A stretch of 36,980 nt of DNA, taken from positions 1 through 36,980 of IMG/VR virus record IMGVR_UViG_3300017613_000280. One strand, written 5' to 3'. Below the pieces are notes generated by a model. The model saw only the letters and a list, made by a program, of their open reading frames with translations, had not been told where the DNA came from and ran no database searches. This stretch comes from a virus. The translations under genes and the position numbers were made by a program. This document shows positions 1 through 36,980 of this stretch, piece after piece. Position 1 is the stretch's first letter. Each line of letters opens with the position of its first letter.

Positions 1-51
1 ATACTCTGCCGCCCAGTCATACGCTGACTCGGCTGCGCTGTCCTTCTCGAT
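1..51. repeat. 51-bp terminal direct repeat (circular contig overlap)
   Basis: Bases 1-51 are identical to bases 36930-36980. The portal reading frame runs through the join without a shift, so this is best read as the overlap of a circular assembly or a circularly permuted genome. It is too short for a typical phage terminal repeat. Confidence 0.93.
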
Positions 52-393
52 AGCCCGGATGATGCCGTTGAGCACCTCGGCTGTCTCGGGGTCTGCCTGG
101 CCGTCGACTGGACGCACCTTGATGCTAGGCCGTATCTGCCGGATGTCGTTGACCACTTGGCGCAGGTACAGCGGCACCTTGTTGATCACTAGGCATGGGC
201 GGTTGTCTCGCTCACGCTCTTCCTTGACCTTGTCAGGCCACTGCTCGCCCTCGGAGAAACGCAGGTCATCGAGCGCCAGGTCTCGGTTGTCTGCTTCGTA
301 GTCCAGGCAATGGCCGAATCGCTTCTTGGCCTTTGCCAGTACCTTAGCGTCAGACTCGGAGCCTTTCGCCTTGTTGTCTGTCTCTTCTTCCAC
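1..393 (-). CDS. Portal protein, N-terminal part (P22 gp1-like)
   Basis: This is the first 131 codons of the portal protein, whose remainder lies at 35355-36980. The start is a GTG at 391-393 that directly follows the TAA stop of the upstream terminase ORF (394-396). The frame shows the N-terminal pattern of P22-like portals: a lysine-rich helix, then DLRFSEGEQWP, then NRPCLVINKVP and RQVVNDIRQ, then PSIKVRPVD. The portal is the dodecameric ring at one head vertex through which DNA is packaged and released. The protein would be 655 residues after circularisation, near the roughly 700 residues of P22 gp1. Family assignment is by motif recognition. Confidence 0.85.
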   Translation of the reverse strand, partial: MEEETDNKAKGSESDAKVLAKAKKRFGHCLDYEADNRDLALDDLRFSEGEQWPDKVKEERERDNRPCLVINKVPLYLRQVVNDIRQIRPSIKVRPVDGQADPETAEVLNGIIRAIEKDSAAESAYDWAAEY

Positions 394-1149
394 TTAGCCC
401 ATCCACCCGCCTTCGCGTTGATATCCGCCTTCGTCTCCGTATTGGTCCCCACCTTCGGGGACAGCATGACGGCGCATCATCCATGCGTAACGCGTGGCTG
501 ACAGAAGGTCATCAAATTGCTTCTGCACCTTGCCATCCTTGCGGTGATATAAGCGAAATTCATCCCACCACTCGGTGAGCGTCTTAGCCACGAAGAACCT
601 GCCGGTCTGCATGGCATCCAGCATCTCCATGATCCCGGCCTCTACGCCGTTGCTACCGTCCGAGAAGGTTGCCTTGTTTGGCATCATCTCGAGCCCGTGC
701 GCTGCGTACTGGTCGGAGAGTTTCTTGCCTGAGCCCTTATCGTGCTGCAGACCATCGTGAGGCCACGCCCAGGGTAGCCAGTCACCCCACGGGCGCAAAG
801 CTCCTGCGTGGAGTAACGGCGTAGCCTCTGAGCGTTTGTATGCACTGAGCACGTAGAAGCGATCAGTGTCTCTGTCCCAGGCGCACTTGACTGCTGCCGT
901 GGGATGGTCCCACCCGAAGTCGATACCGCAGAGGTAGACAACCGCTGGGCTGAGCGTTTCCTGCTCCCACTCGATGTCTGACTCGGCGATCGGGAAGATG
1001 CGTCCGGAGCCGAGTGTCGGTATGCCTTTGGCTCGAGCTTCTCGCTCGTGCTTTGGGTAGCCAGCGATGATAGCGTCGGCCTGTTCCTGGCTGTAGATGT
1101 GGGGGACCGCATCGTCCAGGGTTGCCTTGATGACGGCGCGGCCTCTCAT
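394..1149 (-). CDS. Large terminase, nuclease-domain ORF
   Basis: This 251-codon ORF matches the C-terminal half of P22/Sf6-type large terminases. Residues 43-53 read IPTLGSGRIFP. Residues 75-81 GIDFGWD hold the first RuvC-fold acidic residue. HD at 131-132 and FDDLLSATRYA (about 212-222) hold further likely metal ligands. It should cut the concatemer during headful packaging. Its ATG overlaps the TGA of the ATPase ORF (1146-1868) as ATGA, so the two domains of one normal protein sit in separate, overlapping frames. The ORF is either a true separate subunit or the product of a frameshift. The portal GTG follows its stop with no gap. Confidence 0.85.
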   Translation of the reverse strand: MRGRAVIKATLDDAVPHIYSQEQADAIIAGYPKHEREARAKGIPTLGSGRIFPIAESDIEWEQETLSPAVVYLCGIDFGWDHPTAAVKCAWDRDTDRFYVLSAYKRSEATPLLHAGALRPWGDWLPWAWPHDGLQHDKGSGKKLSDQYAAHGLEMMPNKATFSDGSNGVEAGIMEMLDAMQTGRFFVAKTLTEWWDEFRLYHRKDGKVQKQFDDLLSATRYAWMMRRHAVPEGGDQYGDEGGYQREGGWMG

Positions 1150-1868
1150 GCAGCGTCCAGCATGTCATCGGTGAGGAACTGTCGCACAACCTCGGACATG
1201 CCCTTAAGCGGGGTGAACGTGATCGCGCAGAAGTTGCCGAGCTGGCCGTTGTTCGATCGGGTCCGGCCCTCGGAGTAGATGTCGGGTGGCGGTTCTTCGT
1301 CGAACCAGATGCCGTCGACGGTATCGCCCTGCCACTTCTCTCGGCCTTTCTCGTAGCTCTTGAACAACAGCGAGCTGTCACCAGGCTGGATGTCTCCACC
1401 ACCACCGTGGCGCACAACGATCGAGTCGATCGCGTTAGGCTGACCACGCGACATGGTGATTTCCTTGAGGCATTCCTTGGGGATCAAGCCTCTTCCCCAG
1501 TGCAGCCTGATCTCGGGCTGGCCGATAAGAATTCGCTGAGGGTTGTCCCTGGTGCTTTCGCCTGTAACTCCGCCGCACCAGAGCCGCGTAGGTTTGTGGA
1601 ACACGGCACCCTTCCACCAGTCCGGATACCTGCCGGTGAGGTGGTATGCCCACTCTGCTCCACCGCAGACGGTCTTGCCGATCTGGTTGCCTGCCATGAA
1701 CAGCCGTTCACCGTACTTGGCGCCAGCGTCATGAAAGTCTCTTTGCTTCGGGAATGGTTGATAGTGCTGGAGAGCGTTCTCCACCTTGCGGCGCCTCAAC
1801 TCCTCCAACGCGAATATCAATTCCAAGCTCCCTTCCGAGGGTTCTGGTGTATTCGCGGAGTTGGGCAT
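1146..1868 (-). CDS. Large terminase, ATPase-domain ORF
   Basis: This 240-codon ORF carries the packaging motor ATPase half. Walker A is GNQIGKT at residues 60-66. Walker B is in VDGIWFDEE at 184-192, and a coupling-type motif ITFTPLKG lies at 216-223. It stops with TGA just after FLTDDMLDAA, where homologous terminases continue into the nuclease domain; here that domain is a second ORF starting at 1149 in the -1 frame. I see no canonical slippery heptamer at the junction. The annotated ATG overlaps the small terminase by 140 bases. The first recognisable conserved stretch is EELRRRK at residues 22-28, so the first 20 residues could be extra. Confidence 0.87.
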   Translation of the reverse strand: MPNSANTPEPSEGSLELIFALEELRRRKVENALQHYQPFPKQRDFHDAGAKYGERLFMAGNQIGKTVCGGAEWAYHLTGRYPDWWKGAVFHKPTRLWCGGVTGESTRDNPQRILIGQPEIRLHWGRGLIPKECLKEITMSRGQPNAIDSIVVRHGGGGDIQPGDSSLLFKSYEKGREKWQGDTVDGIWFDEEPPPDIYSEGRTRSNNGQLGNFCAITFTPLKGMSEVVRQFLTDDMLDAA

Positions 1869-2088
1869 CGTCCATGTCCTCGTAGACGTGAGTGACTTCG
1901 GCTTGGAGCATCATCTCCTTGGGGACAAACTTGGAGATGGTCGCCAGGCACTCCAAGGGCTTCTCCTGGAGCTGTTCGAGGATAATCGTACTCAGGGGTC
2001 GGCCATCTTCCTCGGACTGCTTAGCGGCCCGGAGGAAGGCTCCACGCACTGTTGCGGCTATATCGTGACTGCCTTTTGTTCGCGCCAT
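1729..2088 (-). CDS. Putative small terminase subunit
   Basis: This 119-residue protein is encoded just before the large terminase ATPase. Its N-terminus, KGSHDIAATVRGAFLRA, followed by a helix with QLQEKPLECLATISKFVPKE, resembles phage small terminases of the kind found beside P22-like large subunits. Such proteins bind the pac site as a ring and regulate the motor. No HTH can be assigned with certainty by eye. The last 140 bases are shared with the large terminase ORF in another frame. The Shine-Dalgarno sequence before the ATG is weak. The position argument is stronger than the sequence argument. Confidence 0.62.
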   Translation of the reverse strand: MARTKGSHDIAATVRGAFLRAAKQSEEDGRPLSTIILEQLQEKPLECLATISKFVPKEMMLQAEVTHVYEDMDDAQLREYTRTLGRELGIDIRVGGVEAPQGGERSPALSTIPEAKRLS

Positions 2089-2172
2089 TCTTTGAGCAAC
2101 AACTCGCTGAAATGCTTATATGCCAAAAGTTAGCACTTACTAGCGGTTTTTACCAGTAAAGCCCTGCTTACT
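2089..2172 (-). other. Intergenic region before small terminase, with inverted repeats
   Basis: This 84-bp gap separates the replication genes from the packaging genes. It holds two overlapping small inverted repeats, at 2149-2160 (TTTAC/GTAAA arms) and 2155-2172 (AGTAAGC/GCTTTACT arms on the minus strand). A TATAAG hexamer lies at about 2117-2122 on the minus strand, without a convincing -35. There is no T-tract after the hairpin, so a terminator is not supported. Confidence 0.3.
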
Positions 2173-2421
2173 TCAGTCTTCGCTAATATTATTGTAGTCG
2201 GCCTGCGTGAATGGCGACCCGTCACTCCAGCCTATCGACGATAACGGCTCTGGCTCTGTTCGCCCTACCTCGTTGCCGTCCCTGTCGTAGTCGATGCTGT
2301 AGCAATACGCGACCATTTTCCCATCCTCGAAGACGAGGTATGTCTTGAGTTCTTTACGTCCAAGGATGTTATCCAGGTCGATATTCATGCGTTCAAATAT
2401 CAGCTCAGGTTTGTTTTCCAT
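2173..2421 (-). CDS. Hypothetical protein, 82 aa
   Basis: This acidic small protein is of unrecognised family. The ATG at 2421 has a strong ribosome site: GGAGGAG ends 7 bases upstream. Its central part (TYLVFEDGKMVAYCYSIDYDRDGNEVGRTE) looks like a small beta-rich fold. It is the last gene before the terminase block, and its start overlaps the end of the 48-residue ORF at 2405-2551. No function is proposed. Confidence 0.65.
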   Translation of the reverse strand: MENKPELIFERMNIDLDNILGRKELKTYLVFEDGKMVAYCYSIDYDRDGNEVGRTEPEPLSSIGWSDGSPFTQADYNNISED

Positions 2422-2551
2422 CGGTCATCTCCTCCTCATCGCTCCCTGGCTCGTACTCGAAGTTTGGGCAGCTGGTGTTGTTGTCTGGGAATCCGGGCTC
2501 GTGGAGCAGGCACCCGGCTATGGCCCAGTTGATGCATGAGAGGCAGGTCAT
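2405..2551 (-). CDS. Small cysteine-containing protein, 48 aa
   Basis: A 48-codon ORF starts at an ATG overlapping the helicase stop as ATGA (2548-2551), with GGGGAGCAGG just upstream. It begins MTCLSCINWAIAGCLL and has a further Cys at about residue 28. The CxxC plus two later Cys could bind a metal. The C-terminus is acidic (GSDEEEMTDG) and overlaps the start of the next gene by 17 bases. The tight coupling on both sides supports it as a gene. Function is unknown; the other small Cys-rich ORFs of this block (5632-6043) have a similar look. Confidence 0.55.
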   Translation of the reverse strand: MTCLSCINWAIAGCLLHEPGFPDNNTSCPNFEYEPGSDEEEMTDGKQT

Positions 2552-3474
2552 CCTGCTCCCCTGATCCTGTCAGCGGCAGGACCGTGGAGTGTCGGCCTTG
2601 CGTCTGGCCCGGAGAGGTACTGGTGCGATCCTGGGTCGAAGTACAGCGAGATGCCGCCCTCCCACTCACCGTGGCGTTGTTTCTCCACGAGCAGTCTGGT
2701 GTCTGGCTCGAGTCGATCGACGGGTTCGTTGCGCTCTACCTTGCGCTCCTTGCTTTTGTTGCGGTGCACAAGAATCACGTTGTCGACCAGGTCGGTGATG
2801 CCCCCGGCTCCCTTCACGTCGAACTTGTTCGGCGCCTGCTCCTCGCTCTGCCCCTTGCGAACGTGATGCACGAGGATGATATGTGCCTGGTATGTCTTCG
2901 CTGCCCAGCACAGGCGGTCGACGAACCGCTGTTGTTTTTCGTAGTCCTCAGGCCCGATGCCGCACTTCATCAGGCTGTCGATGACAACGTGGTCGCATTT
3001 GAGTTCCGACATCGCGTAGATTGCCATGCCGAGGATACGGTCAGATGCGACGGTATCGAGCTGGTCGTAGACCCAGAGTCGGTCGTCAGATGTCCAGTCG
3101 ATCGTCTCGTTGATGATTTCTGCGGTCGGTCTGGCTGTGGCTAGCATCTGGCGCAGCAGTCGGTGCCCGGTTGCCTGGATCGTCATCTCCATCGAGGCCA
3201 GTGCGATCTTCGCGAAGGCAAGCAGGTGGGCGATGATGTGGGACAGGACCAGGCTTTTGCCGTGTCCGTTGATTCCAGCGACGAGTGTAACCTCCCCAGG
3301 GCGCAGCCGGAAGGCGCCGTGTGTTTTCTGCCAGGGCAGCGTATCCCCGATTGCCTCGACGCCAGAGGCGAAGCGTTGCAGGATTCCATCGCGGTCGGAT
3401 GTCAGGTCGGTGAAGAACTGCGATTCCTGTTCAGCGGCGAATTTCAGGAAGTCCACGTCGTCGATGTGTTTCAC
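2548..3474 (-). CDS. DnaB-type replicative helicase (RecA-fold ATPase)
   Basis: This 308-residue protein has the DnaB/Twinkle C-terminal ATPase pattern. Walker A is GINGHGKS at residues 67-74. A MEMT segment follows at 95-98. Walker B is CDHVVIDSL around Asp166, then IILVHHVRK (199-207), then DVKGAGGITDLVDNVILVHR as the DNA-binding or arginine-finger region. It lacks the N-terminal primase-interaction domain of cellular DnaB, as many short phage helicases do. It follows the DUF1376/DnaT-like protein with an ATGA-type overlap at 3471-3474, so the two probably act together in opening the phage origin. Confidence 0.82.
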   Translation of the reverse strand: MKHIDDVDFLKFAAEQESQFFTDLTSDRDGILQRFASGVEAIGDTLPWQKTHGAFRLRPGEVTLVAGINGHGKSLVLSHIIAHLLAFAKIALASMEMTIQATGHRLLRQMLATARPTAEIINETIDWTSDDRLWVYDQLDTVASDRILGMAIYAMSELKCDHVVIDSLMKCGIGPEDYEKQQRFVDRLCWAAKTYQAHIILVHHVRKGQSEEQAPNKFDVKGAGGITDLVDNVILVHRNKSKERKVERNEPVDRLEPDTRLLVEKQRHGEWEGGISLYFDPGSHQYLSGPDARPTLHGPAADRIRGAG

Positions 3475-4118
3475 AGGTCGTTTCTCCAGGATTCCGGGTT
3501 GGTTGGGGTGGAGCTGTTATTTTTCGCTTTATCCGGGAAGAGTCCCTGCCATCGGTTCTGGATTGTCATGTCGACGCAGTGGCGTTGCTGATCGGCTGAC
3601 AGGCCGAGGAGTTGGTTGGCGGCTTTGGTGCGTGAGAGGTTGGTCAGTGGTTTGCGAATTTCTTTCCTGTGTTGCTCGAAATCATTCCAAGCTTTTTCGT
3701 CGACACCCTGTGGAACCCGTAAGGGGACTACAGGGGTTCTGGTACTGGTACTGGTACTGTCGGCAAACCCACCCCCTTCACCACCCCCATAGGCACCTGT
3801 ACCTAAGCCCTTGACTTTACCGCCATTTCGCAAAAGACCCTGCACAAGTGTATGGCTATATCCCCACTGGTTTCTAACGAATTTGTCGGCCACTTTGTCC
3901 CATAAAACCCCCCCCCTATTTGGGTGGACACCTAGTATGCGACTTGCGTGCTTACGGTCCTTGATTACCCGCCCTCTGCCCTCGTAGAGATAGATCAAAA
4001 GCTCGAGATACACCCCCTTCAGGAGCAGATTCTCGGTCGGGTTGTCTCCCAGAAATCGGGTTCCGGCCACCCACCTGTCAATGATCAGCGGGAAGAATTT
4101 GAGTCCATCCTCAGCCAT
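3471..4118 (-). CDS. Replication initiation protein, DUF1376/DnaT-like
   Basis: The preferred start is the ATG at 4118 (MAEDGLKFFPL), behind GAGGTGTCAC, giving 215 residues. The N-terminus fits the DUF1376 winged-helix type found in phage replication proteins (WVAGTRFLG, then YLELLIYLYE). A low-complexity linker contains Gly runs and STSTST. The C-terminus, WNDFEQHRKEIRKPLT to NRWQGLFPDK, is the DnaT/O-protein-type helicase-loader segment. Two DNA oddities are inside: a run of nine G on the coding strand (3908-3916) and three tandem GGTACT-type units around 3738-3758. The helicase gene follows directly. I infer that this protein binds an origin and loads that helicase. Confidence 0.72.
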   Translation of the reverse strand: MAEDGLKFFPLIIDRWVAGTRFLGDNPTENLLLKGVYLELLIYLYEGRGRVIKDRKHASRILGVHPNRGGVLWDKVADKFVRNQWGYSHTLVQGLLRNGGKVKGLGTGAYGGGEGGGFADSTSTSTRTPVVPLRVPQGVDEKAWNDFEQHRKEIRKPLTNLSRTKAANQLLGLSADQQRHCVDMTIQNRWQGLFPDKAKNNSSTPTNPESWRNDL

Positions 4119-4365
4119 GTGACACCTCTTCGGCATCCAACAGGGTGTTGTAGTAGGCCACCTCTGGGCTCGTCTCAACCCCTGCGAGGCGCAGCCTGGC
4201 GTATGCGGCCTTCTCAGAGGCTAACGCACCCGCAGTCTGCTTACGCCCCTCCTGCCTGTCCAGGTAGCCCCTGGCCAGCACATAGCGGGCCTCGGATAGG
4301 TCGTCACCGATTGCCATTGCTTGGCGCATCAGTGATGAAAAAGTGTCGTCGTCTATAGGAATCAA
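4111..4365 (-). CDS. Hypothetical protein, 84 aa
   Basis: This protein begins at a TTG (4365) behind AAGAGGGCAAGATT. It is a short, mostly helical protein (SEARYVLARGYLDRQEGRKQTAGALASEKAAYARLR) without a family I recognise. Its last 8 bases overlap the start of the replication initiator. Codon use and the tight overlap support it as real. It could be a small replication accessory, but nothing in the sequence shows this. Confidence 0.6.
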   Translation of the reverse strand: MIPIDDDTFSSLMRQAMAIGDDLSEARYVLARGYLDRQEGRKQTAGALASEKAAYARLRLAGVETSPEVAYYNTLLDAEEVSHG

Positions 4366-4380
4366 AATCTTGCCCTCTTG

Positions 4381-4467
4381 CTACCCTCGGAAGTGATTGC
4401 GGCAACCCGAGGGAAGAGCTGTCCCTGGTGGATCAGACCAGGTAAGCCGCATCTGTATTGTCGCCAT
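4381..4467 (-). CDS. Possible 28-aa peptide
   Basis: A short ORF (MATIQMRLTW onward, ending CRNHFRG) fills the gap between the RHH-like gene and the TTG-started gene. Its ribosome site is weak (GCAGAGATT). It is listed because the operon is otherwise gap-free here. It may be chance. Confidence 0.28.
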   Translation of the reverse strand: MATIQMRLTWSDPPGTALPSGCRNHFRG

Positions 4468-4481
4468 AATCTCTGCACCGA

Positions 4482-4661
4482 TCAAGCCCCTGAATCACCC
4501 TGGGGCTTTTTCTTTTCCTGAAGCCTGCACAGGTGCTGGGCGTGGCTCTGGATCCGCTCTTTGCTCTCTACCGGCACCCAGACCGATACCCGCACCAAGC
4601 CATTGGCTCGCTTGCGTTCGTCGGCCTCGCGGCGTCTCTGGGCGTCTGGTTTGGCTGTCAT
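4482..4661 (-). CDS. Small RHH/MazE-like DNA-binding candidate, 59 aa
   Basis: This 59-codon ORF starts at an ATG (4661) behind a very good ribosome site, GAGGGAG with a 4-base spacer. The N-terminus is strongly basic (KPDAQRRREADERKRANG), followed by LVRVSVWVPVESKERIQSHA. A short beta strand of that VxVWVP kind followed by a helix is typical of small ribbon-helix-helix proteins. It could be a regulator of the palindrome-bearing promoter about 300 bp upstream; that is inference. Its 3' end lies within the hairpin annotated at 4484-4516. Confidence 0.6.
   Translation of the reverse strand: MTAKPDAQRRREADERKRANGLVRVSVWVPVESKERIQSHAQHLCRLQEKKKPQGDSGA
4484..4516 (+). terminator. Intrinsic terminator, plus-strand orientation
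   Basis: A stem AAGCCCC / GGGGCTT with an 11-base loop is followed by TTTTTCTTTT on the plus strand. No plus-strand gene precedes it, so it could only stop antisense transcription through the leftward operon. It overlaps the last codons of the small RHH-like gene. Confidence 0.55.
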
Positions 4662-4697
4662 GTTGCTCCCTCGTGCGCCGTCCGTGGCGCTGGTTGT

Positions 4698-4910
4698 TTA
4701 GTTGACTGCTACAACGTGGACATGAGCCGGAAAATCGATCTTGCTGCTGACTGCTGCGGCATTCTTTTCTGCCAACTCTTTGCTGCTCGCCCAGCCATTT
4801 GCCCAGATTTCGCTACCGTCTTCGCGTTCTACCATCGTTACGTGGGTGTACACTTTTGATTTGCTGTTGCGGGTTGCGGTGTGGTTCTTGTAAGTGGCGG
4901 TGAATTTCAT
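4698..4910 (-). CDS. Hypothetical protein, 70 aa, first gene after leftward promoter
   Basis: The start is the ATG at 4910 (MKFTATYKNH). It is preceded by a GGGAAACGAAA leader nearly the same as those of the genes at 6293 and 8980. The protein is a compact basic/polar chain with alternating strands (TYKNHTATRNSKSKVYTHVTMVERED) and a helix (SSKELAEKNAAAVSSK). This layout resembles small phage proteins with a dsRNA-binding-like alpha/beta shape, but I cannot assign a family. It is the first gene of the unit driven by the promoter at 4949-4976. Confidence 0.65.
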   Translation of the reverse strand: MKFTATYKNHTATRNSKSKVYTHVTMVEREDGSEIWANGWASSKELAEKNAAAVSSKIDFPAHVHVVAVN

Positions 4911-4948
4911 TTTCGTTTCCCTTTGTGTGTTTGCTTGCCGATGAGTTA

Positions 4949-4976
4949 ATAATAGCACTGTGAGCGCTCACGTCAA
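4949..4976 (-). promoter_or_regulatory. Sigma70-like promoter with palindromic operator
   Basis: On the minus strand, TTGACG (4971-4976) and TATTAT (4949-4954) are separated by 16 bp. The spacer and edge of the -35 contain the perfect 12-bp palindrome GTGAGCGCTCAC (4960-4971). A dimeric repressor bound there would block RNA polymerase. The ATG of the first gene lies 39 bases downstream of the -10. Confidence 0.72.
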
Positions 4977-5006
4977 GGGGTAATGATCAAATAGTTGAAA
5001 TTATTT

Positions 5007-5177
5007 TCACCACAAGTCTCCAGCGCCAGCCTCAAGCTCGATACGCCTGTCCTCAATAGCCCGCCTGATGCGCCCCCTGCGGAGTTCCTCGTCATCGATC
5101 ACGCGAGGCTTGCGCTTCGCCTTGTCGATCTCCGAATTGATCACCATCTCCCACCTTCCGCGCTTCTTGTAGATCAT
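5007..5177 (-). CDS. Hypothetical basic helical protein, 56 aa
   Basis: The start chosen is the ATG at 5177 (MIYKKRGRWEMVINSEID), which overlaps the preceding stop as ATGA. The protein is rich in Arg, Lys, Asp and Glu and predicted helical (DKAKRKPRVIDDEELRRGRIRRAIEDRRIE). It could bind nucleic acid or another protein. No family is recognised. It is the last gene of the small leftward group before the promoter at 4949-4976. Confidence 0.6.
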   Translation of the reverse strand: MIYKKRGRWEMVINSEIDKAKRKPRVIDDEELRRGRIRRAIEDRRIELEAGAGDLW

Positions 5178-5635
5178 TGCATTGCCCTCAATCTGTCCTG
5201 CGGAACAAACCATGCAGGACGATGGTTATTTGGGTTCCGCATAAATTCATCGTGTTTCGCGTCTTTCCCGTACATCCATCCGACAAGACGCATCAAATTA
5301 CCGTCACCAGTAACAAACACAAACGGCCTGTCGTTAGCATCATTGTCCCTGATAATCAAGCAACCATCCGGTCGAGATGTTCCCCTGACTTCAACGTTAT
5401 CTACATCTTCTTTGTCATGGAAAGTGTTTAGCCCTGGTAGCCAGAATCTGTTCTTCCATTTTGCAAAGGCAACCTCGGCGCATACCCCGATAGTCTCCTC
5501 CTCAAGTCGCTTAATCGGACTCCTGCTGTATGTTGTTGCGTGGTTTAAGTCGCTTTTTGCGCTTAAGAGTATTCGCAATTTCGCCCCTTCAACCGATTGG
5601 ACGAATTCGTAAATAGTTAGCCGAACGTCAATCAC
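5174..5635 (-). CDS. Conserved-type phage hypothetical protein, 153 aa
   Basis: The start is a GTG (5635) overlapping the upstream TGA as GTGA. The middle holds ETIGVCAEVAFAKWKNRFW and then DVDNVEVRGT, CLIIRDND, RPFVFVTG and RLVGWMYGKDA, ending RPAWFVPQDRL. I recognise this layout from uncharacterised phage proteins. The order of an acidic residue, ExR and beta strands is reminiscent of a PD-(D/E)XK fold, but the catalytic Lys is not clear, so no enzymatic role is claimed. It sits among small early-type genes. Confidence 0.65.
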   Translation of the reverse strand: MIDVRLTIYEFVQSVEGAKLRILLSAKSDLNHATTYSRSPIKRLEEETIGVCAEVAFAKWKNRFWLPGLNTFHDKEDVDNVEVRGTSRPDGCLIIRDNDANDRPFVFVTGDGNLMRLVGWMYGKDAKHDEFMRNPNNHRPAWFVPQDRLRAMQ

Positions 5636-5811
5636 AGTGCCGCCTCCTTCGCTGCCCGCTCAACGCTCATGTGCGCGAGAGCCTCAGTCCATCGGGTGAA
5701 CCTTGGACACTCGTTCTCGCACCAACTCCGCTGACTACATGGATCGCACGGGCACCCGATTGTCAGCTGATACACGCGATCAGATAGTGGTGTTCTCTGG
5801 CTTTTCTGCAT
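5632..5811 (-). CDS. Small cysteine-rich protein, 59 aa
   Basis: The ATG at 5811 follows the previous stop (5813-5815) by one base, so the longer upstream frame is not needed. Six Cys lie in about 20 residues (CPCDPCSQRSWCENECPRF), which suggests a zinc knuckle or a metal-cluster site. The rest is helical (TRWTEALAHMSVERAAKEAAL). Function is unknown. It pairs with the Cys-containing gene just upstream, and both would be made early in the leftward unit. Confidence 0.6.
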   Translation of the reverse strand: MQKSQRTPLSDRVYQLTIGCPCDPCSQRSWCENECPRFTRWTEALAHMSVERAAKEAAL

Positions 5812-5812
5812 G

Positions 5813-6043
5813 TCACTGCACCCCTTTTCCGGCCTGGTCGTACTTCCCATCGAGGCTGACCTGCTCCATTGCCGGGTAGTCTCGTCTGAACTCACCGCAA
5901 CGGTCTTGCTTATGAACGTATGGCCATAGAGGCAGGTTTGTAAAATTCGCAGGCGGGTTCCTGATACAGGTTCCCTTTAAAGATGAGCCTGGTTCTGATG
6001 GTTCGTAATACTCGCAATACCTGCACCTCTGGTCGTCTCTCAT
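5813..6043 (-). CDS. Small cysteine-containing protein, 76 aa
   Basis: The preferred start is the ATG at 6043 behind GAGGGAATT. The protein begins MRDDQRCRYCEYYEP and has GTCIRNPP and DRCGEFR later. These four Cys in CxxC...C...C spacing match the look of small phage zinc-binding proteins with a RCxxCxxY(Y/F)xP opening. It is the first gene of the leftward block. An inverted repeat (6056-6071) lies just ahead of its ribosome site. Molecular role is unknown. Confidence 0.62.
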   Translation of the reverse strand: MRDDQRCRYCEYYEPSEPGSSLKGTCIRNPPANFTNLPLWPYVHKQDRCGEFRRDYPAMEQVSLDGKYDQAGKGVQ

Positions 6044-6055
6044 AATTCCCTCAAT

Positions 6056-6071
6056 GTTAGTGGTCACTAAC
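6056..6071. promoter_or_regulatory. Perfect 16-bp inverted repeat, candidate operator
   Basis: GTTAGTG-GT-CACTAAC lies 13-28 bases upstream of the first leftward ATG (6043). Two 7-bp arms with a 2-bp centre suit a dimeric DNA-binding protein. It could also form a hairpin in the leader RNA. No convincing -10/-35 pair was found around it. Confidence 0.45.
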
Positions 6072-6234
6072 CTGCAAAGTGTTGGTAAATGTGGACGCAG
6101 ACAGCATCCTTTGCTGCCCACGCCCACGCCCCCAAAGGCGCCGAAGAGTCAAAAACGAAAGTGCTGGGTACGACGGCGCACTACAACCCTAGCCCAGCTG
6201 GTGATGAATTGCAAAACTAATTGTCCTACGACGC
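6072..6234. other. Divergent intergenic region
   Basis: This stretch between the leftward and rightward blocks holds no gene I can support. It includes C-rich repeats (CCCACGCCCACGCCCCC, around 6117-6133). I see no iteron array and no clear leftward promoter. It is a reasonable place for an origin or leftward promoter, but the sequence does not prove either. Confidence 0.4.
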
Positions 6235-6263
6235 TTGACACTGGGTTGGAGAGCCACTAAAGT
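6235..6263 (+). promoter_or_regulatory. Rightward sigma70-like promoter
   Basis: TTGACA (6235-6240) and TAAAGT (6258-6263) are separated by 17 bp. The ATG at 6293 lies 30 bases downstream behind an ACGAGGGAAACAAA leader. Unlike the other two promoters it has no palindrome in its spacer. Confidence 0.6.
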
Positions 6264-6292
6264 TGGAACCGTACACAAACGAGGGAAACAAA

Positions 6293-6448
6293 ATGAAACT
6301 AATTCACCAACTCAGCGAGATATCAAGGGTCGTCGGGATCGACGGCAAGCACGTTCTTCAGGCGCTCATGGGCGATAACTGGGTGACGGTCTTCACGCCG
6401 CCGCCTATCCGCCTGCCTGAAGGCTTCCAGACGGTGCGCTCGTCATGA
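6293..6448 (+). CDS. Hypothetical protein, 51 aa, first rightward gene
   Basis: The start is the ATG at 6293 behind GAGGGAAACAAA, the leader type shared with the genes at 4910 and 8980. The protein (MKLIHQLSEISRVVGIDGKH, then a VTVFTPPPIRLPEGF tail) has one amphipathic helix and a proline-rich end. No family is recognised. Its stop overlaps the next ATG as ATGA (6445-6448). Confidence 0.6.
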   Translation: MKLIHQLSEISRVVGIDGKHVLQALMGDNWVTVFTPPPIRLPEGFQTVRSS

Positions 6449-6561
6449 TCTGCGACTGGGGTACATTCATTGCTGGCATGGTTGCTGGCATGGGACTAAC
6501 GGCTGTTGTGCTGATCCTGCTTGGGTTTGCGCGTACACCATCAGAGTGGGGTGGATTATGA
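6445..6561 (+). CDS. Small single-pass membrane protein, 38 aa
   Basis: A 38-codon ORF is joined to both neighbours by ATGA overlaps (6445-6448 and 6558-6561). The middle (FIAGMVAGMGLTAVVLILLGF) is a clear transmembrane segment with GxxxG spacing, followed by a short polar tail (ARTPSEWGGL). This early membrane peptide may act at the host inner membrane. Its role is not known. Confidence 0.62.
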   Translation: MICDWGTFIAGMVAGMGLTAVVLILLGFARTPSEWGGL

Positions 6562-6848
6562 AATCCGAAGCAATCCGAAGTTATCTCGACACTCTTGCGA
6601 TCCAAGAGCTCGAGCTCGAGATCGAACTGGCCGAAGCGCAAGCCGATGGCTACGTGGTCGGCAAGGATAACGCCAAGCACCAGAAGCAGGCAGCGTTCTA
6701 CAAGGAGCACCTTGAGTACGCTCGTGCGCTCTTGGCTCACGCTGTGCGCGACATCAAAGCCTACGAGGCCAGCATTGCCCGCATGAAGCAGATCGCCAAC
6801 ACACCGCGACAGGGCGCAGCCCCACGCATCAACGAGGAACTGACATGA
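6558..6848 (+). CDS. Helical hypothetical protein, 96 aa
   Basis: The start is the ATG at 6558 behind GGGGTGG, overlapping the preceding stop. The sequence is nearly all helix with heptad-like Leu/Glu spacing (LAIQELELEIELAEAQADGY, then KQAAFYKEHLEYARALLAHAVRDIKAYEASIARMKQIA), so a coiled coil is likely. No family is recognised. It lies between two tiny membrane proteins to which it is translationally coupled. Confidence 0.7.
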   Translation: MKSEAIRSYLDTLAIQELELEIELAEAQADGYVVGKDNAKHQKQAAFYKEHLEYARALLAHAVRDIKAYEASIARMKQIANTPRQGAAPRINEELT

Positions 6849-6952
6849 CCCCCTGGGCTACATCCATCATAGTAACCGTGATCGTCAGCGCGATGGGCAT
6901 AGCTGGCCTCGTGCTGACCCTGCTAATGCTGATCGACATGGGTGCGCTGTGA
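6845..6952 (+). CDS. Small single-pass membrane protein, 35 aa
   Basis: A 35-codon ORF has ATGA overlap with the previous gene and GTGA overlap with the methyltransferase. It is almost entirely hydrophobic (TSIIVTVIVSAMGIAGLVLT, then LLMLIDMGAL). It forms a second membrane peptide in a 500-bp stretch. Function is unknown. Confidence 0.6.
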   Translation: MTPWATSIIVTVIVSAMGIAGLVLTLLMLIDMGAL

Positions 6953-7866
6953 GGGTTTTGGATCTATTCTCAGGCATTGGAGGCTTCAGCCTCGGCTTGG
7001 AACGTGCCGGGATGGAGACGGTTGCCTTCTGCGAGATAGAGGATTACCCGAGGCGGGTGCTGGCGAAGCATTGGCCTGATGTGCCGATTCACAAGGACAT
7101 ACGGGAGCTAGACGGTGAGCAATACAGAGGGACAGTTGACCTTATTTGCGGGGGCTACCCATGCCAGCCATTCAGTACAGCCGGGAAGCGAGCAGGCCAG
7201 GAAGATGACCGCCATCTCTGGCCGGAATATCTGCGACTTATACGAGAGATTCGGCCACGTTGGATCATTGGGGAAAATGTTGCTGGGCACATCTCAATGG
7301 GCCTCGACGATGTGTTGGCTGACATGGAAGGAGAGGGTTACGCCTGGGAAGCGTTTGTTATTCCAGCTTGTGCCGTCGATGCCAAGCACAGAAGGGATCG
7401 AGTGTGGATTGTGGCTAGGGACACCGACTGCCGCAATGTCGGAACGGAGCGAGACATTCAGAAAAGGCAGAGAATTGAATCCAGCAGAGTTTGTGAAGAT
7501 GTGGCCGACACCAAAAGCAGCAGACAGCAACCCAGCAGGCGGGGCGGCAATGGCACGCTACAACGAAAAAACGGGTCGCAGGACATTGATGACCGATGTG
7601 CAACTATGGCCAACACCGCAAGCGGCAGACAACCGGGACCGGGGCAATCTTTCAACACCGGCAATCAAGCGGCGGCAGGAAAAGGGCAAACAGTTGATGT
7701 TATCAATGTCAGTGAGCGAGAAATCTGGCCAACTGAACCCGCAGTGGGTCGAGTGGCTAATGGGATACCCTCCAGGGTGGACAGACTTAAAGGACTCGGA
7801 AACGCCGTAGTACCGCAAATTCCGGAGATCATCGGACGGGCGATTATGGAGATTGAGCATGGCTGA
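6949..7866 (+). CDS. DNA (cytosine-5) methyltransferase
   Basis: This is a 305-residue C5-MTase starting at a GTG that overlaps the upstream stop. Motif I is DLFSGIGGFSLGLE (5-18). Motif IV is GGYPCQPFS (68-76) with catalytic Cys72. Motif VI is ENV (109-111), motif VIII AKHRRDRVW (145-153), and motif X RLKGLGNAVVPQIPE near the C-terminus. It transfers methyl from S-adenosylmethionine to C5 of cytosine. Residues about 160-260 are low in complexity and variable, as in other phage Dcm proteins, and form the target-recognition part. There is no partner restriction gene, so it is an orphan, probably protecting phage DNA. A 231-codon ORF lies inside it in the +1 frame. Confidence 0.92.
   Translation: MRVLDLFSGIGGFSLGLERAGMETVAFCEIEDYPRRVLAKHWPDVPIHKDIRELDGEQYRGTVDLICGGYPCQPFSTAGKRAGQEDDRHLWPEYLRLIREIRPRWIIGENVAGHISMGLDDVLADMEGEGYAWEAFVIPACAVDAKHRRDRVWIVARDTDCRNVGTERDIQKRQRIESSRVCEDVADTKSSRQQPSRRGGNGTLQRKNGSQDIDDRCATMANTASGRQPGPGQSFNTGNQAAAGKGQTVDVINVSEREIWPTEPAVGRVANGIPSRVDRLKGLGNAVVPQIPEIIGRAIMEIEHG
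7115..7810 (+). other. Embedded +1-frame ORF inside the methyltransferase
   Basis: A 231-codon ORF lies wholly inside the methyltransferase. It holds patterned motifs: LTWKERVTPGKRLLFQLVPS, two WPTPxAAD repeats (KMWPTPKAAD, QLWPTPQAAD), and LNPQWVEWLMGYPPGWTDL. I recall similar predicted proteins in phage genomes. Here WLMGYPPGWTDL is the frame-shifted reading of the conserved region before motif X, and LFQLVPS of the region before motif VIII, so the pattern may be a passive echo of the enzyme. Whether it is translated is unknown. Confidence 0.3.
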
Positions 7867-8125
7867 TATAGACGACGCAAAACGCGAGTGCCTCGAACGC
7901 TGGCGGGCCAGGTCACCAAAGCGCCGCAAGCTTGCGCTGCAGATCATGCGAGGCGAGCGAGACTACGATCCGAACTGGCCGCAGTGGGTGGTCTACGACA
8001 TCAAGGCCGAGATCACGCTGATCGAGGAGGGTCGAGCCCGTGACGCTCAGTTTACTGATTACCAGAAGAGGCGACGCGAAGAGCGCGAAGCTGACGCGGC
8101 TGCACACAAGGATTTTTTGCTGTAA
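7859..8125 (+). CDS. Hypothetical protein, 88 aa
   Basis: The start is the ATG at 7859 (MADIDDAKRECLERWRARSP), overlapping the methyltransferase end by 8 bases. The protein is highly charged. It has a basic patch (SPKRRKLALQIMRGERDYDP) and a C-terminal helix rich in Arg/Glu (DYQKRRREEREADAAAHKDF). No family is recognised. It may be a small nucleic-acid-binding protein; this is inference from charge only. Confidence 0.65.
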   Translation: MADIDDAKRECLERWRARSPKRRKLALQIMRGERDYDPNWPQWVVYDIKAEITLIEEGRARDAQFTDYQKRRREEREADAAAHKDFLL

Positions 8126-8156
8126 TCTGGACGCCACAAGACACCGAGGTACGACG

Positions 8157-8321
8157 ATGGACACAACTATCTACGTCAGGCTGGACGGCCCAGACAAACG
8201 GAAGCTCGAACGAATAGCAAAAGCACTGACGAAGCAGCATGGAATGAAGGTCGGCATGTCGCACGTTGTGCGCGGTTTCATCCATGAGGGGCTCGAGCGT
8301 GAGAAGAGCCGCAAAGGTTGA
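8157..8321 (+). CDS. Ribbon-helix-helix (Arc/CopG-type) protein, 54 aa
   Basis: The start is the ATG at 8157 behind GAGGT with a 6-base spacer. The fold pattern is a short N-terminal strand (TTIYVRLDG), helix 1 (PDKRKLERIAKALTKQ), a turn with GMKVGMS, and helix 2 (HVVRGFIHEGLEREK). This matches Arc/CopG dimeric repressors, where the strand enters the major groove. It is the best candidate in this block for binding one of the palindromic operators (8922-8934, 4960-4971 or 6056-6071). Its 3' end overlaps the nuclease gene. Confidence 0.65.
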   Translation: MDTTIYVRLDGPDKRKLERIAKALTKQHGMKVGMSHVVRGFIHEGLEREKSRKG

Positions 8322-8592
8322 TGAGAACCAGCGCAATATTGTCGCCGCACTCAGGGCGATCGGCTGCAGCGTAGCGGTTACGTCGGCTGTTGGCTCAGGG
8401 TTCCCGGACCTGGTCGTCGGGGATTGGGGCAAGACCTACCTGATGGAGGTCAAGCGTGGAGACAAGCCCCCGTCGAGGCGCGTACTGACCCAGGATCAGA
8501 TCGATTTTCACGCGTCTTGGCATGGGCAGATATGCGTGATCTGCACCGTCGCCGAGGCGATTTCATTCATCAGTAGAGAGAGAGCAAAATGA
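8299..8592 (+). CDS. VRR-NUC-type nuclease
   Basis: A GTG start at 8299 behind GAGGGG gives 97 residues (VRRAAKVDENQRNIVAAL). The PD-(D/E)XK core is clear: GFPDLVVG with Asp37, then YLMEVKRG with Glu50 and Lys52, then LTQDQIDFHASW. This fits the small phage VRR-NUC family, which cuts branched or damaged DNA in replication and recombination. It sits upstream of the Erf and YqaJ-type genes and overlaps the RHH gene by 23 bases. Confidence 0.78.
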   Translation: MRRAAKVDENQRNIVAALRAIGCSVAVTSAVGSGFPDLVVGDWGKTYLMEVKRGDKPPSRRVLTQDQIDFHASWHGQICVICTVAEAISFISRERAK

Positions 8593-8837
8593 GAGAATCA
8601 TCCGCGTACATCGCCGACGATGACACCCCGTTTTTCAACAAAGCAGAGTGCGAGGCTTACGAGGCGCACTGTGCCGTAGAAAACCAGGTCCAGGAATACG
8701 CCAACGCGCTGCAGGCCGCTGGCGTGACGCCCCGCACATGCTCACGCCGAGCCGCTGCTGTGGTAGCCTATCTGGAGTGGCAGCGCACTGGCACCGTCGC
8801 ATCGGAGCCGGAGAAGTCTGAGAAGTCTGTCGAATAG
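8589..8837 (+). CDS. Hypothetical protein, 82 aa
   Basis: The ATG at 8589 overlaps the nuclease stop as ATGA and has a purine-rich leader (GAGAGAGAGC). The protein is acidic, with AECEAYEAHCAVENQVQEYANALQAAGVTPRTCSRRAAAVVAYLEWQRTG as its main helical part, and a low-complexity tail (SEPEKSEKSVE). No family is recognised. It is the last gene before the terminator at 8865-8905. Confidence 0.65.
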   Translation: MRESSAYIADDDTPFFNKAECEAYEAHCAVENQVQEYANALQAAGVTPRTCSRRAAAVVAYLEWQRTGTVASEPEKSEKSVE

Positions 8838-8864
8838 AACACGTTCCCTCGTGTAGTGTGGTTT

Positions 8865-8905
8865 GGCCCTGGTGACGCGTGAAGACCTCTCCAGGGCCTT
8901 TTTTT
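8865..8905 (+). terminator. Strong intrinsic terminator
   Basis: A perfect 8-bp stem (GGCCCTGG 8865-8872 / CCAGGGCC 8891-8898) is followed by seven T. It closes the first rightward unit (6293-8837), and the next promoter begins 12 bases later. Confidence 0.9.
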
Positions 8906-8916
8906 GCCTGTACCTC

Positions 8917-8944
8917 TTGACACTGTAGTACAGTCATATATAAT
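8917..8944 (+). promoter_or_regulatory. Consensus sigma70 promoter with palindromic operator
   Basis: Exact TTGACA (8917-8922) and TATAAT (8939-8944) hexamers are separated by 16 bp. The spacer carries a perfect inverted repeat, ACTGTA-G-TACAGT (8922-8934), which would place a repressor dimer between the hexamers. The CTGT/ACAG arms recall LexA half-sites, but the spacing is not that of E. coli LexA. Confidence 0.85.
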
Positions 8945-8979
8945 GAGCACATCAGAGCAAAAACACGAGGGAAACGAAG

Positions 8980-9138
8980 ATGAGCAATTTCGAAACTATG
9001 ATCAAAATCACCTACTGCCATATTGGCGGCGACAATGGGATGTTTTTAGGCTACCAAAACTTCTGTGTTGATCAGTTCAGCGGAGAAATATGGCGCAGCA
9101 ACATTGTCCAACATGACCGTGTTCGTTTTTGGGTCTAA
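8980..9138 (+). CDS. Hypothetical protein, 52 aa, first gene of second rightward unit
   Basis: The ATG at 8980 lies 36 bases after the -10, behind ACGAGGGAAACGAAG. The protein reads MSNFETMIKITYCHIGGDNG, then GYQNFCVDQFSGEIWRSN, then HDRVRFWV, a small beta-rich chain. It was found by reading the strong promoter and leader downstream. Family and role are unknown. Confidence 0.62.
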   Translation: MSNFETMIKITYCHIGGDNGMFLGYQNFCVDQFSGEIWRSNIVQHDRVRFWV

Positions 9139-9172
9139 ACCACCAAGCGCCAAGGATGGCGCAGGAGCAACC

Positions 9173-9385
9173 ATGAACGCACTCTACGACGACGAATACG
9201 AGGGCAGGCCGGAGGCTCTCGATGCGGCACTTGGAAACACCGAATGGCTACGTTGGTTTGACCACGCACCAGACAGCTGTATCTCTGATATGGCCTATGG
9301 CGCACACCAGGGAGCAACGCCACTCAGCCCAGAGTGGTACTACTACTGGTTCGTTTACGAAGCATTTTTTGGAGCACCTTCATAA
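9173..9385 (+). CDS. Hypothetical acidic protein, 70 aa
   Basis: The preferred start is the ATG at 9173 behind GGAG. The protein is acidic and aromatic-rich (DDEYEGRPEALDAALGNTEW, then SPEWYYYWFVYEAFFG). No family is recognised. Its stop overlaps the Erf start as TAATG. Acidic aromatic small proteins made early are sometimes DNA mimics or host inhibitors; that is speculation here. Confidence 0.58.
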   Translation: MNALYDDEYEGRPEALDAALGNTEWLRWFDHAPDSCISDMAYGAHQGATPLSPEWYYYWFVYEAFFGAPS

Positions 9386-10116
9386 TGACAAACAAAGACA
9401 TCACCGCCGCACAAAACACCCTGCCAGTAGCACCGGCTGACCAGACCTTCGCGCTTATGCAGCAGGGGATCAAAGACGGCATCAGCACCGAAAACATGGA
9501 AAAGCTGATGTCCATGCAAGAGCGCATCATGGACAGGAACGCAAAGTCGGACTTTGTCGTCGCCCTAACTGAGTTCCAAGCGCGTTGCCCAGCGATCGCC
9601 AAGCGTCACTCGGTCAAGGATAGAGGAGGGCGCCTGATGTATAAGTTCGCGCCTCTCGAGGATATCGTCGAGCAGATCAAGGGTCTGCTGTCAGATCTGG
9701 GTCTGTCGTATTCGTTCGATTCCGATGTGCAGCCCAACGGAGCTATCGAGGTAATCTGCGTCGTCCGGCACCGCTCAGGGCACCAAGAGCGCACCAGCGT
9801 GTTCATTCCTGCAACCCAAGGGCACAACACCAATGCGAGCCAGAATATGGCAATACAATTGACGTACGGAAAACGGTACGCACTGATAGGCGCCCTTGGA
9901 ATCGTGACTGCCGATCAGGATCAGGATGGCAACGCTGAGAAACTGCGCCCGATCAACGCGCAGCAGGCCGCTGACCTGACCGAACTGGCAGAAGAGGTCG
10001 GCGCCGACCAGGCCAAGTTCCTGAAGTACCTCGGCGCACGGTCCTTCGCTGACATCCCGGAGCGGGACTACCACAGGGCTGTGTCGGCACTCGAGGCAAA
10101 AAGGAGCGGATCATGA
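9385..10116 (+). CDS. erf: Erf-family single-strand annealing protein
   Basis: The start is the ATG at 9385, giving 243 residues. The Erf core is clear: SDFVVALTEFQARCPAI, then VKDRGGRLMYKFAPLEDIVEQIKGLL, GLSYSFDSDV, IEVICVVRHRSGHQE, and QNMAIQLTYGKRYALIGALGI with TADQDQDGN. Erf proteins form rings on single-stranded DNA and anneal complementary strands in phage recombination and genome circularisation. A separate C-terminal helical part (ADLTELAEEVGADQAKFLKYL) is also common. The YqaJ-type exonuclease two genes downstream would supply the single strands. Confidence 0.88.
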   Translation: MTNKDITAAQNTLPVAPADQTFALMQQGIKDGISTENMEKLMSMQERIMDRNAKSDFVVALTEFQARCPAIAKRHSVKDRGGRLMYKFAPLEDIVEQIKGLLSDLGLSYSFDSDVQPNGAIEVICVVRHRSGHQERTSVFIPATQGHNTNASQNMAIQLTYGKRYALIGALGIVTADQDQDGNAEKLRPINAQQAADLTELAEEVGADQAKFLKYLGARSFADIPERDYHRAVSALEAKRSGS

Positions 10117-10517
10117 GCGACCAAGACACTCTCGACAGGTTCAAAAAGCACGGCCAAACCGCCAGCTATCACTTTGCGGATGACTCCGGGTCGGAGTGGG
10201 GTCACGGCAATAAAGAAAAAGCCCTTGCGCTCGAGCTGTTCGACGCGAACGAAAACCTGCAGCCACAGATGCGCGAGCTCGCCAAGGAGCATTTTCTCTG
10301 GAGTCTGGCATCTGAGCGCCCGCGCTTTGCAGAGGTCAGCTGTTCCCAGTGCGGAGGCACATTCGGGCCTGGAGATAGCGGGTTCTCGCACTGCGAGGAT
10401 CATCGCGGGCACCTGCACCGCAAGCAGGGGATTAAGGGCACGCTGTACTCCCCCAACGGCAACGTCTGGTTTTCGACCATTCGCGCAGCCCAAGAGGCTC
10501 GAAGGAAGCTGGCATGA
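10113..10517 (+). CDS. Hypothetical protein with a zinc-finger-like segment, 134 aa
   Basis: The ATG at 10113 overlaps the erf stop. Residues 77-96 read CSQCGGTFGPGDSGFSHCED followed by His, giving CxxC...C..H that could bind zinc. The N-terminus is acidic and helical. It lies between the annealing protein and the exonuclease and is coupled to both, so it may assist recombination. No family is known to me. Confidence 0.65.
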   Translation: MSDQDTLDRFKKHGQTASYHFADDSGSEWGHGNKEKALALELFDANENLQPQMRELAKEHFLWSLASERPRFAEVSCSQCGGTFGPGDSGFSHCEDHRGHLHRKQGIKGTLYSPNGNVWFSTIRAAQEARRKLA

Positions 10518-11134
10518 TCATCGTCAAAGACCTGGTGCAGGGCTCGGATGAGTGGATCAGAACCCGTCTGGGCGTCCTGACGGCCTCTCAGGTGTCCAGG
10601 CTTGTCACCGCATCGGGTAAGCTTTCCGCACAGCGTAGCGGCCTTGTAGCGACTCTGGCGGCAGAATCCATGCTGGGGGAGCCCGTCGATGACTTTGCCG
10701 GGAACTATTGGACTGATCGCGGCTCAGAGCTCGAAGGCGAGGCTGGCGCATATTTTGCGCTACAGACCGGCCATGACCCTGTCGCTGTGGGTTTTGTCTA
10801 CCGCGACGATGGGCAGGACTGCGGCTGCTCACCGGATTGGTTGGTGCCTGATGGCGATGGCTGGCTGTGCGGCGTTGAGGTCAAGTGCCCGAAGGCCAGC
10901 ACCCATGTCGAGTACCTGCTCGACGACAAGGCCAGCAAGTACACCCAGCAGGTGCAGTTCAGCCTCTGGGTCACGGGGTTGCCAGCCTGGTACTTTATGA
11001 GCTACTTCCCCGGCCTGCCACCCCTGCTCAAGCGCGTCGAGCCCGATCCGAAATGGCAGGGGATCTTCGATAAGGTCGTCCCAGAGTTCCTGGCCGAACT
11101 CGCAGAGGCAAAAGCGAAACTGGAGGCAATGTAA
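10514..11134 (+). CDS. YqaJ-type (lambda Exo-like) exonuclease
   Basis: This 206-residue nuclease has a PD-(D/E)XK core. QGSDEWIRTRLGVLTASQVS (9-28) is the family N-terminus. RGSELEGEA (69-77) is the conserved helix. CGCSPDWLV holds Asp108, and GVEVKCP holds Glu122 and Lys124. QQVQFSLWVTG (about 145-155) is the conserved helix after the core. It should degrade one strand of duplex DNA 5' to 3', working with the Erf protein as a two-part recombinase like Red alpha/beta. Its stop overlaps the next ATG as TAATG. Confidence 0.88.
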   Translation: MIIVKDLVQGSDEWIRTRLGVLTASQVSRLVTASGKLSAQRSGLVATLAAESMLGEPVDDFAGNYWTDRGSELEGEAGAYFALQTGHDPVAVGFVYRDDGQDCGCSPDWLVPDGDGWLCGVEVKCPKASTHVEYLLDDKASKYTQQVQFSLWVTGLPAWYFMSYFPGLPPLLKRVEPDPKWQGIFDKVVPEFLAELAEAKAKLEAM

Positions 11135-11463
11135 TGAAAGACATTGTGAACATACTCAACCCGATACTAAGCCACACGAAGATAGAGAACCAACAGAAGC
11201 GCATTTCAGAGCTTGAGGCAGAGATAGCAGACCTCACCCTGCGCCTCAACCGCTGGAACTCGGGCGACAACTCAATCGGGTGTAAGCATCAAGTTAAGGA
11301 ACTGAAGGCAGAGAACGAGCGGCTGGGGAAACAGCTTGAATGGCTGAGCAAAGCAGATTGGTCTGACATACAGTGGCTGTACTGGCATTCTGATTTTTCA
11401 GATACAGGGGACTATGCAGATTTCATCGCAGGCTTGAATGAATTGATGGAGCGGGAATTATGA
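11134..11463 (+). CDS. Coiled-coil protein A, 109 aa
   Basis: This is the first of three adjacent related coiled-coil genes. It contains IENQQKRISELEAEIADLTL and then RLNRWNSGDN, followed by KELKAENERLGKQLEWLSK. Two blocks are shared at the DNA level: 58 bp with gene B (11209-11266 matches 11499-11556) and 34 bp with gene C (11182-11215 matches 11972-12005). These point to recent duplication and mixing. The C-terminus (DIQWLYWHSDFSDTGDYADF) is unique. Function is unknown. Confidence 0.7.
   Translation: MKDIVNILNPILSHTKIENQQKRISELEAEIADLTLRLNRWNSGDNSIGCKHQVKELKAENERLGKQLEWLSKADWSDIQWLYWHSDFSDTGDYADFIAGLNELMEREL
11182..11215 (+). repeat. 34-bp direct repeat, copy 1
   Basis: This is identical to 11972-12005 and encodes the ENQQKRISEL segment in coiled-coil gene A. 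It overlaps the start of the 58-bp repeat. Confidence 0.9.
11209..11266 (+). repeat. 58-bp direct repeat, copy 1
   Basis: This is identical to 11499-11556 and lies in coiled-coil genes A and B. It encodes ELEAEIADLTLRLNRWNSG. Confidence 0.92.
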
Positions 11464-11855
11464 AAGATATGGTTGATCTGCTGAATGAACGCATTGCTGA
11501 GCTTGAGGCAGAGATAGCAGACCTCACCCTGCGCCTCAACCGCTGGAACTCGGGCGGGAATTGGCTCAAGGCGGCGATTAAGGATAGGGACAGGAAGATT
11601 GCGGAGCTGGAGGCAGAGAACGAACGACTTAGCACCGGGGTATCCAACTGCGCTAAAACGGTCGATCAATTGATGACCGAGAACGAGCGTTTGCGTCGAG
11701 AGCGTGAAACGATTCCATTTGAAGTGCTGGACATGACCCCTGACAAATTCATTGCCCTAAAGAAAGACGCCGAGCGGTGGAGAAAGGGCAGAGAGAAGGG
11801 GTGGATATGGCTTGGGATGGAGAATGAAATCGACGCCGAGAGGGGTGAGGAATGA
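11460..11855 (+). CDS. Coiled-coil protein B, 131 aa
   Basis: The second of the set has an ATGA start overlapping gene A. It has ERIAELEAEIADLTLRLNRW as in gene A, then IKDRDRKIAELEAENERLST, then a cap of EVLDMTPDKFIALKKDAERWRKG. Its last 28 bases (ending GGGGTGAGGAATGA) closely match the end of gene C. It is a long parallel coiled coil with no enzymatic motif. Its role may be a scaffold or inhibitor; this is unproven. Confidence 0.7.
   Translation: MKDMVDLLNERIAELEAEIADLTLRLNRWNSGGNWLKAAIKDRDRKIAELEAENERLSTGVSNCAKTVDQLMTENERLRRERETIPFEVLDMTPDKFIALKKDAERWRKGREKGWIWLGMENEIDAERGEE
11499..11556 (+). repeat. 58-bp direct repeat, copy 2
   Basis: This is identical to 11209-11266 and falls at the same relative place in the second coiled-coil gene. 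Confidence 0.92.
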
Positions 11856-12415
11856 AACGCTACGAAATCGGTTGCTACGATGACTTCGGGTATGCCATGC
11901 GCCAGCGCATTGCCGAGCTTGAGAAACTGATGCTTGACAGGGATATGTCGAGAGATTCAAACCTTCAGATTATAGAGAACCAACAGAAGCGCATTTCAGA
12001 GCTTGGGGCAGAGGTTGGTGGGTGGCAGCACGAAGTCAAGATCATGCAAGACCTGGTCGACCGGGAGCGCAGACTCTCCGACAGCGCGAAGTGTATGCAG
12101 TTGCGGAACTATGCCGAGTCGCTTGAGGAAGATAACGAACGGCTGCGTGGCGAATTGCATTTCTTTGATAACAAGTGCGAGTCATGCGGGTCAACGCTTG
12201 GCCTGCTACATCAGGAAAGTTGCCCCCTGTGCAAATCTAGGGCAGACCACAATAGCTGCAAAAACACTTGCGATAGGCTTAGAGCAGAGACAGAGAGGTA
12301 TTGCGAGATAGAAAGAATAGCGCGATGCCTAGTAGATCAAGTTCAACCTAAACACAAAGGCAGTTTGGAATTCAGGCTGAAAGAAGCAATCGACGCAGCG
12401 AGGGGTGAGGAATGA
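11852..12415 (+). CDS. Coiled-coil protein C with zinc-ribbon-like Cys pairs, 187 aa
   Basis: The third of the set starts by ATGA overlap. Two coiled-coil stretches (RQRIAELEKLMLDRD; IENQQKRISELGAEVGG) precede CESCGSTLGLLHQESCPLC. That CxxC-n11-CxxC spacing suits a zinc ribbon, and two more Cys follow (SCKNTC). Part of its N-terminal half is a 34-bp copy of sequence from gene A. The C-terminus (LKEAIDAARGEE) matches that of gene B. Rad50-hook-like or nucleic-acid binding roles are possible but unproven. Confidence 0.7.
   Translation: MKRYEIGCYDDFGYAMRQRIAELEKLMLDRDMSRDSNLQIIENQQKRISELGAEVGGWQHEVKIMQDLVDRERRLSDSAKCMQLRNYAESLEEDNERLRGELHFFDNKCESCGSTLGLLHQESCPLCKSRADHNSCKNTCDRLRAETERYCEIERIARCLVDQVQPKHKGSLEFRLKEAIDAARGEE
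11972..12005 (+). repeat. 34-bp direct repeat, copy 2
   Basis: This is the copy in coiled-coil gene C of the 11182-11215 sequence. It diverges one base later (GGGGCA versus GAGGCA). Confidence 0.9.
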
Positions 12416-12540
12416 CACTAATCCTCGGCATGATGATACTCGAAATGAACGACGCGCCGAACTGGCATTATGTGCTGCTAACGGTTATCTGGATCATTCG
12501 GAACCATGTTGTTTCTTACTTGGATGGGAGAAGGTGGTGA
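12412..12540 (+). CDS. Small hydrophobic protein, 42 aa
   Basis: A 42-codon ORF has ATGA overlap with coiled-coil gene C and TGATG overlap with the next gene. It has two short hydrophobic stretches (MTLILGMMILEM and HYVLLTVIWIIRNHVV) and a basic end (YLDGRRW), so a membrane association is likely. It is short, but the coupling at both ends supports it. Confidence 0.55.
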   Translation: MTLILGMMILEMNDAPNWHYVLLTVIWIIRNHVVSYLDGRRW

Positions 12541-12746
12541 TGACCATCAGCGTGTACGTCAATACAGACGCCGAACTCGACAAAGAAATGCTTGAAGCCT
12601 TGACTCGCTTTGAGGTGCAGAAATGCGTTGTATCTGAATTCGAGACAACAGAAGCACAGATTGCGCTGTTTCTTCTGCTGAATTATGGAGACGACCTTGC
12701 GTCGAAGTTCAAGCCAGAAATGATGCTTAAAGCCCGAGGCTCTTGA
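12540..12746 (+). CDS. Hypothetical protein, 68 aa, last rightward gene
   Basis: The preferred start is the ATG at 12540, overlapping the preceding stop. The protein (MTISVYVNTDAELDKEMLEAL, then TRFEVQKCVVSEFETTEAQIALFLLL) has a strand-helix-strand pattern. No family is recognised. Its 3' end overlaps the convergent leftward gene by 20 bases. Confidence 0.6.
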   Translation: MTISVYVNTDAELDKEMLEALTRFEVQKCVVSEFETTEAQIALFLLLNYGDDLASKFKPEMMLKARGS

Positions 12747-12748
12747 GC
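12725..12748. terminator. Hairpin at the convergent gene ends
   Basis: GCTTAAAGCC and GGCTCTTGAGC can pair in a 10-bp stem with one bulged C and a 3-base loop. It covers the stop codons of both convergent genes. Neither strand has a T-tract after it, so an intrinsic terminator is only weakly supported. It may act in both directions. Confidence 0.35.
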
Positions 12749-14238
12749 ACCTCAGCAGTCAATCTTCCAGCATATGGCTTCATCTGCATGGCTCGGACAT
12801 CTGTGTAGTGCGGGTTCAGCGGGTTCACCCCCCTGTGTTGAGCGAGGCTTGGTAGCAACTGGAAGATGTTTGCGTCTTCTTTTAGCCGACCAAGTCCTTG
12901 TCCCGGAACCCCAAGAGGATAAGACGGATGCCCCGATTCTGTAATCAATGGACGATCAGGGAACATCTCTCCGAGATTCATAATGCCGCCTTCCTGAGCA
13001 GAAAGCTGCCTCGGATCTGAAACTGCAATCCTTGCCTGACTTACGCTTAATCCCCCTTCATCCCTGAACCGCTTGTCGAGCATCCGCTTAACGCTCTTCC
13101 TTGTAGCATCCGGTGCTTGCTGAAACTGCGAAATACTTTCAGGGTTGCCGATTCCTTTCCACCCTGGGATCAGCTTTTTGATCGCAGTATTTGCTTTGCC
13201 CTTGTTTCTCTTGTTCATTCCAACGTCGGCATAGGACAGCATTGTCTCGCCAGTCATCGTGGCAAAGTCTCCACCAGTAGGCGCCATCCTCCAAGGCAAA
13301 AACAAAGGGTCTTGCCCGGTCAGTCTTTTTGTGTCCTGAGCAAGCTCATGAATCTTCTTTGCTGGGCCAGCACCAGAAGCCCATACCTGGCCTGGGTTCT
13401 CAAACATATAATCCTGACCACCAAGCAATCCGACTGGAGAGTTCAATTGTTTGTTGTTTATCGAAGTCAGCAACCCGCCAGCAGCCGTCCGATCAGACAT
13501 GGACGTGATAAAAGGCCGACCCTCAAAATCAGCCAAAGAAACCGTGCCAGGATCAGCGGTATACCCTGACACCCCTATATCCATCTCTCGCAGCTTCGGT
13601 AACTCACCAATCCTTGGCTTGCTACCGCCGACAGCGTTAGCGTACCTTGGGTCGAATGCGCCAATTTTCCCACCTTGCTTCTTGAGAATCTCACCAAGAT
13701 TCTTTGCATCTGGCAGGGGTCCACCCTCCGGCGCAAACCGCTCTGCCGAAGCAACCTTCCTGGGGTTGTAGTTCTGTTTGCTTAGCTTGGCGATCTCTTT
13801 CGCGTACCATTGCTTGCTAAGGATCCCATGCGCTGTATTCAGCGTCAGGTCGTTCTCCTGCGCGTACTTCATCGCATCATCGATCGACGGCGCCTTAGAC
13901 GAGCCTCTCAGGCTCTCTAAGCCCTCATCGGCGACCCTTGGTGCGGTCTTCCCTGAGGAGCCCCACATGCGCTTCATGAGCCAGGCAGGCCCAAGAGCCG
14001 TCCCTGCAGCTAAAAGCCCCTTAGCGGCGATCCCAGGCCCCATAGCGTCGCCCAGCATCCCGCCGAACTGGTCGTAATTGCCCTGGATACCAGCCCTGAC
14101 CGCCTCGCCAGAGGATCGGCGCATCTGATCCATAAAATCAAAGGCTGCGGCGCCCTTCTGGCCCATGCCCGGCTGCTGACCGTGAGTCATCCCAGGGTGC
14201 ATCTGGCTGAGTCCAGCGAGGTATTCTTCGTAGGTCAT
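12727..14238 (-). CDS. Probable internal/ejection protein, 503 aa
   Basis: The preferred start is the ATG at 14238 (MTYEEYLAGLSQ), overlapping the upstream stop as ATGA. I recognise the central block from proteins encoded in podovirus structural clusters: GVSGYTADPGTVSLADFEGR, PFITSMSDRTAAGGLLTSIN, GGQDYMFENPGQVWAS, and LFLPWRMAPTGGDFATMTGE. Its enzymatic role, if any, is unknown. The N-terminal module (residues 14-76: HPGMTH, then FGGMLGDAMG) is also present in the ART-like protein at 34114. Gly/Ala-rich helices and the place at the end of the virion cluster suggest it is ejected with the DNA. Confidence 0.6.
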   Translation of the reverse strand: MTYEEYLAGLSQMHPGMTHGQQPGMGQKGAAAFDFMDQMRRSSGEAVRAGIQGNYDQFGGMLGDAMGPGIAAKGLLAAGTALGPAWLMKRMWGSSGKTAPRVADEGLESLRGSSKAPSIDDAMKYAQENDLTLNTAHGILSKQWYAKEIAKLSKQNYNPRKVASAERFAPEGGPLPDAKNLGEILKKQGGKIGAFDPRYANAVGGSKPRIGELPKLREMDIGVSGYTADPGTVSLADFEGRPFITSMSDRTAAGGLLTSINNKQLNSPVGLLGGQDYMFENPGQVWASGAGPAKKIHELAQDTKRLTGQDPLFLPWRMAPTGGDFATMTGETMLSYADVGMNKRNKGKANTAIKKLIPGWKGIGNPESISQFQQAPDATRKSVKRMLDKRFRDEGGLSVSQARIAVSDPRQLSAQEGGIMNLGEMFPDRPLITESGHPSYPLGVPGQGLGRLKEDANIFQLLPSLAQHRGVNPLNPHYTDVRAMQMKPYAGRLTAEVLKSLGL

Positions 14239-15641
14239 TGGTTCTGTTCTCTGTATGGGTCTTGCCCCAATAGCCCGCCAATTTGATATGCACCTAAAAC
14301 AGCAGGGAAATTGCTTGGGCCGGTTATTGGCTGGTTGTTCCAACGATGCAACGCAAGCGCCATCCTGGCCTTATTCGTCGGATTATCCATAAGCCCCAAA
14401 GCACCACCCGCCAGCCCGCTTATTGCTCCATAGTCTCCGCCGAGCATTGCGCCTGCCGTGGCTTTCATCGGCACACCTATGCCAAGCATGTCCCTGTTTT
14501 GTATTCTTGACACTGGCCTGTCTAACGCCTCGCGCAGAACCTCCCCTCTACCGTAAGCCCTGTTGACATCTCTAATGTCTGGCGCAAAGTCCTCGATTGA
14601 TTCCCGAGCACCCCTTGCCAGCTCTTTCTTTATTTCTTCAAGAGGAATCGATGCTTTTTGCTGGCTTCGATCAAAATTAATTTGCCGATACAGGTCTGTT
14701 TTCAATTCTTGCAACTGTCGCGGTGCTAGAAACATGCTGCCATTTTCTTTCAATTGGTCACGATAACCAGTCATAACCTTATCAAGCTTTTTCACACCAG
14801 CAGAAGCGCCAAGTTTTGTGGACGCACCCCACTCAGCCTTGAGTTCTTTGACAGGCTTAACCACTTTGCTGAAATGCACTTGCTTCCCTTGCGCTTCAGC
14901 AAGATCCATAATGGCATCAATCTTGTCCCCAAGCTTGACCATCATTTTATCGAGCTTTTTAAGCCCAGCGGGAGTTGGCATCACCTGTAGGTCAAGAGCA
15001 GTCTTTACTGCCTGCGCCCTTTTGCGCTCATCCATTGTGGTCGACATTTTCGTCGCGCCAGCGTACATATCGGCAGGCGCTTCTTTGCTCTTAAGCTTCG
15101 CTACCCCTTTCTGTATACCCCTTTTTGCCATGTTAAAAGGATCGGCCATTCCTTGAGCAGTTTTCGCAGCAGCCTCAAGCCCAGACTTCCCGGCAATTTT
15201 TGCGCCTGACCTAATTAGCCCTGCGCCGCCTGTGATCAACGAAGATAAGTCAAGAGCTACTCCAACGGGATCAGTCTCAAGAGAATTAAGTGCGGCATCA
15301 ACAGAACCGTACCTATCAACCAAAGCATCACCAACTGCGTCGGCATATTTCTCGTGCTCTTGCTCACCAGGCCATAACTTCTGTGCAAGACCAAAAGACA
15401 GATTCTTTAAAGCTTTTGCTGTTTGAATCGGAGACGTAACAGTAGTCAATACGTCCTCAACCGCACGACGACCACTACCTGGAATATTTTTCACCATCTC
15501 TATAGGCGAAAACCCTCCGGCCTGGTCTATGCTTCCTGGTGGCCTGTCATATATCTTCACCCCTGCTTCCGTAGCCCCAACAACCGCAGGGGGCGAATCA
15601 AATATCGGCTTTCCGTCAGGCGTTGTTCCTATCTGTTTCAT
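14235..15641 (-). CDS. Probable internal/ejection protein, 468 aa
   Basis: The N-terminus has two similar short units (PDGKPIFDSPP and AGVKIYDRPPG). Long helices follow (DAVGDALVDRYGSVDAALNS, LDLSSLITGGAGLIRSG) and then a Lys/Glu-rich central part. The C-terminus is Gly/Ala-rich (AMLGGDYGAISGLAGGALGL). This alanine-rich, mostly helical make-up and the position between two similar genes fit podovirus internal virion proteins, which pass into the host envelope with the DNA. No lytic transglycosylase motif is visible. The exact counterpart in P22 (gp7, gp16 or gp20) cannot be assigned. Confidence 0.55.
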   Translation of the reverse strand: MKQIGTTPDGKPIFDSPPAVVGATEAGVKIYDRPPGSIDQAGGFSPIEMVKNIPGSGRRAVEDVLTTVTSPIQTAKALKNLSFGLAQKLWPGEQEHEKYADAVGDALVDRYGSVDAALNSLETDPVGVALDLSSLITGGAGLIRSGAKIAGKSGLEAAAKTAQGMADPFNMAKRGIQKGVAKLKSKEAPADMYAGATKMSTTMDERKRAQAVKTALDLQVMPTPAGLKKLDKMMVKLGDKIDAIMDLAEAQGKQVHFSKVVKPVKELKAEWGASTKLGASAGVKKLDKVMTGYRDQLKENGSMFLAPRQLQELKTDLYRQINFDRSQQKASIPLEEIKKELARGARESIEDFAPDIRDVNRAYGRGEVLREALDRPVSRIQNRDMLGIGVPMKATAGAMLGGDYGAISGLAGGALGLMDNPTNKARMALALHRWNNQPITGPSNFPAVLGAYQIGGLLGQDPYREQNQ

Positions 15642-15645
15642 TTAA

Positions 15646-16800
15646 TCACTCCGCAGGCCCATACGTTCCGTCTGCATTCAGTCTGTACCTGTTCCCTTCT
15701 GCGTCATAACCGTATTGCGTTGAATCACCCATAGGCGACGGCGCCGCAACACTGGGCACCATTTCAACCTGCCCGTACATATTGCGAGAAGGAATTGTGC
15801 GCTCTGGGTCAAACTTATAAGCTTGGGCCGTTTTTCTATACTGGCCTTCCCTTTTCTTGTAAATGGCCGTGCCTTTATTGAACAACTTTGCTGCACGGTT
15901 CCTTATGTCTCTCCTTACCTGCGGAGCAAGCGACTCACCGTTTATAGCTTTGTTGTACATAGCGAGAACCGTTGAAGGGACGCTCCCAGCATCTCGCACC
16001 GTGGCTGCCTCTCCTTCCCTTACGGTTGAGTTTGGATCAAGCAGCTTCATAAAGCCAAACACTAAGGCTATATCACCCGCTCCGCTAGGCTCTGAGACAG
16101 AAGCCTCAACCCGCCCCCATGCATCATTAAGACCAGCATATTCATTCGTCTGCTTAAGAAACTCTTTGCGTAGCTTTCCTTCCCCTTCAACATCAGCAAC
16201 AGAGGCCGCTTCCAGCCCAGACAACACAAGCTTTCCTCTATCTGGCCCAGACGCATAATATTGCCGCCCATCAATTCCTTTGATGATTTGATGCTTTTCA
16301 GGGGCACGATACTTTGCCGATATACGCGCTTTCTCCTCCTCAAACCCAATTTTCCCAGGCAGGTTTAATTTAGACTCAATCACAGCATCTTGTAATTGCG
16401 GAGAAAGCCCCGCCAGTTCTGGATATTGTTGGGCGATCAACTGACGCCTAGCTTCGTCTCTTTCCTTCTTTTCTTCGGCCTCTTTCTGCGCCTGAGCGAA
16501 CTCAAGCTTCTTCATCTGCGCGGCCTGCTGCTGCATCGCCATCTGCTGCTTCTGCATCTGAGCCACCCTGGACTGCTGCATTCCAAGCAGCCCGCCCTTC
16601 ATTGAGTTGGCAAATGCCGCCCTCGAGTCACGCCCGTAGTTGCCGCCGAGAATCCCCATTGCCATCGTGGTGTAGGGATTGTTCATGAACGACTGCATGT
16701 TGCTCTGCTGCGGAGCAGGAGACGGAGCGATCGTCGGCATATTGGGGTTCGCCCCCTGCATCATCGCCAAGGTCATCGGGTTTGTCGGTGCGTTGAACAT
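15646..16800 (-). CDS. Probable internal/ejection protein, 384 aa
   Basis: The ATG at 16800 follows GGAGAAGCAG. The N-terminal 60 residues are Met/Pro/Asn-rich. Next is a long Gln/Lys/Glu coiled coil (QMQKQQMAMQQQAAQMKKLE onward). Then comes a domain I recognise from phage virion proteins: NDAWGRVEASVSEPSGAGDI, ALVFGFMKLLDPNSTVREGE, and AATVRDAGSVPSTVLAMYNK. That domain is widespread in podovirus DNA-transfer proteins. It is coupled with its neighbours at 14235 and 16810, consistent with a set of ejection proteins stored inside the head. Confidence 0.65.
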   Translation of the reverse strand: MFNAPTNPMTLAMMQGANPNMPTIAPSPAPQQSNMQSFMNNPYTTMAMGILGGNYGRDSRAAFANSMKGGLLGMQQSRVAQMQKQQMAMQQQAAQMKKLEFAQAQKEAEEKKERDEARRQLIAQQYPELAGLSPQLQDAVIESKLNLPGKIGFEEEKARISAKYRAPEKHQIIKGIDGRQYYASGPDRGKLVLSGLEAASVADVEGEGKLRKEFLKQTNEYAGLNDAWGRVEASVSEPSGAGDIALVFGFMKLLDPNSTVREGEAATVRDAGSVPSTVLAMYNKAINGESLAPQVRRDIRNRAAKLFNKGTAIYKKREGQYRKTAQAYKFDPERTIPSRNMYGQVEMVPSVAAPSPMGDSTQYGYDAEGNRYRLNADGTYGPAE

Positions 16801-16809
16801 CTGCTTCTC

Positions 16810-17697
16810 CTAGCTTAAAAGGCCAACACCTGCGCCGATTAGGGGTAACCAAGGAGCAAATGCCGCAGCCGTAGTGCCTGCTGCTGCGTTTGCGAAGTAC
16901 GGCATTGCTGATGCCGATGCCCCTAACAATCCGCCACCAATCGCCCCCGAGATGGGGCTGCTGCCACCACCCTCTGCGGTACTCGATGACCCCCAAGGGG
17001 CTTGGCTGACAATGTTGCTGTACTTCCCGAGGTTTTCCCAAGGGAGGGCTTGGTTGTAGTTCCACCGATCCATGTCGGCGCCGAGCGCCTGAGAATCGAT
17101 GCCAGTGTTGTACTGGCCAACCTGGCTCATGATGTCCATCGGCTGCATGCCCATAGCCATCGTCTGCGGAGACAGCGCCAGAGCCCCCTGCTGTGCCCCT
17201 AAGCCCTTGCCGTAGGCATCCATCATGGTGCTCGCGTTCGCGTTAGCCAGCGCCTCCTGAGTGCCTCTCATGGCGAGCCCTTCGGCTATACCTTGCCGAC
17301 TACCTCCAACCTGGCCTGCGGCCATTGCGCCACTAGCGATTTGAGGAAGCAGGTTCTCGTTCAGGTTCCGGTTCGCCAGAAACTGATTCGACTGCATCAT
17401 GTTCTGGACGTAGGGGTTGTTCGCCGCATCGGGGGAGTTCAGGGCAAAACTCTGCGCCCGCTGAGCATCGTAAATCTGCCCCGGCATCGAGGATGTGGCG
17501 TAGTTCAGCTTGAGGTTCTGCGCCTGATCAGACAGCGGATCTCGACCAGCGAAGGTCTGCCCAGGATAGTAACCAGGCGAGCCTGACGCATTGAGATTCT
17601 GCGCTTGGCTGAAAAGGCTTGTCAGGTGCGGCTGAGCACCACTCCACGGGATGACCTGCTGGGTTGATTCCTGTTCGCCGCCGCTCTTTCCGCCCAT
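16810..17697 (-). CDS. Virion protein with hydrophobic C-terminus, 295 aa
   Basis: It opens MGGKSGGEQESTQQVIPWSG and YYPGQTFAGRDPLSDQAQNL. That opening recurs in phage tail/ejection-cluster proteins. The middle has QLPQIASGAMAAGQVGGSRQ-like Gly/Ala helices (residues about 115-145), and the last 50 residues are hydrophobic (AIGGGLLGASASAMPYFANA, then FAPWLPLIGAGVGLLS). A membrane-inserting C-terminus would suit a channel component during DNA delivery. The function is inferred from composition and context. Confidence 0.6.
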   Translation of the reverse strand: MGGKSGGEQESTQQVIPWSGAQPHLTSLFSQAQNLNASGSPGYYPGQTFAGRDPLSDQAQNLKLNYATSSMPGQIYDAQRAQSFALNSPDAANNPYVQNMMQSNQFLANRNLNENLLPQIASGAMAAGQVGGSRQGIAEGLAMRGTQEALANANASTMMDAYGKGLGAQQGALALSPQTMAMGMQPMDIMSQVGQYNTGIDSQALGADMDRWNYNQALPWENLGKYSNIVSQAPWGSSSTAEGGGSSPISGAIGGGLLGASASAMPYFANAAAGTTAAAFAPWLPLIGAGVGLLS

Positions 17698-17698
17698 C

Positions 17699-18109
17699 TT
17701 ACACCTCTATATCGAATTCAATTCGGACCGAGTCAGGCTTGAGAACTTTCTCCCAGCCTTTCCTTCCCCAGCCGCGTATAGCTGAACAATCGTTTGCCTT
17801 CGCAAACTCTTTGAATGTATCTATCGCCTCAATCCATGTGTCAATGGTCCCAAACTCGGCCCCAACAAATGGAATCGACAGCACCTTGCGCTTCTTGAAC
17901 ACATTGACCTGAGTCACAAAGACCGCCGTAATCCGGTCATTATCATGGGCCACCCATGCCTGCATGGTCTGATCCTTGAGGCAATCGAAGACGTATTCGG
18001 TGTCGTAATCCTTCAGGATCTCCATCCGCACAAACGGCTTCTCCAACAGCGGCTGGATCAGCGGCCAGGCCATCTCGATCTCATCCGGTTGGATGCCGTG
18101 GAGGTTCAC
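17699..18109 (-). CDS. GNAT-like phage protein, 136 aa
   Basis: A GTG start overlaps the upstream TAG (TAGTG). The pattern MAWPLIQPLLEKP, then DCLKDQTMQAWVAHDNDRIT, AVFVTQVNVFKKRKVLSI, WIEAIDTFKEFAKANDCSAI, and RGWGRKGWEKVLK is a compact alpha/beta fold similar to GCN5-type N-acetyltransferases. The same kind of gene is often found in P22-like structural clusters. The acetyl-CoA loop is not obvious, so catalysis is uncertain. It may modify or assist assembly of a virion protein. Confidence 0.6.
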   Translation of the reverse strand: MNLHGIQPDEIEMAWPLIQPLLEKPFVRMEILKDYDTEYVFDCLKDQTMQAWVAHDNDRITAVFVTQVNVFKKRKVLSIPFVGAEFGTIDTWIEAIDTFKEFAKANDCSAIRGWGRKGWEKVLKPDSVRIEFDIEV

Positions 18110-18750
18110 TAGCCACCAGCCTCGCTAGTTTGTATCCAGTCAGCAAGTTGCGCGGGCGGTATATAAGCATTATTCCAACCACTGCCACCCGCCATATCCC
18201 AAGGATTGGCTGTCACACCACCTCCGGGCGTCAATCCCATAGCACGCATAAGCTGGAATTGTCCCGTAGTGTTTGGAACCAACAGTCCCTGCTGAATAGC
18301 GAAGTCAAGCATGGCCTGGTTTGAAGGCTCTGTCTGCCCTGCTGCAGGAGTAGGGGCAGCGGGCTGTGCCAACTGGTCTTCCATGCCATACATACGAAGC
18401 TGAGAGGCTTGAGGCTGCATCTCAGGAGGTAGCGCGGAGGTCGGACCAACCATATTCGGCATGTTGGGGTTCATTCCCATCATCGACATGGCATTCGGTC
18501 CCATCGCGTTGGTGCGCGTAGGCGTGAATCCCTGCGTAGGAAGCCCCTGCTGCGGCCTCTCGGTGGAAAACGGACTACCGAGCCCCATGCCCTGCATCTG
18601 CGTCATCTGCGGAGGTGGACCCATCCCAATCGGTTGAGGAAAGCCGCCCTGTGAGAGCATCCCCTGCTGTGCAGGAAAACCACCAGCCTGCTGGCCTCCG
18701 CCAAACAGACCACCACCTTGCAATTGCCTCATAATGTCTTCGGTAATCAT
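18109..18750 (-). CDS. Gly/Met/Gln/Pro-rich virion-cluster protein, 213 aa
   Basis: This is low-complexity over most of its length (LQGGGLFGGGQQAGGFPAQQ; MGPNAMSMMGMNPNMPNMVG), with a more ordered end (SNQAMLDFAIQQGLLVPNTT, then NPWDMAGGSGW). It overlaps the nozzle gene upstream and the GNAT-like gene downstream. Such Gly/Met-rich chains occur beside ejection proteins. It could be an internal protein or assembly factor; nothing more can be said. Confidence 0.55.
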   Translation of the reverse strand: MITEDIMRQLQGGGLFGGGQQAGGFPAQQGMLSQGGFPQPIGMGPPPQMTQMQGMGLGSPFSTERPQQGLPTQGFTPTRTNAMGPNAMSMMGMNPNMPNMVGPTSALPPEMQPQASQLRMYGMEDQLAQPAAPTPAAGQTEPSNQAMLDFAIQQGLLVPNTTGQFQLMRAMGLTPGGGVTANPWDMAGGSGWNNAYIPPAQLADWIQTSEAGG

Positions 18751-20330
18751 CGTCTGCCTGCCTTTTGGTAGTCTACGTCATAGCCAGATATCTTCCACGA
18801 GACATCTGCCTGACTGGAAAACTCAATAGCGTGTAATCGCCCCGTTACTCGAAAGTTCATCCTGTGGTCAGTGTCCGGGTCAAACGTCTGCCCAGTCGAC
18901 CAGGTCACGGCTTCATTCAAGTTATTCTGGAACCCGATCTTCACCGTGAAGGGATCGCCCTCTGCGTGAGGGTAGACCTCGAGAACCTTGTGCCAGTCTG
19001 CCTTGTCACCGAGGTCGAGTTCAGACCTGCGAGCATAACAGGTCATGTTGACCCCATCTGCGGTATTCGTCCGGTCCATCTCGAAGAGGTCTGTGGCTCC
19101 ACCAAGGATCAGAGACTCGCGGTAGGGGTTGTCATCGAGGTAGGCACCGTACGTCTGGATAGCGGCATCCCATCGGGTATCGTAGGTGTAGGTGCCGGGT
19201 GTGTAGTTTCCGACCCCAGCGTCAGCATCCCCGTAAGTCCAACCAGATGAACGGTCAACCACACCAAATGTGCCAGCAGTCACGCCGGGGAGTTGGCGGG
19301 GGCTCCATGTGTTGTCCTTAGAATTCCAGACAAGCGCCTTGTCGCAGGACACGCTATTGGCCGATGGGTAGCAAACCCAGACCTCACCAGTGCGCTCGTA
19401 GTAAATGACGAATGTCTTGTGCTTATAGGTCCGTGAAACATCATCGAAGAAAAGATCCTTCACCCTCTCATCGGCTATGGATTGGAAGTTCGTTCCATCG
19501 TAGAGATAGATATCTCCATCACCGATGAACACATGCCTCCCCCCAACGTCGCAAACGCAGTTTCTGGCGAACAGCCCATAGGACAAGGTGACCAGTCGGA
19601 AGTTGTAGACGTACTTGTCACCCGTGAAGGTCGCCGAGTAGATTGCATCTGTTTTGTATATCTGCAGGGTATCGCGTAAACCAAGGCCATCGATGATCGC
19701 TCCCGGCGTATCCACCAACTCGGTCTGCCCTGCGAGGTACTCCGGGGATGTTATGTCCCAGGTCTTAGGGACGGTCCCAGGATCAGCTGGATGGCTCCAA
19801 TGCACTTTCCTGGAGTTATACCCGTCGCAGTCTTCGATATTCATGGCAAACAGGCTGGATCGAAAAGAGCGGATGATCTTCGCCCGCATTCCTACATCGG
19901 TCCAGGTGCAAATATTAACCGGATCAGTCGAGTCGTAAGGCAGGTCAACAACATTCCCGCTCCCACCCCAGTATTGTGGGTTCTCAGCAAATGTGGTCAG
20001 GATTCCAACCCCACCGAGAACGCACGAGTCCCAAGTCCCAGAAGTCCCAAACCCGGTGCCTATGGTGCTTTCCACACCACCCCTGACCGAGTAGATATCG
20101 CTCTGTCCCGCGTAGACGATGAAAGACTGCTGCCCCGTTTTGACGGTCAACATGGTCTCAGGCAGCTCAGTGATCGTCGCAGCCGACTCGTGACCTTCAA
20201 ACGAGGCTATGGACCCATCCACACAGCGGGTGTTCTGCATCTCGGACCAAGCGTTAGGTGGCGTAGCATGCGGCTCTTTATCCGCCACATACCCCACCCG
20301 ACCAAGGTCTTTGATTGACGTGGTTTTCAT
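18747..20330 (-). CDS. Tail nozzle/stabilisation protein, P22 gp10-like
   Basis: The preferred start is the ATG at 20330 in a TGATG overlap. This 527-residue beta-rich protein has repeated blades (SFIVYAGQSDIYSVRGG; LQIYKTDAIYSATFTGDKYV; GRHVFIGDGDIYLYDGTNFQ; FVIYYERTGEVWVCYP). The order matches the stabilisation or nozzle proteins of podoviruses (P22 gp10 and T7 gp12 type), which form a hexameric beta-propeller tube below the adaptor. The LSYGLFARNCVCDVGGRHVF segment is typical of that group. It follows the fibre genes in the transcript. Confidence 0.7.
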   Translation of the reverse strand: MKTTSIKDLGRVGYVADKEPHATPPNAWSEMQNTRCVDGSIASFEGHESAATITELPETMLTVKTGQQSFIVYAGQSDIYSVRGGVESTIGTGFGTSGTWDSCVLGGVGILTTFAENPQYWGGSGNVVDLPYDSTDPVNICTWTDVGMRAKIIRSFRSSLFAMNIEDCDGYNSRKVHWSHPADPGTVPKTWDITSPEYLAGQTELVDTPGAIIDGLGLRDTLQIYKTDAIYSATFTGDKYVYNFRLVTLSYGLFARNCVCDVGGRHVFIGDGDIYLYDGTNFQSIADERVKDLFFDDVSRTYKHKTFVIYYERTGEVWVCYPSANSVSCDKALVWNSKDNTWSPRQLPGVTAGTFGVVDRSSGWTYGDADAGVGNYTPGTYTYDTRWDAAIQTYGAYLDDNPYRESLILGGATDLFEMDRTNTADGVNMTCYARRSELDLGDKADWHKVLEVYPHAEGDPFTVKIGFQNNLNEAVTWSTGQTFDPDTDHRMNFRVTGRLHAIEFSSQADVSWKISGYDVDYQKAGRR

Positions 20331-21256
20331 CAACTGATATCCACCAGGATTGACACGTACAGTGGGACCACGTTCCCAGACTCTCCACCCGTTGTGAGCT
20401 TAAGATATGTCCCAGCGGCAACCGTCGACTGGTTTATCGAAGTGTCAGAATCAACATCCCCAGCACCGCTGCCACTATAGGCTACATGGAGCACAGCCAT
20501 CACCTGATCTGTGGATGTCTTCAGCTCGACAGTTGGATCTGCTGTGATAATGGTTCCGCCTAGAACTGAGTCAACTCTTGTGACAATTCCAGCCATCGAC
20601 ATCGGGACGTAAATTATGTCAGAGGTGGATATGTCTGGAATGACTACATTGACGACATAGAACCCTCTGGCATCGGCGTAAGCCTCTGTTGCATACGAGG
20701 CATTATCAACATAAGCCTTGATGCTCTGCTGTGTAGCCAGTGCCGTTGCTGAGTCTGTACCCATTGCATCCTCATCGAGGATGGCGGTAACAGTCGCCCC
20801 AGAGGCCAGCACGAGGCTTGTGCTTAGCGTTGCGGCCCCGGTCACTGCCAGGGTAGAGGATAGGGTCGCAGCACCCGATGCAGCGATCGTGGTGAACGCG
20901 CCGGTAGAGGCTGAGTTGGCCCCTATGGCCGTAGCATCGACCGAACCCCCATTGATGTCCACCGTGGTAACAGCACCAAGGTTAGACCACGTTAGGATCG
21001 CACCGTTGATTGCGTCTCCAGCACTGACCGTCAGCGCCTTGGATGATTCAGCCGTGCCCAGGGTAGCGACATCCAGGTAATTCATTTGTACATCTGAGGT
21101 GGTGACAGCGCCTGAGATATTCCCCCAGTCTGTTGTCAACACAGTCTTGAGTTGCTGCAGCTCAAGGTAGATGGCATTAGCACCAAATGGATCATCGCTG
21201 GTCAGCGGAGAGGATGCGTTTAACTCATCAATGTGTGAAGCGTTTTCTAATGCCAT
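20330..21256 (-). CDS. Tail fibre protein with Ala/Thr/Ser repeats, 308 aa
   Basis: The ATG at 21256 has AGGAA upstream. The middle contains tandem strand repeats (STGAFTTIAASGAATLSSTL, AVTGAATLSTSLVLASGATV) typical of trimeric phage fibres, then a linker (ATALATQQSIKAYVDNASYA) commonly found before fibre tips. The C-terminal 120 residues form a beta domain (VVIPDISTSDIIYVPMSMAG onward). It probably binds the host surface or links a tip to the tail. Ser/Thr/Ala content is much higher than in the neighbours. Confidence 0.72.
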   Translation of the reverse strand: MALENASHIDELNASSPLTSDDPFGANAIYLELQQLKTVLTTDWGNISGAVTTSDVQMNYLDVATLGTAESSKALTVSAGDAINGAILTWSNLGAVTTVDINGGSVDATAIGANSASTGAFTTIAASGAATLSSTLAVTGAATLSTSLVLASGATVTAILDEDAMGTDSATALATQQSIKAYVDNASYATEAYADARGFYVVNVVIPDISTSDIIYVPMSMAGIVTRVDSVLGGTIITADPTVELKTSTDQVMAVLHVAYSGSGAGDVDSDTSINQSTVAAGTYLKLTTGGESGNVVPLYVSILVDIS

Positions 21257-21264
21257 AGTTTTTC

Positions 21265-22530
21265 CTAAAAAGAAGCCTCAATTTTTTCAATGCTCCACGT
21301 AGAAGAATCCAAAAAGACACTCCAATGATAGCCATTAACCCTGATCAATGACGAGGATCTTCCTACGCCTGGGGTTATTGATTCAAAAAGTGGGGTACAA
21401 GTGTGATAAGTAGCAGCAGATATGTCATACCGCCATATTGTAGCGTTGTACATATAGTACAAAGAGTTATTTGTACTATCGTAGAAAAGTTGATCAGCCC
21501 CTGTTCTGGTTTCAAAAATAGATTGACTATCAAACTTAGAGACTGACTGTATAAGATTACCTGCAAAGTCTGTCTTTACAAGCCACTGAGCGACAGGACT
21601 TACCCCAGTGTTGATGCACCACCAAATCTCACTACCAACTATCTGAGGATTAGATGGAACCAACCCATGTAATGTTCCCCCTACATTTCCTAAAGTAACG
21701 CTTGGCGTTGAAATGCTTGACCCAGTTGTATAGACAGAAAACGCTAAGTCAGTCCCATCCCAAAGGCAGATTAGATACTGGGTAGAGCTTATTGCTGCTG
21801 CTCTTAGCATTGTCCAACCCGTAGGCACTGTTAAGACAGTTAGCCCGTGGGTAGATTTATTGACCAAAAACGCTTGGGTTGGTGTGCGTGAGTCAGAGAG
21901 AAGAATATCAGCGTCACGTTCAGCTATGATCTCCGCATTTGCTGAACCAAGTGATACTCCACCAAGATAAGTTAGCGTTCCGCTTATGTCATAGAATAAT
22001 AGTGTTCTGGTACTACCGCCGCAAGGCCAGTGGATGTAAGCTAGTAAATCTCTATCTGATGACCCAGGTGTGGAAACAATCTTATGCCCTTTCCGATTGC
22101 AGTCAGTAATAGCAAATTTAACGGACCCTGTGGTTGCATCAAAAGCAGCCAAGCCAGTTCCTGTGTAATTGAAGGGTTGCCCGGAAGCTATAACAAGATT
22201 GTTAGGGGCTGAATAATCAAGATTCGAGCAGTTCTCGATCTTAACTAAACTACCTGATGGAAACTCTTCAGCCCTGGAACACTCACCTATGTCCTTCTCA
22301 ACTTCATATCCAAACGTGACGCTTGAATAATCAACAATCGGCCATGTGCCTGTCATGTACGGGACGAGCAATTCCAATGCCTCAACCCTGTCTTCGAGAT
22401 CCTTGGGCCACCAATCCTCTATCCGGTTGTCCTGCCGCTGCACATGATCCATGAACATCCGCAAGGCTTGCTCGACAGGCACACCCTCGATGTTTGGCGC
22501 AGGATCAGGAGTGAACTTAGGCTTGGTCAT
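21265..22530 (-). CDS. Probable tail/receptor-binding protein, 421 aa
   Basis: The ATG overlaps the upstream stop (ATGA). A short N-terminal helix (VPVEQALRMFMDHVQRQDNR, EDRVEALELLVPYM) may trimerise or attach. The rest is beta-rich and looks like repeated blades (LAAFDATTGSVKFAITDCNR; TLLFYDISGTLTYLGGVSLG; ADQLFYDSTNNSLYYMYNAT). A propeller is possible. AT content is visibly higher than in the head genes, as often seen in tip proteins exchanged between phages. The exact family is unknown. Confidence 0.6.
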   Translation of the reverse strand: MTKPKFTPDPAPNIEGVPVEQALRMFMDHVQRQDNRIEDWWPKDLEDRVEALELLVPYMTGTWPIVDYSSVTFGYEVEKDIGECSRAEEFPSGSLVKIENCSNLDYSAPNNLVIASGQPFNYTGTGLAAFDATTGSVKFAITDCNRKGHKIVSTPGSSDRDLLAYIHWPCGGSTRTLLFYDISGTLTYLGGVSLGSANAEIIAERDADILLSDSRTPTQAFLVNKSTHGLTVLTVPTGWTMLRAAAISSTQYLICLWDGTDLAFSVYTTGSSISTPSVTLGNVGGTLHGLVPSNPQIVGSEIWWCINTGVSPVAQWLVKTDFAGNLIQSVSKFDSQSIFETRTGADQLFYDSTNNSLYYMYNATIWRYDISAATYHTCTPLFESITPGVGRSSSLIRVNGYHWSVFLDSSTWSIEKIEASF

Positions 22531-23015
22531 GTTATTGGACTACCAAGCCCGATGATCACGCGGTTGGCTGGGAATTTAATCAGGTCGCCAGATGTCACGC
22601 TGAAGGCCGTTGTCACATTTCCATAAGCCCAGTAATTCCCACCCCCTGGATTTGCGTCATCCCAGATGGTGAAAGAGGCAACAGTGGGCCACTCAGCACT
22701 CGCTGCCGGGGTAGTCACATCAGCAGGATTCCATCGCTGGATATCACTCACTCGGTTAAATGTAACTGGAACCCGAGCGTACCCATCCCCGCTTAACTCA
22801 GTCCCTGGGGTAGCCGAGTTACTTACTGTGGAATTAACAGCAATGTAAAACTGAGTCGGTATCGTTGGCGCCTGCTTCTCAAACACCTTGAGCAATTCAT
22901 TACGTGCGTAGTTCGATAATGTAGCCAAAATAATGCTCCAGGTGTTCAGCTTACTGTCTGGATCGTCCTTCTCAGGGATCGTCCCAGAATAGTGGCACCA
23001 GTTAACGCAACTCAC
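22527..23015 (-). CDS. Tail-associated protein, 162 aa
   Basis: The GTG start at 23015 overlaps the stop of the 14-codon ORF (GTGA). The central pattern QFYIAVNSTVSNSATPGTEL, then SGDGYARVPVTFN, then ASFTIWDD and WAYGNVTT is a recurring module of phage tail and decoration proteins. The later part (SGDLIKFPANRVIIGLG) resembles the end of the next protein upstream (23058), which suggests distant paralogy. A later start is possible because the first 40 residues are less conserved in look. Confidence 0.62.
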   Translation of the reverse strand: MSCVNWCHYSGTIPEKDDPDSKLNTWSIILATLSNYARNELLKVFEKQAPTIPTQFYIAVNSTVSNSATPGTELSGDGYARVPVTFNRVSDIQRWNPADVTTPAASAEWPTVASFTIWDDANPGGGNYWAYGNVTTAFSVTSGDLIKFPANRVIIGLGSPIT

Positions 23016-23056
23016 TTCCTGCGGCCCCCGCCTCTACCTTTCCGCTTACAGGCCAT
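23012..23056 (-). CDS. Possible 14-aa basic micro-ORF
   Basis: MACKRKGRGGGRRK lies exactly between two tail genes. Its ATG is one base after the upstream TAA (23058-23060), and its TGA overlaps the downstream GTG start. Seven of 14 residues are Lys/Arg. It may be a peptide, or merely the leader that positions ribosomes for the next gene. Confidence 0.38.
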   Translation of the reverse strand: MACKRKGRGGGRRK

Positions 23057-23057
23057 G

Positions 23058-23516
23058 TTAAGACACTGTGGTGGTCAGGACCGTACCCGGCGAGCCAGAC
23101 GCCACGTTGTTGAACTTGATCACGAGATCACCCGCAGTGATATCAATCGTGCCAAGTTCAATGAACGCAATCGCTTCGTCGTTCGTCGCGGTGTTGTTGT
23201 ACAAAACGCCCCAAGCCGTGACACTACCTTGTCCCGAACCGTTCTGCGAGATCGTGAATGAATTGGCCGCAAGGGTAGCTACACCAGCCGCCTCTGTGTA
23301 AGTTGACCCAGTAAGATCAACTGGGCCAGTGTACCCACCACCCGTGCTGATTTGGTTGGCACTGTAATCACCCCATCGAGGAGTTGCATCAGAGGCTGTC
23401 GGAGCCGCTGTATTGTTAATGATGCCAACCGTTAAGGTATCCGACCCAAGTGCATGGATCTTCTCTCCAATCTCGTCAGCAAACTCTTCAAATACTGTCA
23501 AATCTCCAGTAGCCAT
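23058..23516 (-). CDS. Tail-associated protein, 152 aa
   Basis: This beta-rich protein opens MATGDLTVFEEFADEIGEKI and then has TLTVGIINNTAAP, GDYSANQISTGGGYTGPVDL, SITVAWGVLYNNT-like strands (about residues 100-112) and ITAGDLVIKFNNVASGSPG. The layout fits small phage tail or capsid-decoration proteins and parallels the neighbour at 22527. It has no catalytic motif. The position among fibre genes suggests a tail role. Confidence 0.62.
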   Translation of the reverse strand: MATGDLTVFEEFADEIGEKIHALGSDTLTVGIINNTAAPTASDATPRWGDYSANQISTGGGYTGPVDLTGSTYTEAAGVATLAANSFTISQNGSGQGSVTAWGVLYNNTATNDEAIAFIELGTIDITAGDLVIKFNNVASGSPGTVLTTTVS

Positions 23517-23519
23517 TTC

Positions 23520-24317
23520 CTATATCTCCGTCCAAATATCTGATGATGCGGCCACTTCTGACCATGATGATGATGTGGGCGGTATGTCAGTCCATACCAA
23601 ACCAGTTATCCCTACATTGTAGCCAGTAATGGTAACAGCCCCGGTTGTTACTGATATACCAACACCAGCCTCAACCCCGGCATTCACCCCGGCAATGGTT
23701 ATAGCGCCCGTTCCGACATCAATAGATGTGCCTGAACTTATCGAGGCGTTAATGCCAGATACAACAATTGACCCTGTGCCGATATCCAACTCTGTTATCT
23801 GATTGATAACAGCAGCAGTCCCTGTGACAGTCAGCGCACCTGTTGTTACAACAATATTTGTCGCGCCGATGACCTGCTGATCAATAACCGCGTTGACACC
23901 AGCAATTGTCAGAGCACCTGTCGAAACAGAGACATTCCGATTAACCTCTATCGACGCAGTGGTTGCAGCAATCGCCAGCGCACCCGTGCCTACCGATACT
24001 TCATAAGAGAGGTCGTGGACAATGGTTGTGCCAGTCCCGGAAACCGTGATCGCGCCTGTCCCGACCGATACCTCATAAGAGAGGTCGTTGGTGATTGTTG
24101 CACCAACACCAGCGATGGTAATCGCGCCTGTACTGACAGACACATTGTTTGCTTGTGATATTGTTGCATCAATGCCAGCAATCGTTAATGCGCCAGTTCC
24201 TACCGATACCTCTGTACCACCAGCTGTTACAGCACCCTCAACAATCCGACCATTGACAATGAGCTTTTCGCCATCGGCAACTTCAACAATCCGACCATTA
24301 ACAAGAAATTTAGCCAT
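23520..24317 (-). CDS. Repeat protein with nine beta-solenoid-like units, 265 aa
   Basis: The start is by TGATG overlap. After a doubled opening (FLVNGRIVE and LIVNGRIVE), residues about 36-238 are nine repeats of 22-25 residues on the theme VSVGTGALTIAGxxAxI. A tail with three Trp units follows (WTDIPPTSS, WSEVAASSD, WTEI). Repeats 2-4 keep DNA-level identity around 23985-24095, so they are recent. Regular strands of this kind suggest a solenoid or fibrous stalk in the tail, with the Trp tail as a binding or assembly tag. No known family was recognised. Confidence 0.65.
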   Translation of the reverse strand: MAKFLVNGRIVEVADGEKLIVNGRIVEGAVTAGGTEVSVGTGALTIAGIDATISQANNVSVSTGAITIAGVGATITNDLSYEVSVGTGAITVSGTGTTIVHDLSYEVSVGTGALAIAATTASIEVNRNVSVSTGALTIAGVNAVIDQQVIGATNIVVTTGALTVTGTAAVINQITELDIGTGSIVVSGINASISSGTSIDVGTGAITIAGVNAGVEAGVGISVTTGAVTITGYNVGITGLVWTDIPPTSSSWSEVAASSDIWTEI

Positions 24318-25687
24318 CAGGCGAGATCAATAGTTGTATCAAAATAAACAGTAGCTGACGCCTTAGCTACATAGACGCGAATCATCGGCACGGTATCCGC
24401 ACCAGCATCTCCAGATGTTCCTACCGTGATCTGATATCTATTTTCAGATGTTCGCCCTGTCCAGACGTCACTGTTTGTTGTCAGCGCTCCGCCTGTCCGC
24501 CACGGAACAAAAGCGTCTGATACAGAATGCGCGGCGTTCCATGTTTGCTTATTTGTTCCATCTGGATAATACACATCGACCCATACATCCGCATCGGTCA
24601 GTGTTGAAGACGAAAGAAGGTACACAACTATTTCGTCCGTGCTTGCGCTCGACAGTTCAGCGTAGCGCGTTGGGAAATCGAATATGAATGGTGCACCCAT
24701 AGTCGCTGATGCTGTCGTTACTGCCTTTAGGCTTACTTTCTGGCTTGAGTCTGGGAAAGCGACCGAACTATCCCTATAGATATTTGTCGCGTCTTCAACA
24801 GCCCCTGATACGTTCTGATAATAATATTGATACTCTGCTGCTGCAGACGATGACGATGACCTTACACCGTGGAACTCCATACACCGATTATAGAAATCAG
24901 TCTTTTGCACATAGCTAGTTAGCGACGCACTAATTTTGCAGCCATCTATATACAGTTGAGTTCTATCGTGCGAGGTGCTCTCGCCAATGTCTGCAAACAG
25001 ATATGACGATCCTCCGCTGATTGACGACAAATCTACGGCCTTAAACAACATGGAATAACCGCCTGCTGTTGAGTTACTGCCAATCAACTGCAGCCCGGTC
25101 CCGCCTTCCGAAAAAGAAACAGATCCACCGTACATCTCCAACGATGAACCGCCTACCCCTCCGAAAAAACAGCTTGCGTCATTCAAATCTACTGCGCAAT
25201 CAATCAACGTCGCAGATGACCCATCACCAAGCAGCATTACTCGATTTGCTGACCATGCAGGTAGATTAAGGTCGCAGCCAACAAACATCGTCCTGTCATT
25301 ATCGCCAGCGGTTACGTTGATTTCATCAGCAGAATTATATTCCATGCCGATATTCGTTATGTGGCCTGCAAATGCAATATCATCTACAGCAGCAGTTGCT
25401 GCTGTTTCAGAGGCACCTTTCAAATAAGCATCTGCGTCCGTATCGTCCACACTGATTACGGTTAATGCCGCCCCACTAATGGCTGGGCCTGAAAAACTTA
25501 CAAGCCCAGAGGTATAGGTGTGACTGTGTGAACTTGAACAACAGATAAAATCACCAGCACCAGCGCCACCTGTTATAGCCGCCTTGATATTTGCATAATA
25601 CGCAGCAGGCCATGCCCCGGTTTCCTGCGTTCCGCCAGAGGGTGATCCAGACCCAGGTGATTTCACATAGTAGTAGTTACCAGCCAT
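24317..25687 (-). CDS. Probable tail spike-like beta-helix protein, 456 aa
   Basis: It opens MAGNYYYVKSPGSGSPSGGT. Long runs of short strands with turns (ISVDDTDADAYLKGASETAA; NIGMEYNSADEINVTAGDND; TMFVGCDLNLPAWSANRVML; CAVDLNDASCFFGGVGGSSL) fit a right-handed beta-helix. The end (VTIGTSGDAGADT-like, residues about 420-435) is a jelly-roll-like domain. It is Ser/Ala/Gly-rich and higher in AT than the head genes. A glycan-binding or depolymerase role is possible, but no catalytic acid pair can be picked out by eye. Confidence 0.55.
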   Translation of the reverse strand: MAGNYYYVKSPGSGSPSGGTQETGAWPAAYYANIKAAITGGAGAGDFICCSSSHSHTYTSGLVSFSGPAISGAALTVISVDDTDADAYLKGASETAATAAVDDIAFAGHITNIGMEYNSADEINVTAGDNDRTMFVGCDLNLPAWSANRVMLLGDGSSATLIDCAVDLNDASCFFGGVGGSSLEMYGGSVSFSEGGTGLQLIGSNSTAGGYSMLFKAVDLSSISGGSSYLFADIGESTSHDRTQLYIDGCKISASLTSYVQKTDFYNRCMEFHGVRSSSSSAAAEYQYYYQNVSGAVEDATNIYRDSSVAFPDSSQKVSLKAVTTASATMGAPFIFDFPTRYAELSSASTDEIVVYLLSSSTLTDADVWVDVYYPDGTNKQTWNAAHSVSDAFVPWRTGGALTTNSDVWTGRTSENRYQITVGTSGDAGADTVPMIRVYVAKASATVYFDTTIDLA

Positions 25688-27039
25688 CAGAATTCCCTAT
25701 AGATAACCCAGCCGTCATTATCTGCAATGCCAATGAACACCCCTGGCAACAAAGTCCACCACTTCTCATAGACCGGCATTGTTACCCCGGAGAGTATATC
25801 TCCAGCTGCTTGTTTTTCTTCGTACTCGCCGGTCTGTGTGTTGTATGTCCTGATTCTGTTGTTGCCATCCCAGCCAACGACAATGCCTTCAGATACAGCA
25901 GTGCCGTCTTCATCATCCCAGCCGCCGTCGCCATCCTCTCGGCCAAAATTAACAAGGTTAGATTTAGCAACCGGATTGCCATCAAGATCAACCCTTATAT
26001 GGTACAGACCGCCGTTAAGTGAAGTGACGTATAAATCCCTGCCGTCCATAATCATGTGACCACCCGAGCCGCCCCAGATGGTCCTATCCATGTCGCGGAT
26101 TTCCCAGGTGAATGGGTCAATCTCTTTGAGCCTGCCACGGATGCCAGTCAGGTATATCTTCTGCCGCTCATCATCCCATGCGGTTTTCTGGTAGCCGTCA
26201 AACTCATCAATAGGGATCTGCAAATATTCGCCAGCATCAGTCCATTCCCATAGGCGTGGACTTTGCGGTATTGGATTCCACTTGCAACCTGGGAAGCCTG
26301 CCGTCCCTGTTGGGACGTAATTCTTTACCCTGAACATCACCGTCGCTTCGAGAGGCGGCACGTACACCTGGGAGTCATAGGTGTGCACACCATACGGCCC
26401 GTCTTCAAGTTCTACGCATTGCAGCCATCCGTCGCCGTCTGTATCGACCAGATCAGGGAATGGTGCTTGAATCGGTGAATAGTCATAATCCCTTGACCAC
26501 GTGAGCGTTGACGCATCGAAACTGTAAACGCTATTTGCACCAATATCGGAATGCCCGCCAGAAGCGATAATACGGAAGATGCCACGCTCCTCATCAAACG
26601 ACATTCCAGACCAGACGTTGAGAACGTTGAATGACCTATGGCACTTCAGTACAGCGCAAGTAAGCGACCCATCGCTAGGTAGTAGGACAGGCGTCAGTGC
26701 AGTGTTTGGGATACGCCGAATCTCCCCGACAGGGGGAATGAACGGCAGAAACGCGTCGCGCCAGTTGCCAGTCTGCGGCGGCGGATCGACTGGAGGCTCG
26801 ACGGGTGGCGTATCGTCAACCACTTCAAGATCAGCACTAGGAGTTACCAGAACGTACTGCCCCGGCGGCAAAGATGCAGCACCCTCGGCAACCGACATGA
26901 TAGACCCCGGCTGGATGCTTTCAATAACGGCCCCGTTCTCGTCGGTCAAAAAGCTTTCCGGCATTTCAAATTCAACGCTTATGCTCGCCACGGAAAAAAC
27001 CGGGGTTGCTAAAAGCATGGCAAGCAAAAACTGTCTCAT
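25687..27039 (-). CDS. Exported propeller-like protein with Pro-rich linker, 450 aa
   Basis: The N-terminus is a Sec signal peptide: MRQ, then FLLAMLLATPVFSVA, with a likely cut near SVA/SIS. A beta domain (about 20-75) leads to a linker, TPPVEPPVDPPPQTG. Then come blades in a kelch-like pattern: FNVLNVWSGMSFDEERGIFR, IIASGGHSDIGANSVYSFD, IYLTGIRGRLKEIDPFTWEI, and IVVGWDGNNRIRTYNTQTGE. Virion tail proteins normally lack signal peptides, so this one is predicted to leave the cytoplasm. The next gene upstream has the same layout. Substrate and role are unknown; enzyme or surface-binding function is inference. Confidence 0.62.
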   Translation of the reverse strand: MRQFLLAMLLATPVFSVASISVEFEMPESFLTDENGAVIESIQPGSIMSVAEGAASLPPGQYVLVTPSADLEVVDDTPPVEPPVDPPPQTGNWRDAFLPFIPPVGEIRRIPNTALTPVLLPSDGSLTCAVLKCHRSFNVLNVWSGMSFDEERGIFRIIASGGHSDIGANSVYSFDASTLTWSRDYDYSPIQAPFPDLVDTDGDGWLQCVELEDGPYGVHTYDSQVYVPPLEATVMFRVKNYVPTGTAGFPGCKWNPIPQSPRLWEWTDAGEYLQIPIDEFDGYQKTAWDDERQKIYLTGIRGRLKEIDPFTWEIRDMDRTIWGGSGGHMIMDGRDLYVTSLNGGLYHIRVDLDGNPVAKSNLVNFGREDGDGGWDDEDGTAVSEGIVVGWDGNNRIRTYNTQTGEYEEKQAAGDILSGVTMPVYEKWWTLLPGVFIGIADNDGWVIYREF

Positions 27040-28544
27040 TGGACCACCTCTACTGTGGGCAAGCTGTATTTATTTGGGTCTGCGCATACATCACCGGACA
27101 CTCCGCCCTCACACCAACCGCTTGTTCTTGGTGCGGAGTAATAAATTTTCTCAATGTCGCCGGTAACATTCTCAAAAGTAATCTTTGATTTCTGCCCCCA
27201 TCCCATAGGGACGGCAAGCGGGAACGGCGAAGAACCAAGTCCAAGCCCTGTATTTTCCAGCTTCGACACACGATAACTCGGGGTCATCAAGTTCAACGTT
27301 TCGTGCCATGTCGGGTCTGCGTTTGCAATCAGTGAATCCCAATCTTGAAATTTATTTTCTCGCCACCAGAGCAAAAGCCTTGTCGCTGTGCTGATTGTCC
27401 CATAAGGGTAGGCGCTTTCCAGCAACCAGCCACGACAAGGCGGGGCCCCAGAGCAGTCGATTTTCATGTCTTTCACAACTGTCTCGATTGGCGGAAACGT
27501 CCAACTGTCAGAGTCGTTATACTCTGGTGTTCCCCAAGTCAGCGGCCTGTAGTGATCACCATCAAGCCTTCGAGACAACGAGGTTATCGCCGGTCTCCGA
27601 CGGAATGTAGCCGCGTGATATGCGCTGTTAGGCCCCTTCCTGTGATAGACAACCCGGTTATTCTCAAACAGCGTCGAGCCATTCACGTAAATATCGACAG
27701 GCGGAGACCCAACAATCGGAGTTCCAGCATTATTGGTAACGATGGCCCCATCACACTGAATGTTGCATATCTCGTTGTCGAGGATCACGGCCTTCTGCGC
27801 TATCGAGCGCAGTGCATGCCCAAGCCCAGGAGACTCAATCTTGTTACGTTGGATGTTTGCAAATGCGTTGTTATCGATGTACAGAGCGTGCTGACTGTTC
27901 CCCTTGCTGAAGGTTGAGTCAAGCACCTCGACATAAAGATGCAAGGCGTTTGAAGACGTTATCAGCGCATGTCCATTCCAGTCGCTTACATCTAGGTTAT
28001 GGGCAACAAGAAAGTGCTTATCGTTTGGCGAGCCAATTCCATTTGTGCTTAGGTTCTCAAGAAACACCCCGCCATCAATCAGCGTTCCGGTATAGCCTTT
28101 AGTAGCATAAACATTCGCTCTTGGCTTTTCGCCGTTGGGGCCAAGGATTCCTTTAACGTGTACACACCCAGTCATGTTCCTGGCTAGTATTTCCGGTGGT
28201 CCTGCTGCGCCATACTGCACCTCTATCTCATGTTCCCATGATCCCACTGGGCCACACATCTCGGTAATCATCCGCCAACCGTCTGCGGGCGTGTTATAGG
28301 CTGGCTGATAGTAGTCTGCATACCGCGACGAAACAGGCACCAATGGAGCCAATTTTGTATATCCGCTTGGCGGCTGGACGGGTGGTTCAATCGGCGGCTG
28401 GACGGGCGGGACTATAACAGGAGGTTCAGTAATTACAGGAGGCACAACAATGGCATCATGAGAGACAGTTAGGCGAATCTGCACAGCCGCAAACGCGCCA
28501 ACACTCAGCACACCAGCCAATGCAGCAATAAAAAACTTATACAT
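27036..28544 (-). CDS. Exported right-handed beta-helix protein with Pro-rich linker, 502 aa
   Basis: The preferred start is the ATG at 28544, giving MYKFFIAALAGVLSVGAFA, a Sec signal with an AFA/AVQ cut. A longer form with 12 extra residues is possible. The linker is rich in PPV repeats (about residues 32-58). Then come beta-helix rungs (HFLVAHNLDVSDWNGHALIT; LHLYVEVLDSTFSKGNSQHA; LYIDNNAFANIQRNKIESPG; AVILDNEICNIQCDGAIVTN), as in parallel-helix polysaccharide lyases and hydrolases. The C-terminus has Cys pairs that could form disulphides (WCEGGVSGDVC), fitting an extracytoplasmic place. Lyase activity is plausible but not shown. Confidence 0.65.
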   Translation of the reverse strand: MYKFFIAALAGVLSVGAFAAVQIRLTVSHDAIVVPPVITEPPVIVPPVQPPIEPPVQPPSGYTKLAPLVPVSSRYADYYQPAYNTPADGWRMITEMCGPVGSWEHEIEVQYGAAGPPEILARNMTGCVHVKGILGPNGEKPRANVYATKGYTGTLIDGGVFLENLSTNGIGSPNDKHFLVAHNLDVSDWNGHALITSSNALHLYVEVLDSTFSKGNSQHALYIDNNAFANIQRNKIESPGLGHALRSIAQKAVILDNEICNIQCDGAIVTNNAGTPIVGSPPVDIYVNGSTLFENNRVVYHRKGPNSAYHAATFRRRPAITSLSRRLDGDHYRPLTWGTPEYNDSDSWTFPPIETVVKDMKIDCSGAPPCRGWLLESAYPYGTISTATRLLLWWRENKFQDWDSLIANADPTWHETLNLMTPSYRVSKLENTGLGLGSSPFPLAVPMGWGQKSKITFENVTGDIEKIYYSAPRTSGWCEGGVSGDVCADPNKYSLPTVEVVQ

Positions 28545-28905
28545 AAAACCATCCGTTGTCTCGTGGATTTTTGCACCCAAACAGGAAAGTTGCCCAATGC
28601 CAGTAGTACGAGCGCATTAGTCGGCCTTCACTTCTCAATATGTCCCGCAATACATTCGCACATTGCCAGGATGAAATAGGCGCACCATCTTCCCAGCACG
28701 CATCAGCGCACAGTTGATCGTGGCACCACCAAGCAAGCGACGTAATATCAAAAGCACCAGACGCCCCATCACGGACCTGTCCTTGCTTGATCTTTACCCA
28801 CTTGCCATAGCGTGGCGACTTATACCGCCACAGCTCCAACGCCTCATACAACCCGTCTGGCCTGTGACGATAGCGGAACCCCTGCGGCGTTATGTGCGTC
28901 TGCAT
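28537..28905 (-). CDS. DUF1353-like phage protein, 122 aa
   Basis: The start is the ATG at 28905, in TGATG overlap with the peptidase stop. The motif VRDGASGAFDITSLAWWCHD, followed by ADACWEDGAPISSWQCANVL and RDILRSEGR, matches the DGAS...HD layout of the DUF1353 family found beside phage lysis and tail genes. Its function is not established in the literature I know. The His-Asp in WWCHD and the nearby Asp could bind a metal. It lies between the endolysin and the exported beta-helix gene. Confidence 0.62.
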   Translation of the reverse strand: MQTHITPQGFRYRHRPDGLYEALELWRYKSPRYGKWVKIKQGQVRDGASGAFDITSLAWWCHDQLCADACWEDGAPISSWQCANVLRDILRSEGRLMRSYYWHWATFLFGCKNPRDNGWFYV

Positions 28906-29273
28906 CAGTATGTCCACACCCAAGGGCGCGGCCTGCCTTCTGCTGGTTCTGCGTCATCTATGTGCATCTGGAACCTTCCACCCTTCTGCTTAACTCCGAT
29001 GCCGGTAAATCCGTAGTAGAGGGCGAACTCCAGAAACGCGTGGTAATCCTCGCGACCAATGTCAGGATCAATCGCCCTGCCTTCTGTATGGGAACCTGCT
29101 TTGCCGTCATACACCACACACCGATATCCACCACCCAGGACAGGACGGATCGGCTCGCCCCACTCTGTACGAAGCGCCTGAAGGCGGCTGATAAAGCCTG
29201 CGTCCATTTTGCTTTGGCCGCAGCAAGGGCATGCAAATTCAGATTTTGAAAAGTTTGCACTTAGATCACCCAT
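28905..29273 (-). CDS. M15-family peptidase, probable endolysin
   Basis: This 122-residue enzyme matches the short M15A (peptidase M15_3) endolysins. It has NFSKSEFACPCCGQ (7-20) and GGYRC (48-52), then the zinc site: SHTEGRAID with His62 and Asp69, and FQMHID with His104. It cleaves peptide bonds in peptidoglycan stem peptides. No signal peptide is present, so it needs a holin to cross the inner membrane, and the three small membrane proteins just upstream could supply that. Its start overlaps the 29-residue membrane ORF. Confidence 0.87.
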   Translation of the reverse strand: MGDLSANFSKSEFACPCCGQSKMDAGFISRLQALRTEWGEPIRPVLGGGYRCVVYDGKAGSHTEGRAIDPDIGREDYHAFLEFALYYGFTGIGVKQKGGRFQMHIDDAEPAEGRPRPWVWTY

Positions 29274-29355
29274 CGGTCACAACAATAACGATTGCCACCC
29301 ACCCAAGAATCAAGCAGGCCACATAGAACAATGCTTCAATCAGGCTAGGGGGCAT
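29266..29355 (-). CDS. 29-aa membrane peptide in lysis cassette
   Basis: The ORF MPPSLIEALFYVACLILGWV...VTDG is almost one transmembrane helix. GGTGA lies 6 bases before the ATG. It overlaps the gene before it by 11 bases and the endolysin by 8 bases. There is no positive charge, and a Glu and an Asp sit near either end. It may be a pinholin-like or holin-modulating peptide. Confidence 0.6.
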   Translation of the reverse strand: MPPSLIEALFYVACLILGWVAIVIVVTDG

Positions 29356-29614
29356 CAGCAATCACCGCTTCACAATTTATCTGATCGATGTAAAGCTCCC
29401 CGGCAATCTCATTCTGTTGAAAACATAGCTCGCTTAGCAGTTTGTCCCTACGCTCGCCCATTGCGGCGGTATTCCTGCCGCCAACATTCATGAACACACG
29501 TACCTCATTGAAGAAGTCGTCATGATAATGTTGTTCGGTAGAATCACTGATTGCATCCCAAACTGACAACCCAAGAATAATGGCAATCAGAGCCCCCGTA
29601 ATCCACTGCTTCAT
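29345..29614 (-). CDS. Membrane-anchored lysis-cassette protein, 89 aa
   Basis: The preferred start is the ATG at 29614 (MKQWITGALIAIILGLSVWD), overlapping the holin-like stop as ATGA. One N-terminal membrane anchor is followed by a periplasmic-type soluble part (STEQHYHDDFFNEVRVFMNV, then ERRDKLLSELCFQQNEIAGE). This is the topology of an inner-membrane spanin, but the soluble part is short and no outer-membrane lipoprotein partner is seen. It could instead regulate the holin. Two Cys lie in the soluble part. Confidence 0.58.
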   Translation of the reverse strand: MKQWITGALIAIILGLSVWDAISDSTEQHYHDDFFNEVRVFMNVGGRNTAAMGERRDKLLSELCFQQNEIAGELYIDQINCEAVIADAP

Positions 29615-29832
29615 GATCCCACCCACGCTTTCAGGTCTGGATAGAATTGCATCAAGGCAATCGCCCCAACCAAGCCCCAGATGATCCGCTCAAGATATAC
29701 AAACCTGTCCTCGTGCCCGTTCAGCCGCTTAGAATGTTGGGCAACCATCGCTTCGATTGCCTCGATTTTCCCGTCACGTAGCCCGGCTTGATAGTCATGG
29801 TCTGCTGTTGGCATGGGTATAAAATTATCCAT
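29611..29832 (-). CDS. Holin-like protein (XhlA-type layout), 73 aa
   Basis: An N-terminal soluble helix with heptad spacing (GKIEAIEAMVAQHSKRLNGH, EDRFVYLERI) is followed by one membrane helix (IWGLVGAIALMQFYPDL). This order fits XhlA-like phage holin/hemolysin proteins. It begins the lysis cassette and overlaps the adaptor gene upstream by 8 bases. Only one membrane helix is present, so it may work with one of the two other membrane peptides encoded next. Confidence 0.65.
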   Translation of the reverse strand: MDNFIPMPTADHDYQAGLRDGKIEAIEAMVAQHSKRLNGHEDRFVYLERIIWGLVGAIALMQFYPDLKAWVGS

Positions 29833-30508
29833 TTAAAATATTGAACGTACTGCGGTCACCCATTGACGCCAACTCACTAACATCAAGCTCAGCGTCATCC
29901 CGGCCTCGCTCTGAAAGTTCGTTAAGGTCGGCCAGGCCTTCCTCGAAGAGCGTCTTCCACAAAACGATTCGTTCGTCGTTACGCATGAAGCCCTCGGCCT
30001 CCGAGAGCGTGCCGTACAGATAAACGTCTGGGTAATTCGTCAGCAACCAGTTTGAAGTATCAGTAGCTAAATCCCACCCTTTCAGGTAGTGCATCATGAC
30101 CAAGTGATCAGAGCCAACAGGAGCACTGAACTCGATTTGGTCGCGGAGGGTGTAACTTAGCCTGCCTGCGGTCGCAGATGCTCCGTAATACTCTACGATC
30201 CTTGCTGGATCGACGTATCGCAACTCCTCGTAGGCAGTATCTGCCGCCGTCGAAGGCTTTATGCGCAGTGGCATAAGCATCTCGATGTAGCCCACGGGGA
30301 GAGCCAGCAGCCTATCTCCAAGAGCCGCAGTGCCTGCTGCATAGGTGGCATAGGCCAGTGTTTCCATCTCCCGCAGCCTTGCTCTACGATTGATCTTAGC
30401 CTCGCACCGCTTCACCATATCTGGGATTGCGGCGACGAAACCCGTCTCTGTGATGTCGAGTTCAGTCTGAACCGCTGTCTGAAGCTCTAAGTAGGTCGTC
30501 AGTGCCAT
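29825..30508 (-). CDS. Head-tail adaptor protein (SU10/P22 gp4-like)
   Basis: This 227-residue protein fits the phage adaptor family seen in SU10-like podoviruses. It has TYLELQTAVQTELD, IPDMVKRCEAKINRRARLRE, METLAYATYA, LLALPVGYIEMLMPLRI, SNWLLTNYPDVYLYGTLSEA, and EGFMRNDERIVLWKTLFEEG. Adaptors form a ring below the portal and lock the DNA in while binding the nozzle. Its start overlaps the sulfotransferase end by 10 bases. The C-terminus (RGRDDAELDVSELASMG) is typical of the docking extension. Confidence 0.82.
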   Translation of the reverse strand: MALTTYLELQTAVQTELDITETGFVAAIPDMVKRCEAKINRRARLREMETLAYATYAAGTAALGDRLLALPVGYIEMLMPLRIKPSTAADTAYEELRYVDPARIVEYYGASATAGRLSYTLRDQIEFSAPVGSDHLVMMHYLKGWDLATDTSNWLLTNYPDVYLYGTLSEAEGFMRNDERIVLWKTLFEEGLADLNELSERGRDDAELDVSELASMGDRSTFNILNG

Positions 30509-31362
30509 GATGCTGCCTTGTTGGTGTCCATGTACCCCAGACGCTTCATCGTGCGCCCAAAGAGCTTCTCAATTCGATACTGTTGTTTCTCGGTCAGCTT
30601 CTCACGCCAGCCACCTACCTCGCCCTTGCCGAAAAACTGATCCTTGGCGTGGGTCGATGACTCCATGAACCCCATGTCCTTCTCGATGTCCCGCAGCTTG
30701 TCCAGCTCTACCAGCTTCAGTGCCTGGCGCACTCGTAGTGGCTCAGGATCCACCCCAGCGTGGCGCAGGATCTCCGAGAACACCTTCACGGGCTCAGCCC
30801 GCATGTCCTCGTACCGGAACACTTTCACATTGTGCGTGTCAGCATTCAGGAATGAATTTGTGTGTGCATGCCACGATGACAGGAAATCGGCCATCAGCCC
30901 TTGCTTATCCGTCAGCGTTTTGTACTTGTCGCTCATCCACTCGATGCCCTGGTCCAAGTCGCAGCCCATGTGCTTGCAAAAACTTGGGAGCACGTCTCGA
31001 GGGTCTCGCACAATGAAGATCACGGCCCTCGTCAGCGACATAGGGTAAAGCTCTACCCCATTCGCGATCATGTGCGCCGTGTGAGACTTCACAAACAGCG
31101 GAATCCCGTGGTTCTGCGTATTGTATGCCCGGACCAGCCGGGTCATCCCCATTGGCTTGATAAGGTGCTGAATGTCGACAGGCAGGTCACCAACCTTCGA
31201 ACCGTCCCCGATATCATAAAGCCCAGCCCTGTTGCTGGAAACAGAGGCGACAACATCGTTGATGTTCAATTCATTCAGGAAATAGGCGTCGAGAAACAGC
31301 CGCAACCAAGTATTCCCTGATTTCGGGTAACTGGCGATCCAGATGATCTGGCGGTAATGCAC
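30499..31362 (-). CDS. PAPS-dependent sulfotransferase
   Basis: The preferred start is the GTG at 31362 (preceded by AAGGGATCT), giving 287 residues; an ATG 30 codons upstream would overlap the previous gene. The sulfotransferase core is clear. YPKSGNTW (12-19) is the 5'-phosphosulfate loop. FVKSH with His94 is a candidate catalytic base. VRDPRDVLPSF (118-128) is the 3'-phosphate loop. RYEDM lies at 184-188 and GGWREKLT at 250-257. It would transfer sulfate from PAPS to a hydroxyl or amine on a glycan, lipid or small molecule. It is an accessory gene inside the head operon; the acceptor is unknown. Confidence 0.87.
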   Translation of the reverse strand: MHYRQIIWIASYPKSGNTWLRLFLDAYFLNELNINDVVASVSSNRAGLYDIGDGSKVGDLPVDIQHLIKPMGMTRLVRAYNTQNHGIPLFVKSHTAHMIANGVELYPMSLTRAVIFIVRDPRDVLPSFCKHMGCDLDQGIEWMSDKYKTLTDKQGLMADFLSSWHAHTNSFLNADTHNVKVFRYEDMRAEPVKVFSEILRHAGVDPEPLRVRQALKLVELDKLRDIEKDMGFMESSTHAKDQFFGKGEVGGWREKLTEKQQYRIEKLFGRTMKRLGYMDTNKAASWH

Positions 31363-31381
31363 AGATCCCTTGTTTTCCTGG

Positions 31382-31795
31382 TCAGCCAAAAGCCTTCTCC
31401 CGCTTGCGTATAAGCATAGTCGTCTTCTCCGACTTACGGTCCCAGATGCCAAGCGATTGCTTCATCTTCCTGGCAAATGACTTCCAAAACTCGACGCTCA
31501 TCTGCGGCGGGTTATCCGTTGTCGGAACCAGCAGCAACGAGCCGTCATCGACCCACTTGCAGATCAAACCTGACCGATCGGGCCTCTGCCGGTCAGGGAC
31601 AAAATTCGTTTTCCACGCGCAACTAAACGTGTGACACACATCAATCCTGTTCTCGTAGTCGCCACACCCGGACTCGCACAAATGCTTGCACGGGCTACCG
31701 TGCTTGATGCCGAGTTCAGGGACAGGCAACGGACCCATGCAGCAGGCTGTACATCCGCCGCAGGGTTTTTGTAACAAGAACGTTGCCTTTCCCAT
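31382..31795 (-). CDS. CxxCxxCC-type (YkgJ-like) cysteine cluster protein, 137 aa
   Basis: The N-terminus has CGGCTACC (Cys12, 15, 18, 19), followed by Cys36, Cys40, Cys44, then DYENRIDVCHTFSCAW with Cys54 and Cys59. This is the YkgJ/UPF0153 pattern, a putative zinc or iron-sulfur site of unknown role. No membrane segment is present. It lies 19 bases upstream of the sulfotransferase start and after a hairpin terminator, so the two could form one accessory pair. The ribosome site before its ATG is poor. Confidence 0.77.
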   Translation of the reverse strand: MGKATFLLQKPCGGCTACCMGPLPVPELGIKHGSPCKHLCESGCGDYENRIDVCHTFSCAWKTNFVPDRQRPDRSGLICKWVDDGSLLLVPTTDNPPQMSVEFWKSFARKMKQSLGIWDRKSEKTTMLIRKREKAFG

Positions 31796-31797
31796 TT

Positions 31798-31819
31798 CAA
31801 AAGGGGGCCGAAGCCCCCT
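31798..31819 (-). terminator. Hairpin terminator with TTCG loop after coat gene
   Basis: On the minus strand AGGGGGC-TTCG-GCCCCCT forms a 7-bp stem with the very stable TTCG tetraloop, followed by a short T-run (TTTTG). It lies 8 bases after the coat stop and 3 bases before the next ATG. It should stop part of the coat transcript and lower expression of downstream genes. Confidence 0.75.
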
Positions 31820-31826
31820 ATCCTAC

Positions 31827-33050
31827 TTAGGTATGCCACAATTTCACGGCCAAATCAGGCCGCAAAACCTTGAACCCATACAGACAATCCAGGCGGGTAT
31901 AGACGCGGTCCTTGACCACATCGTAGTCCTGAACGATCCGCATCGAGAGGCCGTCGTAGTTCTGCCTGGAGGCCATATGGACCCCCTTCGGCAGCACCAA
32001 GTCGGCTGACCCCATACAGGCAAACCCCTTCTGGAACAGCACCGACTGCTTGTACGCCGTCGAGGCAGCACCGACAAAGGTCAGCACGTCGTCATCGTCA
32101 GGGATAGCAGACACGTTCTGGTGTGGCCCTGAAGCGATGATAGCGGGGCTGATCGCAAGATCACCTGCACCCGTGGCAGCAGCCGTCACTGTGAACTGCT
32201 TGAGCACGCCCGTAGAGACCTTTGTCTCAGGGTGCACATCAAACACGTCGTCACCGATCGTGAACACCGAGCCAGCAGCAATGACCAGCGTGCCATCAGC
32301 AACCGTCAGCGTGCCGTTATTCGGATCAGAGTCGGTAGCCGACAGCGTCTTGGCTTCGGCAGCACCGTTCACCTTGTACGCCGTGCCAGCCTCAGTGCCG
32401 TTGGTGTGAATCGGCAGAATGGTGTTCTCGTAGAAATCGAACCCAGCAAAGCGGCCCATCGAGCCCTCTTTGTACTGCTTCCCACCCTCACCCTGATCGT
32501 TGAACAACGACTTATTGTCAGTGACCAGGTCAACCATGCCCTGCGGGTCCAACAGCGCGGTGCGGTTGTCCTGTGGAGCGAGATTGTTCTGCAGGATTGC
32601 ACGTCCGTTCATCGTGTCATCAAAGCCGATGTTCGCACCAGCCAGGATTGCACCATTTACAGACGGAAGGATTGCATTGAACGCATCGTACTCCATCATC
32701 GCAGCCATCTTCGCCATCGCAGGCTCGATATGACGCGAGGAGAACTCGTCGATGCTCATCGTCAGCTCGTTCGACGTAAAGCGCATCGGGATATTGCGCT
32801 GTGAGTTGACAGTCAGCGTCGTAGATACGCCGACAGAGTCTGCACCCGCCGTGGTGTCGATCGTCGGCCCAGTGCCCGACGTATACTGGTACGGCAGACG
32901 GACACGCAGGGTGTTACCGATCTTGGCACCAGACTGGGCGAAGGAGTCGTCGTAATCACGAACGATGCCCCCGATAAAGTTGCACTTCTGATGCAATACA
33001 CGCAGGGATTCCCGCGTGATGTCATCAATTGTGAGATTGACGTTAGCCAT
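31827..33050 (-). CDS. Major coat protein (P22 gp5-like)
   Basis: This 407-residue protein opens MANVNLTIDDITRESLRVLH. It has FIGGIVRDYDDSFAQSGAKI, GNTLRVRLPYQYTSGTGP, NIPMRFTSNELTMSIDEFSS and RHIEPAMAKMAAMMEYDAFN, which match the P22 coat family (HK97 fold with an inserted domain). It is near the 430 residues of P22 gp5. It lies directly after the scaffold gene, which fits the assembly order. AAGG stands 11 bases before the ATG. A strong terminator follows, as often behind major capsid genes. Confidence 0.9.
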   Translation of the reverse strand: MANVNLTIDDITRESLRVLHQKCNFIGGIVRDYDDSFAQSGAKIGNTLRVRLPYQYTSGTGPTIDTTAGADSVGVSTTLTVNSQRNIPMRFTSNELTMSIDEFSSRHIEPAMAKMAAMMEYDAFNAILPSVNGAILAGANIGFDDTMNGRAILQNNLAPQDNRTALLDPQGMVDLVTDNKSLFNDQGEGGKQYKEGSMGRFAGFDFYENTILPIHTNGTEAGTAYKVNGAAEAKTLSATDSDPNNGTLTVADGTLVIAAGSVFTIGDDVFDVHPETKVSTGVLKQFTVTAAATGAGDLAISPAIIASGPHQNVSAIPDDDDVLTFVGAASTAYKQSVLFQKGFACMGSADLVLPKGVHMASRQNYDGLSMRIVQDYDVVKDRVYTRLDCLYGFKVLRPDLAVKLWHT

Positions 33051-33056
33051 GTTGAA

Positions 33057-33932
33057 TTACCTTTTCTTTGCAGTTTGACGGTTACGCCACTTCATCCACT
33101 CGTCGGTGCTCATCTTCTGCGGGTCTTTCGGCGCCGCATCGGCTGAGCCTTTGACCGTGGTCGGTGGCTTTGGCGGTAGCCTGCCGGAAGCACCTGGCGT
33201 ATTTGCCAGTTTCGCCTCGAGCTGGGCCACCCTCTTGATTGCCTGTACAGGATTCATATCAGCGAAGGCGTAAACGTCAGCGACGTTGTTCGCTAGGTAG
33301 TAGGCAACATCAACCGCCTGTGGTGAGTCGATAACAGCCTGGAATGCCGCTGGATTGATATTCCGTAACGGCGGAAGGCTGGGGTCGTTAACCTTGACCG
33401 CAAAGTCGGCGTACTTCTTCGTGCCTTCGGCAACCTTGGCCTGGAGCATCTGAGCCTCTTGCACCTGCGAAGCGTACTGCTCCTGCTGGTGCTGTGAATA
33501 CTCTTGCTGCTGCCGAGCCTGTTGCACACTGTTGGCATGCCACTGCTGGATCGCCTGTTGATAACGCGCTTCGTCGTAATCAAAATCTGCCAGCTTGGGC
33601 AAGTCTCCTGCCTGCGGTACTTGGTTCGCTTGCTGCTGCGCCATCCACTGACGCATATCGTTCAACTCACGTTGCGATTCTTCTGCCTCTCTTCGCGCTT
33701 GATACTTCTCCCTGGTTAGGGCATCGATCTCGGACTTGATCTTGGCCTTACGCTTATCCGCCCTGGATAGCTTCTCGTCCTGATCTTCGCCTTGATCGTC
33801 TTCTGGAGTTGCCGACTCCTCCGTCTCCTCTTGCGAGGCTTCCGCTTCTAGCACGGCTTCTTCGTTCGCAGACTCAAGGTCTGCGGCATCTACTTCTGGT
33901 TCGTCAGGGACGATCTCGAATTGCTCACTCAT
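33057..33932 (-). CDS. Scaffolding protein
   Basis: This 291-residue protein is very acidic for the first 55 residues (EEAVLEAEASQEETEESATP). It then has a Lys/Arg/Glu coiled coil (LTREKYQARREAEESQRELN), a Gln-rich middle (QQWHANSVQQARQQQEYSQH), and a basic C-terminal helix (DEWMKWRNRQTAKKR). That order, and the place before the coat gene, match P22-type scaffolds, whose basic C-terminus binds coat and which leave the head before DNA enters. The start overlaps the upstream gene as ATGA. Confidence 0.82.
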   Translation of the reverse strand: MSEQFEIVPDEPEVDAADLESANEEAVLEAEASQEETEESATPEDDQGEDQDEKLSRADKRKAKIKSEIDALTREKYQARREAEESQRELNDMRQWMAQQQANQVPQAGDLPKLADFDYDEARYQQAIQQWHANSVQQARQQQEYSQHQQEQYASQVQEAQMLQAKVAEGTKKYADFAVKVNDPSLPPLRNINPAAFQAVIDSPQAVDVAYYLANNVADVYAFADMNPVQAIKRVAQLEAKLANTPGASGRLPPKPPTTVKGSADAAPKDPQKMSTDEWMKWRNRQTAKKR

Positions 33933-34117
33933 TTTCTGGCTCCTGATACGCGCAAATTACCCTGCGCGGTGGGTTTCGAGGGACGACGCCCTGAACTTCT
34001 TTTCGAGAGCACCATGACGGTCTCTTCGAGTGTCTCGACGCGCTCAGTCAGCAGTTGAACCTGCTTGAGCAGTTCATCGATACAAAACTGGTCTGTCCAT
34101 CCGAAGGGTCTGTTCAT
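33929..34117 (-). CDS. Small coiled-coil protein, 62 aa
   Basis: Residues 13-38 (IDELLKQVQLLTERVETLEE onward) form a regular coiled coil, followed by a basic Ser/Arg/Lys tail (KRSSGRRPSKPTAQG). It overlaps both neighbours by 4 bases. It could be an assembly cofactor between portal-side and scaffold genes. No family is recognised. Confidence 0.65.
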   Translation of the reverse strand: MNRPFGWTDQFCIDELLKQVQLLTERVETLEETVMVLSKRSSGRRPSKPTAQGNLRVSGARK

Positions 34118-35355
34118 TGACGTTCCAGCACTTTTATTCTGCTTGGGTCGAAGGTCACATAGTTAGACGATCCTTCTCCTGCTCCACGGGACATGCCGTC
34201 GAGGTAGCGGATGCCGGGGATGCCGAGAGATTTAAGGTATTCGGACGCTGCAGCCTCTGGACTAGTTGGTGGTAATCCTGTGTTGGGCAATCCTCGGCCA
34301 GCCGTTCTTGCCAACTCTTTATACGCAGATGCACCAGTCTCTCCGCCTAAATCAAATTTAAATGTTGTTATGTTTTCCGCGACATCACTTAGTTTGCGCA
34401 GTATTGCTTCGTCAGCGCCTGCCACTGCTCCAGCATCTACCATGTCTAAAATTGCTTCTCGCGCTGAACCTTTATCTGTTGCGGTTTGTAGTCGTATCGT
34501 TGCTTCATCAAATGGTTTTAGTAAGCTAGGTGTTTTTGAGTAAATTTCATCGCGGATAGGAGCGCCTAGTTCATATCCCATCCTAGAAAACTTCTTTCTA
34601 TCTAATTCTGGTGCAGTCTCCAGCGCCTTCCTGACACTCTCAGGCTGCTCACTCAGCGGCTTGTCCCAATCGAGGTACTTGGCAATGTCTTCGTCGGGGA
34701 TGTCGAGCTTGTAAAGGTAGCCTTCACTTGGCGGCAACACAGATCCTTTCGCCTTCCAGTCAAGTAATTTTTCTTTAACGCTGTCTGCCCCATCCGCCCT
34801 AATTTTCCCAATAACCGATCCCTCGGCCAAAGAGTCTGCTTTTGTGATGTCCATTTCTTTTATGGCTGCATCAATGTCGCCATTATGTTTAGCAATAATG
34901 GACTCTGCGGCTCCCTCGTTTCCTGATATCGGTCTTCCTTCTACGCGGAGGCGACTCCCTTCCCTGATTCGATAACCTGCCGCAACATCATCAGCGTCAG
35001 CAGAATAAAACCCATGCCCGTAAGCTTGAGCGCCTTCGCCAGTGCCTACCTTCGAGATATCAGGCACATCCCACTTGTGTGGCGAACCGTGCCATACCGT
35101 CTTGCCGATCATCCCAGGAATGCCCAGCAACCCATGCGCGAGGAAACCCCCGCCCATCGCATCACCTAGCAAGCCACCAAAAGCGCCGTAATCTCCTGCC
35201 ATCCCTGCGCGAGCTGCATCACCATACTGGCGCATCCCCTGCTCAGCAATACGCCCGGACCTAACGTCATCCAGGTACTGCATCACAGTCTGCCCCATCT
35301 CCCCCATAGGCTCCGGTGGCCGGTGCGTCATTCCAGGATGGGCAAGCAAAGGCAT
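34114..35355 (-). CDS. ADP-ribosyltransferase-like (ART-PolyVal type) virion-cluster protein
   Basis: In this 413-residue protein, residues 1-80 are a Gly/Ala/Met-rich module also present in the protein at 12727. An ART-like domain follows: VWHGSPHKWD (His89) and GEGAQAYGHGFYSADADDVA (Tyr at 118), the His and Tyr positions of H-Y-E type ARTs. The end (IRYLDGMSRGAGEGSSNYVTFD) is typical of ART-PolyVal domains found in phage polyvalent proteins. It may be carried in the head and modify a host protein after ejection. The catalytic Glu is not identified with confidence. It lies between portal and scaffold genes. Confidence 0.65.
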   Translation of the reverse strand: MPLLAHPGMTHRPPEPMGEMGQTVMQYLDDVRSGRIAEQGMRQYGDAARAGMAGDYGAFGGLLGDAMGGGFLAHGLLGIPGMIGKTVWHGSPHKWDVPDISKVGTGEGAQAYGHGFYSADADDVAAGYRIREGSRLRVEGRPISGNEGAAESIIAKHNGDIDAAIKEMDITKADSLAEGSVIGKIRADGADSVKEKLLDWKAKGSVLPPSEGYLYKLDIPDEDIAKYLDWDKPLSEQPESVRKALETAPELDRKKFSRMGYELGAPIRDEIYSKTPSLLKPFDEATIRLQTATDKGSAREAILDMVDAGAVAGADEAILRKLSDVAENITTFKFDLGGETGASAYKELARTAGRGLPNTGLPPTSPEAAASEYLKSLGIPGIRYLDGMSRGAGEGSSNYVTFDPSRIKVLERQ

Positions 35356-36980
35356 TAGTACGCGAGCCCCTGCGGTGCGAGATCCTTCTGTGCTTCGATC
35401 TCGAGGTCGGTAATGTCGGTGACGAACTTCTGCATGTCGGCCTTGGCCTTTCTCAGCGTCTCGGCCTGCTTGTTCTGAAGGTCGCCCTGCTTGTTCTGGA
35501 GCTCGATCTGCAGCTGTGCAATCTGGTGCTGCATCTGCTGTACGGCCTGCTGTGCCTGCTGCTGAACAGCCTGGAGCTGCTGGTCCTTCTGCTGGATCAG
35601 TTGTTTGATCTGAGGGTTCTCGTCTTGGACGATCTCGGTAGGCAGCAATAGCTTCAACCGCTTGCCAACCTCATCGGCATCAGGCCAGTCGAGGTTCTTT
35701 GCGAACAGGTCGCCAATGATCGGTGCAGCATTCGGGAATGCCTTCAAGAGCTCAAGCATCGAATCACTCGCCTCCTTGCGCTGCGTTGAGTAGCTTGGAC
35801 CGATATCGACCGTCACGTCATAGCGCCCGGTCTCGAGCATGTAGTTCCGTTCCTTCTGCGCCTTCTGGTCGAAGTAGGGCTGGTTGACCTGCACCGGCTC
35901 CTCTTCACCACCAGGCTTGAGAATCCGCACAACACGAGCACCCGTGTAAATCTTGGGGATCAGATCCACCATGATCTTGCCTGCGTAGGTCATCGCACGG
36001 GCCAGGTTGTCAACGAAGTCGAAGTTGCTGACATCGGACTCAGAGCGGCGACTGTCGATCGCCACGCCAGAGACCTCGTTCGAGCGGGCACCTACACCAG
36101 CATCGTAGATTCCGGTCACGCCCTTGATCTCTTCGGAGGCAACTTGCACTTCCTGGGAGAACCCTGGCGACACATCAGGCGGAGGCTCACGTCTTGGTGC
36201 TACATCGCCTTCATACTCGAGGTATGCGTAGTTCTTCGTGTTTGCCTGGCGCCACTTGGGGTTCTTGAACGCGCCCTTCGGCCCGACATACGGAGCCTTG
36301 GCGTATAGTGCAATGCGCTCAGTCGAGGCACTGCGGAAATAGTTGTACTGCCGCTGAGGGTCTTTGATGTCTCGCACCATGCCCTTGCGGATCTGCTCGC
36401 CCTCGATGTCGATCTCTCGACCAAGGCAGCGCACGATCGGGATGTACTTGCCGAGCCAGTCGTTGGTCTCAAGCACCTGTGCTCCGGTCATCAGGCGGGA
36501 AGTAACCTTGCGTCGCGTGGACTCTCGGTCGTCAACGACCTGCAGATGGTCTGGCACCTCACCCTCGATAATGCCCTGCTGTCCTGTCTCAGGGTCCACA
36601 ACCATGCTGAGCGTGAAGACCTCCTCTTCAACCTCCCAGTATTCAGCAACACGTACATGGGTCTCCGAGAACCAGTAATCGTCGTCGTCGCCCTGACCCT
36701 CTTCCCACTCATCGGTGGCATCGGGGTACTTGGTGTCGAACTCCTCTCGCGGCATCTTCTGCACAACGAACCCGAACATCGCATCGGAGCCATCCTGCTT
36801 CTCGGCGCCGGGGTCCAGGTAGACAGAGAACGGGTTGCGGATGCGCTCGACCTTTACCACCTGGTCAAACGTGTTCTCGTGCTCATACTCAGTCAGGATG
36901 CGCCAGTAGCCGACACCCATACGCGCCGCATACTCTGCCGCCCAGTCATACGCTGACTCGGCTGCGCTGTCCTTCTCGAT
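35355..36980 (-). CDS. Portal protein, main part (P22 gp1-like)
   Basis: This holds residues about 115-655 of the portal; the first 131 codons are at 1-393. Recognisable parts are GVGYWRILTEYE, NPFSVYLDPGAEKQDGSDAM, IDIEGEQIRKGMVRDIKDPQ, RQYNYFRSASTERIALYAKA, YVGPKGAFKN, EVSGVAIDSRR and DNLARAMTYAGKIMVDLIPK. They match the wing and stem of P22-like portals. The last 120 residues are Gln-rich (QQKDQQLQAVQQQAQQAVQQ) and coiled, as in the P22 barrel. The stop overlaps the next ATG at 35355. Confidence 0.88.
   Translation of the reverse strand: MEKDSAAESAYDWAAEYAARMGVGYWRILTEYEHENTFDQVVKVERIRNPFSVYLDPGAEKQDGSDAMFGFVVQKMPREEFDTKYPDATDEWEEGQGDDDDYWFSETHVRVAEYWEVEEEVFTLSMVVDPETGQQGIIEGEVPDHLQVVDDRESTRRKVTSRLMTGAQVLETNDWLGKYIPIVRCLGREIDIEGEQIRKGMVRDIKDPQRQYNYFRSASTERIALYAKAPYVGPKGAFKNPKWRQANTKNYAYLEYEGDVAPRREPPPDVSPGFSQEVQVASEEIKGVTGIYDAGVGARSNEVSGVAIDSRRSESDVSNFDFVDNLARAMTYAGKIMVDLIPKIYTGARVVRILKPGGEEEPVQVNQPYFDQKAQKERNYMLETGRYDVTVDIGPSYSTQRKEASDSMLELLKAFPNAAPIIGDLFAKNLDWPDADEVGKRLKLLLPTEIVQDENPQIKQLIQQKDQQLQAVQQQAQQAVQQMQHQIAQLQIELQNKQGDLQNKQAETLRKAKADMQKFVTDITDLEIEAQKDLAPQGLAY
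36930..36980. repeat. 51-bp terminal direct repeat, second copy
   Basis: This is the same 51 bases as positions 1-51. If the duplicate is removed, the circle is about 36,929 bp and the portal gene is continuous. Confidence 0.93.

Follow-up and report, generated by a model that had tools for sequence, protein, structure and literature searches.

The methyltransferase locus of the virus studied here very probably encodes a two-subunit cytosine-5 DNA methyltransferase made from overlapping reading frames. The window, meaning the whole stretch of DNA that was analysed, is a 36,980-base IMG/VR virus record in which a P22-like portal gene is also present. An initial annotation had drawn attention to a 231-codon ORF in the +1 frame inside the methyltransferase. 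This ORF lies exactly where it was placed, with WPTPKAAD, WPTPQAAD and LNPQWVEWLMGYPPGWTDL all present, and it appears to be a real overlapping gene, both frames being under coding constraint. The features of the locus are:

6949-7866, plus strand: alpha subunit of the predicted cytosine-5 DNA methyltransferase, 305 codons with a GTG start, holding motifs I-VIII and X and without motif IX
7115-7810, plus strand: predicted beta subunit, a 231-codon +1-frame ORF with a GTG start, comprising N-terminal helices and a hairpin, WPTP recognition units and motif IX
7103-7107, plus strand: putative Shine-Dalgarno sequence GGGAG, read from the sequence, 7 nt 5' of the beta GTG and within alpha Arg-Glu codons
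7115-7414, plus strand: zone A, beta residues 1-100 lying over alpha motifs IV-VIII, with conservation in both frames
7415-7501, plus strand: recognition unit 1 in the beta frame, LGTPTAAMSERSETFRKGRELNPAEFVKM, a unit common to loci L200 and L014
7502-7606, plus strand: recognition unit 2 in the beta frame, translated as WPTPKAAD and onward; substitutions in zone B show a beta-coding pattern
7607-7732, plus strand: recognition unit 3 in the beta frame, beginning WPTPQAADNRDRGN, shared more widely than units 1 and 2
7733-7789, plus strand: motif IX in the beta frame, LNPQWVEWLMGYPPGWTDL, near-invariant in 52 relatives
7783-7818, plus strand: motif X in the alpha frame, RLKGLGNAVVPQ, with R279, L283, G284, N285 and P289 invariant in 52 relatives

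The openness of the +1 frame was compared with a null model in which synonymous codons were shuffled within alpha while the alpha protein was kept, in 10,000 trials. For the window alone, a +1 opening of this length arose in 14 of the 10,000 shuffles, and the beta span, for which 5.9 stops are expected, was stop-free in one. A scan of viral contigs with the beta query gave 80 loci, in all of which both frames are open across the region, with the exception of L041, where beta is split by a single stop. The initial annotation had named stop codons in relatives as evidence that would speak against a coding +1 frame; the beta span of 60 non-redundant relatives holds none, against 359 expected, these spans having been defined as open ORFs from the beta query. 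The +2 frame of the same 60 sequences has 863 stops where 901 are expected. Constraint at the fourfold-degenerate sites of alpha provides an independent test that was not selected for openness. On the 5' side of the beta start, third-base identity between sequences at these sites is 0.37. Within beta it is higher: three parts of the overlap with motifs IV-VIII give 0.60, 0.67 and 0.69, the recognition segment gives 0.68 and the surroundings of motifs IX and X give 0.84. Past the beta stop it drops to 0.33. The reduction of synonymous variation that had been proposed as a check on the +1 frame is thus seen throughout beta and not on either side of it, and its edges are sharp and match the beta start and the beta stop. 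Together with the stop counts, this strongly supports dual coding, one of the two outcomes envisaged at the outset. For the window's family a chance opening or echo of the enzyme's own conservation was rejected on the synonymous shuffles, the fourfold sites and the phases of substitution.

The two frames do not carry the same burden along the overlap. Over motifs IV-VIII the alpha and beta proteins are both conserved, and in zone A the entropy of alpha third positions drops from 1.54 to 0.94-1.11. Between motifs VIII and X, alpha is nearly unconserved, at 2.8-3.3 bits, whereas beta is better conserved, at 2.4 bits. In 397 local alignments of the recognition segment between loci, pairs that are not independent of one another, the frequency of change is 0.148 at the first, 0.107 at the second and 0.408 at the third beta codon position. 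Fast change at beta third positions indicates that this segment codes in the beta frame, the opposite of an alpha-coding pattern. In this interval, as far as substitutions in the aligned sequences can tell, beta is the selected protein and alpha its echo. For the WPTP part of the ORF, the second outcome envisaged, an annotation artefact mirroring the enzyme, therefore had the direction reversed.

Alpha itself is readily recognised as an enzyme. It matches Pfam PF00145 over residues 1-202 (E 3.9e-44) and, by profile, M.HhaI over residues 12-175, which span motifs I-VIII (E 1.2e-29). Its AlphaFold model is confident over approximately residues 1-177 and 284-305, and the confident core resembles M.HhaI and M.HaeIII in Foldseek comparisons. 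Across most of residues 180-283 pLDDT falls below 50, and most of this stretch is, as modelled, disordered filler at the position of the target recognition domain (TRD). A canonical motif IX pattern is absent from frame 0 in the 38 loci that were fetched with alpha alone; in 37 of them another frame matches beta. Since its own chain is without motif IX, alpha is classed as one subunit and not as a complete enzyme. The remaining locus, L115:26-839, is the lone exception: its gene is alpha-like and has motif X, frame 0 shows no motif IX pattern, and none of the frames matches beta. It may have another partner or another form of motif IX.

Beta matches phrog_1008, labelled 'DNA methyltransferase', over residues 6-225 of 231 (E 2.4e-41). 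The K1G, Rialto and Shelly phage betas match this family too. The C-terminus of the window's beta, LNPQWVEWLMGYPPGWT, is near-invariant in 52 relatives. The C-terminal segment LNPQWVEWLMGYPPGW stands in for the motif IX that frame 0 lacks. The assignment of LNPQWVEWLMGYP as a putative motif IX follows from its position, its resemblance and the existence of in-frame monomers rather than from structure. In Rothia phage Spartoi and Mycobacterium phage Aggie a single frame carries WPTP-like units (MPTP, LPTP), motif IX and motif X, and the motif IX segment, LNPEFSEWMMG or AAAFPEWMMG, lies directly 5' of motif X. One Spartoi unit, TPNTMD...NLREEV, shares 52% identity with a unit from the beta of L062 (E 2.5e-6). 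The order of elements in the monomers and this common unit identify the WPTP stretch and LNPQWVEWLMG as a recognition domain followed by motif IX. Betas contain between 0 and 5 WPTP-like units, most often 2-3, spaced at a median of 36 residues, and the units reappear across betas in varying combinations; unit 3 of the window has 27 ORF matches at E <= 1e-3 among the loci collected, with identity of up to 79%. The WPTP units may be exchangeable specificity modules. A profile search found no relative of beta in the PDB, no Pfam family was matched by members of the beta alignment, and the AlphaFold model of beta alone is of low confidence (pLDDT 60). The motif content of alpha (I-VIII and X) and of beta (TRD and IX) is complementary, as would be expected of a nested split C5 methyltransferase.

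In 48 of 60 relatives, against 15.1 expected, a Shine-Dalgarno sequence followed by a start codon lies close to the aligned position. This conserved signal, and the fact that the +1 constraint begins there, favour independent initiation over frameshifting. We suggest that ribosomes initiating at 6949 would synthesise alpha, which contains the AdoMet site, the PCQ catalytic loop, all motifs as far as VIII and also motif X, and that others, initiating independently at the internal GTG at 7115 behind its own Shine-Dalgarno sequence, would synthesise beta, which contains the recognition units along with motif IX. These chains would then join as one enzyme with the usual order of motifs, and the only demand on frame 0 from motif VIII to motif X would be to remain free of stops, allowing motif X to be made. 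Both the translation of beta and the assembly of a heterodimer are probable on these comparisons. The overlap would exist because the +1 frame provides the motif IX and the recognition domain that frame 0 lacks.

It could be argued that every overlap sits on conserved alpha motifs, that alpha conservation by itself yields some +1 similarity, and that long +1 openings are expected by chance in GC-rich genes such as those of the Aggie type, so that the ORF might be open merely through conserved enzyme motifs and codon bias and never be translated. An echo of this kind should behave as the alpha-preserving null does, and it is at odds with the complete lack of stops, with fourfold constraint confined to the ORF and with an alpha that is nearly unconstrained precisely where beta is conserved; it is the least probable of the alternatives considered and can practically be set aside. 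Programmed frameshifting is also very improbable, if less so than any other. A single ribosome might move from frame 0 to +1 past motif VIII and return before motif X to give one full-length enzyme, and indeed the motifs are colinear in the DNA (I-VIII, TRD, IX, X), two shifts would restore a monomer, and monomeric relatives are known among the loci. The +1 frame is, however, constrained from the conserved Shine-Dalgarno sequence and start onward, some 300 nt upstream of any shift, in a region that such a ribosome would leave untranslated in +1.

Between these two in probability, and likewise very doubtful, is the idea that beta is a genuine nested protein with some other function, for instance a regulator or inhibitor of an enzyme that is active by itself. 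Enzymes of the streptococcal type, which pair a constrained +1 frame with a frame-0 protein retaining motif IX, lend it some credence, but an alpha without motif IX and without an ordered recognition domain should not recognise DNA alone. A two-subunit methyltransferase is thus the reading that we prefer.

The beta gene of M.EcoHK31I is likewise nested in an alternative frame. In that enzyme the larger subunit has motifs I-VIII and X and the smaller subunit has motif IX (PMC3404938), the same division as in the window, M.EcoHK31I having been compared by its description. The predicted beta of the window, coded within alpha in another frame and with a putative start signal of its own, is in keeping with the M.EcoHK31I type. 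The recognition domain of the window is in beta, alpha being disordered there, whereas that of M.EcoHK31I has been placed in the larger subunit (PMC3404938), which is a published prediction. We take this to be a matter of detail, and our claim that the locus works like M.EcoHK31I is firmer than any claim that the two are homologous. M.AquI holds motifs I-X jointly in two chains (PMC3404938). The window differs from it in having motif X in alpha and genes that are fully nested, while two loci, L162:2979-4086 and L174:2448-3522, show an M.AquI-like order: alpha ends past motif VIII, motif X is in the beta frame, and beta consists of the TRD, IX and X. The C5 methyltransferase of Streptococcus phage MM1 is annotated as an alpha with a nested beta ORF, as in the window, and its 5093-type homologue has a weak match to phrog_1008 (E 1.2e-4). 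In MM1, unlike the window, frame 0 retains motif IX (LTPRECWRLQGFP) and beta stops before the recognition domain. PHROG 1008, which resembles the window beta by profile, and PHROG 16143 contain the betas; the label of PHROG 1008 is silent on a nested second subunit. What was already known, then, is the motif division of M.EcoHK31I, the annotated subunits of MM1 and the PHROG families; the new elements are the tests for selection, the placing of the recognition domain in beta, the distribution over many phyla and the constrained +1 frame in three phage groups that keep motif IX. The literature searched contained neither this breadth nor the evidence for selection, although such absence is no proof of novelty.

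The nested arrangement is known from a few enzymes, yet it occurs across phages and prophages of many phyla, mostly unannotated. A scan of GTDB gave 80 loci from many bacterial phyla, as judged by record titles, and phage records with the arrangement include Paenibacillus larvae phages, Escherichia phage K1G, Burkholderia phage BcepC6B and Klebsiella phages. On the question whether WPTP proteins always lie inside dcm genes, the answer is yes for 78 of the 80 GTDB loci, where beta is nested in +1; in the other two beta starts inside alpha and extends beyond it, and some Mycobacterium and Rothia phages have WPTP units in the enzyme's own frame. Annotation is uneven: phage Shelly has a hypothetical 'g55 internal gene', K1G has both subunits, and an E. 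coli ST131 prophage has alpha only. In E. coli XYEH3314 a SEN5-type methyltransferase (L212:1489-2658) is annotated as two pseudogene pieces, and is a methylation gene decaying within a prophage. A survey that started from the genomes of related loci and took in about 60 chromosomal C5 methyltransferases of two phyla found no such nested ORF or signal, bar one streptococcal-type gene.

Downstream of the methyltransferase in the window are early recombination genes for an Erf-like annealing protein and a RecE-like exonuclease (9334-10116 and 10514-11134). A small ORF at 8266-8592 is VRR-NUC nuclease-like by eye and has no Pfam match; VRR-NUC genes adjoin the methyltransferase in E. coli prophage relatives. 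No restriction enzyme gene was recognised beside the methyltransferase, the role of which may be to shield phage DNA from host restriction.

Enzymes that keep motif IX in frame 0 extended our view of the nested frame. In the canonical controls (L205, L206 and L209) motif IX is kept and the +1 frame is broken downstream. In L205, L207, L208 and their relatives (L216-L338) motif IX is again in frame 0, and over motifs from about IV/VI to VIII the +1 frame is constrained and holds no stops. The streptococcal 5093-type enzymes have a +1 ORF of about 140-190 codons, the length of which exceeds expectation in 35 of 35 non-redundant loci (p ~0.01 or less). Fourfold identity is 0.48-0.89 within this ORF; elsewhere it is mostly about 0.31-0.45, and 0.5-0.6 near motif IX. 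The Aggie and Spartoi types show similar fourfold constraint, from 20 and 10 sequences respectively; their ORF-length test was not significant, and for these two types the constraint is a matter of fourfold sites. In L207, of the Aggie type, WPTP-like units are found in both frames, the first in +1 and the later ones with IX and X in frame 0. A relative, Streptococcus phage SpSL1, reportedly methylates its own genome at RCGRC (PMC6755750), which indicates that an enzyme of this architecture is active. On balance it seems likely that nested +1 partners are a common and overlooked part of phage-type C5 methyltransferases as a whole and not just of the split ones, with beta having a role of its own and, in the window's family, having also taken over the TRD and motif IX.

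The question raised by the initial annotation is settled in favour of real overlapping genes. Pipelines often overlook beta or label it hypothetical, and many phage C5 methyltransferases are therefore logged as one gene where two are needed. Cloning the annotated gene alone with silent recoding would wreck beta, and could yield a false 'inactive' result. The family is a large natural set in which one DNA segment is selected in two frames, and its monomeric relatives display the arrangement before or after the split.

Follow-up and report, generated by a model that had tools for sequence, protein, structure and literature searches.

The spikes of tailed phages are generally built in the cytoplasm, and what crosses the inner membrane is mainly lysis and exclusion proteins. 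Tailspikes of the P22 gp9 type, which have a beta-helix body and bear a head-binding domain, are parts of the virion that stay in the cytoplasm, and P22 heads can be supplied with tailspike in vitro. The beta-helix fold is common in glycan enzymes. Export by Sec alone brings a protein to the periplasm, not to the cell exterior. Of the exported phage proteins, Llp of T5 is a small periplasmic superinfection-exclusion lipoprotein (PMC9586334), and Lys44 of fOg44 is an endolysin exported by a signal peptide (PMC6116005). Here we describe two late phage genes, A and B, whose products both carry predicted export leaders.

The window, meaning the whole stretch of DNA analysed, is a 36,980-base IMG/VR contig of a P22-like phage, a virus of bacteria, with its late operon on the minus strand. 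A P22-type portal is found in the window, in L006 and in L071 (positive in two of the nine records behind our loci); the window and L089 each have a phrog_3287 protein, also of P22 type (positive in one of seven records); L060, L104, L007, L008 and L077 matched neither. Screening of the window gave no Rfam family at the gathering score, no tRNA and no phage integrase match. The two adjacent reading frames that an earlier note had placed at 25687-28544 are indeed there, both on the minus strand of the late operon: A (27036..28544) encodes 502 aa from the ATG at 28544, and B (25687..27039) encodes 450 aa. Their frames overlap as ATGA, and a AGAGGTGG site precedes the ATG of B. The ATG of A overlaps the stop of the preceding 128-aa gene (28537..28923, minus strand, 8-base overlap, no family match); an alternative TTG start at 28580 would lengthen A by 12 aa. 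At the other end, the ATG of a 456-aa gene without a signal (24317..25687, minus strand) overlaps the stop of B.

The lysis region lies upstream on the same strand. It holds an M15-type endolysin-like gene (28905..29273; PF08291 E 3.4e-4, just under the cut-off; phrog_894 endolysin E 5e-12), a 93-aa protein with an N-terminal hydrophobic segment (29345..29626; 86% identity to L008, 95% to L010) and a 73-aa protein with a coiled coil and a C-terminal hydrophobic segment (29611..29832; 97% to L008, 93% to L010), which may be called holin-like by appearance only. The position between lysis genes and tail fibres that had been proposed for A and B is correct on the upstream side, where the endolysin-like gene stands, and lacks support directly downstream, where the 24317-25687 gene matches no family. 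The stretch 20330-21256 is possibly fibre-like; it has no homologue among the ORFs of our loci.

Both proteins start with a Sec-type signal-like segment, in agreement with the earlier reading. In A this is MYKFFIAALAGVLSVGAFA followed by AVQ (residues 1-19; 28488..28544, minus strand), and in B MRQFLLAMLLATPVFS followed by VAS (26983..27039, minus strand; putative cleavage after about residue 16-19). Both fit our own, home-made tripartite signal-peptide rule, by which all leaders reported here are predicted, and both have putative small-residue cleavage sites after their hydrophobic cores. When 26 late genes were tested, the rule was passed by A, B and one 93-aa membrane-type protein of the lysis region; composition shuffles passed it in 73 of 5000 cases for A (1.5%) and 33 of 5000 for B (0.7%). 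Read directly, the leaders of A, B and the related L008 protein contain no lipobox cysteine. The PPV-type linkers, too, were found by sequence reading and motif count: PPVITEPPVIVPPVQPPIEPPVQPP in A (residues 35-59; 28368..28442, minus strand), with the body starting at residue 62, and PPVEPPVDPPPQT in B (26770..26808, minus strand), where it follows a short module. PPVxPP gives four DNA matches in the window, all in A or B, against 0.08 expected. All eight cysteines of A are conserved in L008. Cysteine content was considered as evidence and rejected, since neither protein has a significant excess (A p 0.06, B p 0.52), and the disulfide argument therefore rests only on these eight residues kept in two sequences.

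The beta-propeller and beta-helix folds that had been suggested fared differently. By its model, B is a kelch-type beta-propeller. The domain (residues 91-450; 25690..26769, minus strand) carries the motif GGHSDIGANSVYSFD, AlphaFold2 gave a mean pLDDT of 71.3 and a pTM of 0.77 from a 12-sequence alignment, and the best structural matches are kelch and other propellers, led in VIA-align by the LZTR1 kelch (Z 22.0, rmsd 3.1, 270 aligned). YjhT (PDB 2uvk) aligns with Z 20.0 and rmsd 3.0 over 255 residues at 11% identity. Viral structure matches include some phage kelch proteins, one of them a named structural protein (Pectobacterium phage CBB). No Pfam kelch model scores above the cut-off for B, while its relatives in L060, L077 and L007 match such models, some above the cut-off; the best Pfam match of B is BppU-like_C, a domain of phage structural proteins, far below the cut-off (E 0.12-0.18, 22 residues). 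Statistics of B against the motif-selected relatives are partly biased by that preselection.

The beta-helix of A is not established, though a right-handed beta-helix is probable for part of the protein. Pfam Beta_helix matches weakly at residues 180-297 (E 0.039-0.06, below the family cut-off), and Beta_helix and NosD give E 0.039 and 0.17 for A and 0.06 and 0.013 for L008, again short of the cut-off. The AlphaFold2 model of A is unusable (pLDDT 32.3, alignment of two sequences). We also compared A with a viral family defined by HNxY...GHxxKSR, which we take to be the motif of a beta-helix family and which a motif scan found at 61 viral loci; the spacing agrees, but the profile comparison (hhalign) gives a probability of only 12.5%. 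E-values from the set preselected for this motif were not used as evidence. The signal rule is passed by 8 of 52 motif ORFs of this family, similar to its neighbours (37 of 283), so leaders are not a trait of the family.

The comparative evidence is the strongest, and what is seen in related genes of further uncultivated viruses suggests that the arrangement recurs. In L008, A and B form one 864-aa protein with a single N-terminal signal and none between the domains. Unlike the B part of this fusion, B in the window has its own signal; thus both domains seem to need export. The tblastn match to A has 58% identity over residues 62-499, leaving the N-terminal 61 residues outside, and signal and PP linker are still in both. 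The fusion strongly supports a link between A and B. L008 is a long-tailed phage with tape-measure and major-tail genes, and hence another morphotype. Its fusion sits near the same two small lysis-region genes for 73/93-aa proteins (89% DNA identity to the window over 541 bases) and is overlapped by a gene for 68 aa that matches a holin family weakly (phrog_34682 E 0.003). Among the 26 late-gene proteins of the window, only A, B and these two lysis-region proteins match L008; no tail or head protein does. A third phage, L010, has the 73/93-aa neighbours, and A and B are absent from the 15.6 kb of it that were covered. Elsewhere, two neighbouring genes of L060 both carry a signal, and the second of them encodes a kelch/beta-helix fusion (PF13229 E 2e-6). 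L075 has a helix-kelch fusion (beta-helix E 2.5e-10), and L007 a signal-kelch gene inside the lysis cassette, between genes matching phrog_937 'hemolysin' (E 0.005), PF11351 (weakly holin-like, E 0.02) and Phage_lysozyme (E 3e-33). The late, signal-bearing helix/propeller two-gene unit described earlier is present, and the idea recurs as a fusion in L008 and as an adjacent pair in L060.

Leaders of this kind also occur on other kelch and on fibre-type proteins. In viral contigs the signal rule is passed by 7 of 11 ORFs with a kelch motif, compared with 1 of 39 other same-strand ORFs (p 2.4e-5); this count comes from 15 loci, leaving out L002 and L009, which encode the L005 protein again, and also L074 and L075 (5' end cut). 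For fibre-motif ORFs in uncultivated phages the figures are 12 of 23 against 19 of 106 (p 0.001), and with the most upstream start only, 6 of 23 against 15 of 106 (p 0.14). The 23 were drawn from 30 motif ORFs by leaving out L085, L097 and L106 (5' end cut), L091 and L098, which repeat L090 and L082, and two ORFs missed by the gene caller, L080 (passes the rule) and L092 (fails it); the near-copies L083 and L086 are both counted as signal-less. For uncultivated phages, the premise that signal peptides are normally lacking from tail spikes is thus too broad. Leader-bearing kelch or fibre-type proteins occur in L006, L007, L060, L071, L076-L078, L089 and L104; several of them are encoded in late regions, and several by consecutive genes. 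L104 has three or more such genes, which stand one gene after a Baseplate_J gene (PF04865 E 1e-12). In L101 the leader directly precedes a module, presumably a fibre N-terminus, that is N-terminal and leaderless in L103 and L105 (one case against two). A first N-terminal motif tried for the fibre loci matched L104 alone.

Database searches returned little. A search of 50,697 GenBank phage records yielded no relative of either A or B, which makes the class easy to overlook in present collections; three leader-bearing L071 proteins had no match there either. Single-sequence searches of viral contigs confirmed no relative, while motif scans did succeed; a scan of these contigs with the A profile returned the L008 contig again and nothing else. 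In genomes, the A profile gave 45 pattern matches with none confirmed and a strict kelch motif gave nothing, absences that are valid only for the patterns used. Plasmids searched with the propeller core of B gave no match, ten virus records searched without a positive control gave no further A relative, and in the PDB by sequence A reached only E 0.5 or worse and B nothing. Across Pfam, PHROG, NCBIfam and PDB sequences, neither protein gave a significant enzyme-family match or identifiable catalytic residues. In Pfam and PHROG there was no virion-binding or head-binding domain at family cut-off, the N-terminus being leader plus linker, and no peptidoglycan-hydrolase domain.

Among the roles considered from the start, glycan enzyme, receptor mask or spike of odd maturation, we rank the glycan role first. 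We tentatively read A and B as a Sec-exported, lysis-linked, glycan-targeting two-part unit that is not part of the virion, giving this somewhat less than an even chance. Late in infection, Sec would move both proteins across the inner membrane, where their leaders would be cut. They would fold in the periplasm, perhaps with disulfides, associate, and be set free with the progeny at lysis, or earlier across the outer membrane if the host has a secretion system. B would then bind, and A cut or bind, a polysaccharide on the host surface or in the matrix around it, and this may help progeny to leave debris and reach new cells; A and B would stay outside the virion. In favour are the L008 fusion, the lysis-region neighbours shared with L008, the L007 cassette and the leaders on kelch-motif ORFs; kelch partners also include beta-helices (L060, L075), and no virion-binding domain appears at family cut-off. 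Against it count the missing enzyme family and catalytic residues, the weak beta-helix of A, the periplasmic end point of Sec alone, the BppU-like_C and Pectobacterium phage CBB matches of B, and the same type of leader on fibre-type proteins in tail regions, which points to virion parts too.

Those leaders speak for the main rival, which we consider rather unlikely: A and B as true virion spikes or fibres that are Sec-exported, fold in the periplasm and join completed particles only when lysis mixes periplasm with cytoplasm. The 12 of 23 fibre-motif ORFs, the L101 leader before its otherwise leaderless module, the L104 genes behind Baseplate_J, the P22-type portal (window, L006, L071) and phrog_3287 (window, L089) and the phage kelch proteins among the structure matches of B, one named structural, all fit it. 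Neither A nor B has a recognisable head-binding domain, though, L008 matches no tail or head protein among the 26 late-gene proteins of the window, and L071 has a leaderless fibre-like gene alongside its leader-bearing ones. A wider form, that many uncultivated tailed phages Sec-export adhesion parts, with spikes or fibres folding and forming disulfides in the periplasm and meeting the virion at lysis or acting as free decoys, seems improbable to us; the window pair would be its two-gene and L008 its single-gene form. It is similarly improbable that A and B, in the manner of T5 Llp without being lipoproteins, act on receptors by masking or remodelling them, either from the periplasm or at the surface, so that progeny and rivals skip the infected cell or its debris. 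Export, late timing and binding-type folds fit this; Llp is periplasmic, and exclusion proteins can keep phages from adsorbing unproductively to lysed fragments (PMC9586334). Llp is a small lipoprotein, though, and exclusion proteins are made early in many phages (PMC9586334), whereas A and B are large, lack a lipobox and lie in a late operon.

Highly improbable, in our view, are uncut leaders that anchor A and B in the inner membrane for a role in the lysis step itself, in timing or envelope bridging. The position inside or close behind lysis genes in the window, L007 and L008 is consistent with this, but the hydrophobic cores are followed by putative cleavage sites with small residues, the combination of long Pro linkers and large folds resembles secreted glycan proteins, and similar leaders occur in tail regions. 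Least credible is an artefact, in which start codons were picked so as to take in hydrophobic codons, or host genes were mistaken for viral ones. Shuffles do pass the rule in 0.7-1.5%, as do up to 18% of the other ORFs at fibre loci when starts are allowed leniently; yet A and B lie among phage genes whose frames overlap theirs, the start at 28544 overlaps the previous stop, B has its AGAGGTGG site, and leader and linker are repeated in the L008 fusion.

If large exported helix, propeller and fibre-type proteins of late operons do recur as a class, they would give lytic infection a secreted arm, which would bear on biofilm dispersal, on adsorption to debris and on how phage receptor-binding proteins are annotated. 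With depolymerase tailspikes of the P22 gp9 type, A and B have in common the late phage gene, a possible beta-helix body and a possible glycan target; A differs by its signal-like leader and Pro linker and has no head-binding domain by Pfam/PHROG. Like T5 Llp (PMC9586334), they are phage-encoded, predicted to be exported and may act on adsorption; they are large, late and without the lipobox, whereas Llp is a small lipoprotein. Like fOg44 Lys44 (PMC6116005), they would be phage lysis-region proteins using the host Sec; they have no peptidoglycan-hydrolase domain, and the endolysin-like gene is separate. B has its fold in common with YjhT (PDB 2uvk), which shows no common function, other kelch domains scoring as high or higher. 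Among the papers listed by the literature searches, none deals with the leader-bearing kelch and fibre-type proteins of uncultivated phages; with these, A and B have the leader in common, while domains and contexts differ.

The window record, a linear IMG/VR sequence of 36,980 bases, carries on its minus strand a late operon that includes a P22-type portal gene (35355-36980, phrog_156), scaffold and coat genes and, farther along, genes for a DNA-ejection-like protein and for a structural protein matching phrog_3287 in PHROGs (18747-20333). The two genes under study, A (27036-28544) and B (25687-27039), lie on the same strand within this operon. The 128-aa gene at 28537-28923 overlaps A by 8 bases, A and B overlap as ATGA, and B overlaps the gene at 24317-25687 as TGATG. 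An M15-type endolysin-like gene, assigned by family matches, is found at 28905-29273 (minus strand), and the gene at 29825-30508 (minus strand, phrog_2941) is presumably gp4-like. Inside the head-gene part of the operon we also saw a sulfotransferase (30499-31452, minus strand; Sulfotransfer_1, E 8.6e-25), which had zero matches in the GenBank phage records searched. The gene at 31382-31795 (minus strand) encodes 137 aa with 10 cysteines (7.3%) and matches phrog_9155, to which no function is assigned.

Both A and B start with charged residues; a hydrophobic core comes next, and then small residues where cleavage could occur. Our own simple signal-peptide rule was passed by only three of the 26 late genes, namely A, B and the 93-aa gene at 29345-29626, while shuffled sequences passed in 73 of 5000 cases for A and 33 of 5000 for B. 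The leaders are followed by proline-rich linkers: the PPVxPP DNA pattern occurs four times in the window, always within these linkers, against 0.08 expected, and this count was reached in none of 100 shuffles. The body of B is a predicted kelch-type propeller. Its AlphaFold2 model, built from 12 sequences, has a mean pLDDT of 71.3 and a pTM of 0.77; 972 of Foldseek's best 1000 PDB chains were aligned to it, every one with Z of at least 5, and the best structural match among them was the LZTR1 kelch domain (Z 22.0, rmsd 3.1, 270 residues). The case for a beta-helix in A is weaker: Pfam Beta_helix (E 0.039) missed the cut-off, and the AlphaFold2 model, from a two-sequence alignment, was unusable.

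Neither protein has a relative among 50,697 GenBank phage records, and Pfam, PHROGs and NCBIfam gave zero matches above cut-off or below E 0.01. In the viral contig IMGVR_UViG_3300017598_000197 (L008) A and B are joined as one 864-aa protein with a single N-terminal signal-like segment and a PP linker. A is 58% identical to its helix part and B 58% to its propeller part; for the fusion, a NosD-type NCBIfam model (E 0.0061) also missed its cut-off. L008 is a long-tailed phage, since its genes include one for a tape measure (phrog_339, E 1e-93) and one for the major tail protein (phrog_807, E 4e-38). When the 26 late-gene proteins were compared with L008 at E 1e-3, matches were obtained only for A, B and the 73-aa and 93-aa products, the latter two being 97% and 86% identical, while the endolysin-type gene is of type M15_3 in the window and M15_4 in L008. 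The DNA segment with the 73/93-aa genes is 89% identical across 541 bases, and a further contig, L010, has the same gene pair (96% across 440 bases), with A and B absent from the 15.6 kb examined of its 26.3 kb. These two small membrane-type genes (window 29268-29808) are common to three otherwise dissimilar phages at 89-96% DNA identity, which suggests that the lysis-region segment was recently exchanged among them.

Scanning viral contigs with the motif GGHxDxx[GA]NxxYxFD gave eight loci, and a relaxed motif gave fifteen; L008 is the most important of these. Among distinct, 5'-intact ORFs, the signal rule was passed by 7 of 11 kelch-motif ORFs but by only 1 of the 39 remaining ORFs on the same strand (p 2.4e-5, unchanged across all three start-codon settings); the four without a signal are in L003, L004, L005 and L079. 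At L060, a 474-aa gene with a signal overlaps, as ATGA, a 770-aa gene with a signal, whose product has kelch, FN3 and beta-helix domains; we read the 474-aa product as a helix protein, while only an Ig model reached the Pfam cut-off. L075, lacking its 5' end, has a beta-helix (E 2.5e-10) and then kelch. In L007 the signal-kelch gene is flanked by genes for a phage lysozyme (E 3e-33), for a weakly holin-like product and for a 91-aa protein with a match to phrog_937 'hemolysin' (E 0.005). The signal-kelch gene of L077 lies two genes behind a major-head-protein-like gene, and that of L006 accompanies a P22-type portal. In L006 (3-2270, minus strand) and L076 (2145-3863, plus strand) the signal-kelch proteins have an extra C-terminal domain, jelly-roll lyase-like by eye and without a Pfam match.

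How are A and B used? Since the L008 fusion has a leader only in front, while A and B each have their own, both domains would have to cross the membrane and act together. We regard this as the best argument for joint export and joint work. Additionally, what the two morphotypes have in common around the pair is lysis-region DNA rather than tail genes. Taking the folds into account as well, we favour an exported, lysis-linked pair that would be free from the virion and target glycans. The rival explanation is that such proteins are fibres that dock on the virion after export, and for this speaks that phage structural proteins are among the weak matches of B and that a class of leader-bearing fibre-type genes exists.

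For this class, a scan with a motif that we take to mark tail fibres gave 29 loci. Once repeats and cut ORFs were taken out, the signal rule was passed by 12 of 23 fibre-motif ORFs versus 19 of 106 others (p 0.001), but by 6 of 23 versus 15 of 106 (p 0.14) if only the most upstream start was used. Leader-bearing genes formed 16 adjacent pairs versus 7.4 by label shuffling, equalled in 0 of 2000 shuffles, a control that only in part offsets the selection of loci for such genes. In L071, P22-like as judged from portal, scaffold and coat, four consecutive leader-bearing late genes come after one that lacks a leader and matches tail fibres. Of the leader-bearing genes, those at 5932-8448, 9642-10376 and 10367-13303 had no tail match in PHROGs. 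The last of the four (10367-13303, plus strand, 978 aa) has a twin-arginine-like leader, MQLNRRRFLLGG. At L104, one or two genes separate a Baseplate_J gene from at least three leader-bearing genes that lie behind it, and at L101 a leader precedes a module that is leaderless and N-terminal in L103 and L105. Three successive late genes of L089 (10728-13947, plus strand) have signal-like leaders, and the third also encodes a PP-repeat linker resembling that of the window pair. L036 (6204-11467, minus strand) has seven similar-looking genes in a row, adjoining likely tail genes, whose products start with or near MxTFKQ(F/Y)L.

As a third choice behind the favoured glycan-targeting pair and the docking fibres, A and B may mask receptors by analogy with T5 Llp, for which such masking is described (PMC9586334). 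Our literature search, with subscription papers mostly outside its scope, found no account of exported phage helix/propeller pairs or of tail-fibre signal peptides. Export by phages as such is known: endolysins leave via signal peptides (PMC6116005), and exclusion lipoproteins are likewise exported (PMC9586334).
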